A DNA stretch of 53,321 nt from a virus: positions 1-53,321 of the IMG/VR virus record IMGVR_UViG_3300031463_000010; one strand, 5' to 3'. The position numbers and the translations under genes are program-made. The notes under the pieces are model-generated. The model ran no database searches, was not told the origin of the DNA, and saw only the letters and a list, made by a program, of their open reading frames with translations. Each line of letters begins with the position of its first letter. The first letter of the stretch is position 1. This document shows positions 1-53,321 of this stretch, piece by piece.

Positions 1-2
1 CT

Positions 3-884
3 GGGATGCTGTCCCATTTCCAGGCATCATCGGCGTACAACAGAGTTGAGATATACGCGCGGGGAGCTACGCTCAACAAAAATGCGGTCTCGATCAGAAC
101 TGTCACTGCAGGCGGCACGGTTCTCTCGTCTGTTGAGGTCCTGGGAGAAGGCCCAGCACGCGTTGAAGTATACCCAAGTCTGATGGTCTCCGGTGGCATC
201 AACGTAGGCAGCGCTACCGGGGCAGGTACAGGACAGGTGAAGACGAGCGGTGACATTACGGTCTCCGGTGGTATCAACGTGGGAAGTGCTACCGGGGCTG
301 GCACAGGACAGGTGAAGGCGAGCAGTGACATTACGGCCTCCGGTGGTATCAACGTGGGAAGTGCCACCGGGGCCAGCACGGGTCAGGTGCGGGCGAGCGG
401 TAGTATACTCAGCGCCGGTGGCATCGCGGCTGGGAGTTCATCACAGTCTGTCAGCACAGGCAATGTCTGGTTCACAGGTACGCTACAGTCGTACAAAGGT
501 GGTACAGCATATACCGTCTATGGGTACGTTCCATTATCTACAGTACTCACCCATGACAGTCTCAATGAAGACCCGATAAATGCTGGAAACTACACCATCG
601 GACACTCAGGAAGTTCTGCAACATATAAATTTGGGTTCCCATCTAGTGCCAAGGCAATCATGGTACGACTCGCTGGGAAGTGGAGTTCTGCCAATGACTC
701 TTATGCAGCGTACATGTGTTATACATCAGGGGCGGTTGGTGTACTCATTCGTGCTGAGGTAGCTAACATCTGGGATGACAACTTCGGGCCTGTAATGCTC
801 GACAGCAACGGTATGTGTGAGCTCAAAGTTGTTGGCGCAAATATGTTGGCGATATACGTGGGGATAATAGGTTACTTCATATAA
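3..884 (+). CDS. tail fibre protein, C-terminal part (5' end cut by window edge)
   Basis: The frame is open to the window edge, so the ATG at 6 is probably internal and the N-terminus is missing. After about 60 residues it carries three near-identical 25-residue repeats (S-G-G-I-N-V-G-S-A-T-G type) and a degenerate fourth, as in trimeric fibre shafts. A non-repetitive domain of about 135 residues follows and ends in a hydrophobic stretch, a plausible receptor-binding tip. It may be the end of the gene cut off at the other window edge, but the two ends do not join directly in one frame: read through, the 53321-to-1 junction stops after about 15 codons. Fibre role inferred from repeats and position. 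Confidence 0.75.
   Translation, partial: GMLSHFQASSAYNRVEIYARGATLNKNAVSIRTVTAGGTVLSSVEVLGEGPARVEVYPSLMVSGGINVGSATGAGTGQVKTSGDITVSGGINVGSATGAGTGQVKASSDITASGGINVGSATGASTGQVRASGSILSAGGIAAGSSSQSVSTGNVWFTGTLQSYKGGTAYTVYGYVPLSTVLTHDSLNEDPINAGNYTIGHSGSSATYKFGFPSSAKAIMVRLAGKWSSANDSYAAYMCYTSGAVGVLIRAEVANIWDDNFGPVMLDSNGMCELKVVGANMLAIYVGIIGYFI
186..410 (+). repeat. three tandem 75-bp repeats in tail fibre gene
   Basis: Units at 186-260, 261-335 and 336-410 are each 75 bp and in frame (25 codons), with only scattered, mostly synonymous differences. A decayed fourth unit starts at 411. Such repeats often break short-read assemblies, which may explain why the contig is opened here. Confidence 0.9.
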
Positions 885-901
885 TAAACAAGAGGAGAGC
901 A

Positions 902-976
902 ATGTTCTTCGGACATCCTAGGGAAGAGCACCGCTATTGCAAGACGTGTCAGCGCACGACGCTGCACAGAGGTTGA
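902..976 (+). CDS. 24-residue peptide with CxxC motif
   Basis: A 24-codon frame begins 17 bases after the fibre stop, preceded by an AGAGGAGAG ribosome binding site. It is mostly charged, with one C-K-T-C motif that could be half a zinc-binding site. Function unknown. The good SD and tight spacing to the next gene support translation, but the length makes it uncertain. Confidence 0.4.
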   Translation: MFFGHPREEHRYCKTCQRTTLHRG

Positions 977-997
977 AGTGTTGGAGAGGGAGCATCT

Positions 998-1192
998 ATG
1001 CGCGTGTATCACAAAGAAGGTACTGAAATCACCACGCCGGACGGGAGGGTGGTGCGCCATCGCGTAGCCTTAGAGCGCATGGCGCGGCATCATCGGACGC
1101 AGAACTGTGAGAACCGCTACAGGGAGCGCATTTGGTTCAGCACACATTGTCCTCAACCATCACTCACTTTATGCTTACAGGAGGTCGCATGA
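998..1192 (+). CDS. small basic protein, unknown function
   Basis: 64 residues, rich in Arg and His, with no recognisable domain. It has a GGAGAGGGAG SD before the ATG. Its stop overlaps the next start as ATGA, and its last codons contain that gene's AGGAGG, so the pair looks translationally coupled. The coupling is the main argument that it is real. Confidence 0.45.
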   Translation: MRVYHKEGTEITTPDGRVVRHRVALERMARHHRTQNCENRYRERIWFSTHCPQPSLTLCLQEVA

Positions 1193-1542
1193 AGTTACAG
1201 GATTTGGTCACAGCCGAACAACCTATAGCGCGGTTGATGGAGCAGAAGATGTCCGCCCTCACTGCCTACCGCCTGGCTTTGATTGCGCGTCAGATGGAGC
1301 CCTATCTTGAGGCGTTCAAGAAACAGCGCCTGGAGATTGCACGACGTTATGGCGAGGAGAGGGACGGACAGGTGACCGTGCCACCAGAAAGGGTGACAGA
1401 ATTCTTGAATGAGATGCAACCCATTCTCGATGAGGAAGTGGAGATAAAATTCCGTCCTATATCCCCGAAGGACATAGACGGACAGATTTCACCACAGGAC
1501 ATCTACAGCCTCTGGTGGCTGTTCGACAATGAGGGTGAGTGA
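1189..1542 (+). CDS. small phage protein, possibly DUF1617-like
   Basis: 117 residues starting M-K-L-Q-D-L, with SD AGGAGG six bases upstream; an in-frame start at 1132 lacks one and was not used. It is helical and charged: a short N-terminal helix, a long amphipathic middle (R-L-A-L-I-A-R through K-K-Q-R-L-E-I-A), then an acidic end. The order of features recalls the small DUF1617-type proteins found near the lysis genes of Gram-positive phages. That match is from memory of the family's look and needs a profile search. Confidence 0.55.
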   Translation: MKLQDLVTAEQPIARLMEQKMSALTAYRLALIARQMEPYLEAFKKQRLEIARRYGEERDGQVTVPPERVTEFLNEMQPILDEEVEIKFRPISPKDIDGQISPQDIYSLWWLFDNEGE

Positions 1543-1603
1543 CGACGTCAGGTAAATTTTCGTAACAGAAGATATAAATAAACAACATCACAGTCAACGT
1601 GCT

Positions 1604-1894
1604 ATGAGAACAACACAGACGATGGTCGAACTTGCAAATATCAGAGAGCAACTCAACCAGATCGATAGCCGTCTCGCGCGTGTCGAGACATTGATGTCCG
1701 TGCATAACTCTACGTGCCCTTACCGCGAGGATATTGCACGCGCGCGCAACAATAATGACCGCATAAAGACGTTGGAAGAACAAATCAACGACATGCGCTT
1801 GACATCGGCACGCAATGGTGCAATGTTCGGCGGTGTTGTGGCATTAATATCGAACGTATTACCAACACTGTTGCGTGCCATAGGTATTATATGA
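1604..1894 (+). CDS. XhlA-like membrane-anchored coiled-coil protein (possible holin or lysis accessory)
   Basis: 96 residues. Two helical coiled-coil stretches (about 6-30 and 44-66) flank a short segment with one Cys, then a hydrophobic C-terminal segment (about 72-95) runs to the end. This is the architecture of haemolysin XhlA-family proteins, which associate with the membrane beside phage lysis enzymes. It lies directly upstream of the endolysin, whose GGAGGT site starts three bases after this stop. No clear SD precedes ATG 1604; ATG 1622 is an alternative. Confidence 0.6.
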   Translation: MRTTQTMVELANIREQLNQIDSRLARVETLMSVHNSTCPYREDIARARNNNDRIKTLEEQINDMRLTSARNGAMFGGVVALISNVLPTLLRAIGII

Positions 1895-1909
1895 CTGGAG
1901 GTATATGTT

Positions 1910-3565
1910 ATGGTAACCAACACGTTGCTCTGCATGCACTGGGCGCCGATGCATGCCGGACAGCAGGACGACAACTTTGCTATAAGGCTCAGCCCTCCGG
2001 TGATAAAGATAATGTTCTCCGGGGAGACAGTACGACGTGCCGATGTAGCACTGCAGGCAGCACAGAAGCTGCTCGTACTCAGAAACTATGAGATCAGTGA
2101 GAATCTCAAATGGGGTGGGCGCGGTCTGCGTGACCGCAAGCATGCACTTGAGATAGCCGACCGCCATTCCGATGAGTGGTTGCGCATCCTGAGCAAGAAC
2201 AATTTATGGGATGATAAGTTGGCCGTCGAGGGTCTCAACGAGCCTCGAGTGTGGGCAGATGAGCCACCCGAGCTGTCTGCTGCGTATTACGCACGGCTGA
2301 CGGCAAATATGGCATCATCGCGCGTGCGCGTCGTTGCGTTAAACCTTGGCGTGGGATGGCCTGGGAACGGACAACCACAAGAGCCGCCCGATTCACCGCC
2401 GATATGGAATCCATTCATCGAAACTATCGAAGCGATCTGGAAGTACAAAGGATTCCTGGGACTGCACGAATACTGGTATGTCAACGGCCCGCAGGAAAAC
2501 TGGGGATGGTGGGCAGGACGTTTCCGCGCCTGTCCATGGGACGTGCCAATCATCATCACCGAGTGTGGGATCGACAGCCATGTCGTTCCAGGAGGCGACT
2601 ATTATGGCTGGCAGGGCATGGGGCGCCCGGATAAGGCGCAAGTATATCTCTCACAGCTGGCGGCGTATGAAGCACAGTTGGTAGCGGATGGCCGTGTAAT
2701 CGGGGCCACAATATTTACCTACGACTTCGAAGACAACCATTGGGCTACCTATTGCACACGCCCTGTGGAGTTCACGACACTGTGGCTAGCACATGCACAA
2801 AAGGTTCGCGATGGACTTTATGTAAATAACCCACCAAGCCCATGGCCGCTGCCTCGGTATAGCAAGCCAATATGGAAACCAAACGCACCGGCAGGTGTTC
2901 CACTGGCAAAGCATCTGTGGCCGGAAGGAGGGACACCAGTGCAGCCACAACCACAACCACAACCACAACCACAGCCACAAGACGTGTGGGGAAGTATTGA
3001 GATCACCAGATGGAAGGAGCTGTGTGAGAAGTATGGGAAACAATACAACATCGATCCAAGGATATTAGGAACGTTGATCGCGTTAGAGAGCAACGGTGAT
3101 CCCAACGCCATAAGCCCATCAGGCGCGGTGGGACTCATGCAGGTAATGCCACGCGACGCCGGACAGCAATTTGCTAACCGTCCGACGAAACAAGAGTTGC
3201 TCGATCCTGACGTCAATGTACAGACCGGCACGTCAATACTGGCGTCAAACCTGGCTGCCAACGATAATAAACTGTTCCCCGCATTAGCAGAGTATTACGG
3301 AGGCCCTGCCGCCGCTAAGAACATGAAGAGTGAAGCCGCACAAACATATCTATCGAGGTTCGTTAAGCAGTGGCTCAGACTGTGGGGCACGACGCCCCCC
3401 ATAGAGACCACAATCAGTCGCGATACGGTTGTGCATGCACGCTGGTGGTCGGAAGAGGCGACACGGAAGTTGGAGAGCGCATTAGAGCTGATAAGGGAGG
3501 CTCGTCGCGAGCTGGTAGAAGAAGTAACAACGAATCTTTACGACGTTGAAAGCGCAGTCGACTAG
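1910..3565 (+). CDS. two-domain endolysin: GH-A-like glycosidase plus lytic transglycosylase
   Basis: 551 residues, SD GGAGGT. The N-terminal half (about 1-310) resembles a TIM-barrel glycoside hydrolase of clan GH-A: an N-E-P motif gives candidate acid/base E111 and I-T-E-C gives candidate nucleophile E218. A Pro-Gln repeat linker (343-357) leads to an SLT/goose-lysozyme-fold transglycosylase (about 360-490): A-L-E-S-N with catalytic E393, then the G-L-M-Q-V-M-P motif. A charged helical tail (510-551) may oligomerise or bind the wall. There is no signal peptide, so release probably needs a holin. Two catalytic domains imply cleavage at two sites of the wall. The transglycosylase call is firm; the exact GH family is open. 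Confidence 0.85.
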   Translation: MVTNTLLCMHWAPMHAGQQDDNFAIRLSPPVIKIMFSGETVRRADVALQAAQKLLVLRNYEISENLKWGGRGLRDRKHALEIADRHSDEWLRILSKNNLWDDKLAVEGLNEPRVWADEPPELSAAYYARLTANMASSRVRVVALNLGVGWPGNGQPQEPPDSPPIWNPFIETIEAIWKYKGFLGLHEYWYVNGPQENWGWWAGRFRACPWDVPIIITECGIDSHVVPGGDYYGWQGMGRPDKAQVYLSQLAAYEAQLVADGRVIGATIFTYDFEDNHWATYCTRPVEFTTLWLAHAQKVRDGLYVNNPPSPWPLPRYSKPIWKPNAPAGVPLAKHLWPEGGTPVQPQPQPQPQPQPQDVWGSIEITRWKELCEKYGKQYNIDPRILGTLIALESNGDPNAISPSGAVGLMQVMPRDAGQQFANRPTKQELLDPDVNVQTGTSILASNLAANDNKLFPALAEYYGGPAAAKNMKSEAAQTYLSRFVKQWLRLWGTTPPIETTISRDTVVHARWWSEEATRKLESALELIREARRELVEEVTTNLYDVESAVD

Positions 3566-3571
3566 CTGGGT

Positions 3572-4387
3572 ATGGAAGCGTTTCGCGTAGGAGTGATTGC
3601 AGACGTACATGTCGGTTCTATGTTCGGCATATGGCCGCCGGACATGCGCACGTCCAGTGGAGGGCTATACAAACTCAACCGTGGTCAGGAGTATCTATGG
3701 GAGAACTGGCTACGCATTGCAGAGGAAATACCCCCGCTGGACGTGTTGATATGGAATGGGGATATAGTAGACGGGAAACAACCAAAGGAAGGCGTTCGTT
3801 TCGTATTGGAGACGGACATAATCCACCAGGCAAAAGCCTTCCTTGAGGCGGCCAGACCGTTCCAGAAGAAGGTTGTTGGTGTGACCTATGTGACAAGGGG
3901 GTCGCGCTACCACGACGTTGAGGATTCCGCAACAGAGATGATTGCGTATACATTGAATGCACGCCAGAACGTTCATGGATGTTACAGCCATGACTGGTTG
4001 CTGTTCGAGACGTGCGGGCTCCTATTCGATGTGGCACATTCCCAGTCGGTAATGATGCGCTACATCACCACACCATTGGAACGTGAAGGCCAGTTCAGTG
4101 ACATGGCAGGGCTGCATGCCGATGTGATCGTGCGCTCGCACAGCCACCAGATGTTGATATCGTACATCGAAGGGGCAAACCGTGCTCCCTTGCGCGCCGA
4201 GATATCCACACCAGCATGGCAGCTTGAGACGTCCTATGTCATGCGCAGGAACACTCCAAACCGTGGTGTGCGCCGCAACCTTGGTATGGTTGTCATTGAG
4301 GTAGCAGATGGGTTCCCGCGTGCCATACCTTATGTGTTTCCGCATCCGCTTCCAGAGCGCATAGCGATCGATGAGTTGGAGGAATGA
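3572..4387 (+). CDS. calcineurin-like metallophosphoesterase
   Basis: 271 residues with the metallophosphoesterase motif series in order: D11-x-H13 (A-D-V-H), G63-D64 (N-G-D), R-G-S-R-Y-H114 in place of the usual G-N-H-D, H156 and S-H190-S-H192. These ligate a two-metal centre that hydrolyses phosphomono- or diesters. The substrate is unknown; phage members include nucleotide, DNA and RNA phosphatases. It starts seven bases after the endolysin gene and overlaps the next by ATGA, so it is expressed with the lysis genes, an unusual place for such an enzyme. The changed third motif is worth noting. Confidence 0.8.
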   Translation: MEAFRVGVIADVHVGSMFGIWPPDMRTSSGGLYKLNRGQEYLWENWLRIAEEIPPLDVLIWNGDIVDGKQPKEGVRFVLETDIIHQAKAFLEAARPFQKKVVGVTYVTRGSRYHDVEDSATEMIAYTLNARQNVHGCYSHDWLLFETCGLLFDVAHSQSVMMRYITTPLEREGQFSDMAGLHADVIVRSHSHQMLISYIEGANRAPLRAEISTPAWQLETSYVMRRNTPNRGVRRNLGMVVIEVADGFPRAIPYVFPHPLPERIAIDELEE

Positions 4388-4653
4388 TGCAAGACCCGGA
4401 CTTTACGATGAAGGATTTGCTGATAGAGATTTTACAGCAACAATATCTTGATACCGGTGGAGGTGTGAGTGTAGAAGAGATTGCAGATCAACTCGGATGT
4501 AGCAGTGCATGGGTGCACAAACGTCTAAGGAAGCTGGCAAAGGGTGGTAAGTTAGTGGTGCGCTTCCAAACGCGCACGAGATCGGATGGAAGGCCATGCA
4601 AAGTGCCTGTGTACTCATTAAAAGGTGATTCTGAGGTATTGACAAGTTCATGA
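4384..4653 (+). CDS. winged helix-turn-helix DNA-binding protein
   Basis: 89 residues. Helices at about 8-20, 28-36 and 40-53 (E-E-I-A-D-Q-L-G-C-S-S-A-W-V-H-K-R-L) form a typical helix-turn-helix, followed by a beta-wing containing K-L-V-V-R-F and V-P-V-Y-S-L. It resembles small MarR/Lrp-like wHTH regulators lacking an effector domain. Its start overlaps the previous stop, with SD GGAGG. A strong promoter for the next genes lies over its 3' end, so it could regulate that promoter (inference). Confidence 0.7.
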   Translation: MMQDPDFTMKDLLIEILQQQYLDTGGGVSVEEIADQLGCSSAWVHKRLRKLAKGGKLVVRFQTRTRSDGRPCKVPVYSLKGDSEVLTSS

Positions 4654-4667
4654 TTTTGTGTTACAAT
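4639..4667 (+). promoter_or_regulatory. sigma-70 promoter for the RHH-holin genes
   Basis: TTGACA (4639-4644), a 17-base spacer, then TACAAT (4662-4667), with TGT just before the -10 (extended -10). Predicted transcription start is near 4674, 29 bases before the next ATG. It begins inside the end of the wHTH gene and shares its -35, spacing and TTGTGT spacer end with the promoters around 25-27 kb. Confidence 0.85.
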
Positions 4668-4702
4668 AGCAGCAAAACCTGGTGAGGAGGTGCTATTGTA
4701 AC

Positions 4703-4936
4703 ATGGTGGGAAGGATGAGAGACAATAAGACACGCTACATGTCGTGGAGGCTCACTGAGGAGCAATACAGAGTCGTGGATAAGGTCGCAAAGCTGTTGGA
4801 AGGAAATCACTCAATGGCGCTGCGCTTCATCATTAACGACTTCGCACGACGCCATGGCATGTTGGATGACAGTGACATTGACCTTGGCGTAAGTTTGGAG
4901 GAAGAAAATGGAATACTACACAAAGCCTTGGTATAA
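4703..4936 (+). CDS. ribbon-helix-helix-like DNA-binding protein
   Basis: 77 residues from ATG 4703; AGGAGG lies 12 bases upstream, and a GTG at 4682 in frame has no SD. The pattern K-T-R-Y-M-S-W-R-L (strand), T-E-E-Q-Y-R-V-V-D-K-V-A-K-L-L (helix), H-S-M-A-L-R-F-I-I-N-D-F-A-R-R (helix) fits a CopG/Arc-type ribbon-helix-helix fold. An acidic tail follows. As first gene after its own promoter it may be autoregulatory. It overlaps the next gene by 29 bases. Confidence 0.6.
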   Translation: MVGRMRDNKTRYMSWRLTEEQYRVVDKVAKLLEGNHSMALRFIINDFARRHGMLDDSDIDLGVSLEEENGILHKALV

Positions 4937-5102
4937 GAGCAAGACCATTTGGTTCTTTCTACTGTTCCTGGCAGTATCGGTGGCGAACTTGTTCGGGTAC
5001 AGCGCTTACAGCCCCGATCCACAGACACAGGAGATCATCAACATCGCTGTAGCAATTGTGGGGATCATATTGCGTGCGGTCAGCAGTAAGGGGATTTCGT
5101 GA
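4908..5102 (+). CDS. holin-like small membrane protein
   Basis: 64 residues, SD GGAGG. A short K-P-W-Y-K-S-K-T basic N-terminus is followed by two membrane segments (about 14-31 and 42-59) joined by a short S-P-D-P-Q-T-Q loop, ending R-A-V-S-S-K. This matches a common set of two-helix phage holins or holin-like proteins. With the endolysin upstream it is the best holin candidate in the window. Confidence 0.65.
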   Translation: MEYYTKPWYKSKTIWFFLLFLAVSVANLFGYSAYSPDPQTQEIINIAVAIVGIILRAVSSKGIS

Positions 5103-5103
5103 G

Positions 5104-5340
5104 ATGGTGAAAAAGTGGGCACAGAAAGTCGACCTTGATGAGGGAAGCCTGACAGCGCTGGGGTGGCCAAGTGCGTCCAAGATTGCAGGGAAAATATCGA
5201 GTGGTAAGGTAACCTATAAAGAGGCCATCCAGAAGCTCGTGTTCATCGCAAATGTGAGCGGAAGGAAGAACCCAGAGCTGGCAAAGAGGGCAAGGGCTAT
5301 CATCGCAACACTGCGCAGGCAATTTGGTAAAGAGGACTAG
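5104..5340 (+). CDS. small basic phage protein, unknown function
   Basis: 78 residues from ATG 5104, with SD AAGGGG inside the end of the holin-like gene. It is Lys/Arg rich and helical (K-K-W-A-Q-K-V-D..., K-R-A-R-A-I-I-A-T-L). Similar short proteins that end in a run of K/R helices are frequent in phage genomes but have no assigned role. It is the last gene of the plus-strand lysis cluster; its final codons form the left arm of the hairpin. Confidence 0.6.
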   Translation: MVKKWAQKVDLDEGSLTALGWPSASKIAGKISSGKVTYKEAIQKLVFIANVSGRKNPELAKRARAIIATLRRQFGKED

Positions 5341-5359
5341 GGAGTTTCCCTAGTCCTCT
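5331..5359. terminator. bidirectional hairpin at the convergence point
   Basis: A perfect 13-bp inverted repeat (5331-5343 with 5347-5359) with a 3-base loop overlaps the last codons of the plus-strand gene and ends nine bases inside the 3' end of the minus-strand gene. There is no long T-run in either direction, so it may act with other factors or protect both mRNA 3' ends. Confidence 0.7.
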
Positions 5360-5559
5360 ACATATTCACAAAATGCAGGCCCGCCGCTGTTCACACTGAC
5401 ACGGCATGGGTCAAGGCGCGTGCATTTCTCACACGGAACGTACCGCCGTAACCTTCCGACATCCTCTATCCTGATACGAGCCCTAGGCTTGCGTCCATGT
5501 TCCACATTCCCTTCATTGTTGATCAGCTCAATCAGTTCGCATACGAGCGTGCCACTCAT
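5350..5559 (-). CDS. small Cys-containing protein, unknown function
   Basis: 69 residues. Cysteines in C-E-K-C and D-P-C plus a late F-C suggest a small zinc knuckle, with a basic stretch before it (R-K-P-R-A-R-I-R). Its ATG overlaps the previous gene's TGA. It is the promoter-distal last gene of the long minus-strand operon. Confidence 0.55.
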   Translation of the reverse strand: MSGTLVCELIELINNEGNVEHGRKPRARIRIEDVGRLRRYVPCEKCTRLDPCRVSVNSGGPAFCEYVED

Positions 5560-6341
5560 ACATACTCAACTCCTGTGTGTCCTAGGACTGCTTGGACATA
5601 TGGAGGCGTGACCGGAAGTCCCTCGCATTCCCTCCATTTGACCCATAGGTTACATAGGAAAATCTTTATCATAGCACGCATTGCCATCATGTGGATGTGA
5701 CCATCCGTGTACTTATGACGGTGCTTCTTCCCAGTACACGCGCTTGCTGGCCTGTTGCATTGTTCACACCACGGCGATCGGTACTTGTTGTGTATGCGCT
5801 CTTTGTAATCGTAGTAGAAACTTACCCATGGCTCTGTCTGGCTGCGTAGGAACTGCTGGCCTATAAGGTAGCATGTGGACTTCAGCGTGTTATTGTAATG
5901 CATCGGCTCTCCAGCCCTCCGGTACTCGCGCTTCCCATCCACGACAGCATATCCGGCGTAGCGCCACAGCGCAGACACTGTCCTGAACTTGCCAATATCG
6001 TCTATTTGTGCGAGCAGCTGGGCTGCAATACCACCAGCGCGCAGTCCATTGAACTGAGTTATCCACGGCCACACTGCGATCTCAGACGCCGCGTTGATCA
6101 TGCTCTCCCGTGCATACTCGACTGCGTCCTCCAGGTTTAAGCGCTTGATCATTGCAGCCTCAAACTCGGCTTCCAGTGCACACGCCCCCCGCTCGACCGC
6201 ACTAATGCGTGCCTTGTGCGCCATCAGCATCCGGTACAGTTCGCGCCAGAAGCTGAATGCCTGGAACAGCTGCGCATGCTTCCTTGGTTTTAGTCTGCGT
6301 GATGTACTGACGTTTGCGTTAGGTAGAAGTTCTTCTTCCAT
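5556..6341 (-). CDS. IS110-type Transposase_20-domain protein lacking the DEDD domain
   Basis: 261 residues, SD AAGGAGG. From about residue 95 it follows the C-terminal (Tnp_20) half of IS110/IS116 transposases: a helix-hairpin-helix-like F-N-G-L-R-A-G-G-I-A-A-Q-L-L-A-Q-I-D-D-I, then W-R-Y-A-G-Y, an R-R-A-G-E-P stretch, a helical Y-Y-D-Y-K-E-R and M-A-M-R-A-M-I-K-I-F. An inserted C-x-x-C / C-x-G-K-K-H-R-H segment looks like a zinc site. The N-terminal RuvC-like DEDD nuclease of real IS110 enzymes is absent; about 90 helical residues replace it. No IS ends are visible and it sits in the operon, so it looks domesticated. Confidence 0.7.
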   Translation of the reverse strand: MEEELLPNANVSTSRRLKPRKHAQLFQAFSFWRELYRMLMAHKARISAVERGACALEAEFEAAMIKRLNLEDAVEYARESMINAASEIAVWPWITQFNGLRAGGIAAQLLAQIDDIGKFRTVSALWRYAGYAVVDGKREYRRAGEPMHYNNTLKSTCYLIGQQFLRSQTEPWVSFYYDYKERIHNKYRSPWCEQCNRPASACTGKKHRHKYTDGHIHMMAMRAMIKIFLCNLWVKWRECEGLPVTPPYVQAVLGHTGVEYV

Positions 6342-6400
6342 CTTTACCTCCTTCCGTACTTGTTATGTAATATTATTCGCACTCCCTCAGCGGTCGTCAC

Positions 6401-6634
6401 GTGGCGCGTGGCTCGCATGTGCGTCCTGGGTTCCATAAGCTCTTAGGCTCGCATACAAGATGTGGGTTCCATCCTTGTTATGGCTCGCACAAACCATCCG
6501 GTTTTCACACCTCCCTGGCTGCAACGCGCTGCGCGAGCTCCATCATGCTCTACGACACGCACTGTGTCGATGGGTTTCATGGCCGCTATGGCTCGCATGG
6601 AGGAGGTGGGTTCCACTCCCGTCTTGGCTCGCAT
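6401..6634. repeat. thirteen tandem 18-bp repeats (9 conserved + 9 variable bases)
   Basis: Read on the minus strand, every 18 bases begin with ATGCGAGCC or ATGGAACCC (or a decayed form), alternating, followed by nine bases that differ between units. The clearest units start (minus strand) at 6634, 6616, 6598, 6580, 6490, 6472, 6454, 6436 and 6418; the middle four are diverged. The array lies between the polymerase and transposase-like genes, both minus strand. 18 bp is six codons, so it encodes hexads in either strand: M-R/E-A/P-x-x-x on minus, G-S/F-H-x-x-x on plus. Confidence 0.85.
6443..6634 (-). CDS. possible hexad-repeat peptide encoded by the 18-bp array
   Basis: A 63-codon minus-strand frame starts at the first ATGCGAGCC, 11 bases after the polymerase stop, and reads M-R-A-x-x-x / M-E-P-x-x-x hexads. 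It is stopped by a TAA in one variable segment (6443-6445), although the repeats continue in the same frame for 30 more codons. GGAG lies 13 bases upstream, so the SD is poor. It could be a decaying gene or a fortuitous frame through a DNA/RNA element. Confidence 0.3.
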   Translation of the reverse strand: MRAKTGVEPTSSMRAIAAMKPIDTVRVVEHDGARAARCSQGGVKTGWFVRAITRMEPTSCMRA

Positions 6635-6644
6635 AGCACCGGCA

Positions 6645-8981
6645 TCACTCCAACCTAAGCCCATGCATTGAACCCCAGGAACTGCCATACTCCGCCTCTG
6701 CCGACCACGGTATTTCCGGGTAAATGCGCTCCGCGGCCTTGACCAATGCGTTTTCAACGATCTTGGCTGCTTCTTCCTTCCTATCCTCTGGCACCTCCAC
6801 AACTATCGAGTCATGAACAAGTATAACCGGAAACGCCCCAATCTCCAACAGCGCGTCAAAGCAGTCTATAAACGCCTGTAGTGTAAGATCACTTGCCGCG
6901 CCCTGGATCGGGTAGTTTATTGCCCCCTTGCGTACCTCATCGCTGTTCCCAGAAAAGATGAATGGAAAGTGAAATCTCCTTCCAGCACGGGACTGCAAAT
7001 AGCCTTGTGTACGCGCACGCTCGTACTGCTCCGATCGCCACTCGACCGCACGCTTCAACACCTCATTGAAGCGTGCGACATACTGCTTCACCACACTACG
7101 CGGGACTTGAAACACTTGTGCGCTCGACTCCTCCGATCCACCATACAGCCATGAGAACACAAACCGCTTTGCATGCGACCGCTGCGTCTTGGTATATCCC
7201 TCACCAAACATTGCACGTGACACCTCACCATGCACATCCCCGCCGCGCTGGTACACGTCAATCAAGAATGGATCACCACTCTCACATGCAGCAACACGCA
7301 ACTCCCACTGTGACCCGTCCACCGCAACCAGGACATGCCCGGGGGGTGCGGTGAATAAATCACGCACCAACTTCCCATAAAATCCTTCTTCCTGCTCGTC
7401 TGCACGTGGTATGTTCTGGATGGATGGGTTCGCCGCGGACAACCTTCCTGTCACCGTCCCTGTCTGACGCCACTGCGGATGCACACGATACAAGCCGTCT
7501 GGTGTTGGGCGTGCCAACTCCATGAGCGGGTGCAGGTATGAGGCAAGCATCTTCTGCACGCGCCGATAGCGTAGCAGTGTGCGCACGAATGGATTTTCCT
7601 GATCCATCTGATTCAATACCGCAGCCGCGGTGCTGTTCTCTGAGAGCCCAGTGACGTGTTTCCTTGGCATCTTCAGCGTTTCATACAGGTAGTTGGCACA
7701 TTGCTGAGATGAGTTCGGGTTGAACGATGGTATGCCTGTTATCGCCTGCAGCTGCCTACACAGCATGGCTTGTTCGTCCTCAAATTGTTTTATGAGTTCC
7801 TTGAGCTTGGGCATGTCAACACACACACCGTGATGTTCCATGCGCGTAAGTCCAACCGCAACGCGTGGCAGGAAGTCAAAGACAAACCCGTCCCTGCCTT
7901 GCTTTCCAAGCACTGTACGGAGATGATCGTGTAGTAAGTAGGTGTAATAGAGGTCGCGGGACAAGTATTCCCCAATCTCCTGTTTGGATACGTCCGCCCA
8001 GCGTCCACGCACAATGACTCCCTTACTCCAGTCTGTGGCATCAAAGAAGAATGCGGATAACTCCTTCAAACCCAATGGGACGTGCTCGTTCCACGCATGC
8101 GCAAGTGGGAGTGTGTCCCATCCAAACGCTATGGGCACCCCATACCTTGCCAGGTGGACGAAGTCGAACTTCACGTTATGTCCACCTAACTTAGCTGCAT
8201 GCTTACGCACCATCCAAGCGATGTGTGGGATCATGTCCACGACACGCTCTTCAGGTATTACGTATGCATAGAACGCACGGCCATTGATCGGGACACCGAT
8301 TCCGACCATGATGATGCGTGCGGTGCTTGGGTCCAACGTGTCCGTCTCGATGTCGATCACGACGTACGGGGCGCGTGCAATGGCGTCGTATGGGAATTTC
8401 TTCGGATCGTCTAGCCACACCGTCCGCAGGTGCATCTTTGGCTCATACGGCGAACGCCGCGCCAGCTTTGCAATCCCTTGGAGGAACAACGGCGACTCGG
8501 ACATGCGCCGCAGGATGTAAGCAGGGTGCGGAAGCGCGATCATCCACGCGCTCAGCTCGGAGCTGTACATCCATACGAACTGATCATCCACGCCGAACGC
8601 GTCCGCGGCCTCACGCCCGAACAACGCTATGTAACGCCGCCCTGCGGAGATGCCGTTGCGCACGACGTTGAGCAGTGCATCACGACATGCGTTGCGCGCC
8701 AGCGGGACGTCCAGCGTCTTCGCGTCCGTCGGAAGGCACAGCACGGAGTTCGTCATGAGCACACTGTCCGGATCAATGCCCACACAACACATGGCTTGGC
8801 GCAGGAGGTTTCCGCTCTGACCGACAAACGGACGTCCTAACACGACCTCTGTGCGTCCAGGGGACTCGCCGACCACCAGGATGTCCGATGTGTTTGAATC
8901 CGGTGGTATATATGGCGGCACGAAGTCACGATTCTTCAACGGACATATTTCACATCTTGCCAATGGATATTTTGCTTCCAT
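6645..8981 (-). CDS. uracil-DNA glycosylase-like / family A DNA polymerase fusion
   Basis: 778 residues from ATG 8981, which has a GAGGAG SD; the in-frame ATG at 9014 does not. Residues 1-180 look like a family 4-type uracil-DNA glycosylase: C10-x-x-C13 and later Cys (C82, C99) for a possible Fe-S cluster, G-E-S-P-G (38-42), P-F-V-G (51-54) and H-P at 152-153. Then a 3'-5' exonuclease: D210-x-E212, N269-x3-D273, Y339-x3-D343. Then the polymerase: T-G-R-L-S, motif A with D555, motif B with K605 and Y613-G, motif C H723-D724. This is the replicative polymerase with proofreading intact and a uracil-handling head. It overlaps the primase gene by 32 bases. Confidence 0.9.
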   Translation of the reverse strand: MEAKYPLARCEICPLKNRDFVPPYIPPDSNTSDILVVGESPGRTEVVLGRPFVGQSGNLLRQAMCCVGIDPDSVLMTNSVLCLPTDAKTLDVPLARNACRDALLNVVRNGISAGRRYIALFGREAADAFGVDDQFVWMYSSELSAWMIALPHPAYILRRMSESPLFLQGIAKLARRSPYEPKMHLRTVWLDDPKKFPYDAIARAPYVVIDIETDTLDPSTARIIMVGIGVPINGRAFYAYVIPEERVVDMIPHIAWMVRKHAAKLGGHNVKFDFVHLARYGVPIAFGWDTLPLAHAWNEHVPLGLKELSAFFFDATDWSKGVIVRGRWADVSKQEIGEYLSRDLYYTYLLHDHLRTVLGKQGRDGFVFDFLPRVAVGLTRMEHHGVCVDMPKLKELIKQFEDEQAMLCRQLQAITGIPSFNPNSSQQCANYLYETLKMPRKHVTGLSENSTAAAVLNQMDQENPFVRTLLRYRRVQKMLASYLHPLMELARPTPDGLYRVHPQWRQTGTVTGRLSAANPSIQNIPRADEQEEGFYGKLVRDLFTAPPGHVLVAVDGSQWELRVAACESGDPFLIDVYQRGGDVHGEVSRAMFGEGYTKTQRSHAKRFVFSWLYGGSEESSAQVFQVPRSVVKQYVARFNEVLKRAVEWRSEQYERARTQGYLQSRAGRRFHFPFIFSGNSDEVRKGAINYPIQGAASDLTLQAFIDCFDALLEIGAFPVILVHDSIVVEVPEDRKEEAAKIVENALVKAAERIYPEIPWSAEAEYGSSWGSMHGLRLE

Positions 8982-11403
8982 CGGATGCTCCTCGGAATGT
9001 TGGTGCAGGTGCATTCAGTCCCATCTCCGACGCCTTGTCGACGTCGATTCCGTAGTAAATCCCGCCTTGGAAATTCATTGGTGGTAAGATGTACTGTCCA
9101 ATACGTTCCTCCAACTGTGACCTCAGGACGTTGATGTCGGGAAGCGAGCTGCGGAAACGACACAGCCAATGACGTGCTGCAGTAAGGCTAAACCAAAGCA
9201 CCCGATGGGCGCTGTCCCATATTGCTGCATTCATCGCCCAGCTCTCACCGCTGCGGAACGCATGCATGAACAACTCCACCAACTCGTCCGCAGACGTAAG
9301 CGACCCCAGGTTCTTGTTGAACGCGGTGGAATAACAGTGTTCAACATACATTTCCATGAACTGCTCAGGGTCGACCAAGAAATCAACACCCTCACGCTGT
9401 ATGAACATTGAGAACAGCTTCAACCCTACCAAGAGAATTGCCGCGCTGTGGGACATGCGCTCGAACTGGATATAACGCTGGGCGCTCAGAAGCGCAACGC
9501 GTACCATCGGCTTGATGTCGTCGACACCCAATTCAAGCGACCACCTTATGTAGTGCCACGCGAAACTGCGCAGCATGTGTTCCATATCCACCAGGCGGCG
9601 GAAGTTCTCACGAAACGTGTCGTTGTGCAGATCGCTCTGATTCAGGCGCACAGGGACACAGCGCTCCCGCAGCGCACTGTCTGCGAAGACACCTTCACAG
9701 TCCATAGCAACTGGCGCTTCCAAATGAAACGCCACGACCGAAAGATCGGCACGTCCACGAAGGTCATAGGTGTCATCGTACATACGCCGCAGTGTGGATT
9801 CCACCGCGTCAGCGTTTGGCGACGTCGGGCGGAACTCTGTCAACCACACCGGCGTGCTGCGTGACGCGGACAGTGTGGACAGCAGCGCGAACTGTGTCAC
9901 ATCGGCACTGATCGGATTGCCAGGCGCGCCGACGAGCGGCATGGCCAGGTGACGCAGTGTGGAGGTCTTTCCGCTGCCACGCTGACCATGGATAAGGAGT
10001 ATCGGGAAGCGCACACCACACATTTCCAATATCGTCTTGAACGGCGTCGCCAGCGTCCACCCCATCACCGGAAGCACCACGTGATCATGATTTATCCCCA
10101 TGATCACGCCGAGCATCTCGTGCAGGTCGAATGTGTCCCTATTCACCAGGTTTCCGATCAACGTCCCCAACGAGAAACGCGCGGCGCGATCCCAGAATAC
10201 CGACACCTTCGATCCCGTTGGATAGACGATCCAATCCTCTGGTGACAGAACGAAAAGCCGCGACCCGCCAATGTCATATCGCCCGGTGCTACGGCTCAAG
10301 AGCACACGCTGACGCGGGGCACAGCTGACCAGCGCCGACCAGTAAACCGTAGCGTCCTTGTCCGATCCAAGCCAGGCGCATGTGCGAATGCCGTATCGGC
10401 TCAGGAACGCGTTCACCGAACGCCGCGTTTCAAAGTCCTGTTGCGTCGCGGCCACCTCGCGCTTGCCCATAGACCATATGATCTCTAGCATCAGCCCAGC
10501 CTCATCACCATTGGCATCGTAGAGCACACCACGAGCCAGCGCTGCAAAGTTGGCCAGCAGCTGTGCATTCTTACTCCTACGCAAGTCCATTGGCGGGACA
10601 TCACGCTTCGGCGGAATCTCGTCGTCGGAATCCACTACATCGTCATCATCATCACTGACCTCCATGGACTCACCACTCATACGGATGGCTTTGTCCACCG
10701 TCACACTGATGTAGTGTTCACCTTCCTCAGACGCCTTGTCACTGATGAGCGGCATTACCATCTGGATGGTGTCTCTGGAGACCCCCCATGCGGAAAGACG
10801 CAGTGCGATCCGGAAGTCCCGCTCGCTGCGCGACAATCCTGCAGGTATCTGCCATATCCTGCGATCGTATTCACCGAGTCGGCGCAGATCGTCAATCGGA
10901 TACACCCGTTCCGGGTAAAACCCAATGACCTCTACAAGTCTTTGGGGGTTATACTTTGTGTTGTAGGTGTTGGGGACGCGCAGGATGCGCGAAGCATCCC
11001 ACGCGTTCCCGGGCTCACCTGCGTGGCGCGCGACGGCCTTGTTCGCCCCTTCGATGAGTTCAGATGACGGGGTGAACTCGGTCAGCATCCAGTAAAGGTG
11101 ATACCGCCCGTCGCCGCCGCTACTCACGATGATGGACGGTGGGAGCATGACCTTAGGAATGGAATCGCCCCCAACGTCGTAGTCTAACCATACAACGGAA
11201 GCCCCGATCACCGACGTGCGGTGTGCGTCGGGGGCACTGTGCACACCAGGGCTGAAGTACACATCACGGCTGCGTGCACCAGCTGGTGGATAGTCCAGCT
11301 GCAGCAGGTCGCGTACTGTGACAAACTCTGGACGGCGCAGTGCCCCAACACGCACGTAGCCGTCGAGGGGAGCACCACGAAAGACGGCCTCGAAGAAGTT
11401 CAT
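8950..11403 (-). CDS. primase-helicase: AEP-like primase plus P-loop ATPase
   Basis: 817 residues. N-terminal archaeo-eukaryotic (RepB/prim-pol-like) primase: L-D74-Y-D76, S95-G-G followed by H102, and D136-A-S-R then R-V-P-N-T. An acidic linker (about 249-262) leads to a C-terminal ATPase with Walker A G473-Q-R-G-S-G-K-T480 and a W-L-T-E-F segment downstream, probably a superfamily 3 or DUF927-like helicase. It would unwind and prime for the adjacent polymerase. The upstream gene ends five bases before the ATG. The primase and P-loop calls are strong; the helicase superfamily is not settled. Confidence 0.8.
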   Translation of the reverse strand: MNFFEAVFRGAPLDGYVRVGALRRPEFVTVRDLLQLDYPPAGARSRDVYFSPGVHSAPDAHRTSVIGASVVWLDYDVGGDSIPKVMLPPSIIVSSGGDGRYHLYWMLTEFTPSSELIEGANKAVARHAGEPGNAWDASRILRVPNTYNTKYNPQRLVEVIGFYPERVYPIDDLRRLGEYDRRIWQIPAGLSRSERDFRIALRLSAWGVSRDTIQMVMPLISDKASEEGEHYISVTVDKAIRMSGESMEVSDDDDDVVDSDDEIPPKRDVPPMDLRRSKNAQLLANFAALARGVLYDANGDEAGLMLEIIWSMGKREVAATQQDFETRRSVNAFLSRYGIRTCAWLGSDKDATVYWSALVSCAPRQRVLLSRSTGRYDIGGSRLFVLSPEDWIVYPTGSKVSVFWDRAARFSLGTLIGNLVNRDTFDLHEMLGVIMGINHDHVVLPVMGWTLATPFKTILEMCGVRFPILLIHGQRGSGKTSTLRHLAMPLVGAPGNPISADVTQFALLSTLSASRSTPVWLTEFRPTSPNADAVESTLRRMYDDTYDLRGRADLSVVAFHLEAPVAMDCEGVFADSALRERCVPVRLNQSDLHNDTFRENFRRLVDMEHMLRSFAWHYIRWSLELGVDDIKPMVRVALLSAQRYIQFERMSHSAAILLVGLKLFSMFIQREGVDFLVDPEQFMEMYVEHCYSTAFNKNLGSLTSADELVELFMHAFRSGESWAMNAAIWDSAHRVLWFSLTAARHWLCRFRSSLPDINVLRSQLEERIGQYILPPMNFQGGIYYGIDVDKASEMGLNAPAPTFRGASDGSKISIGKM

Positions 11404-11408
11404 ATTAC

Positions 11409-11798
11409 CTACCCTACCAGGTAGTTTCGAACTCGCACACGTTTACCGAACTGCGGACTGTCCTCAACCTCAGTCTGAACCCACAACTCACCCCCAACAA
11501 TATCTGCCGTCGAGACACCGTCGTACGGCAGTCCAAGCGCGTCGAACATTGACTTCGTGCGACCGACGCCAGGCCCACTCAGCATCAGGTTGTCATAAAT
11601 GACAGCGCCTGCGTATTCCTCCGGCTCAACGATTACCATCGAGATGGAGAGCATTGGATTGCCAGAGGACTTGGCTGACACTCGCTTCGCTGATGCAACG
11701 CGCACGAAGTACCGCCCAGCAGGCGGAATCTCCAGGCTTGTCAAGTCTAGGCTGATGACGTCATCAGCATGCTCAACAGTTACGTTATTCGGAATCAT
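11409..11798 (-). CDS. DUF669-like protein, probable ssDNA-binding accessory
   Basis: 129 residues, SD GGAGGAG. The layout A-G-R-Y-F-V-R-V, S-A-K-S-S-G-N-P-M-L, E-E-Y-A-G, D-N-L-M-L and a final V-R-N-Y matches the beta-barrel DUF669 family, encoded beside phage recombinases and thought to bind single-stranded DNA. It sits between the Sak4-like ATPase and the primase, consistent with that role. I see no other SSB in the window, so this may be it. Confidence 0.65.
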   Translation of the reverse strand: MIPNNVTVEHADDVISLDLTSLEIPPAGRYFVRVASAKRVSAKSSGNPMLSISMVIVEPEEYAGAVIYDNLMLSGPGVGRTKSMFDALGLPYDGVSTADIVGGELWVQTEVEDSPQFGKRVRVRNYLVG

Positions 11799-12595
11799 TT
11801 TTCACTCCTCCTTAACAGTTTTGTTGCTGTTGGATCCACTATTTCCCTTGGAATCTCCGGGTCATACTGATTCTTTGCATAGTATCGCCCACCACTTTCG
11901 GTAAACAGGACCGAGGCCGTCCTGCGTGTGCCCGTATCCTCGGATGAGGCCACCGATCCATCCGGAAGACGCACGCGGCGCACAAGCCTTCCTACAATGT
12001 TCATATAAGCGGGGATGTGCACCTGTGCCGCGCCTTGGATCATCGGAACGTACGATGAGATAGAGTCCGTCTCATTGGTGATCAGTCGCTCCTGTGCCGT
12101 GACCACCACGTGTAACGGCAGCTGCACAAGCACAGACACCAATGACAGCATCCGAGACAATATCAAGTTCCAGTCCGCCAGCCGCGTTATCGGTGACTGC
12201 GTCAGGTCTATCGGACCAGAAGAGCCTACATCGTACGGAAGACCGGCAACCTCATACACAATAATGCGTTGCAGCTCGGTAATGGTATCCACAACCACCG
12301 TTTTGAAGTTCACGTCCGGTGGTATGTCGTAGCGCTTGCGGAATGAGTGATCAGGCTTCGGCGCGCGCAGAAAGTTGATCACCTCACTGACATCTGAGAA
12401 CGATGTGACGTCGAACACTATCGGCGGCGGATTATTGTCCCGCAGTGTGATTGGATTGCCCGCCGCGTTCAGGATCAACGTGCGCGCCGTGCGCTCGTCC
12501 TGGTCGAACGTGCCACACAGTCGCGTCTTCCCCACACCGCTTGCGCCGTAAACCAGAAGCTTTATGTAAGCTGCTTCAAAGTTGTGTCGTTTCAT
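11795..12595 (-). CDS. Sak4/RecA-like phage ATPase (AAA_24)
   Basis: 266 residues, SD GGAGGAGG. Walker A G17-A-S-G-V-G-K-T24, Walker B V-V-V-D103-T, and a later V-V-T-A-Q-E-R, the order seen in phage AAA_24/Sak4 single-strand annealing ATPases. These are RAD51-like core domains that load on ssDNA, often with a DUF669-type partner, as here. Likely role: recombination-dependent replication or repair. Confidence 0.75.
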   Translation of the reverse strand: MKRHNFEAAYIKLLVYGASGVGKTRLCGTFDQDERTARTLILNAAGNPITLRDNNPPPIVFDVTSFSDVSEVINFLRAPKPDHSFRKRYDIPPDVNFKTVVVDTITELQRIIVYEVAGLPYDVGSSGPIDLTQSPITRLADWNLILSRMLSLVSVLVQLPLHVVVTAQERLITNETDSISSYVPMIQGAAQVHIPAYMNIVGRLVRRVRLPDGSVASSEDTGTRRTASVLFTESGGRYYAKNQYDPEIPREIVDPTATKLLRRSEK

Positions 12596-12795
12596 AGTAC
12601 CTCCTCCAAATCATCTAACGATTCCCGCAGCGCGTGGATGCGCTTGCGGAACGCCTCACACTCACTACCAGATGGTATCCCGCAGTCCTCGTAGAGGCGC
12701 TCCAGGAGACCAAACTGTCGTCGCACAGCTGCAAACAACTGATTAAAACCTACAACAATGGTAACCTCATCTGCAGGCTTCCCGCGCTTGTACAT
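12592..12795 (-). CDS. small helical protein, unknown function
   Basis: 67 residues with SD GGGGAGG, starting inside the 3' end of the nuclease gene and overlapping the next start by four bases. After a short basic start it is one long amphipathic helix or coiled coil (R-R-Q-F-G-L-L-E-R-L-Y, then R-K-R-I-H-A-L-R-E-S-L-D-D-L-E-E). No domain recognised. Confidence 0.6.
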   Translation of the reverse strand: MYKRGKPADEVTIVVGFNQLFAAVRRQFGLLERLYEDCGIPSGSECEAFRKRIHALRESLDDLEEVL

Positions 12796-13862
12796 TCATC
12801 CTCCCCATTTCTATGCTTCATGGTGCTTTCAAGTATCTCCATGTAGTCCACGCCCTCATCCGCTGCGAGACATGCATCTCGCGCCGGACAGTTAGGACAC
12901 TTATAGCGGTCCTTGTACGGCATGGGCAACACCCCGTCCCGTGCACGCCGTGCAGTATACAGCATGTTATGTGCCTCGGTCATGAACTGGTGGAACGTGC
13001 TCTCCACGACACGCTTGCTAACCAACATCTCCTCGCGGTGGAAGAACATACTGTCTCCCGCCTGTGAGAGGTATTCCAACTCCCCAGCGTACAGCTCTAG
13101 TGCAGACTCCTCAGGTATCCCCAACTCGCCAGCACAACGAATGATTGTCTCGCGGTACGCCTGCAGCGTCGTCTGGACGGTGCTACGGACAGCACGGCTG
13201 GGCATGCCATTGCGCAGCAAGGGAATGTCATACGGATCGGTGGTGCTGATGATATTGTAAATCACGCCGTGCACCGGTCGATCAAAAACCTTCTCCGCAG
13301 CCCACGCGTAAATGTACGGCTGAACATCCCATGTGATCCCATGGACGGCACGTGGAACGTTCTTCGTAGTCTTGTGTTCCATAATGTACAAGCCGCCCGT
13401 GCTGCGCCGCACCGCAAGTCCATCCCACGTCCCCGCGACCACGACATCGTATTCCTCCAAGGGGATGTGGAACGTCACTTCGGTGTGGATGACATCAAGG
13501 TCGTCATCAGCACCGCTACGTGCAAGCCAGCTATGATAATTGTTCAACAGCCGTTTGGCAACAAGACACAACTGGTTGTGGTTTTGTTTCTCTTCCTCCA
13601 ACATGCTCGGGCCATACCGATCCAAGTCCTCCTTTACTGCGATGTCGAGCGCGTCGGAAAGTGGTGTGCCGGTGAGGTAGTACAACTCCAGTGCACGGTG
13701 CACCAACGTCCCTAACACAATCCAGTCCGGGCGCTCGCGCGGCTCGAAACCAAGCCCCATGTGCTCGTCCGTCCAATACCACCTGCGTGGACACGAACGG
13801 TATGCGTTGACGCCCGACACATGTACCTGTCTATGTAGCGGCAAAACAATTTTCTTTTCCAT
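12750..13862 (-). CDS. PD-(D/E)XK exonuclease with likely Fe-S cluster (Cas4/AddB-like)
   Basis: 370 residues from ATG 13862, which overlaps the upstream stop (TGATG) and has GGGAGG ten bases before it; the GTG at 13883 does not. Catalytic set: H55 in L-G-T-L-V-H, D147 in G-T-W-D-G, E162-x-K164. One Cys near the N-terminus (C24 in Y-R-S-C-P) and three near the C-terminus (C322, C325, C331) match the Fe-S staple of AddB and Cas4 nucleases. Likely a 5'-3' end-resecting exonuclease feeding the Sak4-like recombinase. There is no Cas context. Confidence 0.85.
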   Translation of the reverse strand: MEKKIVLPLHRQVHVSGVNAYRSCPRRWYWTDEHMGLGFEPRERPDWIVLGTLVHRALELYYLTGTPLSDALDIAVKEDLDRYGPSMLEEEKQNHNQLCLVAKRLLNNYHSWLARSGADDDLDVIHTEVTFHIPLEEYDVVVAGTWDGLAVRRSTGGLYIMEHKTTKNVPRAVHGITWDVQPYIYAWAAEKVFDRPVHGVIYNIISTTDPYDIPLLRNGMPSRAVRSTVQTTLQAYRETIIRCAGELGIPEESALELYAGELEYLSQAGDSMFFHREEMLVSKRVVESTFHQFMTEAHNMLYTARRARDGVLPMPYKDRYKCPNCPARDACLAADEGVDYMEILESTMKHRNGEDECTSAGSLQMRLPLL

Positions 13863-14092
13863 CAGTACGGAGCCTCCCAACACGGTGGATCTCCTGGCAG
13901 CCCTAACTCAACAAAGATCGTATCCGGTGTTGGTGCAATGAAATCGCCATACAACGCTGCCTTCATCCCCCATTCCACACCGTTCCAACGCTCATAGAAG
14001 CATGCCCCGCACATGCACCTACGCACGAACTGTTGGAAGAGTGGGATTAGGACGATCAAGGCCACCACAATCAAGAATTTTCTTCCAGACAT
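13862..14092 (-). CDS. small membrane-anchored Cys protein, unknown function
   Basis: 76 residues, SD AAGGAGG. M-S-G-R-K followed by a hydrophobic segment (about 6-19) is a signal anchor or N-terminal membrane helix. Then comes R-R-C-M-C-G-A-C, a C-x-C-x-x-C cluster that could bind metal or be lipid- or thiol-modified. It lies between helicase and nuclease genes, an odd place for a membrane protein. Confidence 0.6.
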   Translation of the reverse strand: MSGRKFLIVVALIVLIPLFQQFVRRCMCGACFYERWNGVEWGMKAALYGDFIAPTPDTIFVELGLPGDPPCWEAPY

Positions 14093-15417
14093 TGTACGAC
14101 CTCCTTTTCATCTCCATATTTAATGAGTGCTCCTGGACAGCGTTTGCGCAACCATCGCAGCACCGCAAACACGTGATCCTCTTTCCTCTTTATCACATTG
14201 AACATATGCCGATCCACCGTACCTACACACTCCAACTCAATAACGTGCACCCGACGCTTTTGTCCTTGGCGATGGACACGACCGATCGCCTGCTCATGTT
14301 CAAGCCGCGAATACGTTGAATCCCATAAGATCAACGTGTGCAGGTGCTGGAGATTATGCCCATGGGACAGTCTCGCGTACGTCCCTACGACAAACTGATC
14401 CACGTCACTACGCCCGGATTGTTGTAATGCCGCCTTTATCGCGTCCACAGTGGCATTGTACCTTGACATGATGACCGCAGGTGCGCCACCGTTGTCAAGG
14501 TAATCGCGAAACCACAGCATCTTGGCGCTTTCGATACCATCCTCCTGTGGATGGCTAGCACAGCGATGGAGATGTGTGAACCGCGCCACGGCGTTGGTGA
14601 TGAAGACCTGGTACACCTCACCGTCCATCCCTTCCAACTCTACAACCGCACTGTCCTCAAGCCGCTGGTACAGTGCCTGCTGCTTCGGTGGCATCTCCAA
14701 CGGGATGCGTTGTACCAGCGGCTCTTCTGGCATTGGGATGCTTACGTCCTCATGGCGGCGTACCAACAGGTAAGACTCAATCGCCTTGCGGAACGCTATC
14801 GGATTCAACAGCTCACCCACACGCCACGCACCCCACTGGTCAACATATACATCGAACCACATGCGCAGGAATGCCCACTTGGATGTGAACGAGCGTGGAG
14901 CTATCCAATGCAACAGCCCCCACAGGTCGGCAGGACGATCTGCAATGGGCGTTCCGGTGAGTCCCCAGCGGTAGTCGCTGCTCAGCGAGGATATCCCTTT
15001 GGTGCGTTGGGAACGCTTTGCAATGTTGTGTACCTCATCCACTATGACGACCGTCCAGTACTGCTGCTTGAACCAATCACGCACCCTTGAACGGTCATTG
15101 AACTGCTCATAGTGCCCGATAACCCAACGCACCGTAGGCTCTTTGGCAATGATTTCCGGTGTGTCACGCACACCAGAAATCTCCCGAACCGACACGCCAT
15201 GGACGTTGTTTTCCTCCATGACGCGGACGATCTCATCAACCCACCAACGCTTCAACACCTTCGGGCAAATCACTAGGATGTGCCGCCGTGACGACTTCAA
15301 CCACAGCGCGGCGGTTATTGCCTGCCGCGTCTTCCCAAGACCGACAGCATCACCTAGGATCGCACCACGGCGCGTGATTAGGAACTGCGCGCCTTCCTCT
15401 TGGTAATCCCAGAGCAT
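14071..15417 (-). CDS. Snf2-family SF2 helicase
   Basis: 448 residues, compact for the family. Motif I G22-D-A-V-G-L-G-K-T30, motif II D127-E-V-H130, motif III L153-T-G-T-P157, motif VI Q376-A-I-G-R-V-H-R-Q-G-Q386. The Q-G-Q ending and overall pattern place it with Snf2-like translocases, which phages carry for replication or recombination. It overlaps the RuvC-like gene by 40 bases. No extra DNA-binding domain is apparent. Confidence 0.85.
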   Translation of the reverse strand: MLWDYQEEGAQFLITRRGAILGDAVGLGKTRQAITAALWLKSSRRHILVICPKVLKRWWVDEIVRVMEENNVHGVSVREISGVRDTPEIIAKEPTVRWVIGHYEQFNDRSRVRDWFKQQYWTVVIVDEVHNIAKRSQRTKGISSLSSDYRWGLTGTPIADRPADLWGLLHWIAPRSFTSKWAFLRMWFDVYVDQWGAWRVGELLNPIAFRKAIESYLLVRRHEDVSIPMPEEPLVQRIPLEMPPKQQALYQRLEDSAVVELEGMDGEVYQVFITNAVARFTHLHRCASHPQEDGIESAKMLWFRDYLDNGGAPAVIMSRYNATVDAIKAALQQSGRSDVDQFVVGTYARLSHGHNLQHLHTLILWDSTYSRLEHEQAIGRVHRQGQKRRVHVIELECVGTVDRHMFNVIKRKEDHVFAVLRWLRKRCPGALIKYGDEKEVVQCLEENS

Positions 15418-15857
15418 GCCTCAAGCCTCCTCACCAATATATACGCGTGCCGCAGCGCAGCACGACAATGTTCATTTGCGGGAATGTGTGACACATGCTC
15501 ATCGAGCTCACGTGATGAGACCTGTGCCTGTACCGCGGGGTCTTGGAAGGCCAGGCGGTCTCCCACCGCCTCACGGAGCATTCCAATGACCTCAACTGCG
15601 GGGAATGTGCTGCCCATTTGGTGCGTCGGAGCGTACAGGCGGAAGCGCTCTACCAGGACACCGTCCGCAGCACAGGCCAGCCTGCGCAACAGCTTGGCCT
15701 CCTGCGGCCAACTCATCATGTAGAAGCGCATACGAAGTTTGGATCGGTGAACATGCATCGTTACAATACCACAACTCGCCCCAGGATCAATCACCACTAC
15801 TGACCTGTCACCAATCCATACGTCGCTCCGCCAATACGCTCCGCCGTAACACCGCAT
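15378..15857 (-). CDS. RuvC-like Holliday junction resolvase
   Basis: 159 residues from ATG 15857, preceded by GGAGGTGAT; an ATG at 15896 has no SD. RNase H-fold pattern: V-V-V-I-D24-P-G-A-S-C-G, then V-L-V-E70-R-F, and a C-terminal H-C-R-A-A-L-R-H-A helix where RuvC proteins normally carry the last acidic pair as D-A-x-R-H. The last position here reads N-E-H-C, so the final metal ligands are altered. It probably resolves branched DNA before packaging. Confidence 0.7.
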   Translation of the reverse strand: MRCYGGAYWRSDVWIGDRSVVVIDPGASCGIVTMHVHRSKLRMRFYMMSWPQEAKLLRRLACAADGVLVERFRLYAPTHQMGSTFPAVEVIGMLREAVGDRLAFQDPAVQAQVSSRELDEHVSHIPANEHCRAALRHAYILVRRLEACSGITKRKARSS

Positions 15858-15909
15858 CAGTTTTGTATCACCTCCAATTATAGCGTAGCACACCAAGATT
15901 AAAAATGCA

Positions 15910-16365
15910 TTAAGGGAAGATTAAAGTTCGCTCCAAAACCGCTGTTGGATACAAAAATCGCCGCTCGCTGATCATCTGGATGATGGCATCGTCGTTACAT
16001 CGCCCACGCAGATACCGATAGCATTGGGGAAGCCAGCTGCCATCGAATGCAGCGTCGAGCGCGACAGAAAGGTTCTGCATGTCTACGACGATCATTGCAC
16101 ACCGTCCTGTACATCCCAACCCCTTCGGAAGCCCTCCCAACTCTTGCAGCTCTGGGAGGACAATCTCCGGCCACCCAGCCTTGCGGAATAGTGGGATGGA
16201 GCGCACAAGCCGTTCATACTCATGGCGTTCAATCATGTACGACGGCGAACCCCACAACAACTTGTGCAGCTCCCGGAACGGTATGCGCTCGCTGGGGTAG
16301 GCAAGCTGTAACAGGTAATTGTGAATGTCCAGCGCAACTCGTACGTGCACGTGTAGCTTGGCCAT
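15910..16365 (-). CDS. unrecognised protein, 151 residues
   Basis: No domain recognised. The N-terminal half is helical (V-A-L-D-I-H-N-Y-L-L-Q-L), the middle contains G-L-G-C-T-G-R-C, and a hydrophobic M-I-V-V-D-M strand follows. It starts two bases after the upstream stop with only a weak SD, so translation probably relies on coupling. Confidence 0.6.
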   Translation of the reverse strand: MAKLHVHVRVALDIHNYLLQLAYPSERIPFRELHKLLWGSPSYMIERHEYERLVRSIPLFRKAGWPEIVLPELQELGGLPKGLGCTGRCAMIVVDMQNLSVALDAAFDGSWLPQCYRYLRGRCNDDAIIQMISERRFLYPTAVLERTLIFP

Positions 16366-16367
16366 AT

Positions 16368-16619
16368 CTACACCATCACCGCGTCAAGACAGTCCAGGCA
16401 AACAGCTGCAGACCTTTTGTTCCGCGCAGCCCATGTACCTTTGGGGATAACCGTCCCGCAGTTCATGCATGGTGCGTCGCTGCGCAGCTTCGCCGCATGC
16501 CAGTGCCCTCCCGCGCGCGCCACGAATGCGAGCAGCTTTTCCGGCGCAGCGCTTTCGTCGCTAAATACTTTGTATAGGCGCTGACCATCCCACATGTAGC
16601 CATCAGGAAGTCCGTCCAT
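16368..16619 (-). CDS. small zinc-finger protein
   Basis: 83 residues, SD GGAGGAG. The C-terminal half carries C-M-N-C and, about 20 residues on, C-L-D-C, the spacing of a zinc ribbon; the N-terminal half is unassigned. It overlaps the first member of the paralogue array by 17 bases. Probably binds nucleic acid or a protein partner. Confidence 0.6.
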   Translation of the reverse strand: MDGLPDGYMWDGQRLYKVFSDESAAPEKLLAFVARAGGHWHAAKLRSDAPCMNCGTVIPKGTWAARNKRSAAVCLDCLDAVMV

Positions 16620-17316
16620 TCCATCTCCTCCAGTCTATCTTGATTTCGTGTTGTGTGCACTTAACTTCTTTCGCGATCGATGTAATCACATTGCGCGCCG
16701 ACGTGTCCACCAGCACACTATTTTTGCTGTGGAATGAAGGACGCCCGTCCAGTGATAACAGGAGCATGTAGCGGTACTCCACACCATAGCGCGTGAACCA
16801 CAGCAGCGAGTTGATGTTGTCACGAAACACCCATGACATACAGGCAAAGCTGTTCAACACCGGAACCGACATCTTCAGCGTGCACACGTGCGAACGCACG
16901 ATCCAGTAGTCCCACGCAAGCACGTCGCAGATCAGACAGTTCCCTTCACGTTCCATGAATTCCTCTAACGAGCGTCGCGTGCGCTTGCTGATTGGAGTGG
17001 TTTCGTCACGGATAACGTCCAGGGCGAACACATCATGCCATTTTTTAAGCAGATTATAGTCACGGGGGGATATTCCGCGAACTTCAACCACACGCGCAGG
17101 TGCATGTACATCCCCTGTGTACGTGTTGAGTGCGAACAACTTCAGTTCGTCCACGTCACCGTAGAGCTCATACGTGTCAAACAGCCTGCGGTCATTCCAT
17201 CGCCAATACAGCTGATGCGCCACTGTCCCACCAATATACACATTGGCGACATTGGTGGTAAGGTTTCTCCTTACGTCAATCACAGTCTCATTGGAAAGAC
17301 GCAACCGTATGGACAT
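16603..17316 (-). CDS. tandem paralogue family, member 1 (promoter-distal)
   Basis: 237 residues, the most diverged of eight consecutive related genes. It keeps G81-I-S-P-R-D86-Y-N-L-L, the following helix with R-T-R-R-S-L, a C-L-I-C-D centre, and R-Y-G-V-E-Y-R near residue 175 where most members have YGRTWR. A T-G-D-V strand precedes the G-x-x-x-R-D motif, as in its relatives. Start ATG 17316 lies inside the 3' end of member 2, with GGGGAG 11 bases upstream. Function unknown. Confidence 0.75.
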   Translation of the reverse strand: MSIRLRLSNETVIDVRRNLTTNVANVYIGGTVAHQLYWRWNDRRLFDTYELYGDVDELKLFALNTYTGDVHAPARVVEVRGISPRDYNLLKKWHDVFALDVIRDETTPISKRTRRSLEEFMEREGNCLICDVLAWDYWIVRSHVCTLKMSVPVLNSFACMSWVFRDNINSLLWFTRYGVEYRYMLLLSLDGRPSFHSKNSVLVDTSARNVITSIAKEVKCTQHEIKIDWRRWNGRTS

Positions 17317-18016
17317 TGTCCGTCAACTCCCCTAATGCTATGTCCTCTGGGGCTTCCTCAAGCAGCTCTGCCAGTACCTTAAAAAGTGTACCACCCTCAC
17401 CGTACGTCGCGTAAACATTCGTGCCCAGCGCTCCTTCGGGGTAGAACGTCCCACGCAGCGCCCGCCATGTACGCCCATAGCGCAGCATGTACGCCTCAAC
17501 GTTTGGGTCGCTGCCCAGCACCATCCACATCTCATCACCGTTGCAGTCAACCTGCAGGTCGGCTTGTCCAACCACGTCCATGACAAGCGCGCGCAGCGAA
17601 CGCTGTATGTAGTCATAGTACAGGTCGCACAGTACGCAGTCGCACGCCAGATAGTGTTCCAGCGAGCGTACTGTGCGCAGGGTAATGTCATTAGGGAGGA
17701 ACGAATGTATGTCGCGTAGGAACGTCTCCGACGTACGCGCACTAAAGCCTTTCACGTAAAAGACGATGGGCCTGTCCCGCGGCGGCACACCGTGGATGAG
17801 GATATGGTGAGGATTGTCATAAATCTTACCTGTGAGTGCGTGCAAGACGCGGCTCTTTCCCACGTGCGCTGACCTGACCAGCACTTGGATGTCATTCCAG
17901 ACCCACGACAACGCCGCCCGTTGCACACCGCGTACCAACACCGCATGCAAGCGCGTGTGGTGCTTAAGCCTACTTGCCATGAGGGGTTCATCATGTATGT
18001 CAAGCATCACCGTCAT
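17288..18016 (-). CDS. tandem paralogue family, member 2
   Basis: 242 residues from ATG 18016 (SD GGAGGT, five-base spacing). G76-V-P-P-R-D81, then L-R-T-V-R-S-L-E, a C-D-C-V-L-C-D cysteine cluster in the same place as member 1, and L-R-Y-G-R-T-W-R. The C-terminus has A-E-L-L-E-E-A-P-E-D-I-A-L, matching the V-P-E-D-x-x ending of members 4 and 5. Its N-terminus is about 20 residues longer than most. Confidence 0.75.
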   Translation of the reverse strand: MTVMLDIHDEPLMASRLKHHTRLHAVLVRGVQRAALSWVWNDIQVLVRSAHVGKSRVLHALTGKIYDNPHHILIHGVPPRDRPIVFYVKGFSARTSETFLRDIHSFLPNDITLRTVRSLEHYLACDCVLCDLYYDYIQRSLRALVMDVVGQADLQVDCNGDEMWMVLGSDPNVEAYMLRYGRTWRALRGTFYPEGALGTNVYATYGEGGTLFKVLAELLEEAPEDIALGELTDNVHTVASFQ

Positions 18017-18656
18017 AGAGCACCTCCAGCTCTGGGACGTACACGTCCTCAGCCAGGCAGTCAAATGCCTCAGCAATGCTTGTACGCAGCTCTGCACCGT
18101 CGCGCGTGTAGCGCACCATGTAATAGACGCTGTGCGCACGCGTACGCCATGATACCAACCTCCAAGAACGTCCGTAGTCCAGTAAGTCCAACGCCTTTTC
18201 TAAGCTTTCGGTAAATGTCATTGTGTTGCGCCCGAACTGCCATAGCGGCACAGCGCCGCTGTAGACCATGCGCGCCTCCAGCGCTATACAGCGCTGCCCA
18301 GGGTCTACGTGGAACATGCAGACCATGTCACACTCGCGTCCACGTGCATATGCCTGCAGCGACGCCAGCGTGCGTGCGGTAAACCTGCGCATGCGCGCCA
18401 GCACTAATACCTCATCCCAAGGCATAAATAGTATAGGCATGAGCGCGTACTGGTCGCGGCGCGACAGACCAGGTATGGTGGTGTATTTCTGGTGCGTTTC
18501 GAAAACCCGTCCTGTCCTCCAGTGCACAATGTATTCCCCTGATAGGCCCTTTGTACACATTGTCACGAAGTCGCTGTCCATGGTACTCCACTGGAGTTCG
18601 ACTGCGCGCCCGCACACCTGTGCGATAACTTTCCCTTCCTGTCTACGTAGTCTCAT
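18000..18656 (-). CDS. tandem paralogue family, member 3
   Basis: 218 residues from ATG 18656, overlapping the stop of member 4 as ATGA. Carries T-G-R-V-F then G63-L-S-R-R-D68, T-A-R-T-L-A-S-L, and D-Y-G-R-S-W-R. The R-T-L-A-S-L helix is identical in member 4, pointing to a fairly recent duplication of these two. No enzyme motif is visible. Confidence 0.75.
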   Translation of the reverse strand: MRLRRQEGKVIAQVCGRAVELQWSTMDSDFVTMCTKGLSGEYIVHWRTGRVFETHQKYTTIPGLSRRDQYALMPILFMPWDEVLVLARMRRFTARTLASLQAYARGRECDMVCMFHVDPGQRCIALEARMVYSGAVPLWQFGRNTMTFTESLEKALDLLDYGRSWRLVSWRTRAHSVYYMVRYTRDGAELRTSIAEAFDCLAEDVYVPELEVLYDGDA

Positions 18657-19267
18657 TTCAGACTTATCTCCTCCCACGGTGGGCAAGTTATTAAAGTTAT
18701 TGCATCCTCTGGCACGCCGCACAAGAATGCCAGCGCACGGCGTATGCCAGAGCACATATCATCATGGTAAACCTCAACATGTGTATACTGTATGAGCTTG
18801 CCAATGCGCGCGTAACGCCACGTACGCCCGTAGCTGAACGCGCGCTCCAACTCATCTCCACTGTTGGCGTTGGCATACGTATACCCGTCCCAATACGGAA
18901 GCAGCGTGCGCGTGTCCTGATACAGGAAAGGCCGCGCCAGCACCTCTCTTCGCATAATCATCTGTACCAAATCCTGTGGCGGGTACGCGCGCAGTGACGC
19001 CAGCGTGCGTGATGTCAACAAACCGCTATATGCCTCTATAATGTCCTCCCACGTCATGTCCATGACGCTGTGCAGAACGTCCCAATCGCGGGGGGATACA
19101 CCATGCAAGTTATACGTGCGCGCTGCACCGAACACCGCGCCGTCGCTGCGCGCGACGAACGGCACAATGTACCATGACGGGCTACAGTACAGTGAGACCT
19201 TATGTAGCCCGTCACTGTACTCAAAAGTGTAAGACCCCTCAACACCGTCAAGCGAGAACTTGTACAT
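18653..19267 (-). CDS. tandem paralogue family, member 4
   Basis: 204 residues from ATG 19267 (SD GGAGGAGG). A good family reference: beta-rich N-terminus, D-G-A-V-F-G, G56-V-S-P-R-D61-W-D-V-L, S-R-T-L-A-S-L, A-R-P-F-L, S-Y-G-R-T-W-R, then G-V-P-E-D-A-I and P-P-W-E-E. Its W-E-E ending recurs in member 5. Confidence 0.8.
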   Translation of the reverse strand: MYKFSLDGVEGSYTFEYSDGLHKVSLYCSPSWYIVPFVARSDGAVFGAARTYNLHGVSPRDWDVLHSVMDMTWEDIIEAYSGLLTSRTLASLRAYPPQDLVQMIMRREVLARPFLYQDTRTLLPYWDGYTYANANSGDELERAFSYGRTWRYARIGKLIQYTHVEVYHDDMCSGIRRALAFLCGVPEDAITLITCPPWEEISLK

Positions 19268-19853
19268 AATCAACCTCCTCCCACGTTGGCAGCTCTGACG
19301 CACTCACCGCGCCCTCTGGGACGCAGAGGATAGCTGCCAGTTTGCTGCGCACCACACTGCCAATGTCATGCGCCTCTACAACACATGTCACCTGCACGCC
19401 GCGTGCACTTATCATGGCGTAGCGCCATGTACGCCCATACCCGTCCAGGCGTTCCACTTCTCCCTCATCAGCGAGATAGTACATCGGCACGTTGGGGGCA
19501 GTGAGCGGCCTTATAGTGCGCACGTAAGGACGCACCACCGCGCGCCCTCCGACAGCTACATAGCACAACATGTCACGCATATCGCATTGTGCGGTGATTG
19601 ACTGCACTGCGCGGCGCGACATTCGTGACTGGCACGCGCACAACACATCACCCCACGACGCACTGAAGCACGTCGCCAGCAATCGCCAGTCGCGTGGTGG
19701 AACGCCAAAAATAGTGCGCACCTCTGGTGGGCCAAATACAAACCCATCACTGGTGCGCACCACAGGTTGTGAATTGCACCACGATAGCCGAGCTGACATC
19801 TTATCGCGTAGCACATCGTCGTGCCACTCAAAGCGGTAATCTATGCTATACAT
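19248..19853 (-). CDS. tandem paralogue family, member 5
   Basis: 201 residues; the ATG overlaps the previous stop as TGATG, with SD GGAGG. D-G-F-V-F-G-P, G50-V-P-P-R-D55-W-R-L-L, V-R-P-Y-V, G-Y-G-R-T-W-R-Y-A and V-P-E-G-A. Several Cys (C-A-C, C-D) have no fixed zinc-finger spacing. Closest in pattern to members 4 and 6. Confidence 0.8.
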   Translation of the reverse strand: MYSIDYRFEWHDDVLRDKMSARLSWCNSQPVVRTSDGFVFGPPEVRTIFGVPPRDWRLLATCFSASWGDVLCACQSRMSRRAVQSITAQCDMRDMLCYVAVGGRAVVRPYVRTIRPLTAPNVPMYYLADEGEVERLDGYGRTWRYAMISARGVQVTCVVEAHDIGSVVRSKLAAILCVPEGAVSASELPTWEEVDYVQVLA

Positions 19854-20494
19854 CAGCGCCTCCAGAAACGGGGTTTATCTACCAGCACAACATCATCTGG
19901 GGAACGCCCAAACGCATTTGCAATGAACTCGCGTACCTCTTGGAACTCGCGGTCGCGGCGCACGGCAATCACCTTCTCGTACCCGTAGACGTACACGTGC
20001 GCCGTCATCCATGTCGCCCCGAAGTCATATATTGCCTCGGCTTCCTCCTCGGTACGCCCTAGCCAATACGCGCTGGGGACGTACCAGTGCAATAGTACTG
20101 GTCTCCCAGTCTTTATGAGTGGCCGATATGTCGCTATACGCGCACTCTGCCAAAAGTCGCAGATTAAGTCGGTTGACTGTAAAACCGCGCCCAGCGATTT
20201 TAGAGCACGCGGACTGAGCCTACCGCTGTCCACAATGCGTGAGAAATCGCGCGCGTGGAACTCTAAGAGCACGCCCCAGTCGCGCGGCGGAACACCCATA
20301 ATCCTGACCTCGCGGATAGGGCCAAACATTGTGCCGTCCGCCAGGCGGACAACGTAGACCTCCCTCGGAGCGATTGAGTAGTGTACGAAGTCTTCAATCG
20401 CTCTTTCGTCCCACCAGAACGCATATTCCAGCGGACGCCCGTCCAGCGTAGAACTTCCCTCTAGGTGAAACCTAAAACGGTCAAACATTCTCAT
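19853..20494 (-). CDS. tandem paralogue family, member 6
   Basis: 213 residues from ATG 20494 (GGAGG, six-base spacing). D-G-T-M-F-G-P, G67-V-P-P-R-D72-W-G-V-L, L-S-P-R-A-L-K-S-L, Y-R-P-L-I, and F-G-A-T-W in place of YGRTW. The end reads F-G-R-S-P-D-D-V-V-L. It has lost the Arg residues of the second motif, so that motif is not strictly required. Confidence 0.75.
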   Translation of the reverse strand: MRMFDRFRFHLEGSSTLDGRPLEYAFWWDERAIEDFVHYSIAPREVYVVRLADGTMFGPIREVRIMGVPPRDWGVLLEFHARDFSRIVDSGRLSPRALKSLGAVLQSTDLICDFWQSARIATYRPLIKTGRPVLLHWYVPSAYWLGRTEEEAEAIYDFGATWMTAHVYVYGYEKVIAVRRDREFQEVREFIANAFGRSPDDVVLVDKPRFWRR

Positions 20495-21071
20495 TGCACG
20501 CCTCCAACTCCAGCTGGCTGGCGTGTAGCCAGCTAGCCACAACCGCGCGCACTATGCCGAGCTCTGGGAACGCGACAGGCAGCGTCCCCAGGAAGACGCC
20601 GTCTACGTAGAGGGACATCATTTGCCATCCCTCCCCGTAGTTTGAAAAGCGTAACAGCGTTTCAGCAGTATCAGCGCTCAAGAACCCATTACGCCTTTCC
20701 CATCTTACGGGTATCTGCGCGACATATGGCCGCAGCACCACCTGACGGTCATCTTGGGTTATACCGACTACATACCAGTCAAGCGGCGCGAGCATACGCA
20801 GCGAGCGGCGTGTACGCATGCTGGCGCGCCGTAGGACGTCCAACACGGTATGTAGCTCACCGTGCACGCCGCGCAGCATACTGCGGTCACGTGGCGATAC
20901 ACCTAACAGTTCTCTGAACTCCCGTGGCCCGTATATGCGGCCACTGCCCAGGTCAAGAACGTAGCTTCCGCAGTTTGGGTACGCTATCGCGTACCAACAT
21001 TGCTCGTCCTCGTACATCACGATACGGGCCTTGCCACCTTCCCAGCGGGCATTAAAGACGTAATCAGTCAT
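20481..21071 (-). CDS. tandem paralogue family, member 7
   Basis: 196 residues, the shortest. S-G-R-I-Y-G-P, G57-V-S-P-R-D62-R-S-M-L, R-T-R-R-S-L, L-R-P-Y-V, N-Y-G-E-G-W-Q. The R-T-R-R-S-L helix matches member 1. Its start overlaps member 8 by eight bases and is served by GGAGGAGG nine bases upstream. Confidence 0.75.
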   Translation of the reverse strand: MTDYVFNARWEGGKARIVMYEDEQCWYAIAYPNCGSYVLDLGSGRIYGPREFRELLGVSPRDRSMLRGVHGELHTVLDVLRRASMRTRRSLRMLAPLDWYVVGITQDDRQVVLRPYVAQIPVRWERRNGFLSADTAETLLRFSNYGEGWQMMSLYVDGVFLGTLPVAFPELGIVRAVVASWLHASQLELEACNENV

Positions 21072-21663
21072 TGCCGAACACCTCCTCCTCTAGTGGGGAA
21101 ACGTCAACCTCTCCACACCAACATGTTATAACCGCCTGTAACTCGCGTAACCCACGAGTTACAGCGAACACACCCAATCTGGTGTAGTCCACCTCCACCG
21201 ATACAATCCGCCATTCACGCCCGTAATAGGCGTAGCGGAAGCACTGTTCGAGGGTGCGCGCCCCCACGAACGTGCTCCTGTGGAGGGAAACGCTCACCCG
21301 TGGAGCACCAACATTCTTGACAAATGGACGAAAGAATGCCAGCCTGCGCGACATGTCCAACTCGCGCACATACCCTTCCGCCCCAAGTGCGGAGCATAGG
21401 GAAGCATACGTGCGCTCGGTGACATATCCGTGCGCATGCCGTATGATTTCGCGTGCCTCCCCCCAATACACGGGCAACTTGTCGCTGTCGCGTGGGGATA
21501 TGCCTCGGATAGGGATAGCCACTTCCCTTCCGTAGACCTTCCCCGTATATATGTCGTACGCGAACTCCCACTCGCTGTGGGGCTCATAGTTCCCACGGCG
21601 AGTGAGTTCGTAGTCCTCGACGGCAATCAATATCTCGCTGCCACTATGTGACCTAATCAACAT
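21064..21663 (-). CDS. tandem paralogue family, member 8 (promoter-proximal)
   Basis: 199 residues from ATG 21663, with GGAGG inside the end of the VWA gene it overlaps. T-G-K-V-Y-G, G54-I-S-P-R-D59, E-R-T-Y-A-S-L, F-R-P-F-V, Y-Y-G-R-E-W-R. As first member after the MoxR-VWA pair it is translationally coupled to the VWA gene, the clearest physical link between the two groups. Confidence 0.75.
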   Translation of the reverse strand: MLIRSHSGSEILIAVEDYELTRRGNYEPHSEWEFAYDIYTGKVYGREVAIPIRGISPRDSDKLPVYWGEAREIIRHAHGYVTERTYASLCSALGAEGYVRELDMSRRLAFFRPFVKNVGAPRVSVSLHRSTFVGARTLEQCFRYAYYGREWRIVSVEVDYTRLGVFAVTRGLRELQAVITCWCGEVDVSPLEEEVFGND

Positions 21664-22786
21664 TCCAGTCCTCCAGCTCAATCCGTCGCACCCAGTGAGG
21701 GGTGCTGGGTGCATTGCGCGGAACTACCGCGACTACCTCGAACGGTGGACGCTCCCCCCACGGCGTGTAGCCATCGGTTATTACAACGGCTACACGCACG
21801 CGAGTTTTCCGTTGCGCTTCCCGTGCGAGCGCGAGCATGTCCGTACCACCGCCGCCGACTAGCTTTACCTCGGTGGCGCGCCTTACCTGCTGCAGCGTAG
21901 CCACCTCGGTATCGCCTGTGGCGACGTACACAGGCGTATTCAGTGCCCGTGTAACCCCGTCTATTACCTCCAGCGCACGGCGCAGTTCGCGCTCCGACAT
22001 GCTCCCCGACGTATCGGCGCATAGTACGACGCTTGGCACATCGGTCACCCAGCGCGGCGTCAGTACGGGAGCGCGCGCCGCGCTCCTGCGTCCAGGACGC
22101 GTCCAACACGCACGGTTGTCCCCCTCGCGCGTGAGCGCATTTGACAGAATGCGCCGCAACAGCGCAGTAGGTGTAGGCCGTGGCGCTAAAACGCCGTCAG
22201 CCCACCTACGTAGCCCCTGCGACGCGTCCCCCCATTGCCGCACTGCCACAGCAACCTGCGCTGCAATGGCGGGAGTTTCCGCAGCGGCGGCCTCGTCCAC
22301 GGGGAGCTCCCACGGACGCTGATGGCCATCCGCACCGCTGCCAGCGAGCACAAGGCTGCTGGCGGCAATGTCGGCCAGGCCGTCGCTATTCAACTGGGAA
22401 GCATAGAACTCCGCCGTTTTTTGTGGGGGACTTTTAAAGGAGCTGGGGGTCACCGCCCCCTGTGGCAGTCGCCACGGCGGCAGCTGAAGGTCATCATTAA
22501 TCTCAGCGTCCCCTGCCAGGTTGGCAATCACCTGCGGGAGCGCTGATAGCCGAGCGTAATGACCCCGTAACAGGTGCGTGGCCTCGTGCACCAATACGGT
22601 GGCTTGCTCGGCCACGTCTAGCTGCTGCCACCAGTCGGGGTTGACGTACAGCCGCCAGCTGGTGTCAACGGCAGCCGTGCCAACCTCGGAGGATATGACC
22701 TCGCGTAGACGATACACTGCAACCGCTAGTGGGGGTGCAATCAGCGCCACCCGTGCACGTGCGCGGGAGATAACGCTACCGTTCAT
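21653..22786 (-). CDS. VWA-domain / putative metallopeptidase protein, MoxR partner
   Basis: 377 residues. N-terminal metallopeptidase-like part with H67-E68-A-T-H71, then about 150 residues of linker and helices, then a VWA domain with a full MIDAS: D258-T-S-G-S262, T315 in G-G-G-G-T-D and D338 in V-I-T-D-G. This is the arrangement of the 'VWA-like plus metallopeptidase' (DUF2201-type) proteins that partner MoxR AAA ATPases; such an ATPase is encoded just upstream. Known MoxR-VWA pairs act as chaperone-like remodelling or metal-insertion machines. The target here is unknown. Confidence 0.85.
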   Translation of the reverse strand: MNGSVISRARARVALIAPPLAVAVYRLREVISSEVGTAAVDTSWRLYVNPDWWQQLDVAEQATVLVHEATHLLRGHYARLSALPQVIANLAGDAEINDDLQLPPWRLPQGAVTPSSFKSPPQKTAEFYASQLNSDGLADIAASSLVLAGSGADGHQRPWELPVDEAAAAETPAIAAQVAVAVRQWGDASQGLRRWADGVLAPRPTPTALLRRILSNALTREGDNRACWTRPGRRSAARAPVLTPRWVTDVPSVVLCADTSGSMSERELRRALEVIDGVTRALNTPVYVATGDTEVATLQQVRRATEVKLVGGGGTDMLALAREAQRKTRVRVAVVITDGYTPWGERPPFEVVAVVPRNAPSTPHWVRRIELEDWNVD

Positions 22787-23046
22787 CGCCCACCCCCGAG
22801 CATGACAACTGCCAAGGCCGCGTCCAGCTCGGCACTGATGTTCTCGTTCTCGTCCGCAGCCGCACCACTCTCTAGCACGCGCACCAGCTCATCACCGTGC
22901 TGGAACACGGCTTCCGCGGCTTCTGGGGATAGCCTTAGAAGCCACTCGTCAAATTCTTTCGCCCCCTGCCCCACTGGGGGGCTGGTGCGTTCCCCCATGT
23001 GCCAGGCGAGCATTGCCTTGACGCTTTTTAGACATGCCTTACGCAT
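22783..23046 (-). CDS. small acidic helical protein between MoxR and VWA genes
   Basis: 87 residues, SD GGGAGGAGAG. Basic N-terminal 15 residues, then acidic helices (F-D-E-W-L-L-R-L-S-P-E-A-A-E-A, then D-E-N-E-N-I-S-A-E-L-D-A-A). It is located between the two halves of the MoxR-VWA pair and overlaps the VWA start by four bases, so it may be a third subunit. No match recognised. Confidence 0.55.
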   Translation of the reverse strand: MRKACLKSVKAMLAWHMGERTSPPVGQGAKEFDEWLLRLSPEAAEAVFQHGDELVRVLESGAAADENENISAELDAALAVVMLGGGR

Positions 23047-23057
23047 TTCTCTCCTCC

Positions 23058-24146
23058 CTACATCATACCAATGTCACGCAAGAGTGCGGACGCGCGCCTT
23101 AAGACGTCCGTGGGGATGCGTAGGCGATTGCGCACCCCTGCCTGTGCTAGGACGCGTATGGCTGGCACGGCAACGTCCTCGGACGCCTCAAGCGCTCTTA
23201 AGATAACACCCCAGCACGCCTCCCATATTTTGGGAAGTTCTTCCGAATTGGCTGCCCACGCGGCCAGCTGTGAAAGCGCCGCCCACGCCTCCTCTGGCCG
23301 CGTGGGGAGCGGTGCTCCTGCGAGCAGCTCCTGTGGGGATGGCAATTTTACCGTCTCTACCCACCCACGGAACTGCGCTGCCGCGCCGCGCCCCACCGCC
23401 CCACAGAGCAATGGGAACGCCACCGCCCACATGGCGTCCCCGAACGTGGCGTCACAAGCCACGAGCAGTGGCAGCGCAAGACCATACCATCCCCGAGGAG
23501 TAGGCACGGTATAGTCGCCCTCAGCAACCTCGTCACCGCACAGTGGGGATGGGTGGGCATGTCCCATGGCGCGCGCGAACGCGGCAATGCGCGCACGCCA
23601 GATTGGTAGATTATTTTCCCACCCTTTAGGCAATAGGGGGATTTTAGGGGTAGGAAAGTCCGCAATCACCCCCTCTGCCCACTGGTCAACGTCAAGATTG
23701 ACCTCCACGTGGGCTAGTCTAGTAAGGACGGGTAGCGGAATATCCGCATTCCCATACTGGGCAGAGGAGTTTGTCGCTGCCACAATAGAAACACCTTGGG
23801 GTAGCGCGTGCACGCCTGCGCGCCGCTCTAGTATAAGACCTAGCGCAGCGTTCAGCGTGGCTGGACGCGCCGCGCCAAGGTCATCAAGGAACAAAATGTC
23901 CCCATCTTTCACGGCCACGAGCCAATGGGGTGGTGCTACACGCACCATCCCCTCTGTAACGTAGGGGATACCACCTAGGTCTTCGGGCAGCAGTAATGAG
24001 AGCTCTAGAACGTGGAGCGTGCGGTTTAACGCTTTTGCTATTGCACGCAGCCCAGCCGTCTTTCCGACGCCAGGGTCACCGTGCATAAGCACGGGAACAC
24101 CCGTTTGTAGCGCTATCGCAACTTGGTCTACTGTGTTATAATTCAT
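23058..24146 (-). CDS. MoxR-type AAA+ ATPase
   Basis: 362 residues from ATG 24146 (SD GGAGGAGG); the 24206 start has none. Walker A G23-D-P-G-V-G-K-T30, Walker B L-F-L-D88-D, sensor 1 A-A-T-N126, and the P-E-D-L-G-G segment typical of MoxR proteins. The C-terminal 150 residues are helical and Trp/Ala rich. Expected to form a hexameric ring that works with the VWA protein. Confidence 0.85.
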   Translation of the reverse strand: MNYNTVDQVAIALQTGVPVLMHGDPGVGKTAGLRAIAKALNRTLHVLELSLLLPEDLGGIPYVTEGMVRVAPPHWLVAVKDGDILFLDDLGAARPATLNAALGLILERRAGVHALPQGVSIVAATNSSAQYGNADIPLPVLTRLAHVEVNLDVDQWAEGVIADFPTPKIPLLPKGWENNLPIWRARIAAFARAMGHAHPSPLCGDEVAEGDYTVPTPRGWYGLALPLLVACDATFGDAMWAVAFPLLCGAVGRGAAAQFRGWVETVKLPSPQELLAGAPLPTRPEEAWAALSQLAAWAANSEELPKIWEACWGVILRALEASEDVAVPAIRVLAQAGVRNRLRIPTDVLRRASALLRDIGMM

Positions 24147-24166
24147 TTTCCTCCTCCAAGTGATTG

Positions 24167-24201
24167 CGTCCAACCTACACCACGGTAGTGTAGGTTGGAC
24201 G
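24167..24201 (-). other. strong 14-bp hairpin ahead of the MoxR gene
   Basis: Perfect 14-bp inverted repeat (24167-24180 and 24188-24201) with a seven-base loop, filling the only real gap near the operon's start. There is no T-run, and the MoxR SD lies just downstream on the minus strand. It could be an attenuator, an RNase processing site, or a 3'-end protector for the two upstream genes. Confidence 0.7.
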
Positions 24202-24208
24202 GGCACGA

Positions 24209-24562
24209 CTACAGCTCAAACGCACAGAATGTAGTGCCATCTTCAGCGACGGCACGTGCGCCACCATCAGCCATTTCAACTATCAGCTTTGCTATTGGAC
24301 TGTCCTCCTCCAAGATAACCGCTTTCCCTACCTCGACGGTAGGGTACACGGTTTTATCGCACGGGTAGAATGTGTCCAATATGCGACGGGCTGCCTCGAC
24401 GTCGGGCATACCCTCATAAAACGGCGTAGGCGCGCCGCAAATTGCTAATGCCCATCTTACCTTCACTCTGGCCTCTACCTCATCGGCTTCTTCAGCCTGC
24501 GCGATGACCTCTTCAGCCTCATTGAGTGCCTCTAAAGCACTTTCCCTAAACGTCTTAAACAT
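24209..24562 (-). CDS. small acidic protein, unknown function
   Basis: 117 residues, SD AGGAGGT. N-terminal acidic helix (A-L-E-A-L-N-E-A-E-E-V-I-A-Q-A-E-E), then a mixed alpha/beta part ending G-T-T-F-C-A-F-E-L. It is the second gene after the operon promoter, so expected early. No domain recognised. Confidence 0.6.
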   Translation of the reverse strand: MFKTFRESALEALNEAEEVIAQAEEADEVEARVKVRWALAICGAPTPFYEGMPDVEAARRILDTFYPCDKTVYPTVEVGKAVILEEDSPIAKLIVEMADGGARAVAEDGTTFCAFEL

Positions 24563-24568
24563 TTTCGC

Positions 24569-24877
24569 TTACCTCCTGTATCTTATTTCAATCACAGCAA
24601 ACTTGCGCGCGCCAATAATGACGTAAGGCGCGCGCCGAAAGGCCTCGACGGCCTCCAACGCGCGCCGCTCCTCGTCCGTCAATTCTATTGGTGGACGTTC
24701 TATTGCGTCCAATAGGGCACGTGCGAACCGCAGCGTGCGTGTTCCGTCCTTTTCCCGAAATGGCACGTATCCCGTGTCAATGTGGGCCAGTGCCAGTATG
24801 CTTTTCATTATGTCCACCGCTTCAGGCAGCGGTGCACTGTCCACTTGTTTTAGTAATTCTTTTTCTTTGTTCGCCAT
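24569..24877 (-). CDS. small protein, first gene of the long minus-strand operon
   Basis: 102 residues, SD GGAGGAG, about 22 bases downstream of the predicted transcription start. Charged N-terminal helix (K-E-K-E-L-L-K-Q), E-L-T-D-E-E-R-R-A-L-E-A-V helix, then Y-V-I-I-G-A-R-K-F-A-V-I-E-I. First-transcribed position suggests an early takeover or host-interaction role (inference only). Confidence 0.6.
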   Translation of the reverse strand: MANKEKELLKQVDSAPLPEAVDIMKSILALAHIDTGYVPFREKDGTRTLRFARALLDAIERPPIELTDEERRALEAVEAFRRAPYVIIGARKFAVIEIRYRR

Positions 24878-24905
24878 TTTCTTTCTCCTCCAATGTTTTG
24901 ACTAC

Positions 24906-24934
24906 ATTGTACCACAAAATTTTGCGTTTGTCAA
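24906..24934 (-). promoter_or_regulatory. sigma-70 promoter of the long minus-strand operon
   Basis: On the minus strand: TTGACA (24934-24929), 17-base spacer, TACAAT (24911-24906), with TGG before the -10. Predicted start near 24899. It is the only clear promoter for the roughly 19.5-kb operon down to 5350. Directly upstream of the -35 lie two 20-bp tandem repeats. Confidence 0.85.
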
Positions 24935-24974
24935 GGGGTTAGTGCGCAAGTGACGGGGTTAGTGCGCAAGTGCC
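24935..24974. repeat. two tandem 20-bp repeats abutting the operon -35
   Basis: Units 24935-24954 and 24955-24974 (GGGGTTAGTGCGCAAGTG plus two bases) differ at one position. Their place immediately upstream of the operon's -35 box is that of an activator or repressor site. The internal TGCGCA is palindromic. Confidence 0.75.
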
Positions 24975-25014
24975 AAAAGACAACAGGGGGTTGACGCCAC
25001 CCCCTGTGTCTTTT
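24975..25014 (-). terminator. rho-independent terminator after the 63-residue gene
   Basis: A 15-bp stem with one bulged A (24975-24990 with 25000-25014) and a nine-base loop, flanked by AAAA on one side and TTTT on the other, so it could act in both directions. It closes the 25223-25032 cassette before the next promoter. Confidence 0.8.
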
Positions 25015-25031
25015 GCTGGGTGCTGGAGCTG

Positions 25032-25223
25032 TCAAGATACGTGCACGATAAGGGTATCCGTGTCCTCCAACTCCTCTACTAGGCACATATCACGCTTAAC
25101 TTGGGCACGGCAGTAGCCGTGCCCGTCAAGAATGATTTTGTCGTCCTCAATACGTATGTCACCCTGTAATCGGATGTAGCCACCGTCAATGGTCACGTGC
25201 ATAATACCAAATCTCTCCTCCAT
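25032..25223 (-). CDS. small early protein, single-gene cassette
   Basis: 63 residues from ATG 25223. A longer frame reading back to 25277 would begin inside the promoter, so it was not used. The protein is beta-rich and acidic (H-V-T-I-D-G-G-Y-I-R-L-Q-G-D-I-R-I-E-D-D-K-I-I-L) with an E-D-T-D end. It has its own promoter and terminator, the organisation of a phage moron or early host-interaction gene. Function unknown. Confidence 0.6.
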   Translation of the reverse strand: MEERFGIMHVTIDGGYIRLQGDIRIEDDKIILDGHGYCRAQVKRDMCLVEELEDTDTLIVHVS

Positions 25224-25265
25224 GGTCTCTGAACCCCCTTTTTGCGGTTGTTCTATTTTACTTTC

Positions 25266-25294
25266 ATTATACCACAATGTGGTACATTTGTCAA
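25266..25294 (-). promoter_or_regulatory. consensus sigma-70 promoter with operator-like palindrome
   Basis: Minus strand: TTGACA (25294-25289), 17-base spacer, TATAAT (25271-25266), both perfect consensus, with TGG before the -10. The spacer contains the near-perfect palindrome TACCACATTGTGGTA, a likely operator overlapping the RNA polymerase site. Confidence 0.9.
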
Positions 25295-25377
25295 GGGGGT
25301 AGAGGGGGTTTTTTCGTCTTTTTTAAGGTTTAATGGGTAGGGATTGTGTTACAGAGATGTACCACAATGTCGCTAAA

Positions 25378-25485
25378 ATCTAACTAAAGGGGTGAAAAAC
25401 TCATTGCGCAAATGTTATAACATTTCATATATAAACTACAACGTAATACCTATTCGCGTGCGGTTTTTCACCCTTTTAGTTAGAT
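25378..25485. repeat. 23-bp inverted repeat enclosing a 16-bp palindrome
   Basis: Arms 25378-25400 and 25463-25485 match at 22 of 23 positions when one is inverted, with 62 bases between. Inside the loop, 25410-25425 is the perfect palindrome AAATGTTATAACATTT. Such a nested structure could be a cruciform, an initiator site or a dimeric operator. Confidence 0.8.
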
Positions 25486-25486
25486 G

Positions 25487-25543
25487 GATGTAGATTTCTG
25501 TAGATTTTAGTTTACATAACGATGTAGATTTCGTTAGAATTTG
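25487..25543. repeat. iteron-like direct repeats
   Basis: ATGTAGATTT at 25488-25497, CTGTAGATTT directly after at 25498-25507, ATGTAGATTT again at 25522-25531, and a decayed GTTAGAATTT next to that. The two pairs make a roughly 22-bp element present twice, 34 bases apart. Confidence 0.7.
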
Positions 25544-25594
25544 GGTGTGTTACAGATGCAGCACAATGTACGTGGTTGTCACACAGCCGAAATT

Positions 25595-25670
25595 CTACGT
25601 TGTGATACGCATTTTGGGGTGAAATGTTAGAGAAATTTTTCACAACCTACGTTGTGTTACGCATTTTGGG
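25595..25670. repeat. duplicated 24-bp element
   Basis: 25595-25618 and 25647-25670 (CTACGTTGTG-N-TACGCATTTTGGG) differ at one base. Spacing start to start is 52 bases, about five helical turns, so bound proteins would face the same side. Confidence 0.75.
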
Positions 25671-25728
25671 CCAGAAATCTCTTGCAAGAACCGCAAGACA
25701 GCGGGTGAAACAGCTCTGTGCGTCAAAC

Positions 25729-25756
25729 GGGGGTGGGGGGTGCGGGGGGTGGGGGG
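25729..25756 (+). other. G-quadruplex candidate
   Basis: Four plus-strand G-runs of 5, 6, 6 and 6 separated by 1, 3 and 1 bases, an unusually favourable intramolecular quadruplex pattern. It sits just past the downstream terminator of the neighbouring cassette and at the edge of the repeat region. Confidence 0.75.
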
Positions 25757-25768
25757 ATTATGTCAAGT

Positions 25769-25802
25769 AAAAAAGGCTGCGGTCCGTGAAAGACCAGCAG
25801 CC
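25769..25802 (-). terminator. rho-independent terminator of the 96-residue cassette
   Basis: On the minus strand a GGCTGC stem, one unpaired T, a four-bp GGTC/GACC stem and a seven-base loop are followed by six T's. It begins 25 bases after the gene's stop. Confidence 0.85.
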
Positions 25803-25826
25803 GTTCTTGGTATTTCTGACTGTGGT

Positions 25827-26117
25827 TCAGTAATGTCCTAGTGCGTCGTGGGTGCTTTTGCGGGCATACCCACATTTCGGGCAATAGAACCAGTCGTCTT
25901 CTTGCGCCTCTTCATACGGACCAATGATACGCCATCTGGCATACCAGCCGTTCCATGGTTTGAGACGCTGGGCGGCCTCTAACGCCTCTTCGCGGTGGGC
26001 AAATCTACCATGGCCGTACCAGCTGGCGTAATCGGGATGGCCGTGGCTAACCTGGAGTTCCCATGGCAAGACAACCTTTTCTTCTCTCCTACCCGATTTT
26101 GCCATCGGGCTAGGCAT
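25827..26117 (-). CDS. small early protein with C-terminal zinc knuckle
   Basis: 96 residues from ATG 26117; ATG 26105 is also possible and neither has a strong SD. A Lys/Arg start is followed by a Trp/Tyr-rich middle (Y-A-S-W-Y-G-H-G-R-F, N-G-W-Y-A-R-W-R) and C-P-K-C-G near the end, with possible His ligands after it. Monocistronic with its own promoter and terminator, as expected for an early accessory gene. Confidence 0.6.
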   Translation of the reverse strand: MPSPMAKSGRREEKVVLPWELQVSHGHPDYASWYGHGRFAHREEALEAAQRLKPWNGWYARWRIIGPYEEAQEDDWFYCPKCGYARKSTHDALGHY

Positions 26118-26134
26118 ATTTTTATTCTACCCCT

Positions 26135-26163
26135 ATTGTACCACAATGTACTGCATTTGTCAA
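26135..26163 (-). promoter_or_regulatory. sigma-70 promoter of the 96-residue cassette
   Basis: Minus strand: TTGACA (26163-26158), 17-base spacer, TACAAT (26140-26135), TGG before the -10. The spacer ends in the ACATTGTGG box shared with the 25266-25294 promoter. Predicted start about 26128, giving an 11-base leader. Confidence 0.85.
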
Positions 26164-26224
26164 GTGGTTTGGCTGCCAATTTTGTCATCTGTCGCCAGAA
26201 ATTTGTGGCAAAGTGGGTTGGGGG

Positions 26225-26256
26225 AAAAAGAGAGCACCAGCGGGTGCTGGTGCTCT
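26225..26256 (-). terminator. rho-independent terminator of the two-gene cassette
   Basis: Perfect 11-bp stem (26231-26241 with 26246-26256), four-base loop, then CTTTTT on the minus strand. It lies 27 bases past the stop of the 70-residue gene. Confidence 0.85.
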
Positions 26257-26282
26257 GCTAGGGGTACATCTGAATAACGGGG

Positions 26283-26495
26283 TTATAGTGTTATGATTTT
26301 CACATCTTTCACCTCTCTCGCTAGGTTTGGTACTTCTAGGTAATAGCCACAATCGCTACTGTCTATAAGTACTATAAACGTGCCTCTTATGCCTCTACCG
26401 CACCAATTACATATACCGTGACTGGCTGCACGAGCTTTCTTGTCTACTGTTTCTCTTGCGATATGGGCACATTGCCTACACAGGTTTCGTTTCAT
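26283..26495 (-). CDS. small zinc-ribbon protein, second gene of an early cassette
   Basis: 70 residues, SD GGGGGTG. C-R-Q-C-A-H at the N-terminus and C-N-W-C-G about 22 residues later form a four-Cys zinc ribbon; the rest is a beta-rich tail (G-T-F-I-V-L-I-D, Y-Y-L-E-V). Follows the 116-residue gene by 11 bases and shares its promoter. Confidence 0.65.
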   Translation of the reverse strand: MKRNLCRQCAHIARETVDKKARAASHGICNWCGRGIRGTFIVLIDSSDCGYYLEVPNLAREVKDVKIITL

Positions 26496-26506
26496 CTTTC
26501 ACCCCC

Positions 26507-26857
26507 CTATGCTGTTGCGTCCACGGGTTCTACGTACATTAAAATCCCATTCAGGTCTACCATGCCATATCTTTTGAATTCTTTAATCTTCTCTTCAAAT
26601 TGCTCTGTTTCTAGGTACTCTATTGTGATGACACCTTCTGACAAGGTGTCTTTCTTTGTGGGAAAGTACATTCTTTCCCAAGTATCAGAAAACGCCAGAG
26701 CCCAAACATGTCCTATGGGTGCGCCACATATGGCACATACCCCCCGTGCTTCTCTCTTGTTCTTGACGGGGGTTAGGTCACCCATGTCGTGCGAACCGTG
26801 CGAAGCACATACGAGACATACGAGCTCATCATCTCTATTTTTATATGCGTGTATCAT
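26507..26857 (-). CDS. small zinc-binding protein, first gene of an early cassette
   Basis: 116 residues, SD AGGAGG. Two Cys pairs, C-L-V-C-A-S-H and C-A-I-C-G, about 26 residues apart suggest a zinc ribbon in the first half; the second half is alpha/beta (V-I-T-I-E-Y-L-E-T-E-Q-F-E-E-K-I-K-E-F). It starts about 24 bases after the predicted transcription start. With its partner it resembles small early-expressed regulators or anti-host proteins, but nothing shows which. Confidence 0.65.
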   Translation of the reverse strand: MIHAYKNRDDELVCLVCASHGSHDMGDLTPVKNKREARGVCAICGAPIGHVWALAFSDTWERMYFPTKKDTLSEGVITIEYLETEQFEEKIKEFKRYGMVDLNGILMYVEPVDATA

Positions 26858-26887
26858 CTTTTATGCCTCCTATCGTATTTTGACTAC

Positions 26888-26916
26888 ATTATAACACAAT
26901 GTTTTTACTTTGTCAA
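26888..26916 (-). promoter_or_regulatory. sigma-70 promoter of the two-gene early cassette
   Basis: Minus strand: TTGACA (26916-26911), 17-base spacer, TATAAT (26893-26888), both consensus, TGT before the -10. The spacer carries ACATTGTGT, one base off the shared box. It is the outermost minus-strand promoter before transcription switches strand. Confidence 0.9.
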
Positions 26917-27265
26917 GTACCTAGCGCTAGTAATTAACCGTTAGTACCCACGCAAATACGAAAATAGCCTAACGCTAGCCATATGTGGCACTAACCCTAG
27001 CGCTAGGCGCGTTATGTCAACGTGCGTGTGGCGCTAACCTAACGCGAGACGCGCGCGCCGACTTGACATAACGCACCTGCCAATCGCCATTTGCCAGAAA
27101 TCTATGCTTTCCTACGAAAACCTCGGCAAATCTGCGCCAGCAGATTTGCCACGGGACTGGTTGGCAGGGGGGTACGGTATCGGCTCGTTAGACCCCCTCT
27201 CCAAATCCGCAACTAATCGACATTTATCTGGACAAAATCTACCAAAATCCACAACTAACCCGTCC
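26917..27265. promoter_or_regulatory. divergent intergenic control region with repeated palindromes
   Basis: No supported gene. CTAGCGCTAG occurs at 26921-26930 and 26997-27006 (12-bp palindrome there), with partial copies at about 26970 and 27032. A TGTGGCRCTAACC element is repeated (about 26984 and 27028). A 12-bp inverted repeat has arms 27009-27020 and 27063-27074, and an 11-bp hairpin lies at 27125-27150. It separates leftward early from rightward virion genes and looks like operators for a switch protein. Confidence 0.6.
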
Positions 27266-27294
27266 TTGACATTTTTCCTGTGTTGTGTTATTGT
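27266..27294 (+). promoter_or_regulatory. promoter of the virion module
   Basis: TTGACA (27266-27271), 17-base spacer, TATTGT (27289-27294), TGT before the -10. The -10 is weaker than those of the early promoters. The predicted start falls at about 27301, the A of the terminase ATG, so the transcript may be leaderless. Confidence 0.75.
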
Positions 27295-27300
27295 AAAGCT

Positions 27301-27723
27301 ATGAAGGATCAGATCATCCAAGCGCTCAAATCCGGTGAGGATGACGTCGTAGCGATTGCTGCGCGCTTTCAGGTCTCTCCGGCCTATGTGCGCAAGCTGC
27401 GCCGGGAGCTCTACAGTCCCCAACAGCCCCGGCCTGTGTTGGAGCGCCGCCTGAACACGCTCACGACGCAGACGGTGCGCAAGGTTCAGCAGATGCTTAA
27501 GAGCGACCGGCTCTCCGAGCGTTCGACCCTGCTCTTGTTGAAAATCCTCCTCGAACACCTGCGTGGGATGTATCATGTGCAGCTGTCCTACAACAACGTC
27601 TTCGTGGATGCGCGCAACCAGACGATGACGCCCGTCGACATGACGACGCTGGTCGACATGCTTGACGAGCGCTTGAACACCGACGACCTGCGGCGCATTG
27701 TGCAGGCAGAGGCGCCAGAATGA
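27301..27723 (+). CDS. terS: terminase small subunit
   Basis: 140 residues from ATG 27301. The N-terminal helix-turn-helix (D-V-V-A-I-A-A-R-F-Q-V-S-P-A-Y-V-R-K-L-R) would recognise packaging DNA. The helical centre (T-Q-T-V-R-K-V-Q-Q-M-L, L-L-L-L-K-I-L-L-E-H-L) suits ring oligomerisation, and the acidic C-terminus may contact the large subunit. The stop overlaps the large subunit start (ATGA). Identity rests on the HTH, size and position. Confidence 0.8.
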   Translation: MKDQIIQALKSGEDDVVAIAARFQVSPAYVRKLRRELYSPQQPRPVLERRLNTLTTQTVRKVQQMLKSDRLSERSTLLLLKILLEHLRGMYHVQLSYNNVFVDARNQTMTPVDMTTLVDMLDERLNTDDLRRIVQAEAPE

Positions 27724-29333
27724 TCGACCCTGAGGAGCTGCGGCGTGCTGCCAGGCTGACGTTGGCGCGGCGGGATTTTATCACATTCGCGCAGCTGATG
27801 GAGCCGACGTATGCCGCGCCGCCGCACATCCGGCTCATCGCGGAGCACCTGCAGAAGCTCGCCGAGGGGGAGATAAGGCGGTTGATTATCCTGATGCCGC
27901 CGCGCAGTGGGAAGAGCTGGACGTGCACGCAGCTCTTCCCGGCGTGGTACTTGGGGAGGAATCCAGCACATCGTGTTATCATCACCGCGCACACTGCGGC
28001 GCTGGCGGAGTCGTTCAGCATCGCAGTGCGCGACGTCATCGACGGGCGTCCGGCGTTCCGGGAGGCGTTCGCCGGTGTGCGTGTGTCCGCAAATCAACGT
28101 GCGGCGTTCCGGTGGGCGTTGCATGGGTACCGGGATACCATGATCGCCGCAGGTGTGGGCGGCGGCATCACCGGGTACGGGGCGCATTTGCTTATCATCG
28201 ATGACCCGGTGAAGAACTTCGAGGAGGCGGTTTCGCCCAGCGTGCAGGAGCGCAATTGGATGTGGTATACCACCACCGCGCGCACACGCCTCGTCGGTGA
28301 GGGGAAGGTGTTGGTGGTAATGACGCACTGGGCGGAGAGCGATCTGGCAGGGCGGATATTGGACTCCCCGGAGGGGAAGGATTTCCATGTGTTGGCGCTG
28401 CCCGCGGAGAGTTTGGGGACATGGACCGATCCAACGTGCGATGAAGCGTATGTGAATGCACTTGATCCGTTCTCCCGGAAGTATGTCTTCCCCGACGCGT
28501 TGGGGCGGCCACGCGGGACGCCATTGTGGCCGGAGATGGGTTATGACCGTGAGTTCCTACAGCGTGCTAAGGCGTTGTTGGGCTACCAATACCAAGGGCT
28601 GTACCAATGCTCCCCAATCGCGCCGCAGGGGAATATGTTCGAGCGCGCCAACATCCGCGCGGTGACGCAGGCACAGCTGGTCGAGGAAGGGTACAAGGTC
28701 GCTGCGCGTGTGCGTTCTTATGACCTGGCGTTCAGCGCGGACGAGCACGCCGATGCCACGGTCGGGTTGCTCCTTACGGTGTATCATAAGGAGGGGCATA
28801 CGCTGCTGGTCGTTGAGGACTGTGCACACTGGCGTGCGGAGTGGAATGAGTCCGCGGAGAAAATCCTTGCGATTGCGCAACAGGACGGGAAGGAGGTTGT
28901 GATCCTGGTAGAGGCGGTGGCGTCACAGAATGTCGCATTCAAGTCGCTGCGGCGCGACCCACGGCTGGCAATGCATCACATCATCCCCATCACGCCGGAT
29001 AAGGATAAGGTATCCCGTGCGCAGTACACCATGCGCTGGGTCGGATTGAAGGCGCTGTGCTTGCTCTACCCCTCCCCCAACACCCTACCGCCATGGGCAG
29101 AGGGATTTATCGAGGAGTTGAGTGCGTTCCCGTTCGCGGCACACGATGACCGTGTGGATGCGCTCACCCAGGCGGTGAACTACCTCCAACCACTACTTGA
29201 CAGTTTGTTATCGAGGGGATATAATGTTTCCGAGAACATGCCTGAACGTCCGCGGCGGCGCTTCTGGGTGTTTGATGAATTGGGACAAGCAGTAGAGACT
29301 GTGCGAGATCGCCTTGTGTGGAGGGTTAATTAA
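27720..29333 (+). CDS. terL: terminase large subunit
   Basis: 537 residues. ATPase: Walker A M59-P-P-R-S-G-K-S66 and Walker B L-L-I-I-D-D (157-162). RNase H-like nuclease: S-Y-D335-L-A-F with D341/D345 following, and a late H-D-D-R-V-D motif. It packages DNA into proheads and cuts it. The MPPRxGKS Walker A and motif order are those of the common phage terminase family. The arrangement is consistent with headful packaging, though cos and pac cannot be told apart here. Confidence 0.95.
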   Translation: MIDPEELRRAARLTLARRDFITFAQLMEPTYAAPPHIRLIAEHLQKLAEGEIRRLIILMPPRSGKSWTCTQLFPAWYLGRNPAHRVIITAHTAALAESFSIAVRDVIDGRPAFREAFAGVRVSANQRAAFRWALHGYRDTMIAAGVGGGITGYGAHLLIIDDPVKNFEEAVSPSVQERNWMWYTTTARTRLVGEGKVLVVMTHWAESDLAGRILDSPEGKDFHVLALPAESLGTWTDPTCDEAYVNALDPFSRKYVFPDALGRPRGTPLWPEMGYDREFLQRAKALLGYQYQGLYQCSPIAPQGNMFERANIRAVTQAQLVEEGYKVAARVRSYDLAFSADEHADATVGLLLTVYHKEGHTLLVVEDCAHWRAEWNESAEKILAIAQQDGKEVVILVEAVASQNVAFKSLRRDPRLAMHHIIPITPDKDKVSRAQYTMRWVGLKALCLLYPSPNTLPPWAEGFIEELSAFPFAAHDDRVDALTQAVNYLQPLLDSLLSRGYNVSENMPERPRRRFWVFDELGQAVETVRDRLVWRVN

Positions 29334-29587
29334 TGCAAAGAGCCCCTAACGTTCCTGTTACAATTGAGGACCTCGATCGACGTCTGCGTGTGATCGAGCG
29401 TCTACTTGGCATTGATGTTGTGAATGAGGAGGCGGAGCCGTTGCCCATCGCGCCGCCATCTGTGCCTACAGCCGCTGCAACGGGCATGGCGATGGGGGGT
29501 GGTGCCGCTCCGACCGGCCCGCTGAATCGACGGACCACCACAACACCGTCGCCGGGGACGCTTCCACCACCGCCTTTAATGGAGTGA
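29333..29587 (+). CDS. small protein with Pro/Gly-rich disordered tail
   Basis: 84 residues, SD GGAGGG, start overlapping the terminase stop (TAATG). N-terminal helix (I-E-D-L-D-R-R-L-R-V-I-E-R-L-L-G) suggests a short coiled coil; residues 35-84 are Pro, Ala, Thr and Gly rich and probably unstructured. Unknown role, perhaps a head accessory. Confidence 0.55.
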   Translation: MQRAPNVPVTIEDLDRRLRVIERLLGIDVVNEEAEPLPIAPPSVPTAAATGMAMGGGAAPTGPLNRRTTTTPSPGTLPPPPLME

Positions 29588-29592
29588 GTGCG

Positions 29593-29817
29593 ATGGATCG
29601 ATGTTGTCATGCACGGTTTGTACGATGGAATCCGACGGATGGTAAGCGCTGTCTGGTGCAATGCAAGGACTGTGGGGTTGTGTTCCAGCTTCCCGCAGGG
29701 ATTGCATCGGAAGACACTGCGGTACGTGTGCCGTTCGATGGTGTATGGCGTGAGGCTGATTGGTATTTCCGTGAGAAGTATTCTCATATGTTCGACATTG
29801 AAAGGAGCAGTGTGTAA
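29593..29817 (+). CDS. small zinc-ribbon protein
   Basis: 74 residues from ATG 29593 (GGAG eight bases upstream); a GTG at 29584 is in frame but less likely. Early C-C-H, then C-L-V-Q-C-K-D-C-G gives a Cys cluster, then an acidic and aromatic C-terminus (W-Y-F-R-E-K-Y). Overlaps the next ATG by one base. Confidence 0.6.
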   Translation: MDRCCHARFVRWNPTDGKRCLVQCKDCGVVFQLPAGIASEDTAVRVPFDGVWREADWYFREKYSHMFDIERSSV

Positions 29818-29915
29818 TGTTAGGCCGACGCATTGGATTCATTGTATGTCCGCGCTGTGGGCACGAGACGATATCCGATGTGAAGCGTTGTCCGTGGTGT
29901 GGATATTCTGAGTAG
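29817..29915 (+). CDS. 32-residue zinc-ribbon peptide
   Basis: Starts within the previous stop (TAATG) with AAGGAG eight bases upstream. C-P-R-C-G-H and C-P-W-C-G, 11 residues apart, form a complete four-Cys ribbon in a 32-residue protein. The SD and the exact motif pair argue strongly for a real gene despite its size. Confidence 0.65.
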   Translation: MLGRRIGFIVCPRCGHETISDVKRCPWCGYSE

Positions 29916-29921
29916 TGTGGG

Positions 29922-31781
29922 ATGAATCTTCTCCCTAAAACACCTGCTGAGATACTGGAGCGCTTCAACTACGCGCAGACGATATTCCGTGAACGCAATG
30001 AGCTAGTGAAGCTATGCCGCGAGATGTACGCGATGAAGCGTGAGCGCACCAGCACGTTCCTGGGGGAGCGTGCGACGGCATGGCGGCGCTCGGTCGCTCC
30101 AGAGTATTGGTGCTCCAGCAATCGTGTGCAGAACGCGGTGGACATTGCCACCGCGATCCTGAGCGGGTATCCTCCGCAGTACCGGGTTACCATTCCTGGC
30201 AGCACGGACGACGTTCTGCCGTCGCGTGCGGAGAAGTTCCTGCTCGGTGTGTGGCGCGCCAACTCGCGGCGCTGCAACGCTGATCTGTTCCGGCGCATCT
30301 GCTTCCGGTGCGTCCTAGATGGGGCTGTGGTGGTGCGTGTGACGTGGGACGTCAATGCGCCAGAGCCGCAGGTGCGTACGATCGAGGCGCCGGATGGAGA
30401 TGCGTGGGTTGTGGCGACATATCCTGATGGACGCATTCCCTTACGCCTGGATGTGCTTCATTGGGATCGTGTCTATCCGATCGGCGCGCCGGTGGAGGAC
30501 ACGCCGTTCTCTGAGATTGTTTACGCCGCCATGCGCCCCTATTCCGCCGTTTACCGAGAATGGGCAGACGTAGAGGGAGCCACCATGCCTCCCGCGCCTA
30601 CGCGTCCTACCAAAGAGCGTGGGCCTTCTGTGCCTGCAATGGAACGGGAGGCATTGTACCTGGAGTGGTGGGGATATGATGACAACGGCGATGTGCACTA
30701 TATGGTGGTGTATGACGGTCAGGAAGTCCTTCCCCGGCGTGCCATCGGGTATCCGTGCATCCCATTCGTGATCGGCGCGTTCAAGGAGGTCGATCACGAC
30801 ACGTCGTCGCTGGCATATCTACCGTTTGTCTATCCAATCCTATGGACGGTGGAACGTGAGGAATACATGCGTTCGCGTGTGTTCCGCATTGTGGACATGC
30901 TTGCCAACCTTCCCCCTGTGCACCGCGGTGCGACGCCACTTTCCGTAACAGGAACATGGGGTGAGATCATTAACCTCACGGATGAGCGCGAGCGTATTGA
31001 GTTTCCACAGTGGCCGGGGAATCCTCCAGACGTGTGGCGCGTGTTGGAGGACATCGACGTCCAGGAATCACAGGGGACGTTCAGTAGTGCGATGTATGGG
31101 CAGGTTTCATCGCGCATCAGTGGTTATGGATTGTCCCAGTTGATTGGTGCAGACACGCTGCGCATGGACACGCCGCGCTCGAATCTTGAGTTGTTATATG
31201 GGAATGTAGGCGAGATGTTGTTCTGTTTGTTGCGTGCATTCTCATATCATCAACACATCGCCACGACTGTGCAGGTGCGCGGACGTACGCTGGAGTCCAT
31301 GCTTGCGGGGCGTGAGACGGAGGGCATGGTTGTCGATGCTTATCTGAAGCAGCGTCAGGCCAGTGATGAGCAACGCCTTGCTATCATCGGTGCGCAGCTG
31401 GCGTCGCTGCCCAAGCCGCCGGTGTCGATGGACTACATTCTCGAACACTACTTCGGTATTGCGCAGCCAGAGGATGAGAAACAGCGTGTCATGACGGATG
31501 AGATCATGCGTGATCCGTTGGTGCGGCTCATTGCCATGGCGAATGTATTGCAGGAGCAGGGTTCACCGTATGCGCCCGTCGTGCTTGAGCGTATTATGTC
31601 GATGGTACAACAAAAGGCCGGTGGTGAAGCGTCCGGAGGCGGGCGTGCCCCAGAGCCAGAGGAGTTGGGTCAGGTTGGCATGGGCATGCCACAGGCGGTG
31701 ATGGGCAATCCTGTGGAGGAGCAGGGCATGGGATTGCCGTTCAACATGCGTGAGGGAGGGCCGATCGATGAAATGGCTTAA
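29922..31781 (+). CDS. portal protein
   Basis: 619 residues. Helical N-terminus (A-E-I-L-E-R-F-N-Y-A-Q-T-I-F-R-E-R-N-E-L), then S-N-R-V-Q-N-A-V-D-I-A-T-A-I-L-S-G, followed by beta-rich stem and wing regions and a long helical C-terminus ending in an M/G/Q-rich tail. Length, position after terL and the start-of-protein pattern fit a portal of podovirus type. It would form the dodecameric DNA gate of the capsid. No single motif proves it. Confidence 0.75.
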   Translation: MNLLPKTPAEILERFNYAQTIFRERNELVKLCREMYAMKRERTSTFLGERATAWRRSVAPEYWCSSNRVQNAVDIATAILSGYPPQYRVTIPGSTDDVLPSRAEKFLLGVWRANSRRCNADLFRRICFRCVLDGAVVVRVTWDVNAPEPQVRTIEAPDGDAWVVATYPDGRIPLRLDVLHWDRVYPIGAPVEDTPFSEIVYAAMRPYSAVYREWADVEGATMPPAPTRPTKERGPSVPAMEREALYLEWWGYDDNGDVHYMVVYDGQEVLPRRAIGYPCIPFVIGAFKEVDHDTSSLAYLPFVYPILWTVEREEYMRSRVFRIVDMLANLPPVHRGATPLSVTGTWGEIINLTDERERIEFPQWPGNPPDVWRVLEDIDVQESQGTFSSAMYGQVSSRISGYGLSQLIGADTLRMDTPRSNLELLYGNVGEMLFCLLRAFSYHQHIATTVQVRGRTLESMLAGRETEGMVVDAYLKQRQASDEQRLAIIGAQLASLPKPPVSMDYILEHYFGIAQPEDEKQRVMTDEIMRDPLVRLIAMANVLQEQGSPYAPVVLERIMSMVQQKAGGEASGGGRAPEPEELGQVGMGMPQAVMGNPVEEQGMGLPFNMREGGPIDEMA

Positions 31782-31848
31782 GTGGTACCTTCTGATTAAG
31801 GGCATGTTTCTGGCTTACTATTTCTTGTCGCATTACAAATGGAGTTGA
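31768..31848 (+). CDS. 26-residue membrane peptide
   Basis: ATG 31768 overlaps the end of the portal gene and follows GGAGGG. The sequence has K-W-L-K-W at the start, one hydrophobic segment (about 7-20), and H-Y-K-W-S at the end, a minimal transmembrane peptide. Function unknown; coupling to the portal stop supports translation. Confidence 0.45.
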   Translation: MKWLKWYLLIKGMFLAYYFLSHYKWS

Positions 31849-31850
31849 CT

Positions 31851-32012
31851 ATGCCGCTCAAGAAGGGTAGGTCGCGCAAGGACATTCATGACAACATCCG
31901 TACGCTCATTGATGAGGGACGTCCGTTCGATCAGGCTGTGGCGATCGCATTGCGCGTCGCTGGTGTGTCAAAGAAGCGCAAGCGCAAACGCGGTCGCACG
32001 GGTAAGGAGTAA
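31851..32012 (+). CDS. 53-residue basic phage protein of a common short family
   Basis: Begins M-P-L-K-K-G, then an amphipathic helix with D-N-I-R-T-L-I-D-E-G-R-P, Q-A-V-A-I-A-L-R-V-A-G, and a K/R-rich tail. This 'M-P-L-K-K-G ... Q-A-V-A-I-A-L' pattern is common in phage structural modules between portal and capsid. Possibly DNA- or capsid-binding; no experimental role known to me. Confidence 0.7.
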   Translation: MPLKKGRSRKDIHDNIRTLIDEGRPFDQAVAIALRVAGVSKKRKRKRGRTGKE

Positions 32013-32026
32013 AGGAGTAAGTTGAT

Positions 32027-33460
32027 ATGTTGTTTACTGGTGGTGGATCGAGGGTAACGCAACAGACTCCTAACACACGTGAAGACAATCCGCGGGAGTC
32101 CCGGAGCCGGGGTGAATCTGGAATAGGAAGGGCGGCACCTTTCCGTCCGATGCCTAATGCGAGTCCTTCCCCCACTCCGCAGGGCACTCCTACGCCTGGT
32201 GCTGCGCCTGCTGGCGCTGGTGCGCAGGGTGGTGGTAGAAGGGAATCCGGATTGTCCCATGCGCGGGCAGGTGTAACTGCTGGTGGGCCTGTTCCTTCCC
32301 CTGCACCACCTACAACGACGCGATATGGCGGTATGTTCGCACCAACGCCTACGCCTGCCGTGGAGCCGGATTTTGGTGGTGCTGTAGTACCAAACCCACC
32401 TACACCTCCTTACCCGGCTGGTGGAGGAGGGGGAGGAGGAGCGCGTGGGTTTGGTGGTGAAGAGCCCAGGCGTGGGACGTTCACTTGGGCGGATGTTTAT
32501 CAGGGTGCGCGAGGGTCATTCGTAGCACCAAAGTATGGTGGTGTGACCGCACCATATTTCACTAATGTGTCACCCAGCACACTTCCTCCGGGTTATAGTG
32601 GTGGTCCGGCGTCTCCGACGGTGAATGTAGTAATCAATCCTGCTAATGAGAAGCCAGCTGCTCCGGATATGCGTTTGACAGGGACGAGCATCCTGTATGA
32701 TGTCAATAGACCTTACGTGGATACTACGCATGTGACACCGCTTTCCAATGTCGCGTATTACATGCCGCCCGGAGCCGCTGCGACATCCCCGGTGGCAACT
32801 ACTGGAACTGAAGCGGGTGCGACCGCTGCGACAGGTACTGCCGCGCCACAGACTGCGGCCACAGGCACAACGGCGGGGGCGCTACCTGGGACTGCTGCTG
32901 GTGTGGCAGCGCCGCCAGCCGGGACGCCACAGTCCGTTGATGAATTAGCTGACTACTATGCACGCAAACTCCCTGGAACCGGTGCGGAGTTTGTTAATTG
33001 GCGTGAGGTTGACTCGATGTGGCCTGGAACGTTTGGGGAGTTCGATGCGTGGGTCGATGCGTTTACGCGTGAGCATGGTTATCCTCCGTGGTCTGGGTCA
33101 TTTCATCCTACTGAGGTTTTGCGTGAGAATGCGGCAGCACGCGATTGGGGTATTCGTTTCATGATGCAGAATGGGCGCCCGCCGACTGATGAGGAATATA
33201 AGTCGGAGTGGTATGCCAACCGTTTCGGCCTGGGTCCGTACGATTACGACAACCCTGCGTTCTTTGGCGCGCCGCTTGGGGCCGGTTGGGGCCGCTTCTT
33301 GGCGCGTCGATGGGGTCCGCACGGTTGGGGTGAACCGTGGAACCGGCATGGGCACGGTGGTGGTAGTAGGGGACGTAGATCGGCGCAGCAGGGCGGCGGC
33401 GGCGGTGGTGGTTATGAGGTGACAACGCTTCCGATCTCTGGACCTGGAATGGGGGTGTGA
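32027..33460 (+). CDS. large Pro/Gly-rich structural-module protein
   Basis: 477 residues, SD AAAGGAG. Residues 1-150 and about 235-300 are low complexity (Pro, Ala, Gly, Thr; a run of seven Gly). A folded part of about 120 residues (from L-A-D-Y-Y-A-R-K through D-N-P-A-F-F-G) follows, with W/Y-rich helices, ending in a G-R-R/G7 tail. Unrecognised. Its place before the giant gene suggests a virion or assembly component. Confidence 0.6.
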   Translation: MLFTGGGSRVTQQTPNTREDNPRESRSRGESGIGRAAPFRPMPNASPSPTPQGTPTPGAAPAGAGAQGGGRRESGLSHARAGVTAGGPVPSPAPPTTTRYGGMFAPTPTPAVEPDFGGAVVPNPPTPPYPAGGGGGGGARGFGGEEPRRGTFTWADVYQGARGSFVAPKYGGVTAPYFTNVSPSTLPPGYSGGPASPTVNVVINPANEKPAAPDMRLTGTSILYDVNRPYVDTTHVTPLSNVAYYMPPGAAATSPVATTGTEAGATAATGTAAPQTAATGTTAGALPGTAAGVAAPPAGTPQSVDELADYYARKLPGTGAEFVNWREVDSMWPGTFGEFDAWVDAFTREHGYPPWSGSFHPTEVLRENAAARDWGIRFMMQNGRPPTDEEYKSEWYANRFGLGPYDYDNPAFFGAPLGAGWGRFLARRWGPHGWGEPWNRHGHGGGSRGRRSAQQGGGGGGGYEVTTLPISGPGMGV

Positions 33461-33461
33461 G

Positions 33462-34406
33462 ATGCCTGCAGTAGAACCGATTGTAAATGATGTTGAGGGA
33501 AATATCATTGCGCCTTATGGCGTTGTAAGTCCACCTGAGCCTTGGACGTCTCCTCCTCCACATCCTATGGCTCCGTTATACAGTTCGATGAGTACCAAAC
33601 GATATCACGGACTGCGTCCTTCGGGATGGATTGGGATTCCCAATGTGCCGGGAGTAAGCTTCTATCCGCAGGGGCCTATGGCGCCGAACTGGCTGCAGCA
33701 GCCAACATTGACACGGCAGATGTTGGAGCGTGATCCAAGCGCGGCGCTGCGCAATGTCATAAACAGTGCTATTCCGTATTTGGATGATTACACACAGGTG
33801 CGCATGGCACAGTGGCTTGGGCAGCAGGAACATCAGACGTATGGTGGTTATATGAACCTGAGTCCGCCTGCTCCTCCGAGTGTTACATCCAGTCAGTCAG
33901 GACGCACGCCGACGATAACAAACCAACGCATCCCTGGGATCGCCTACATCACTCAAGATCGCTTCCTTGCAATGGCAAACCTATTCGACCCTACAGCGGT
34001 AATTGCAAGGGCATTTGGCACTTCTACTAGCAATGTTCCCAACCTTATCCAGAACAATCAAAACTTACAGCAGTTTGCGCAGGCGATGGATTGGCTACGT
34101 TCTTACCTACAGGTCGCGGCTGGAGGCGCGCCGCGGATGGTTGGTGGCAAGATGACATTGCCCACCGCTGCCGATCGCCTTGGTGCATTGGATGCACTGC
34201 GCACGCTCGAACAGCAGGCACAGGCTGCAGCTTCCGCAGGCAATTATCCGATGGCAGCTGTGATAGGTGTCGCGCACATGCTGGTCAATCCCGCAATGAA
34301 CCGTCCTCCTGAGTGGGGTGGTGTCGGAGGCGCACGCGCTGTGTTGCAGCCTGGTCAGAACACTCCGATGCGTGGTGGAATGTTGCGTAACGTGGCACTG
34401 GCATGA
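33462..34406 (+). CDS. unrecognised structural-module protein
   Basis: 314 residues. Pro-rich first 75 residues, then helical segments (A-A-L-R-N-V-I-N-S-A-I-P-Y-L), a disordered Ser/Pro stretch near 135-155, and a helical, Gln/Ala-rich second half (L-R-T-L-E-Q-Q-A-Q-A-A-A-S-A). Likely a minor virion or internal protein by position. Stop overlaps the next start as ATGA. Confidence 0.55.
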   Translation: MPAVEPIVNDVEGNIIAPYGVVSPPEPWTSPPPHPMAPLYSSMSTKRYHGLRPSGWIGIPNVPGVSFYPQGPMAPNWLQQPTLTRQMLERDPSAALRNVINSAIPYLDDYTQVRMAQWLGQQEHQTYGGYMNLSPPAPPSVTSSQSGRTPTITNQRIPGIAYITQDRFLAMANLFDPTAVIARAFGTSTSNVPNLIQNNQNLQQFAQAMDWLRSYLQVAAGGAPRMVGGKMTLPTAADRLGALDALRTLEQQAQAAASAGNYPMAAVIGVAHMLVNPAMNRPPEWGGVGGARAVLQPGQNTPMRGGMLRNVALA

Positions 34407-34594
34407 TAAACGATGTGAAGCGTGGTTATCGCGGCGCACTTGAGGCATGGTACAAGATTCTGCGCACCTCATTGGAAGCACAGCAGCGCTCTGAGCCTGA
34501 ACGCCCGAGCAATGCACCTCCGCGCGTTCCAAAATTCATTCTGCGTGATTATTTGGTGAGGTTACAGGATGAAGTTTACCGGAACCGGCGGTGA
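34403..34594 (+). CDS. small basic helical protein before the giant gene
   Basis: 63 residues: a first helix (A-L-E-A-W-Y-K-I-L-R-T-S-L-E-A), a Pro-rich middle (P-S-N-A-P-P-R-V-P), and a second basic helix (Y-L-V-R-L-Q-D-E-V-Y-R-N-R-R). Overlaps the giant gene start by 26 bases, so it is probably translated in tandem with it. Confidence 0.5.
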   Translation: MINDVKRGYRGALEAWYKILRTSLEAQQRSEPERPSNAPPRVPKFILRDYLVRLQDEVYRNRR

Positions 34595-37500
34595 AGGTAA
34601 AACACCCTCTCCATCATCACCTACTCCTCCTCCACCACCTCCGCCTGTCCAACCTGGTGCTGGGGCGATTAGTGGTGGTGGTACGCCGATGCGCACGATT
34701 ATACGCGGGCTTCCTGAAAGATCACCATGGCTAGATTACCGTTGGGGAAGTAACGTCGCACCGGGTCATTGGAGGCCACATCCACGCTACATTGGTAATG
34801 AGTACCAGATGAAGCGCTGGATGGCAAACCGCTATGACATTTATCCAGAGGGGAAGCCACAGACATACATAGAACTCCCTGCTGGTGAGACGTTGGAGAA
34901 GGATGTCACAACGCGTGCTCCAACCGGCAGTGAGGTAACCTCTGCCGCGCTTGTCCAGTCTGGCGCTTCATCTCCTACGGTGCAGTCGGAGTCTGTGCTT
35001 GCCAAGCCATTGGAAGAAACGCCGGGAAGCGGTGTTGAGGCGTTTGGGTGGGCCTCAGCGGTGAAGGACGTCGTCCCCACGTTCTCAGGTGTTGTCGGGA
35101 AGGCAGTGTGGGAACTCTTATTCAACGGTGGTATATCCAAGGCATTCCATTATCTTACGACACCTACACCATTGGAAAAGGAGCCGGAGGTACCCAAGCC
35201 TAAGGAAGAAGAAACCCGTGAGCCTGAGAATCCAGTCGCCGAGCATGGATGGAGTACGGACTCTTCGCCGCTCAACTACCTCAAGGAATGGGCGGTCGAC
35301 GCATGGAATGACATAAAGCGTCGTGTGACTGAGGGGATTTCCAATGTCACAGCTACGACGCCACAGACCACACCTCCCCCACAAGTACGGCTTGGCGCAG
35401 CCGCGCCTGAAGAACGTATTAAGAGCAGTGAGGAATTTCAAAAACAGTGGATGAATCAGAGTTCGTCCGGACTGAATCTGGACTGGGTCATTCCAACGGT
35501 CACGGACGCGGTGATGAAAGTGTTCGATGCCTCCGTGCGCATAGCGGAGACGGGGTTCGGCTCGATCCTCTACGGGAACAAATCTACAGAGTGGGGGGTG
35601 GACACGCCAGAGAAGCGCCGTGCGTTCAGTGCAGCACTGGGATCAACGTACAGCGGCGAAATTCGCATGCGTGCTCTCTACAACGCCATCCTGCGTGAGG
35701 GGCCGAACGTCTCATCGGCGCGCATTGAAGAGCTGCGTGCACTCTATGAGGACCCGCTCAAGGAATCCATTGGAAGGATGGTTTTCGATCCGATCAACGT
35801 CTTGCAGTTTGGCATTGATGCCATTCGACACTCCTCTGCCATTGCACGGCACCTTGAGCTCATGAGCCCATTGCTTACTGAGGGTGTGAAGATACCGAAG
35901 GGGCTTGATGAGGCCGCCCGTTCCGAGTTCATCCTCAAGAACCTTGCGCCGACGAGCGAGGTAGAGCAGTGGTTGCATGACCTTGCAACTGTGAAAGGAC
36001 AGATGCGCGCTGCGTCCGGGCCTGTGGATAAGTTCATGGCGCTCATCGCTCCACGCGTCAAGGACACACAGGTGTACAAGACGGTCTCTGACGTCTCGCA
36101 GATGGCAGAGTTTATTTCTGGTGTGATCTCCGAACGTGTCAAGGCGCGCATGTTGGTAGACCCTGACATCGTGGCGCGTGGAATCAAAGAGGGCACTGAA
36201 GAGTTTGCCAAGGAGTATGTGTCACGCTTCCAGGCGGTGATGTCGTTGGTGGCTGAGAACATGGTCAAGCTGGCGTCCGACGACACTGAGGAGGTCCGTG
36301 CCGCTGCGGTTGTGCTTGAGCAGCTTGGATTAGGGCATGTTCCTACCTCGCGATCCGGACGCACGCTTGGGCTGATACTGCGTCGCATGGTCACAGATGA
36401 TGAAGGCAATATCGGTGATATCAGCAAGGCGTTGCGGCTTAACAAGGTCATGTCCCCGGATGATGTGGCAAGCCTATGGACAAGAAAAATGCACCGTGTG
36501 TTGGAGGAACTGATTCCAACATCATCATGGGAGAAGTCGTTATCCCCGGTGCGTAAGGTCCTACGCAAGCGTGCAGCGTTGGACAGGATATTCGCCCGCC
36601 TGTTCATGGGAATGAATGCTGGCTACGCCGTGAACAACATGGCGAGCAATCTTATGTCTATCGCAATGGTAGGGTACAGCCCGTTCGCATCGCTGCGTGC
36701 TGAGGAAATCGCACAACGCGTTGGTGCACGCATATTTGCAGCCTCACGTGGGATTGGTGCTGCGGAGGAGCTGGCGAAGCCAGGTATAACCACCATCGGA
36801 CTTGTGTTAGGACAGCGCGGTGAGCAGTTAGCGTCCGAGATCGTTGTTGGGCAGGCCTTTGAGCGCGCTGTCAATCAGTTGTCCAAGGATGCCACAGCGG
36901 TCATATTTGCACAGATGCCGGATGATCTGGCGTCGGTGTTCAAGAGCGACCCGCAGGCGATGAAGTGGTTGCAAGGGCGCGTTGCGCGTGTGCTACGGAT
37001 GGGGAGTGAGTGGCCACAGCACTTGCAGAAGGAGATCATGGACTATCTATCCAAGATGGGTGCGTCGGTCACTCCCTCAAGCATATCAGTCTCGTGGGCG
37101 CCGTGGAAGCAGCTTCCGCCAGAGATTGAGCAGGCGATGCACGACCTGGGAATGACCGACCTGGCACGGGCGCTTGAGTTGTCGGCGCTGACCAGTTCGT
37201 CTCCAGACGAGTATATCGACCAGCTCAACGCGTTGAACGCACATCTGCGGGATCATTTGAAACGCATCGCTGATATGCAACCGCCATCTCCTGGCCCTGT
37301 TCCAGGATCAATCTCTGCGGAGGCGGTAGATATTGCAGCGTCTGCAGCGGATCACGCCACAAGTGAATTGGCCAACCTTAATGAGCCCACGATCGCGAAG
37401 GCAATTGAGGAATTGGCTGTCTACGTCAGTGATCAAGACAACAAGCTGCGTGAGTTGTATGCGCGTGCACAGATGAAGGCGTTGACAGCGGCTCCCAAGG

Positions 37501-40500
37501 ATCAATTGCGTGCTAACCACATCATCGAGGAGCTGGCCAACGACCAGCGCGATGTAATCAATCAAGCGACAGCGGCACAGCGTGAGCTGTTGGTGAGGTA
37601 TCTGGCCAGCCCGGTTCCGGACAGTCCTGAGGAGGCCGCAGCGAAACTGCATGATTTCATGCAGGACATTAAGAAAATCTACGACGACGTTGTTGACCAT
37701 ATGGAGAAGGCATATGCCAGCCGCCTGTTCAACGAGATCGCGGATATAACTGGATTTGACCTTCCATATGACATGTTGGTGGCTGCCAGTGATGAGTACA
37801 TCGTCGATTATTCCATCATGGAGCACGCCTACCAAATGAACTTGATCACTGGCGCTGTGCCCAAGTACAGGAAACCGCTCCCAGAGGATGTGCTTGCCCA
37901 ATTCCATAAGTTTGTGGTTGATGCGGTGGGTAAGCCGTATGGTCAGTTAAGTTTGGATGAGAAGGTAAAACTCCTCAATATTATGCACCGCACGATAACG
38001 CCGAATGCGCCTTCATTCATGAATGCGAAGGATGTGCGGCGTTCTTTGAGGTTGCTTGGTCGTGACTTCAAACGGCTTGTCAGGAGCGTCCCACACGACC
38101 TGCGCATCAATGTGGAGATGCCACAATTCAACTCGGCGTTGGGTAAGTGGGAGGCAGTGGGTGTTCCTGCCGTCACCACCGCACCTCCTAGGCATATTCC
38201 ACCAGGACAGATTTCGACCGCCTCGTCCGCACTTTCTGAGTTGAACATGGGCAAGGGCGAGTTGTTGGGTGTGTGGTCGGTGCGCCCCACCGGAAAAGCT
38301 TCGAAGTTTTCATCCTTCAAGTTGGAGAACAGCTATCCGGCGCAGGTGGCAGACAAGCTACGCGATAGTTACACGCAGAAGACCAGGGTGTGGAGCTTCG
38401 CGGTATACAAGGTTGATGATGATCGCTACGTGATTATCAGTCCGATGCCGGGTCTTGATGGGACGCATTCACAGGCGGTCTTGAGTATGATCAGCGAACT
38501 AGACCTGCCTGCGAACGCAGAGGTAACATGGTATGCCTGCACTCCAGCCATTGAGGACACATACGTGATTCGGACTGGGAGTGTACATGATTTGCTCCAT
38601 GGGAAGATGCAAGAGTTCAAGAGCGCTCCGGCGATAGGGAAGGCTCCTAAGGAGAAGGTCATTCATCTGACGGAAGAGGGTCCTCCTCCACTTCAACAAC
38701 CGATCGAGTTTCCTGATGTTATAGTCATAAGAGCATGGAAAGATGACAAACCGCCGCCTGCTCTCATACACGCATTCGAGAATGGGCATGTCATCCCATT
38801 CGCGTCGACCGACGTCGAAGGATACCACTTCTTTGGGATAGGTGATGCCGCAGGTGACTTCAGCAAAATCGTTGATGCAATGCGCAATAAGCTTGGCACT
38901 AGACCAGGTAAAGTCGTGTGGGGGGTAATCCACAAGAACGGTGTTGTTCTTCTGGGCAGTGAATGGTATCTCTCCGATAAAGTTTTGGTTCCACCGGTCA
39001 GGCACTACCTGAAAGAATATTTTGGTGACCTTCCAATACTAAATCTACCTGGTATGCGTTTGTCATCTGATTTCTCCGAGGGTGCTAAAGTAGCGGATTT
39101 GGTGGCCGCGGAGATTCCTAACTGGACAGGGTTCACCTACGCGCAACGCGACACCCCAATGGATATGGAGCGTGCGGCACGTATCGTGAAAAGTGCGCTC
39201 GCCGGGCAGTTTGACGATCCCAACGTGAAGATGTTGATCATAAACGGCAAGACCGGGGACGCGTATGTCTCCGGTGTGTTGGACGTTCCGCTCATGGACA
39301 TGCAGGATATCTACATCGCCTGGAGCACACCGGACGGAATATTGATCACATCCTCATGGGATAAACGCCGAGAAGCCATACAGGCACTCCTAAAGACCGG
39401 CGTTGGGGAGGACGTTCCGTTCGTATGGTTTGGCCCGCAGGGGAATGGAACGATAAGCCTGTACTACAACACCATTATAAATGTTGGAATTTCCCGCCCG
39501 AGCACGGTGTACCGCGGCTTGCCTCGTGACGTCACGATTGACTTCTCCGGTGTTGTGTTAACCCCGTATGGGAAGTTCGACTCTTATTTCCACTCCGTGG
39601 TGACCGGCGTGCGTGACATAGACGCACTCCGTGAACTCTTCAAGGCGGATTTGGGTATGCCTGTTGAGATGTTCTACTCCTACAACGCCGGGAGCAAGAC
39701 GTTGCGGGTCATGTCCGGTGAGAGGCGCACCGTCAGCGCTGACACACTCGCAGGTTGGATCGAGAGTCTGAGGGAGGTCCCGTTCCCGGAAGACACAGTT
39801 GTGGAAATACCCGAATACGGTGTGCGTATTGGCCTCAAGGAATTGTTGGATAGAAAGCTCGCTGACGATCCAAGCGCGCCGTTGTGGTTGGGCATGGTGG
39901 ATCGCATGAACGTCCCTGAGTTGGGGACTCAAGCGTACTTCTATCGCACGTCCGACAGGGCGGTCACTGTTACATTGCTTGGTGGTGATGTTGAACTGGA
40001 GGATGCGTACGACATCATCGGGGCCAACCCAGACCTGATCCCGAACGCCAGTAAGTGGCGTGTGTTGGTTGGGGAACGTGACGGTGGCTTTCGTACCATT
40101 GCGGATGACATCAAGTTCCCACCGATGACCCATGCTGACCTAAGCGTTGAGTCCATCAGCGAGTCTGCCCCATATCACTCACGGGCCAGGGGATCATGGG
40201 GATGGGGTGTGTTTGAGATGGATAAAGGAATCCTTACAATGCGCAGTGACGTCTACCTCGCTGATCTAAACAATGACTTCGCGGTGCGTCATTTGAGGCC
40301 TGTACCTGATTCGTCAGAGAGGGTCTTGCGCATCCCGATCGTGCCTGGGTTGGTCGGTCCGGAGATATACATTCCGGAGAACTTCCCGATCGTTGAGGAG
40401 AAATTTTACTACGATACAGTTGACAAGTTGAGGATCACACGCGTCAAGGACGTGCCACGCTACTTCAACGTCGTCGAGATGCGTGACATAATGGACGATC

Positions 40501-43500
40501 TCCTCGGACGCACTGCGAACAGCTACGTCATGATCGATTCTGACATGATGCTGGGTCAGGCGGCGAAGCGCAGCCAGCATATGTTCCGACTGGACCGCTA
40601 TGGTGCGTTCATGTTTGAAGATCACATCGTATACCCTGGCATGGTGTCGGCCCACGTGGACAACGTCGCAACACGCATCACTTTGGTTGGGAACGCTGCC
40701 GACATTCGGCGTGTGCTTGAACGCATTCCTGATGATATTCCATATCGTTTCCGCGTCGTCGACTATGCCATGGCAATCACCTACGATAGATCGATTGATG
40801 ACATGTGGGACATGTCACGCGAGGATGCACTGCGGTACCTTGACGATATCATCAAAGGCCCACCGAAGAAGGTGTTGTTCGATTCTCGCGTTGTGGAGCC
40901 AAGGCTGATCGCAGACGAGAACAACAATCCTATCGCATTCTCATACGATGATGTGCTTGAGATTGTAGGGGAGCGTCAATACAGCGGTGGCACGATGACG
41001 AGCGACGATGTCGTGTCACTGGTGGTCGATAATGGGAAGGCATGGTTTTACGTTGGAAATGTTCCGTATAGTGATTATGTACGTGACTTAACCAGTGCCG
41101 AACGCATCTTACATCCTCGTGCCGTTTTGATGGGAAGGTATTCGACGCTCACGAAGCGGATGAAATGGGTGACGGTGCGGGATCATCCGCTGGATAGAAA
41201 CGTTATAGAGGCGATCGCGTTGGCGGCGAATGAGAATCCGGCCATACTGGATGATTATATCGTCACTCTCGATGGGAACTGTGTTGAGGTCAATGAGCTG
41301 CTCCTGCGCAGCATGCACGTGGACAAGGAACCGCTCAGCCCTGGAATGGCTCGTGGTATCAAAGAGATGAAGGAGGACATAGCAGAGCTGCGGCGCGTCA
41401 TGAACACCGCGCTCGTTGGGCCGGAGCCGCAGCAGATAGAAGGGTTCTTTAGTTCACTTAGATGGATACCGCAGTATGTCCGCTCCAAAGACAACCGAAT
41501 GATGCGGTGGGCGGCGGTTCTCATGGACGAGAACACCTTTCATCCGAATAAGCGCCTGCTTGTGGTGTTTAGTGAGAAGCCAATCGAGGCCGAAGACCTG
41601 GTGATGCATGGGAGAATTCATGGCACTCCACGCGCAGTCATAACCGTGGAACGCGGACCAATCAGCGATGGAGTGAATGTTATGTTCGTTGACAAGCAGC
41701 CGCTTCCTATTGATCTGCTGAACATTGGATTGGGAGGGAATAAAGAGGTATCCATCAAAATGGCTCCGGTGGGTGCACCTGGGGCGTCAACTTATGGGAG
41801 CACTCCGCTCGGCATGTCATTTACGATGCGCGTCCCGTCGACGCTTACCGATGAAGAATGGAAATGGTTCACCGGTAACTTGGAACACATACCGGTATAC
41901 TCACGCATCGCAATACTTCCAAAGGAGGAGGAAAAGCACGTCATCGGTGTGTTTCCAATGTACTGGAGGTGGCAGGATCGCGGGATTGAAGTACCCGCCT
42001 CTTACACAATGCCGTGGTGGGAGATATCCTACGCGATGAATACTGATGTGGACAACCTGATCATGTTGGAGATGGTCGGGCAGAACCACATGCGTTTGAT
42101 GCCTTCCAAGGTACCGGTCGAGCGTGCGATCGAGGTGCTTAAGGATATCGGTTTCCCGCGCTTCGGCGTCATCCTTGAGGTTCCGGACGTCGGTGTGCTG
42201 TATCCTGAGCAGGGGACGATATCTGACTTCGAGAAGGCCATAGCACAGATTGAGAATAACTTATTGAATCTTGATCTCAACAATCCGCAGACATGGTATC
42301 TCGCCCGCAATGTTGAGCTGGAAGGTTGGAAGAAGAAGACCATTGCAATGCTCAACATGGAGGAGGCGGTCGCCGCGCGCAAGGAAGTCGAGAGGATTGT
42401 AGAGGACTCCATTGCCAGTGAGCGCCTGAGTAAGGAATATGTGATGGGCATGCTGGACTCCATGGCAAGGGCATGGGGTGACACATATCAGCAGCCAAGC
42501 ATTTATTGGTATCAGTTGTTCAAGCTCAGGGTCAAGGAGTTGTACACCGGCGCCGCCGGGACGTTTGTTGCTGACTTCAAGAGCGTTGCGGAGAACATGC
42601 CGTTCCTGCGTGGGTTAGTGACGCTTGATTCGCGATACGGCACGAACCCGGATACCCTTATCCATGAGCTGATGCATTTCGCGGAGCAATGGCTACCGTT
42701 TGACGATCGGCTTGTCCTGTCTGAATACTTCGGAATCTCACCGTATGCGTGGGATCGTGACGCTGTAGAGGCGTTTGCGGAGCTAGGAGTATCTTACCTG
42801 ACAAAACATAAAGACCTACCAGAGAACCTCCTCGGTGTGTTCGAGCGTGTGTTCGATTTCATCCGCAACATGATAAGACACGCGATGCGTTGGCTGACGA
42901 AGCAACCAGCACACACCATTCCGCCAGAGGTCATGGCAGTGTACGACCGCGTGCTCGGTGTGTTGGAGGCATATCCGCGTGCACAGGAACACATGCGTGC
43001 TAAAGCTGAGGTGCTGCGCAGGGTCATTGAGGACGCCAAGGCACTATACAGCAAGGATGCATCATTACTACAGCGGCTGTACACGATGGATAGCATCTAT
43101 GATGATCTGGCACGGTATGACAGTCTTGAACCAGGTGGCGAGCGTGCAGTGGATGAGCTGCTCAGCCGCTTTGCTGTGCGCTCTGAGGCTGCCCCTGAGG
43201 ATAGTGTTACAGAGATGGCGCGTGAGGCAGCGGAGGAGATGCCACGTCCAGGAGACACATCACCAATACCTCAGACGCCATTTGCGTACTTCAAGGATGA
43301 GTCCGGAAGGATTCACTATGTGTTAACGCCAGATCGTCCAGAATGGTTGGGCAATGAAATTACGAAGGAAGATTACATAAGTTACCTGAACGACATTGAG
43401 GCACGCGTTGCACACAACCCCTATGCCAAGGCATTGGTGGACTCGATGCGCGACGCGATCAATAATCCGAAGCCGCTTCCCGGACCTGGCGCGTTGGATC

Positions 43501-45371
43501 AAGTAACATTCAACACGGAGAAGGCACTTGATTTCATTGACGCAGCTATACGACATGCGCAGTCGGTTAGCGCTCCACAGACGGATGAAGTAATACGCCG
43601 TGCCATTGGCCCGCTGGATGATTCGCTGGCACAGTGGATTAGAAAGATTGAAAGCTATCAATCGGATATATACGCTGCGGCTACATGGTACGCTACATTC
43701 GTGCGCAACGAGGCGCTACTGGATTATCCTGATCGTCGCACTATCGATTTCATCATACAGCTGATCTTCCCATGGGGCTACTGGTACACGCGTATGATCC
43801 CGAAGTGGGCATCGTCGATTGCCACGTCGCCAGCGCTGTGGGCGTTTTACTTTAAATTGAAGCAGGCGATCCGCAACTCCAACGCAGGAAATATCGACCT
43901 TCCAGATTGGGCTCGTGGTTCGTTGGTGTTGCATCCTCCTGGATTCGATGGACACATCTACTGGAACATCGAACGGACATTCTTCCCGGTCAGCACGTTG
44001 TTTGACGTCTTCGATGACGAAGACAGGATGCGTGATGTGCTTGGAAGGACGTTGACACAGCTCGGATCGTTTGGACCGGGGCCACACCCGCTGTTGTGGT
44101 GGGCATATGCTGCGGAGCGCGCACTTCTGAAGGAGGATCGTGACGCGCTCAGGACGATTGGGTACCTGGCGCCAGTGACGCGTGCGTTCGCGTCGTTGAC
44201 AGGTACAGTCCTTGAGCCGTGGCTATGGACACGTGATCCATACACTGGTGAGCTGCGTGCCGGTGTGGGCGGCACAAAATGGGATTTGGCACGCGCCACA
44301 CGTTACCTGTCTGAACTCCAGCGTCGTGGGATCATATCACCAGATGCTGCAGTGTATGCTGCAACGACGCACAGTGGGCCGTCGTTCGAGCGCGCGTTGT
44401 GGGAGGTGTTGAAGATACAGCGCATTCCAGCGCTGTTCGCTGTGCTCACCGGGTTGCGTGTCACACCGCGTGGCACTTGGGAGGACGAACTGGCACGGCA
44501 CACACAACGTTATGTAGAGTTGTCGAAGAAGGTTGGCAGCTCCGAGGCGGCGCGCCGTGTGTTAGATGATGCTCCGTGGGTCGGTGTGGCATGGATGGCA
44601 TACGACAACGACCTTACCAGGCTCAGCTCGCTGACATGGAATGTGCTGCGGCGCGTACCGCCTGGAGATGTTGGAAGGAAAATGTTCGACACCGCTGGCC
44701 TGACCGACGTGATGCGGCGTAAGTTCTATGAGGACAAGGGTGATTTGTCAAGGTGGCATCCACGCGACGTGGAGGCGTTGCGGAATGCTGTCATAGACCT
44801 TGCGCTGAAGCTGAAGTCACCGGAGCGTGAAAAGGCGCTAGAGTTTGAGGAAGCACGCAAGCGTCGATCAGCCTTGTACCAAGAGGCGGAGAGGCTCTTC
44901 CCTGGCATGCAGGATAAACAAGCCGAATACTTCCGGATCGCTGCGCGGGATGGTGAGGAGTCTGCTAATGCATATGCAGCGCAGGTTGGGCTATTCAAGT
45001 ATTGGGACTGGTCGCGCAATAAGATTGCAAACGATCCAATACTGCTGCGCTACTACGCCGATCCGGAGGATGTTGAACACGTGGCACAATCTATTGTGGA
45101 GACCGCAGCTGAGTCCTATTGGCCTGGAATCCATGCGTTGAATGAAGCTTATTGGAACTTGTATAATCGGGACAGGACACAGGCGAAGAGCCTGCTGAAC
45201 CGAAATCCTCAGTTATTGCGATACTGGAAGTGGCGTAAGGAGGCATTGAAATCAGCAAAATCACGGCTGAAGGACTTGCGCGAAGAAGTAGGAAGTGGTA
45301 AAATAGACATAAGTATGTATCCCATTGAGGAAACGATAACACAGAAGGCATTGGGAGAAGTTATTCAGTAA
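34569..45371 (+). CDS. giant 3600-residue virion protein with metallopeptidase motif
   Basis: About a fifth of the window. Pro-rich N-terminus (8-30), a long helical region (about 200-1150) with a hydrophobic stretch near 680-705, an alpha/beta middle (about 1200-2500), then a zinc metallopeptidase core: H2699-E2700-L-M-H2703 with D-A-V-E-A-F-A-E-L downstream supplying a probable third ligand. After it come helices and a Trp-rich, membrane-like segment (about 3040-3160) resembling the C-terminal domains of large polyvalent phage proteins (LPD38-like, from memory). Probably carried in the capsid and ejected, like internal core proteins. N4-type phages carry a similarly sized virion RNA polymerase, but I could not find its motifs here. 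Confidence 0.75.
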   Translation: MKFTGTGGEGKTPSPSSPTPPPPPPPVQPGAGAISGGGTPMRTIIRGLPERSPWLDYRWGSNVAPGHWRPHPRYIGNEYQMKRWMANRYDIYPEGKPQTYIELPAGETLEKDVTTRAPTGSEVTSAALVQSGASSPTVQSESVLAKPLEETPGSGVEAFGWASAVKDVVPTFSGVVGKAVWELLFNGGISKAFHYLTTPTPLEKEPEVPKPKEEETREPENPVAEHGWSTDSSPLNYLKEWAVDAWNDIKRRVTEGISNVTATTPQTTPPPQVRLGAAAPEERIKSSEEFQKQWMNQSSSGLNLDWVIPTVTDAVMKVFDASVRIAETGFGSILYGNKSTEWGVDTPEKRRAFSAALGSTYSGEIRMRALYNAILREGPNVSSARIEELRALYEDPLKESIGRMVFDPINVLQFGIDAIRHSSAIARHLELMSPLLTEGVKIPKGLDEAARSEFILKNLAPTSEVEQWLHDLATVKGQMRAASGPVDKFMALIAPRVKDTQVYKTVSDVSQMAEFISGVISERVKARMLVDPDIVARGIKEGTEEFAKEYVSRFQAVMSLVAENMVKLASDDTEEVRAAAVVLEQLGLGHVPTSRSGRTLGLILRRMVTDDEGNIGDISKALRLNKVMSPDDVASLWTRKMHRVLEELIPTSSWEKSLSPVRKVLRKRAALDRIFARLFMGMNAGYAVNNMASNLMSIAMVGYSPFASLRAEEIAQRVGARIFAASRGIGAAEELAKPGITTIGLVLGQRGEQLASEIVVGQAFERAVNQLSKDATAVIFAQMPDDLASVFKSDPQAMKWLQGRVARVLRMGSEWPQHLQKEIMDYLSKMGASVTPSSISVSWAPWKQLPPEIEQAMHDLGMTDLARALELSALTSSSPDEYIDQLNALNAHLRDHLKRIADMQPPSPGPVPGSISAEAVDIAASAADHATSELANLNEPTIAKAIEELAVYVSDQDNKLRELYARAQMKALTAAPKDQLRANHIIEELANDQRDVINQATAAQRELLVRYLASPVPDSPEEAAAKLHDFMQDIKKIYDDVVDHMEKAYASRLFNEIADITGFDLPYDMLVAASDEYIVDYSIMEHAYQMNLITGAVPKYRKPLPEDVLAQFHKFVVDAVGKPYGQLSLDEKVKLLNIMHRTITPNAPSFMNAKDVRRSLRLLGRDFKRLVRSVPHDLRINVEMPQFNSALGKWEAVGVPAVTTAPPRHIPPGQISTASSALSELNMGKGELLGVWSVRPTGKASKFSSFKLENSYPAQVADKLRDSYTQKTRVWSFAVYKVDDDRYVIISPMPGLDGTHSQAVLSMISELDLPANAEVTWYACTPAIEDTYVIRTGSVHDLLHGKMQEFKSAPAIGKAPKEKVIHLTEEGPPPLQQPIEFPDVIVIRAWKDDKPPPALIHAFENGHVIPFASTDVEGYHFFGIGDAAGDFSKIVDAMRNKLGTRPGKVVWGVIHKNGVVLLGSEWYLSDKVLVPPVRHYLKEYFGDLPILNLPGMRLSSDFSEGAKVADLVAAEIPNWTGFTYAQRDTPMDMERAARIVKSALAGQFDDPNVKMLIINGKTGDAYVSGVLDVPLMDMQDIYIAWSTPDGILITSSWDKRREAIQALLKTGVGEDVPFVWFGPQGNGTISLYYNTIINVGISRPSTVYRGLPRDVTIDFSGVVLTPYGKFDSYFHSVVTGVRDIDALRELFKADLGMPVEMFYSYNAGSKTLRVMSGERRTVSADTLAGWIESLREVPFPEDTVVEIPEYGVRIGLKELLDRKLADDPSAPLWLGMVDRMNVPELGTQAYFYRTSDRAVTVTLLGGDVELEDAYDIIGANPDLIPNASKWRVLVGERDGGFRTIADDIKFPPMTHADLSVESISESAPYHSRARGSWGWGVFEMDKGILTMRSDVYLADLNNDFAVRHLRPVPDSSERVLRIPIVPGLVGPEIYIPENFPIVEEKFYYDTVDKLRITRVKDVPRYFNVVEMRDIMDDLLGRTANSYVMIDSDMMLGQAAKRSQHMFRLDRYGAFMFEDHIVYPGMVSAHVDNVATRITLVGNAADIRRVLERIPDDIPYRFRVVDYAMAITYDRSIDDMWDMSREDALRYLDDIIKGPPKKVLFDSRVVEPRLIADENNNPIAFSYDDVLEIVGERQYSGGTMTSDDVVSLVVDNGKAWFYVGNVPYSDYVRDLTSAERILHPRAVLMGRYSTLTKRMKWVTVRDHPLDRNVIEAIALAANENPAILDDYIVTLDGNCVEVNELLLRSMHVDKEPLSPGMARGIKEMKEDIAELRRVMNTALVGPEPQQIEGFFSSLRWIPQYVRSKDNRMMRWAAVLMDENTFHPNKRLLVVFSEKPIEAEDLVMHGRIHGTPRAVITVERGPISDGVNVMFVDKQPLPIDLLNIGLGGNKEVSIKMAPVGAPGASTYGSTPLGMSFTMRVPSTLTDEEWKWFTGNLEHIPVYSRIAILPKEEEKHVIGVFPMYWRWQDRGIEVPASYTMPWWEISYAMNTDVDNLIMLEMVGQNHMRLMPSKVPVERAIEVLKDIGFPRFGVILEVPDVGVLYPEQGTISDFEKAIAQIENNLLNLDLNNPQTWYLARNVELEGWKKKTIAMLNMEEAVAARKEVERIVEDSIASERLSKEYVMGMLDSMARAWGDTYQQPSIYWYQLFKLRVKELYTGAAGTFVADFKSVAENMPFLRGLVTLDSRYGTNPDTLIHELMHFAEQWLPFDDRLVLSEYFGISPYAWDRDAVEAFAELGVSYLTKHKDLPENLLGVFERVFDFIRNMIRHAMRWLTKQPAHTIPPEVMAVYDRVLGVLEAYPRAQEHMRAKAEVLRRVIEDAKALYSKDASLLQRLYTMDSIYDDLARYDSLEPGGERAVDELLSRFAVRSEAAPEDSVTEMAREAAEEMPRPGDTSPIPQTPFAYFKDESGRIHYVLTPDRPEWLGNEITKEDYISYLNDIEARVAHNPYAKALVDSMRDAINNPKPLPGPGALDQVTFNTEKALDFIDAAIRHAQSVSAPQTDEVIRRAIGPLDDSLAQWIRKIESYQSDIYAAATWYATFVRNEALLDYPDRRTIDFIIQLIFPWGYWYTRMIPKWASSIATSPALWAFYFKLKQAIRNSNAGNIDLPDWARGSLVLHPPGFDGHIYWNIERTFFPVSTLFDVFDDEDRMRDVLGRTLTQLGSFGPGPHPLLWWAYAAERALLKEDRDALRTIGYLAPVTRAFASLTGTVLEPWLWTRDPYTGELRAGVGGTKWDLARATRYLSELQRRGIISPDAAVYAATTHSGPSFERALWEVLKIQRIPALFAVLTGLRVTPRGTWEDELARHTQRYVELSKKVGSSEAARRVLDDAPWVGVAWMAYDNDLTRLSSLTWNVLRRVPPGDVGRKMFDTAGLTDVMRRKFYEDKGDLSRWHPRDVEALRNAVIDLALKLKSPEREKALEFEEARKRRSALYQEAERLFPGMQDKQAEYFRIAARDGEESANAYAAQVGLFKYWDWSRNKIANDPILLRYYADPEDVEHVAQSIVETAAESYWPGIHALNEAYWNLYNRDRTQAKSLLNRNPQLLRYWKWRKEALKSAKSRLKDLREEVGSGKIDISMYPIEETITQKALGEVIQ

Positions 45372-45381
45372 ACGGAGGATA

Positions 45382-46017
45382 ATGGATATGGAGTTCGCCG
45401 ACGCACAAGAGGTAACCACGCCTGATGCGGTAGAGGAAGCGCCTCCTGCACAGCCTGTGGTGGAATCGAGCGTTGTGGAACCTCAACCTATACAAGAAGT
45501 TGGGGTGGCCCAGACGTCGTCCAAAGAGATGGAATGGTTGCGTACACAACTCGCACAGGCCACCGAGCGCATCCGTGAGCTACAGTCGCGTCTTGAGGAG
45601 TATGAGACCGCAGCGATGGATGATGAGGAGCGCGCACGGTGGGAGCTGGACAAACATCGTCGCGAGTTGGAAGAGCAACAGCAACAGCTGGCAGAGATGC
45701 AGTACGCACAACAGCTGTACGGTTACTACAGCCGGTTTGTGCCTGCCAACGCGATCAAAGGACAGTCTCCTGCGGAATGGCAACATTCGGTGTTGACGCA
45801 CCTGACCAATGAGATTACCAGGTTGCGGCGTGAAAATGAGGCGCTACGCAAGTCTGCAGCGCCTGGTCAAGGGGCGCCGCGTGTTGGTTCAGTTGAGTCA
45901 GGGAAGTCAGCGTCGCGCAAGACCATCTGGCAGATGACTCCTGAGGAACGGCAACGGCTGTTGGAGCGCGCGCGTGCTGGGCTTACCACACCAGAAGATT
46001 ATCCACCATTAGAATAG
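45382..46017 (+). CDS. scaffolding protein
   Basis: 211 residues, SD GGAGG. Acidic, Pro-rich N-terminus, a long coiled coil (about 48-110: E-M-E-W-L-R-T-Q-L-A through E-E-Q-Q-Q-Q-L-A-E), a shorter helix, and a basic C-terminal segment that would bind the coat protein. Position just upstream of the capsid gene is the usual one for a scaffold. Confidence 0.75.
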   Translation: MDMEFADAQEVTTPDAVEEAPPAQPVVESSVVEPQPIQEVGVAQTSSKEMEWLRTQLAQATERIRELQSRLEEYETAAMDDEERARWELDKHRRELEEQQQQLAEMQYAQQLYGYYSRFVPANAIKGQSPAEWQHSVLTHLTNEITRLRRENEALRKSAAPGQGAPRVGSVESGKSASRKTIWQMTPEERQRLLERARAGLTTPEDYPPLE

Positions 46018-46032
46018 GGAGGTAAATGAAAA

Positions 46033-47055
46033 ATGGCTGACGTTGCCAGATACTCAACACTTACTGCAGAACAACGTACTTTCTATGAGATGGAAATGCT
46101 CATGCGCGCTGTGGGTGCTTTCACACACCTGTCAATGGCGCAGATGGGCATTGCCCCAGCAACACAGGTTCCTGAGAACAGTGGTGACACCATCAGCTGG
46201 CGGAAGATGTCCTCGCTCGCCGCTGTGACCACGCCTCTGACGGAAGGAATCACTCCTGAGCCGCACGACATCAGCATCACCTCGGTGACGGCTACCGTCC
46301 AGGAGTACGGCGCCTATGTGTACTACACACGCAAGCTGGCACTGATGGGGATCGACCGTGTGGCCGCGGAGGCTTCGGATGCGCTGGGCGAGCAGGCCGG
46401 TGACAGTCTGGATCAGCTGGTGCGCGATGTCATTGTCGCTGGTACAACCGTCCAGTACGCGGGCACCGCAACACAGCGCTCTGCTGTTTCAGACAAGTTG
46501 ACCGCAGCGGAGATTCTAGAGGCCGTAGCGACGCTCAAGGCCAATAAGGCACTGCCTGTGGCCGATGGTAAGTACTACGTGATCATCCATCCGTACACTG
46601 AGTACGACATCATGAGCGATGACACCTTCAAACAGCTGTTCTACTATGTCAAGGAACGCAGCGATGAGAATCCGCTCGTGACTGGCTACATCGGTGATGC
46701 GCTTGGATGTCGCTTCTTCGTGTCACCCAATGCGAAGTACTGGGTGGATGCTGGTGCCAGTAGTAAGGACGTTTATGCTACCATGGTCATCGGTAAGGGC
46801 GCGTTTGGAATCGGTGGTCTGTCTGGATACATGCCTGCTGCCGTGCGCGAGCTGACCACCAACTCCGCTGAGTCCGCAAACACCGGTGCCAAGGTGCGGC
46901 CATTGCGCCTGATCCAGAAGGATTTCGGTAGCGCGGGCACGTCGGACCCACTGAACCAGCGTGCTACGATCGCGTGGTACACCACGTTCACCACGGCGCG
47001 GCTGTTGGAATGGGCGATGGTTCGCATTGAACATACCACGACATTAGGAGGCTAG
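46033..47055 (+). CDS. major capsid protein, N4-gp56 family
   Basis: 340 residues, SD GGGAGGT. Family pattern: G-D-T-I-S-W-R-K-M near 51-59, L-T-E-G-I-T-P-E, S-V-T-A-T-V-Q-E-Y-G-A-Y, L-G-E-Q-A-G-D-S-L-D, G-T-T-V-Q-Y-A, L-T-A-A-E-I-L-E-A-V-A-T-L and Y-Y-V-I-I-H-P. These define the N4-gp56-type HK97-fold coat. It assembles the icosahedral head around the scaffold. Confident on family; T-number unknown. Confidence 0.9.
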   Translation: MADVARYSTLTAEQRTFYEMEMLMRAVGAFTHLSMAQMGIAPATQVPENSGDTISWRKMSSLAAVTTPLTEGITPEPHDISITSVTATVQEYGAYVYYTRKLALMGIDRVAAEASDALGEQAGDSLDQLVRDVIVAGTTVQYAGTATQRSAVSDKLTAAEILEAVATLKANKALPVADGKYYVIIHPYTEYDIMSDDTFKQLFYYVKERSDENPLVTGYIGDALGCRFFVSPNAKYWVDAGASSKDVYATMVIGKGAFGIGGLSGYMPAAVRELTTNSAESANTGAKVRPLRLIQKDFGSAGTSDPLNQRATIAWYTTFTTARLLEWAMVRIEHTTTLGG

Positions 47056-47056
47056 T

Positions 47057-47467
47057 ATGGCATACCTTAAACCTAGTGAGGTTATTCAACTCACGCTCTC
47101 TGAGCTGGCTACACTGAGCAACACGACCAACTTGGATGTGATCAGTGTTCCTTGCGACATGGAAATTTACTCAGTGCACATGAAGCTAGGAACGACCGGC
47201 GGCTCCAGTGGCAACACAGATGCTACCGTCTATTACACCGCGCCGTCCGGTGGCTCAACCAGCAGTGGCAATCTGTGGACGGTTGGGACTGGTGTGGGCC
47301 GGATTGCCTACAACGCCTCAAGCAAGTACTTGGACTTCACCCGCGACAACATGAACATCACTTTCATTGAGCGCGGAGGTACACTGTCGTTGAACGTCAG
47401 TAGCATCCCTGGCACCGCATCCACAAACCTGATCATCACCATCACTGGGGCACCTATAAAGCCTTGA
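47057..47467 (+). CDS. probable capsid decoration or head-fibre protein
   Basis: 136 residues beginning two bases after the capsid stop, SD GGAGG. Beta-rich and Ser/Thr/Gly rich throughout (G-T-T-G-G-S-S-G-N-T-D-A-T-V-Y-Y-T) with no helices, typical of capsid cement or spike proteins. Expressed at capsid-like levels judging by its place before the hairpin. Confidence 0.6.
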   Translation: MAYLKPSEVIQLTLSELATLSNTTNLDVISVPCDMEIYSVHMKLGTTGGSSGNTDATVYYTAPSGGSTSSGNLWTVGTGVGRIAYNASSKYLDFTRDNMNITFIERGGTLSLNVSSIPGTASTNLIITITGAPIKP

Positions 47468-47477
47468 GCAGCCGCAT

Positions 47478-47505
47478 AGGGAGGGAGTGATCGAACTCCC
47501 TCCCT
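47478..47505 (+). terminator. hairpin after the capsid genes (partial terminator or mRNA stabiliser)
   Basis: Perfect 11-bp stem (47478-47488 with 47495-47505), six-base loop, no T-run after it. Placed between the abundant capsid genes and the lower-copy connector genes; it could protect the capsid mRNA 3' end or reduce read-through. Confidence 0.65.
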
Positions 47506-47529
47506 AACATACAAAATAGGAGGAAGGGA

Positions 47530-48159
47530 TTGGCCACACGGAGTGCTCAGAGACAACCCGTCCGCGGTTCCGCACGGGTAGAGGAAAATGACCCGAACGC
47601 GCTGAGCCTGGAAGTGCTGCTGAACCGCCTTAAGCAGCTAGAATCGCAACAGAAGCTTCAAGCAATTGAGATGCAAGCCCTGCGCGACGAATCTGCTCAT
47701 CTGCGTAAACAACATGAACAGGCATTGCGTGAGAAGCAGCAAGCCGAGGAAGCGCTGCATGCTGCGTTGGAAAAGCTCGAACAGGTACGCAAGGAGCCTT
47801 TGCCGGACGCGAACAACGTAGCGATTATTGAAAGGGTTGCTGCAGTTCGGGCGCTTGAAAATGTAAAGGCGAAGCGAGAGAAGATGATCGACCTGGTCAG
47901 GAATGGGAAGCGCGTTCCTGTGGTCAATCCCTCCAATGAGCCGGTTATGGTGACACTCAACGGGGTGAGCTGGATCGTGCCTCCGGGCGAGTCAGAATTG
48001 CCAGAGGCCTTCCTTTCTGCATGGGAGGCACATATAGAGGAAGAGCGCTTTGCCGAGCAGCGTGACTCACGCATACGCAACGTCATGCTCCCATATGGAA
48101 CGCTGGAGGCATGGCGCAGCGGAGGGCAGAAACCTGACACGTTGTGGAGTGAAGAATGA
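47530..48159 (+). CDS. coiled-coil structural protein, TTG start
   Basis: 209 residues. TTG 47530 is chosen because AGGAGG lies eight bases before it. A long coiled coil (about 25-90: L-N-R-L-K-Q-L-E-S-Q-Q-K-L through A-L-E-K-L-E-Q-V) is followed by a small beta domain (V-P-V-V-N-P-S-N-E-P-V-M-V-T-L-N-G) and a helical end. Probably a minor head or connector protein. Confidence 0.6.
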   Translation: MATRSAQRQPVRGSARVEENDPNALSLEVLLNRLKQLESQQKLQAIEMQALRDESAHLRKQHEQALREKQQAEEALHAALEKLEQVRKEPLPDANNVAIIERVAAVRALENVKAKREKMIDLVRNGKRVPVVNPSNEPVMVTLNGVSWIVPPGESELPEAFLSAWEAHIEEERFAEQRDSRIRNVMLPYGTLEAWRSGGQKPDTLWSEE

Positions 48160-49241
48160 GTGTGACACGTGCACAACTGCGCCGTTCCATTGGTGTGCGC
48201 ACGCGGCAGCCGTTCTTTGAGCGTTATAACAGCGGATACCTCACAGCATCTTCTGTCGGTCCCACATCGCTGGTGGATCAAGGTAACCTGAAGCAGGAAG
48301 ACGATTTCTGGAACGGTCAGTATTTGTACCTTTCAGGGTATGACATAAGCCGTGTGATATCCGACTTTGTAGGCAGTACGGGGACGCTGAGCTTCCGCGA
48401 GCCAATATCTGGGAACATTACAGATAAGCGTTATGAGATATGGGGGCAGTTCAGTGCGCACGACGTCAATGCCGCGATAAACCAGGCAATACGGGACTCG
48501 TGGCCTTTCTTCTTTGACAGTGTGCGCGAATACATTGTGATAAAATACGGGACCAACAGCAAGCTGTCACTCAGCAATACTGCTAGGTTCATCTATCGCG
48601 TTGCTATGGAGAATGTCGCGCTGGAGTATGGAACAGTCACCAGCACTCCATCACAGCAGAACTACCTGGTGGACTCATCGAAATCATTTGACTCCTCATA
48701 TATCGGTAAAGAGGTACGTATTCATAATGGGACGTCTGCTGGGGATCGCCGTGTGATCACTGAAGTGATTAACTCAAGCACGGTGAAGGTGGCGTCCGCA
48801 TTCACCAGCACGCTAGACACCACCAGCGAATACGCGATAGCATCAAACGCGGCGGAGGACTCCGACTACGACATTGTGTTTGCGTGGGACATTCAAAGCG
48901 CGAGCAATTCTAACGCTGTGGAGTTCCTGACATCGCTAGAGTACCACTACGGCTTGATAGCACGCGTGGACTACGAGGCGGAATTCCAACCGCTTTCCTC
49001 TGACACCGATACGACGGACTGTCCGTCTGAGTATATCGAGCTGGCAGCTATCGCGCGCCTTTACCTGATCAGACTTGCCTCTGCGCCACGTAGCGAGATG
49101 GACACATGGGTTGGGCTGCAGCGCGCGTACAGTGATGCGGCACACGCTTACGCACAGACATACGCATACCGGCACAACGCTGGTGTGATCGCGACGTGGG
49201 GCACCAGCGGACTGCTGCCGGAGCCGTTCCGTGAGGATTAG
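48156..49241 (+). CDS. head-tail connector/adaptor-like protein
   Basis: 361 residues, start overlapping the previous stop (ATGA). Helical N-terminal part with D-V-N-A-A-I-N-Q-A-I-R-D-S-W-P, a beta insert (about 160-230) rich in Ser/Thr, then a helical C-terminus (Y-I-E-L-A-A-I-A-R-L-Y-L-I-R-L). The helix-insert-helix plan and position before the propeller protein suggest the adaptor ring between portal and tail. Confidence 0.6.
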   Translation: MSVTRAQLRRSIGVRTRQPFFERYNSGYLTASSVGPTSLVDQGNLKQEDDFWNGQYLYLSGYDISRVISDFVGSTGTLSFREPISGNITDKRYEIWGQFSAHDVNAAINQAIRDSWPFFFDSVREYIVIKYGTNSKLSLSNTARFIYRVAMENVALEYGTVTSTPSQQNYLVDSSKSFDSSYIGKEVRIHNGTSAGDRRVITEVINSSTVKVASAFTSTLDTTSEYAIASNAAEDSDYDIVFAWDIQSASNSNAVEFLTSLEYHYGLIARVDYEAEFQPLSSDTDTTDCPSEYIELAAIARLYLIRLASAPRSEMDTWVGLQRAYSDAAHAYAQTYAYRHNAGVIATWGTSGLLPEPFRED

Positions 49242-49243
49242 TC

Positions 49244-51310
49244 ATGTCTACATCGCACGTCACGATGACGGTAAACGGTACAAAGTACCGTTTTATCGTC
49301 CAACCAGAGTCATGGGCAGTTGTGGACATTGTCGACTTCTCGCCACGTGCCGTCACAGGGATGCCGACGCGCTCCGAGCTGGGGCTGTACCTGGACGTGG
49401 GACAGGAGTCATTCCAGCATGGGTATGGGTATGAACGCTTCACACAGCTCGGCGGATATGCCTGGACAGGGCACCTGGTAGACACGTCTGCCGGGTTTGC
49501 GTGTCTGTTCACGGAGCCGTCTTATGTAGACTACATTAGTGACACATCAGACTATCCACCCAGCTGGTGTGTGCATCGTGATCTGTTGTTCATCAGCACC
49601 GGGTCGTATCTATATGGGCTACGCTCGGATGGTAATCTGCAACCAATAACAGCGATCGACTACATAACAAGCATCGTCAGCAATGGGTCACGCATGTTCA
49701 TTGCGCGGCGCGGCGTGATAGGATCATTCTCGAAGCGCATGCTCGTTGCTGACGCTGGTATAGTAAACCACTCCGACAGCACGCACCTATATACACTTAC
49801 TGAACCGTATTGGTCTACAACGCCACAGGTGTTTGCTGGTGGAAAGGTATATATCTATGACGGCGTTGGGATTGGGCAATTACGTGATGTCACCGCCAAC
49901 ACAAGCAACTCGCTGACGATATCATCGGCGTGGAATATAAACCCTACCGAGGGGGACCGGTTCATTGTGTTCAATGATGCCGGTGTGGCCACGAATCCGC
50001 CGTATGACTTCTACAAGCTGGCATTGTTCGGTGGGTATGTGTGGGGGGCGGAGTCATACAGTCCTTACTTACATTTTTGGTCAGACACTGAAGGATTATC
50101 TGCGGAGGGGAACGGTAATTCCGACGTCAACGCTATAAGAGTCGGCCCCGGTGAGTATCTGATCAATAACATGATCGCATTCAACAATCAGTTACTTGTC
50201 ATGCGTGAGGACGGCGTATGGGCCATCGGGGATGATAACGTTGCATATCATCTACTGAACTTTGCTGATGAAGCACATGTCAATAACTTCCGTGCGGCAT
50301 GTGTATGGAACGGTTTCCTATACTTCACCGTGCGCAACAAGCTGTACCGCTATAAATCTGGTCTGCAGGACGCAACACCACCATACTGGGATACACACTG
50401 GCCGTTCAAGGCGTTTGGAGATTTCTCCGCACTCGTGCCGCGTGGAAAGTTCCTACACGCGTTTGGGCGCGCGAACGACACAACAACGCTCGAATCTACT
50501 GAACAGAACAAGTTTGGAGTAGTCCTCCGGACTGATGACGCAGCGTCGTGGCATAAGATCGCAGATGTTTACCAAAGCGGATACGATGTGAAGGACATAC
50601 CATTGGCGTTCTACGACTCTGCGAATGATTACCTGTACTACGGTGTGCGCATGAGTGCGCATGTGGACCGGTTGTACATCTACCGTGTGAAGTTTGATCC
50701 TATGAGCGATCTTCCGCACCGTGCATTCCCGACGTCCGGCGATCATAACCTTTACACATCATTCTACGATCTCAACATGATCCCGATACCAAAATCGTTC
50801 GCGCGTGTAACGTTGGATGGTGACTTCCCAAGCGGGACGAGCGTCGTTGTGAGTTACCGTGTCGATGACAGCACGTCGTTCACCACGCTCGGAACTATAA
50901 CATCCGCCGGACAGTATCTTGACTTCCCATCGAACACAACAGGCAAACGCATTCAGTTACGTCTGAACTTGAAGACGACCAGCTCGACAAGCACGCCGCT
51001 GATCCGTGCCGTTGTGCTTAAGGTGATGGCACGTCCAAACGTCAAGTATGGTGCTACATTCGACGTCATAGTCGAGGATGACATGTTTACCCCGGATCAG
51101 GGAGCGAGTGAGCTGAATGCTAAGCAAATCCGTCAGGCGTTGATGGCGGCGCGTGACAGTGTCGCGCCGATCACATTCACCGATATATATGGGGAGTCAC
51201 ACGCTTCATACCTTTCCTCACTGCGCTTCATGCTCCATGATTACGTCAACGAACAAGGGGAGATCGTGCGCACTGGAGAGGTAGCGCGGTGCACAGTTGT
51301 TTATGTGTGA
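49244..51310 (+). CDS. beta-propeller tail protein (nozzle-like)
   Basis: 688 residues, SD GAGG, starting two bases after the adaptor stop. Repeating four-stranded patterns with Y-G/L-Y-G turns (S-Y-L-Y-G-L-R-S-D-G, G-S-R-M-F-I-A-R-R, G-G-K-V-Y-I-Y-D-G, N-N-Q-L-L-V-M-R-E-D-G-V-W-A, N-K-L-Y-R-Y-K) indicate a beta-propeller of about six blades. A C-terminal beta domain follows (about 500-688). Podovirus nozzle/tubular proteins have this plan. Confidence 0.7.
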   Translation: MSTSHVTMTVNGTKYRFIVQPESWAVVDIVDFSPRAVTGMPTRSELGLYLDVGQESFQHGYGYERFTQLGGYAWTGHLVDTSAGFACLFTEPSYVDYISDTSDYPPSWCVHRDLLFISTGSYLYGLRSDGNLQPITAIDYITSIVSNGSRMFIARRGVIGSFSKRMLVADAGIVNHSDSTHLYTLTEPYWSTTPQVFAGGKVYIYDGVGIGQLRDVTANTSNSLTISSAWNINPTEGDRFIVFNDAGVATNPPYDFYKLALFGGYVWGAESYSPYLHFWSDTEGLSAEGNGNSDVNAIRVGPGEYLINNMIAFNNQLLVMREDGVWAIGDDNVAYHLLNFADEAHVNNFRAACVWNGFLYFTVRNKLYRYKSGLQDATPPYWDTHWPFKAFGDFSALVPRGKFLHAFGRANDTTTLESTEQNKFGVVLRTDDAASWHKIADVYQSGYDVKDIPLAFYDSANDYLYYGVRMSAHVDRLYIYRVKFDPMSDLPHRAFPTSGDHNLYTSFYDLNMIPIPKSFARVTLDGDFPSGTSVVVSYRVDDSTSFTTLGTITSAGQYLDFPSNTTGKRIQLRLNLKTTSSTSTPLIRAVVLKVMARPNVKYGATFDVIVEDDMFTPDQGASELNAKQIRQALMAARDSVAPITFTDIYGESHASYLSSLRFMLHDYVNEQGEIVRTGEVARCTVVYV

Positions 51311-51318
51311 GATAGTGT

Positions 51319-53321
51319 ATGCCAACACCAGTGTACAACCCATGGGAACGCCGCGAAGAACGCCCAAGGATGCGTTATCCGCGCTATATCCGTCCATATC
51401 CACGCCGCCCACGCAAAATGATCCGCAGGCTGAAGTGGGGCGGTGTGATACGACAGCTGCTGCGACAGCCACGCCCACGCAGGCATGCAAAGCGACGTGG
51501 GACGAGATACGATGCGGACAGCTACCTGGAGGCACGTGCAGCCCAAAACGTGGAAGGCTCGTTGGAAGAGCGTATCTTTTACAAAGCGTTGGTGGATCAT
51601 GGGTTCATCCCTGGCGTGGACTTCGTATTCCAGTCGAGCGAGTTCGGTGGGCGCGTCGAGCTGGGTGGTTTGGTAGCAGACTTTGTGTTTCCTGTACCAC
51701 GCCTGGTTGTCCAGGTGATGGGCCAATATTGGCACAGCACTCCGGAGATCGAAGCGCGCGATGTCACACAGCAGGCGCTGTTGGAGATGCTCGGCTACAC
51801 AGTGATGTTCCTGTGGGCAGGTGTGGTTCGCGATGAAGTTGCACTTGAACGGTGGGTTGATAATAACTTATTGCATTTGTGGGGAACGTCGTCGCACCCA
51901 CTTGCAAGTGGTTCTAGTGAGGCGCCGTTTACACAGATGCTATTTGGAGGGACTATGAACGAGTACTTCCAACTCCTCCAGCGCGTTCAGGACCTGGAAA
52001 AGCTGATTAGTAATCTGAACGTCGACGAGCGTTTCAATCGTATTGAGGAGGCTATATTCTCTGGGCGTGGTGGGCCAGAGCTGCGCATCACCAGTGCGAA
52101 CATTGCACAGACGCTACGCAGCGCCAACTACATTGAGGGAACTTCTGGATGGAGGCTGGATAGGGATGGCAACGCTGAGTTCAATGACGTGGTTGTGCGT
52201 GGGACGATATATGCATCGTCTGGTAGGATTGGCGGATGGACGATTAGTTCAACCAAGTTGGTCGGCGGTGACGCTGAGCTGAACAGCGCAGGAAAGTTGA
52301 TACTAGGGAGCGGAAACGATGTGTGCGTCATCGATGCCACTGATGCTACCTACCGACTATGGGCCGGTAACGCCACAGCGTCATCCGCCCCGTTCCGTGT
52401 GGGAAAGGACGGAAGCGCTTATGTCCAGAGCTTGACCGTAACCGGCGAGTCAAAGAGCAGCAATTACTTGGCTGGACTGCGTGGATGGCATATAACTGGA
52501 AATGGTGATGCCGAGTTCAACAGCGCCGTCATTCGGGGGGAGCTGCGCGCGACAGTGTTCCACTTTGGTACGATACAAGCCGCTGGCGGAGTGTTGGTCG
52601 TGGCGCCGTCAGCAGCGCTTGCCAGTGACATAAGTGACACGCAGACCTCATTTGGCTTGACTGAGGTTCCGTTCTCCATCAATGACTTCATCCGGTTACA
52701 GGACTATATAGGTGGTGCTGTAAGAAGCGAGACCATGAAGATCACTGCGATCTCTGGAAACACCGTAACTGTGATACGTGCTGTTTCCGGAACGGCGTAC
52801 GCCTGGACGAAAGGCACAGCAGTGGTGCGTTGGATGGATCGCATTGTCCTGGACGCGAGTGACGGGGAGCATACACCTTACATCAGTGTCATTGACCAAT
52901 ATGGAAGTGGAATCAATGACTATGCCTTACGTATGCGCATAGGCGAGCTGTGGGGCAGTTATGGGTACACATCATCAGCTTACGGAATGGCTGCCGGTTC
53001 CGAGACTGGGATATGGGTTGGAGTGGATGCCACAAATGGCTTCCGCATCATGCAGGGAAGTACACCAAAAGCGCATTGGGATACCTCCGGCAACATCACC
53101 ATCGGGGAAGTAGCGTCGGGAAAGAACAACGTCTACATCACCTCTGGTGGGGTGTATATCCGCAACAACACGGTCAACCGCATTGCCCTGGACGCCAGCG
53201 GGGTGTTGACCTTGAACGACACCGCAGGCAATGCGGTGTTCACCTTCAACACATCCGGGGCGGCGGAGCTGACGCGCAAGATTACCCTCCCCGGAACCTC
53301 CAGCGCGATTGCCATCGGTGC
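51319..53321 (+). CDS. Vsr/EDxHD-like nuclease domain fused to tail fibre (3' end cut by window edge)
   Basis: One frame stays open from ATG 51319 to the window end (667 codons). Residues 1-75 are strongly Arg-rich. Residues about 78-175 resemble Vsr/EDxHD nucleases: E83/E84, A-D121-F-V-F, G-Q-Y-W-H139 (Vsr has G-C-F-W-H) and R-D148. From M213 the protein is a tail fibre: a coiled coil, then repeated G-W-R-L / G-D-A-E-F-N / V-I-R-G modules and a long beta-rich shaft. M213 (51955) has its own GGAGG five bases upstream, so a fibre-only product may also be made. The nuclease could be an inserted homing endonuclease whose reading frame merged with the fibre. Confidence 0.75.
   Translation, partial: MPTPVYNPWERREERPRMRYPRYIRPYPRRPRKMIRRLKWGGVIRQLLRQPRPRRHAKRRGTRYDADSYLEARAAQNVEGSLEERIFYKALVDHGFIPGVDFVFQSSEFGGRVELGGLVADFVFPVPRLVVQVMGQYWHSTPEIEARDVTQQALLEMLGYTVMFLWAGVVRDEVALERWVDNNLLHLWGTSSHPLASGSSEAPFTQMLFGGTMNEYFQLLQRVQDLEKLISNLNVDERFNRIEEAIFSGRGGPELRITSANIAQTLRSANYIEGTSGWRLDRDGNAEFNDVVVRGTIYASSGRIGGWTISSTKLVGGDAELNSAGKLILGSGNDVCVIDATDATYRLWAGNATASSAPFRVGKDGSAYVQSLTVTGESKSSNYLAGLRGWHITGNGDAEFNSAVIRGELRATVFHFGTIQAAGGVLVVAPSAALASDISDTQTSFGLTEVPFSINDFIRLQDYIGGAVRSETMKITAISGNTVTVIRAVSGTAYAWTKGTAVVRWMDRIVLDASDGEHTPYISVIDQYGSGINDYALRMRIGELWGSYGYTSSAYGMAAGSETGIWVGVDATNGFRIMQGSTPKAHWDTSGNITIGEVASGKNNVYITSGGVYIRNNTVNRIALDASGVLTLNDTAGNAVFTFNTSGAAELTRKITLPGTSSAIAIG

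Follow-up and report, generated by a model that had tools for sequence, protein, structure and literature searches.

Eukaryotic DNA viruses carry tandem multigene families, such as the MGF of ASFV and the families of herpesviruses, in which diverged copies are arranged head to tail in a host-interaction region. The array described here, consisting of the adjacent genes m1 to m8 of a tailed phage, is comparable to these families by analogy only. For phages, the literature searched on tandem paralog arrays contained no direct precedent. Among the systems coming closest are Ip1-Ip3 of T-even phages, with T4 keeping several inhibitors of variants of one defense family (PMC12373910). The likeness lies in one phage possessing several small proteins, each directed (in case of the array presumably) against a different host-defense variant; however, Ip1-3 are apparently non-homologous, are encoded at two loci, possess a packaging signal at the N-terminus and enter the cell by injection (PMC12373910), whereas the array comprises eight homologous copies in one operon, has no conserved N-terminus and is known from its genes alone. 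Diverged copies of one domain kept in one genome have been described for Bacillus phage 0305phi8-36, whose paralog families were read as functional specialization and which also possesses a MoxR gene pair (PMC2147016). These families are mainly virion domains and scattered (PMC2147016), whereas the array is made up of eight complete genes lined up head to tail in a replication train. Chaperone-like pairs of MoxR and VWA proteins with dedicated partners, of the RavA-ViaA type (PMC3893208), are resembled by a MoxR-like ATPase and a VWA protein encoded directly upstream of the array; however, the array proteins match the families of neither partner, and there are related VWA genes in phages that lack such an array.

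The analyzed stretch (the window) is the complete IMG/VR record IMGVR_UViG_3300031463_000010, 53,321 bases of a tailed phage that has been seen in metagenomic sequence only. This record is an incomplete, linear fragment, since a sister contig with 93-94% identity runs 2.28 kb beyond its right end. Terminase and major capsid genes are found on its plus strand, together with a large ORF placed where a portal gene is expected and an ORF of 3,600 aa (34569-45371), which takes up a fifth of the record and is without PHROG match. On the minus strand, the array is located in a same-strand replication train, away from the virion genes. It is preceded by the gene of a MoxR-like AAA+ ATPase (23058-24206; PHROG 1297, E 3.7e-41; PF07728, E 9.7e-9) and that of its probable partner, a DUF2201 putative metallopeptidase with a VWA-like domain (21653-22786; Pfam PF13203, E 2.1e-24, and PF09967, E 7.5e-18), whose 3′ end overlaps m1 by 11 nt. 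Behind the array, the operon continues with the gene of a small Cys4 protein of 83 aa found in the ORF list (16368-16619), which overlaps the end of m8, and, according to PHROGs matches, with genes for a PHROG 1981 protein of unknown function, helicase, exonuclease, Sak4-like annealing protein, SSB, primase and DNA polymerase A (6645-15896). The PHROG 1981 protein (172 aa, 15378-15896) starts with V-x-D-P-G-x-x-x-G, which recalls RuvC-like resolvases as a resemblance only. Paired CxxC motifs, probably zinc-binding, are present in the 83-aa protein as well as in two further small minus-strand proteins (26507-26857 and 26283-26495), at least the latter two looking alike by eye.

The eight consecutive minus-strand genes of 196-242 residues proposed for positions 16603-21663 in the original prediction were recovered from the ORF coordinates. 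Given with the E-values of the leave-one-out searches discussed below, these are m1 (21064-21663, 199 aa, E 2.9e-21), m2 (20481-21071, 196 aa, E 1.2e-23), m3 (19853-20494, 213 aa, E 1.2e-22), m4 (19248-19853, 201 aa, E 4.8e-32), m5 (18653-19267, 204 aa, E 2.4e-25), m6 (18000-18656, 218 aa, E 1.4e-17), m7 (17288-18016, 242 aa, E 6e-15; its start was picked by the Shine-Dalgarno (SD) sequence GGAGG and is somewhat uncertain) and m8 (16603-17316, 237 aa, E 4.9e-18). All eight ORFs are intact. The array covers 9.5% of the record; the tenth of the genome estimated before thus fits the record, but this is a linear fragment and not a whole genome.

As had also been predicted, gene ends overlap the following starts throughout, with overlaps of 1-29 nt and every one of the eight starts lying inside the preceding gene. 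All members begin with ATG, preceded at a distance of 5 to 13 nt by an exact GGAGG (7 of 8 starts, m1 included) or by GGAGT (m8). This pattern of overlap and SD sequence is also present where the array adjoins the VWA gene on one side and the 83-aa gene behind m8 on the other. Since the SD sequence lies inside the preceding gene, the last codons of each gene include the ribosome-binding site of the next one, and the recurring C-terminal L-E or W-E-E is therefore partly forced by the GGAGG encoded there. A duplicated unit of one ORF plus the SD sequence of the next gene would retain working translation.

Comparisons at the sequence level confirmed that m1 to m8 form one protein family. A profile built from seven members recovered the eighth in every case, at E-values from 6e-15 to 4.8e-32, with the best other ORF at 0.028 or worse (3,654 ORFs of the window and of fetched loci, plus shuffled copies). 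Profile-profile comparisons between subgroups gave probabilities of 96-97% over 122-146 columns, BLASTP connected most pairs and every member to others, and a family profile found exactly eight copies in the record, although pairwise identities range from 15 to 34% only. That overlapping frames merely look alike, by chance or as an ORF artifact, was rejected as practically negligible in view of these E-values, the SD sites and the codon-position signal described below.

Conservation is concentrated in a core of about 80 residues, in which G-x-[V/I]-[F/Y]-G is followed by G-[V/I/L]-x-x-R-D, R-[T/A]-x-x-S-L and a hairpin, and in a second site behind it, Y-G-x-x-W, while the N- and C-terminal flanks drift. 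In m5 numbering, the invariant residues are G43, G56, R60, D61, R87, S91 and G147, and R112 is kept in 7 of 8 members. Of the G-(V/I/L)-x-x-R-D motif only G, R and D had been expected to be invariant, which is correct for these three, but R87, S91 and two more glycines have to be added. A V-P-E-D said to occur often near the end was not confirmed as such; it is exact only in m5, with VPEG in m4, APED in m7 and SPDD in m3. Mean identity amounts to 25.6% in the core, 18.7% in the N flank and 17.2% in the C flank, a distribution to be expected if surfaces change on a constant scaffold. The low value of the N flank also bears on the idea that the members are minor virion proteins or ejected proteins carried into the cell, as the N-terminus is the expected site of a packaging signal. 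Multi-copy ejected anti-restriction proteins do exist, the T4 Ip proteins being an example (PMC12373910), but the array lies inside the replication train, with terminase, capsid and tail genes occupying the other strand, which makes a virion role very improbable.

Structure prediction by AlphaFold with the eight-row alignment yielded partly confident models with a pLDDT of 65 for m1 and 60 for m5. The core is confident in both (block means of about 86-96 for residues 51-100 of m5), whereas the first 30 residues and the larger part of the C-terminal half are unreliable, and the two models agree on the core only. There, both show the same order of elements, namely a hairpin plus strand, a short helix at R-D, a short strand, a helix, a helix ending in R-T-x-x-S-L and a two-stranded hairpin. 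Of the one shared fold that the original prediction had set as a check, the two members modeled thus show a common order of core elements, from which we infer one fold common to all eight. Foldseek searches with both models against PDB and BFVD gave nothing significant (best E 0.32 and 0.45); a weak BFVD row was R4TA16 of Haloarcula virus HCTV-2 (E 2.0).

Within the part modeled with confidence, the elements of m1 and m5 follow what may be the winged-helix order H1-S1-H2-H3-S2-S3, H1 being very short in m1. Together with several conserved arginines (R60 and R87, and R112 in 7 of 8 members), this order of helix, short strand, two helices and two-stranded hairpin might imply that the members act as regulators that bind nucleic acids and have a winged-helix-like core, each recognizing different promoters or sites. 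However, no winged-helix match rose above noise in Foldseek, although such folds abound in the PDB; the only one recognized among the listed matches was BlaI (1sd4) at E 7.2 and a Foldseek probability of 0.03. Furthermore, no HTH family was matched significantly, and the majority of the members are acidic or neutral. The winged-helix likeness of the modeled core may therefore be taken as a weak lead, and a regulatory function appears unlikely. Net charges across the members range from about -6 to +5 and pI values from 5.3 to 9.0, a spread more in line with different partners than with a single polyanionic ligand common to all.

Identity at codon positions 1, 2 and 3 is 38, 43 and 31%, respectively, in comparison to 27, 26 and 27% expected. 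As positions 1 and 2 exceed expectation and position 3 is near chance, the duplications are old and the array members are constrained at the protein level. The original prediction took diversity itself to be selected; what the codon positions show is this constraint. With third positions almost at chance identity, dN/dS within the array is saturated, and the divergence is too deep for a recent arms-race amplification to be visible. The closest pairs tend to be neighbors (m4/m5 with 34%, m3/m4 with 27%, m1/m2 with 26%), a tendency which is not significant (permutation p = 0.053), and m3-m4-m5 is the sole moderately supported group (support 91/91). Every copy being intact and constrained is also what would be expected if the copies were subunits of one hetero-oligomeric machine, for example an asymmetric ring or a replisome accessory, in which all eight are required at once; coupled translation would give matched stoichiometry, and replication genes adjoin the array. 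Yet array neighbors diverge nearly as much as distant copies, and no interface motif is conserved beyond the core and Y-G-x-x-W. An obligate assembly of this kind is thus regarded as improbable.

In agreement with the original prediction, which recognized no known family, none was found in any of the libraries and collections searched, and the family appears new at the sequence level. Scanning of the eight members yielded best E-values of 0.095 in PHROGs, 0.13 in Pfam and 0.13 in NCBIfam, each for a single member, and none of the PADLOC models was matched convincingly (best 0.028, likewise a single member). The profile search of PDB sequences gave a best E of 0.51, and tblastn of m1-m5 in named phages and of m5 in plasmids returned only hits with E > 1. 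No homolog was confirmed in scans of IMG/VR with single-member, subgroup-alignment and concatenated-member queries, nor in one subgroup scan of GTDB genomes; since such collection scans depend on near-exact stretches of eight residues and on confirmation by a single sequence, they may overlook distant relatives. The family profile found no member in the records of 31 relatives (18 contigs obtained via TerL and 13 via the VWA protein), a helicase-based scan for relatives found nothing, and VWA loci contained no comparable set of tandem paralogs. Arrays of the family in other phages, which had been named as support for a new family, were accordingly not encountered in the profile, tblastn and collection searches.

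The 13 contigs obtained via the VWA protein are also informative with respect to the possibility that the members serve the neighboring MoxR AAA+ and metallopeptidase-VWA machine as adaptors or clients, with the ATPase remodeling or targeting complexes and each member supplying a different substrate specificity. The dedicated partners of chaperone-like MoxR and VWA pairs (PMC3893208) speak for such a link, as does the overlap of m1, which has its own SD sequence, with the VWA stop. On the other hand, none of these 13 IMG/VR contigs with a related VWA protein carries the family (profile, E <= 10), even though some of them cover 5-10 kb downstream of the VWA gene, and adjacency in a compact operon is weak as evidence. 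A coupling to this machine is hence considered rather unlikely. Sister contig 3300026280_000006 is 93-94% identical to the window over most of 27-53 kb, patchily similar at 25-27 kb and 75% identical at the DNA level at 23.0-25.0 kb (23046-25014, the MoxR region). As the array-adjacent stretch is only 75% identical, the neighborhood of the array evolves fast. Two near-identical sister contigs end before the array, with 3300026280_000006 stopping just short of it.

For a record of about 53 kb, maintaining eight deeply diverged copies comes at a cost, and the family therefore probably has a task for which the phage requires several versions. From the anatomy of the locus and the T4 precedent, the best explanation, to be held tentatively, is that the array is a panel of early host-interaction proteins, serving host takeover or anti-defense, with one target variant per copy. 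The original prediction, which had also considered host-interaction and anti-defense proteins, is in this respect plausible. According to this explanation, a lineage-specific multigene family would have arisen by old in-place tandem duplication of a unit of 600-700 bp, each unit being one ORF whose 3′ end bears the SD site of the next unit. All eight genes are probably translated in a coupled manner, presumably from a single mRNA of the same-strand replication train. The products would be small soluble proteins that share a core of hairpin, G-x-x-R-D loop, two or three helices and hairpin but differ in their N- and C-terminal surfaces. Most likely early in infection, these proteins may bind several different host targets and block or redirect them. 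Against such a panel, the conservation of R60, D61, R87 and S91 could instead point to a ligand or an activity common to the members. A farther-reaching form, in which an undescribed superfamily with a new fold provides an eight-member panel, each member neutralizing or recruiting a different host factor and specificities being added by duplication of the self-coupling unit, is possible but doubtful. Should every copy prove to have a host target of its own, the array would represent a ready-made probe set for undiscovered defense or takeover targets in an uncultured host, and it would also illustrate how phages gain specificities through duplication of a unit bearing the ribosome-binding site of the next gene.

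Beyond the array and its surroundings, an IS110-type protein is encoded on the minus strand at 5556-6341 (PHROG 4285, E 7.5e-37; weak match to Pfam Transposase_20). Only its C-terminal part is recognizable, and the DEDD N-terminal domain of IS110 was found nowhere in the record. Near the left end, an ORF of 292 aa on the plus strand contains three in-frame 75-nt repeats at 185-409 and looks tail-fiber-like.
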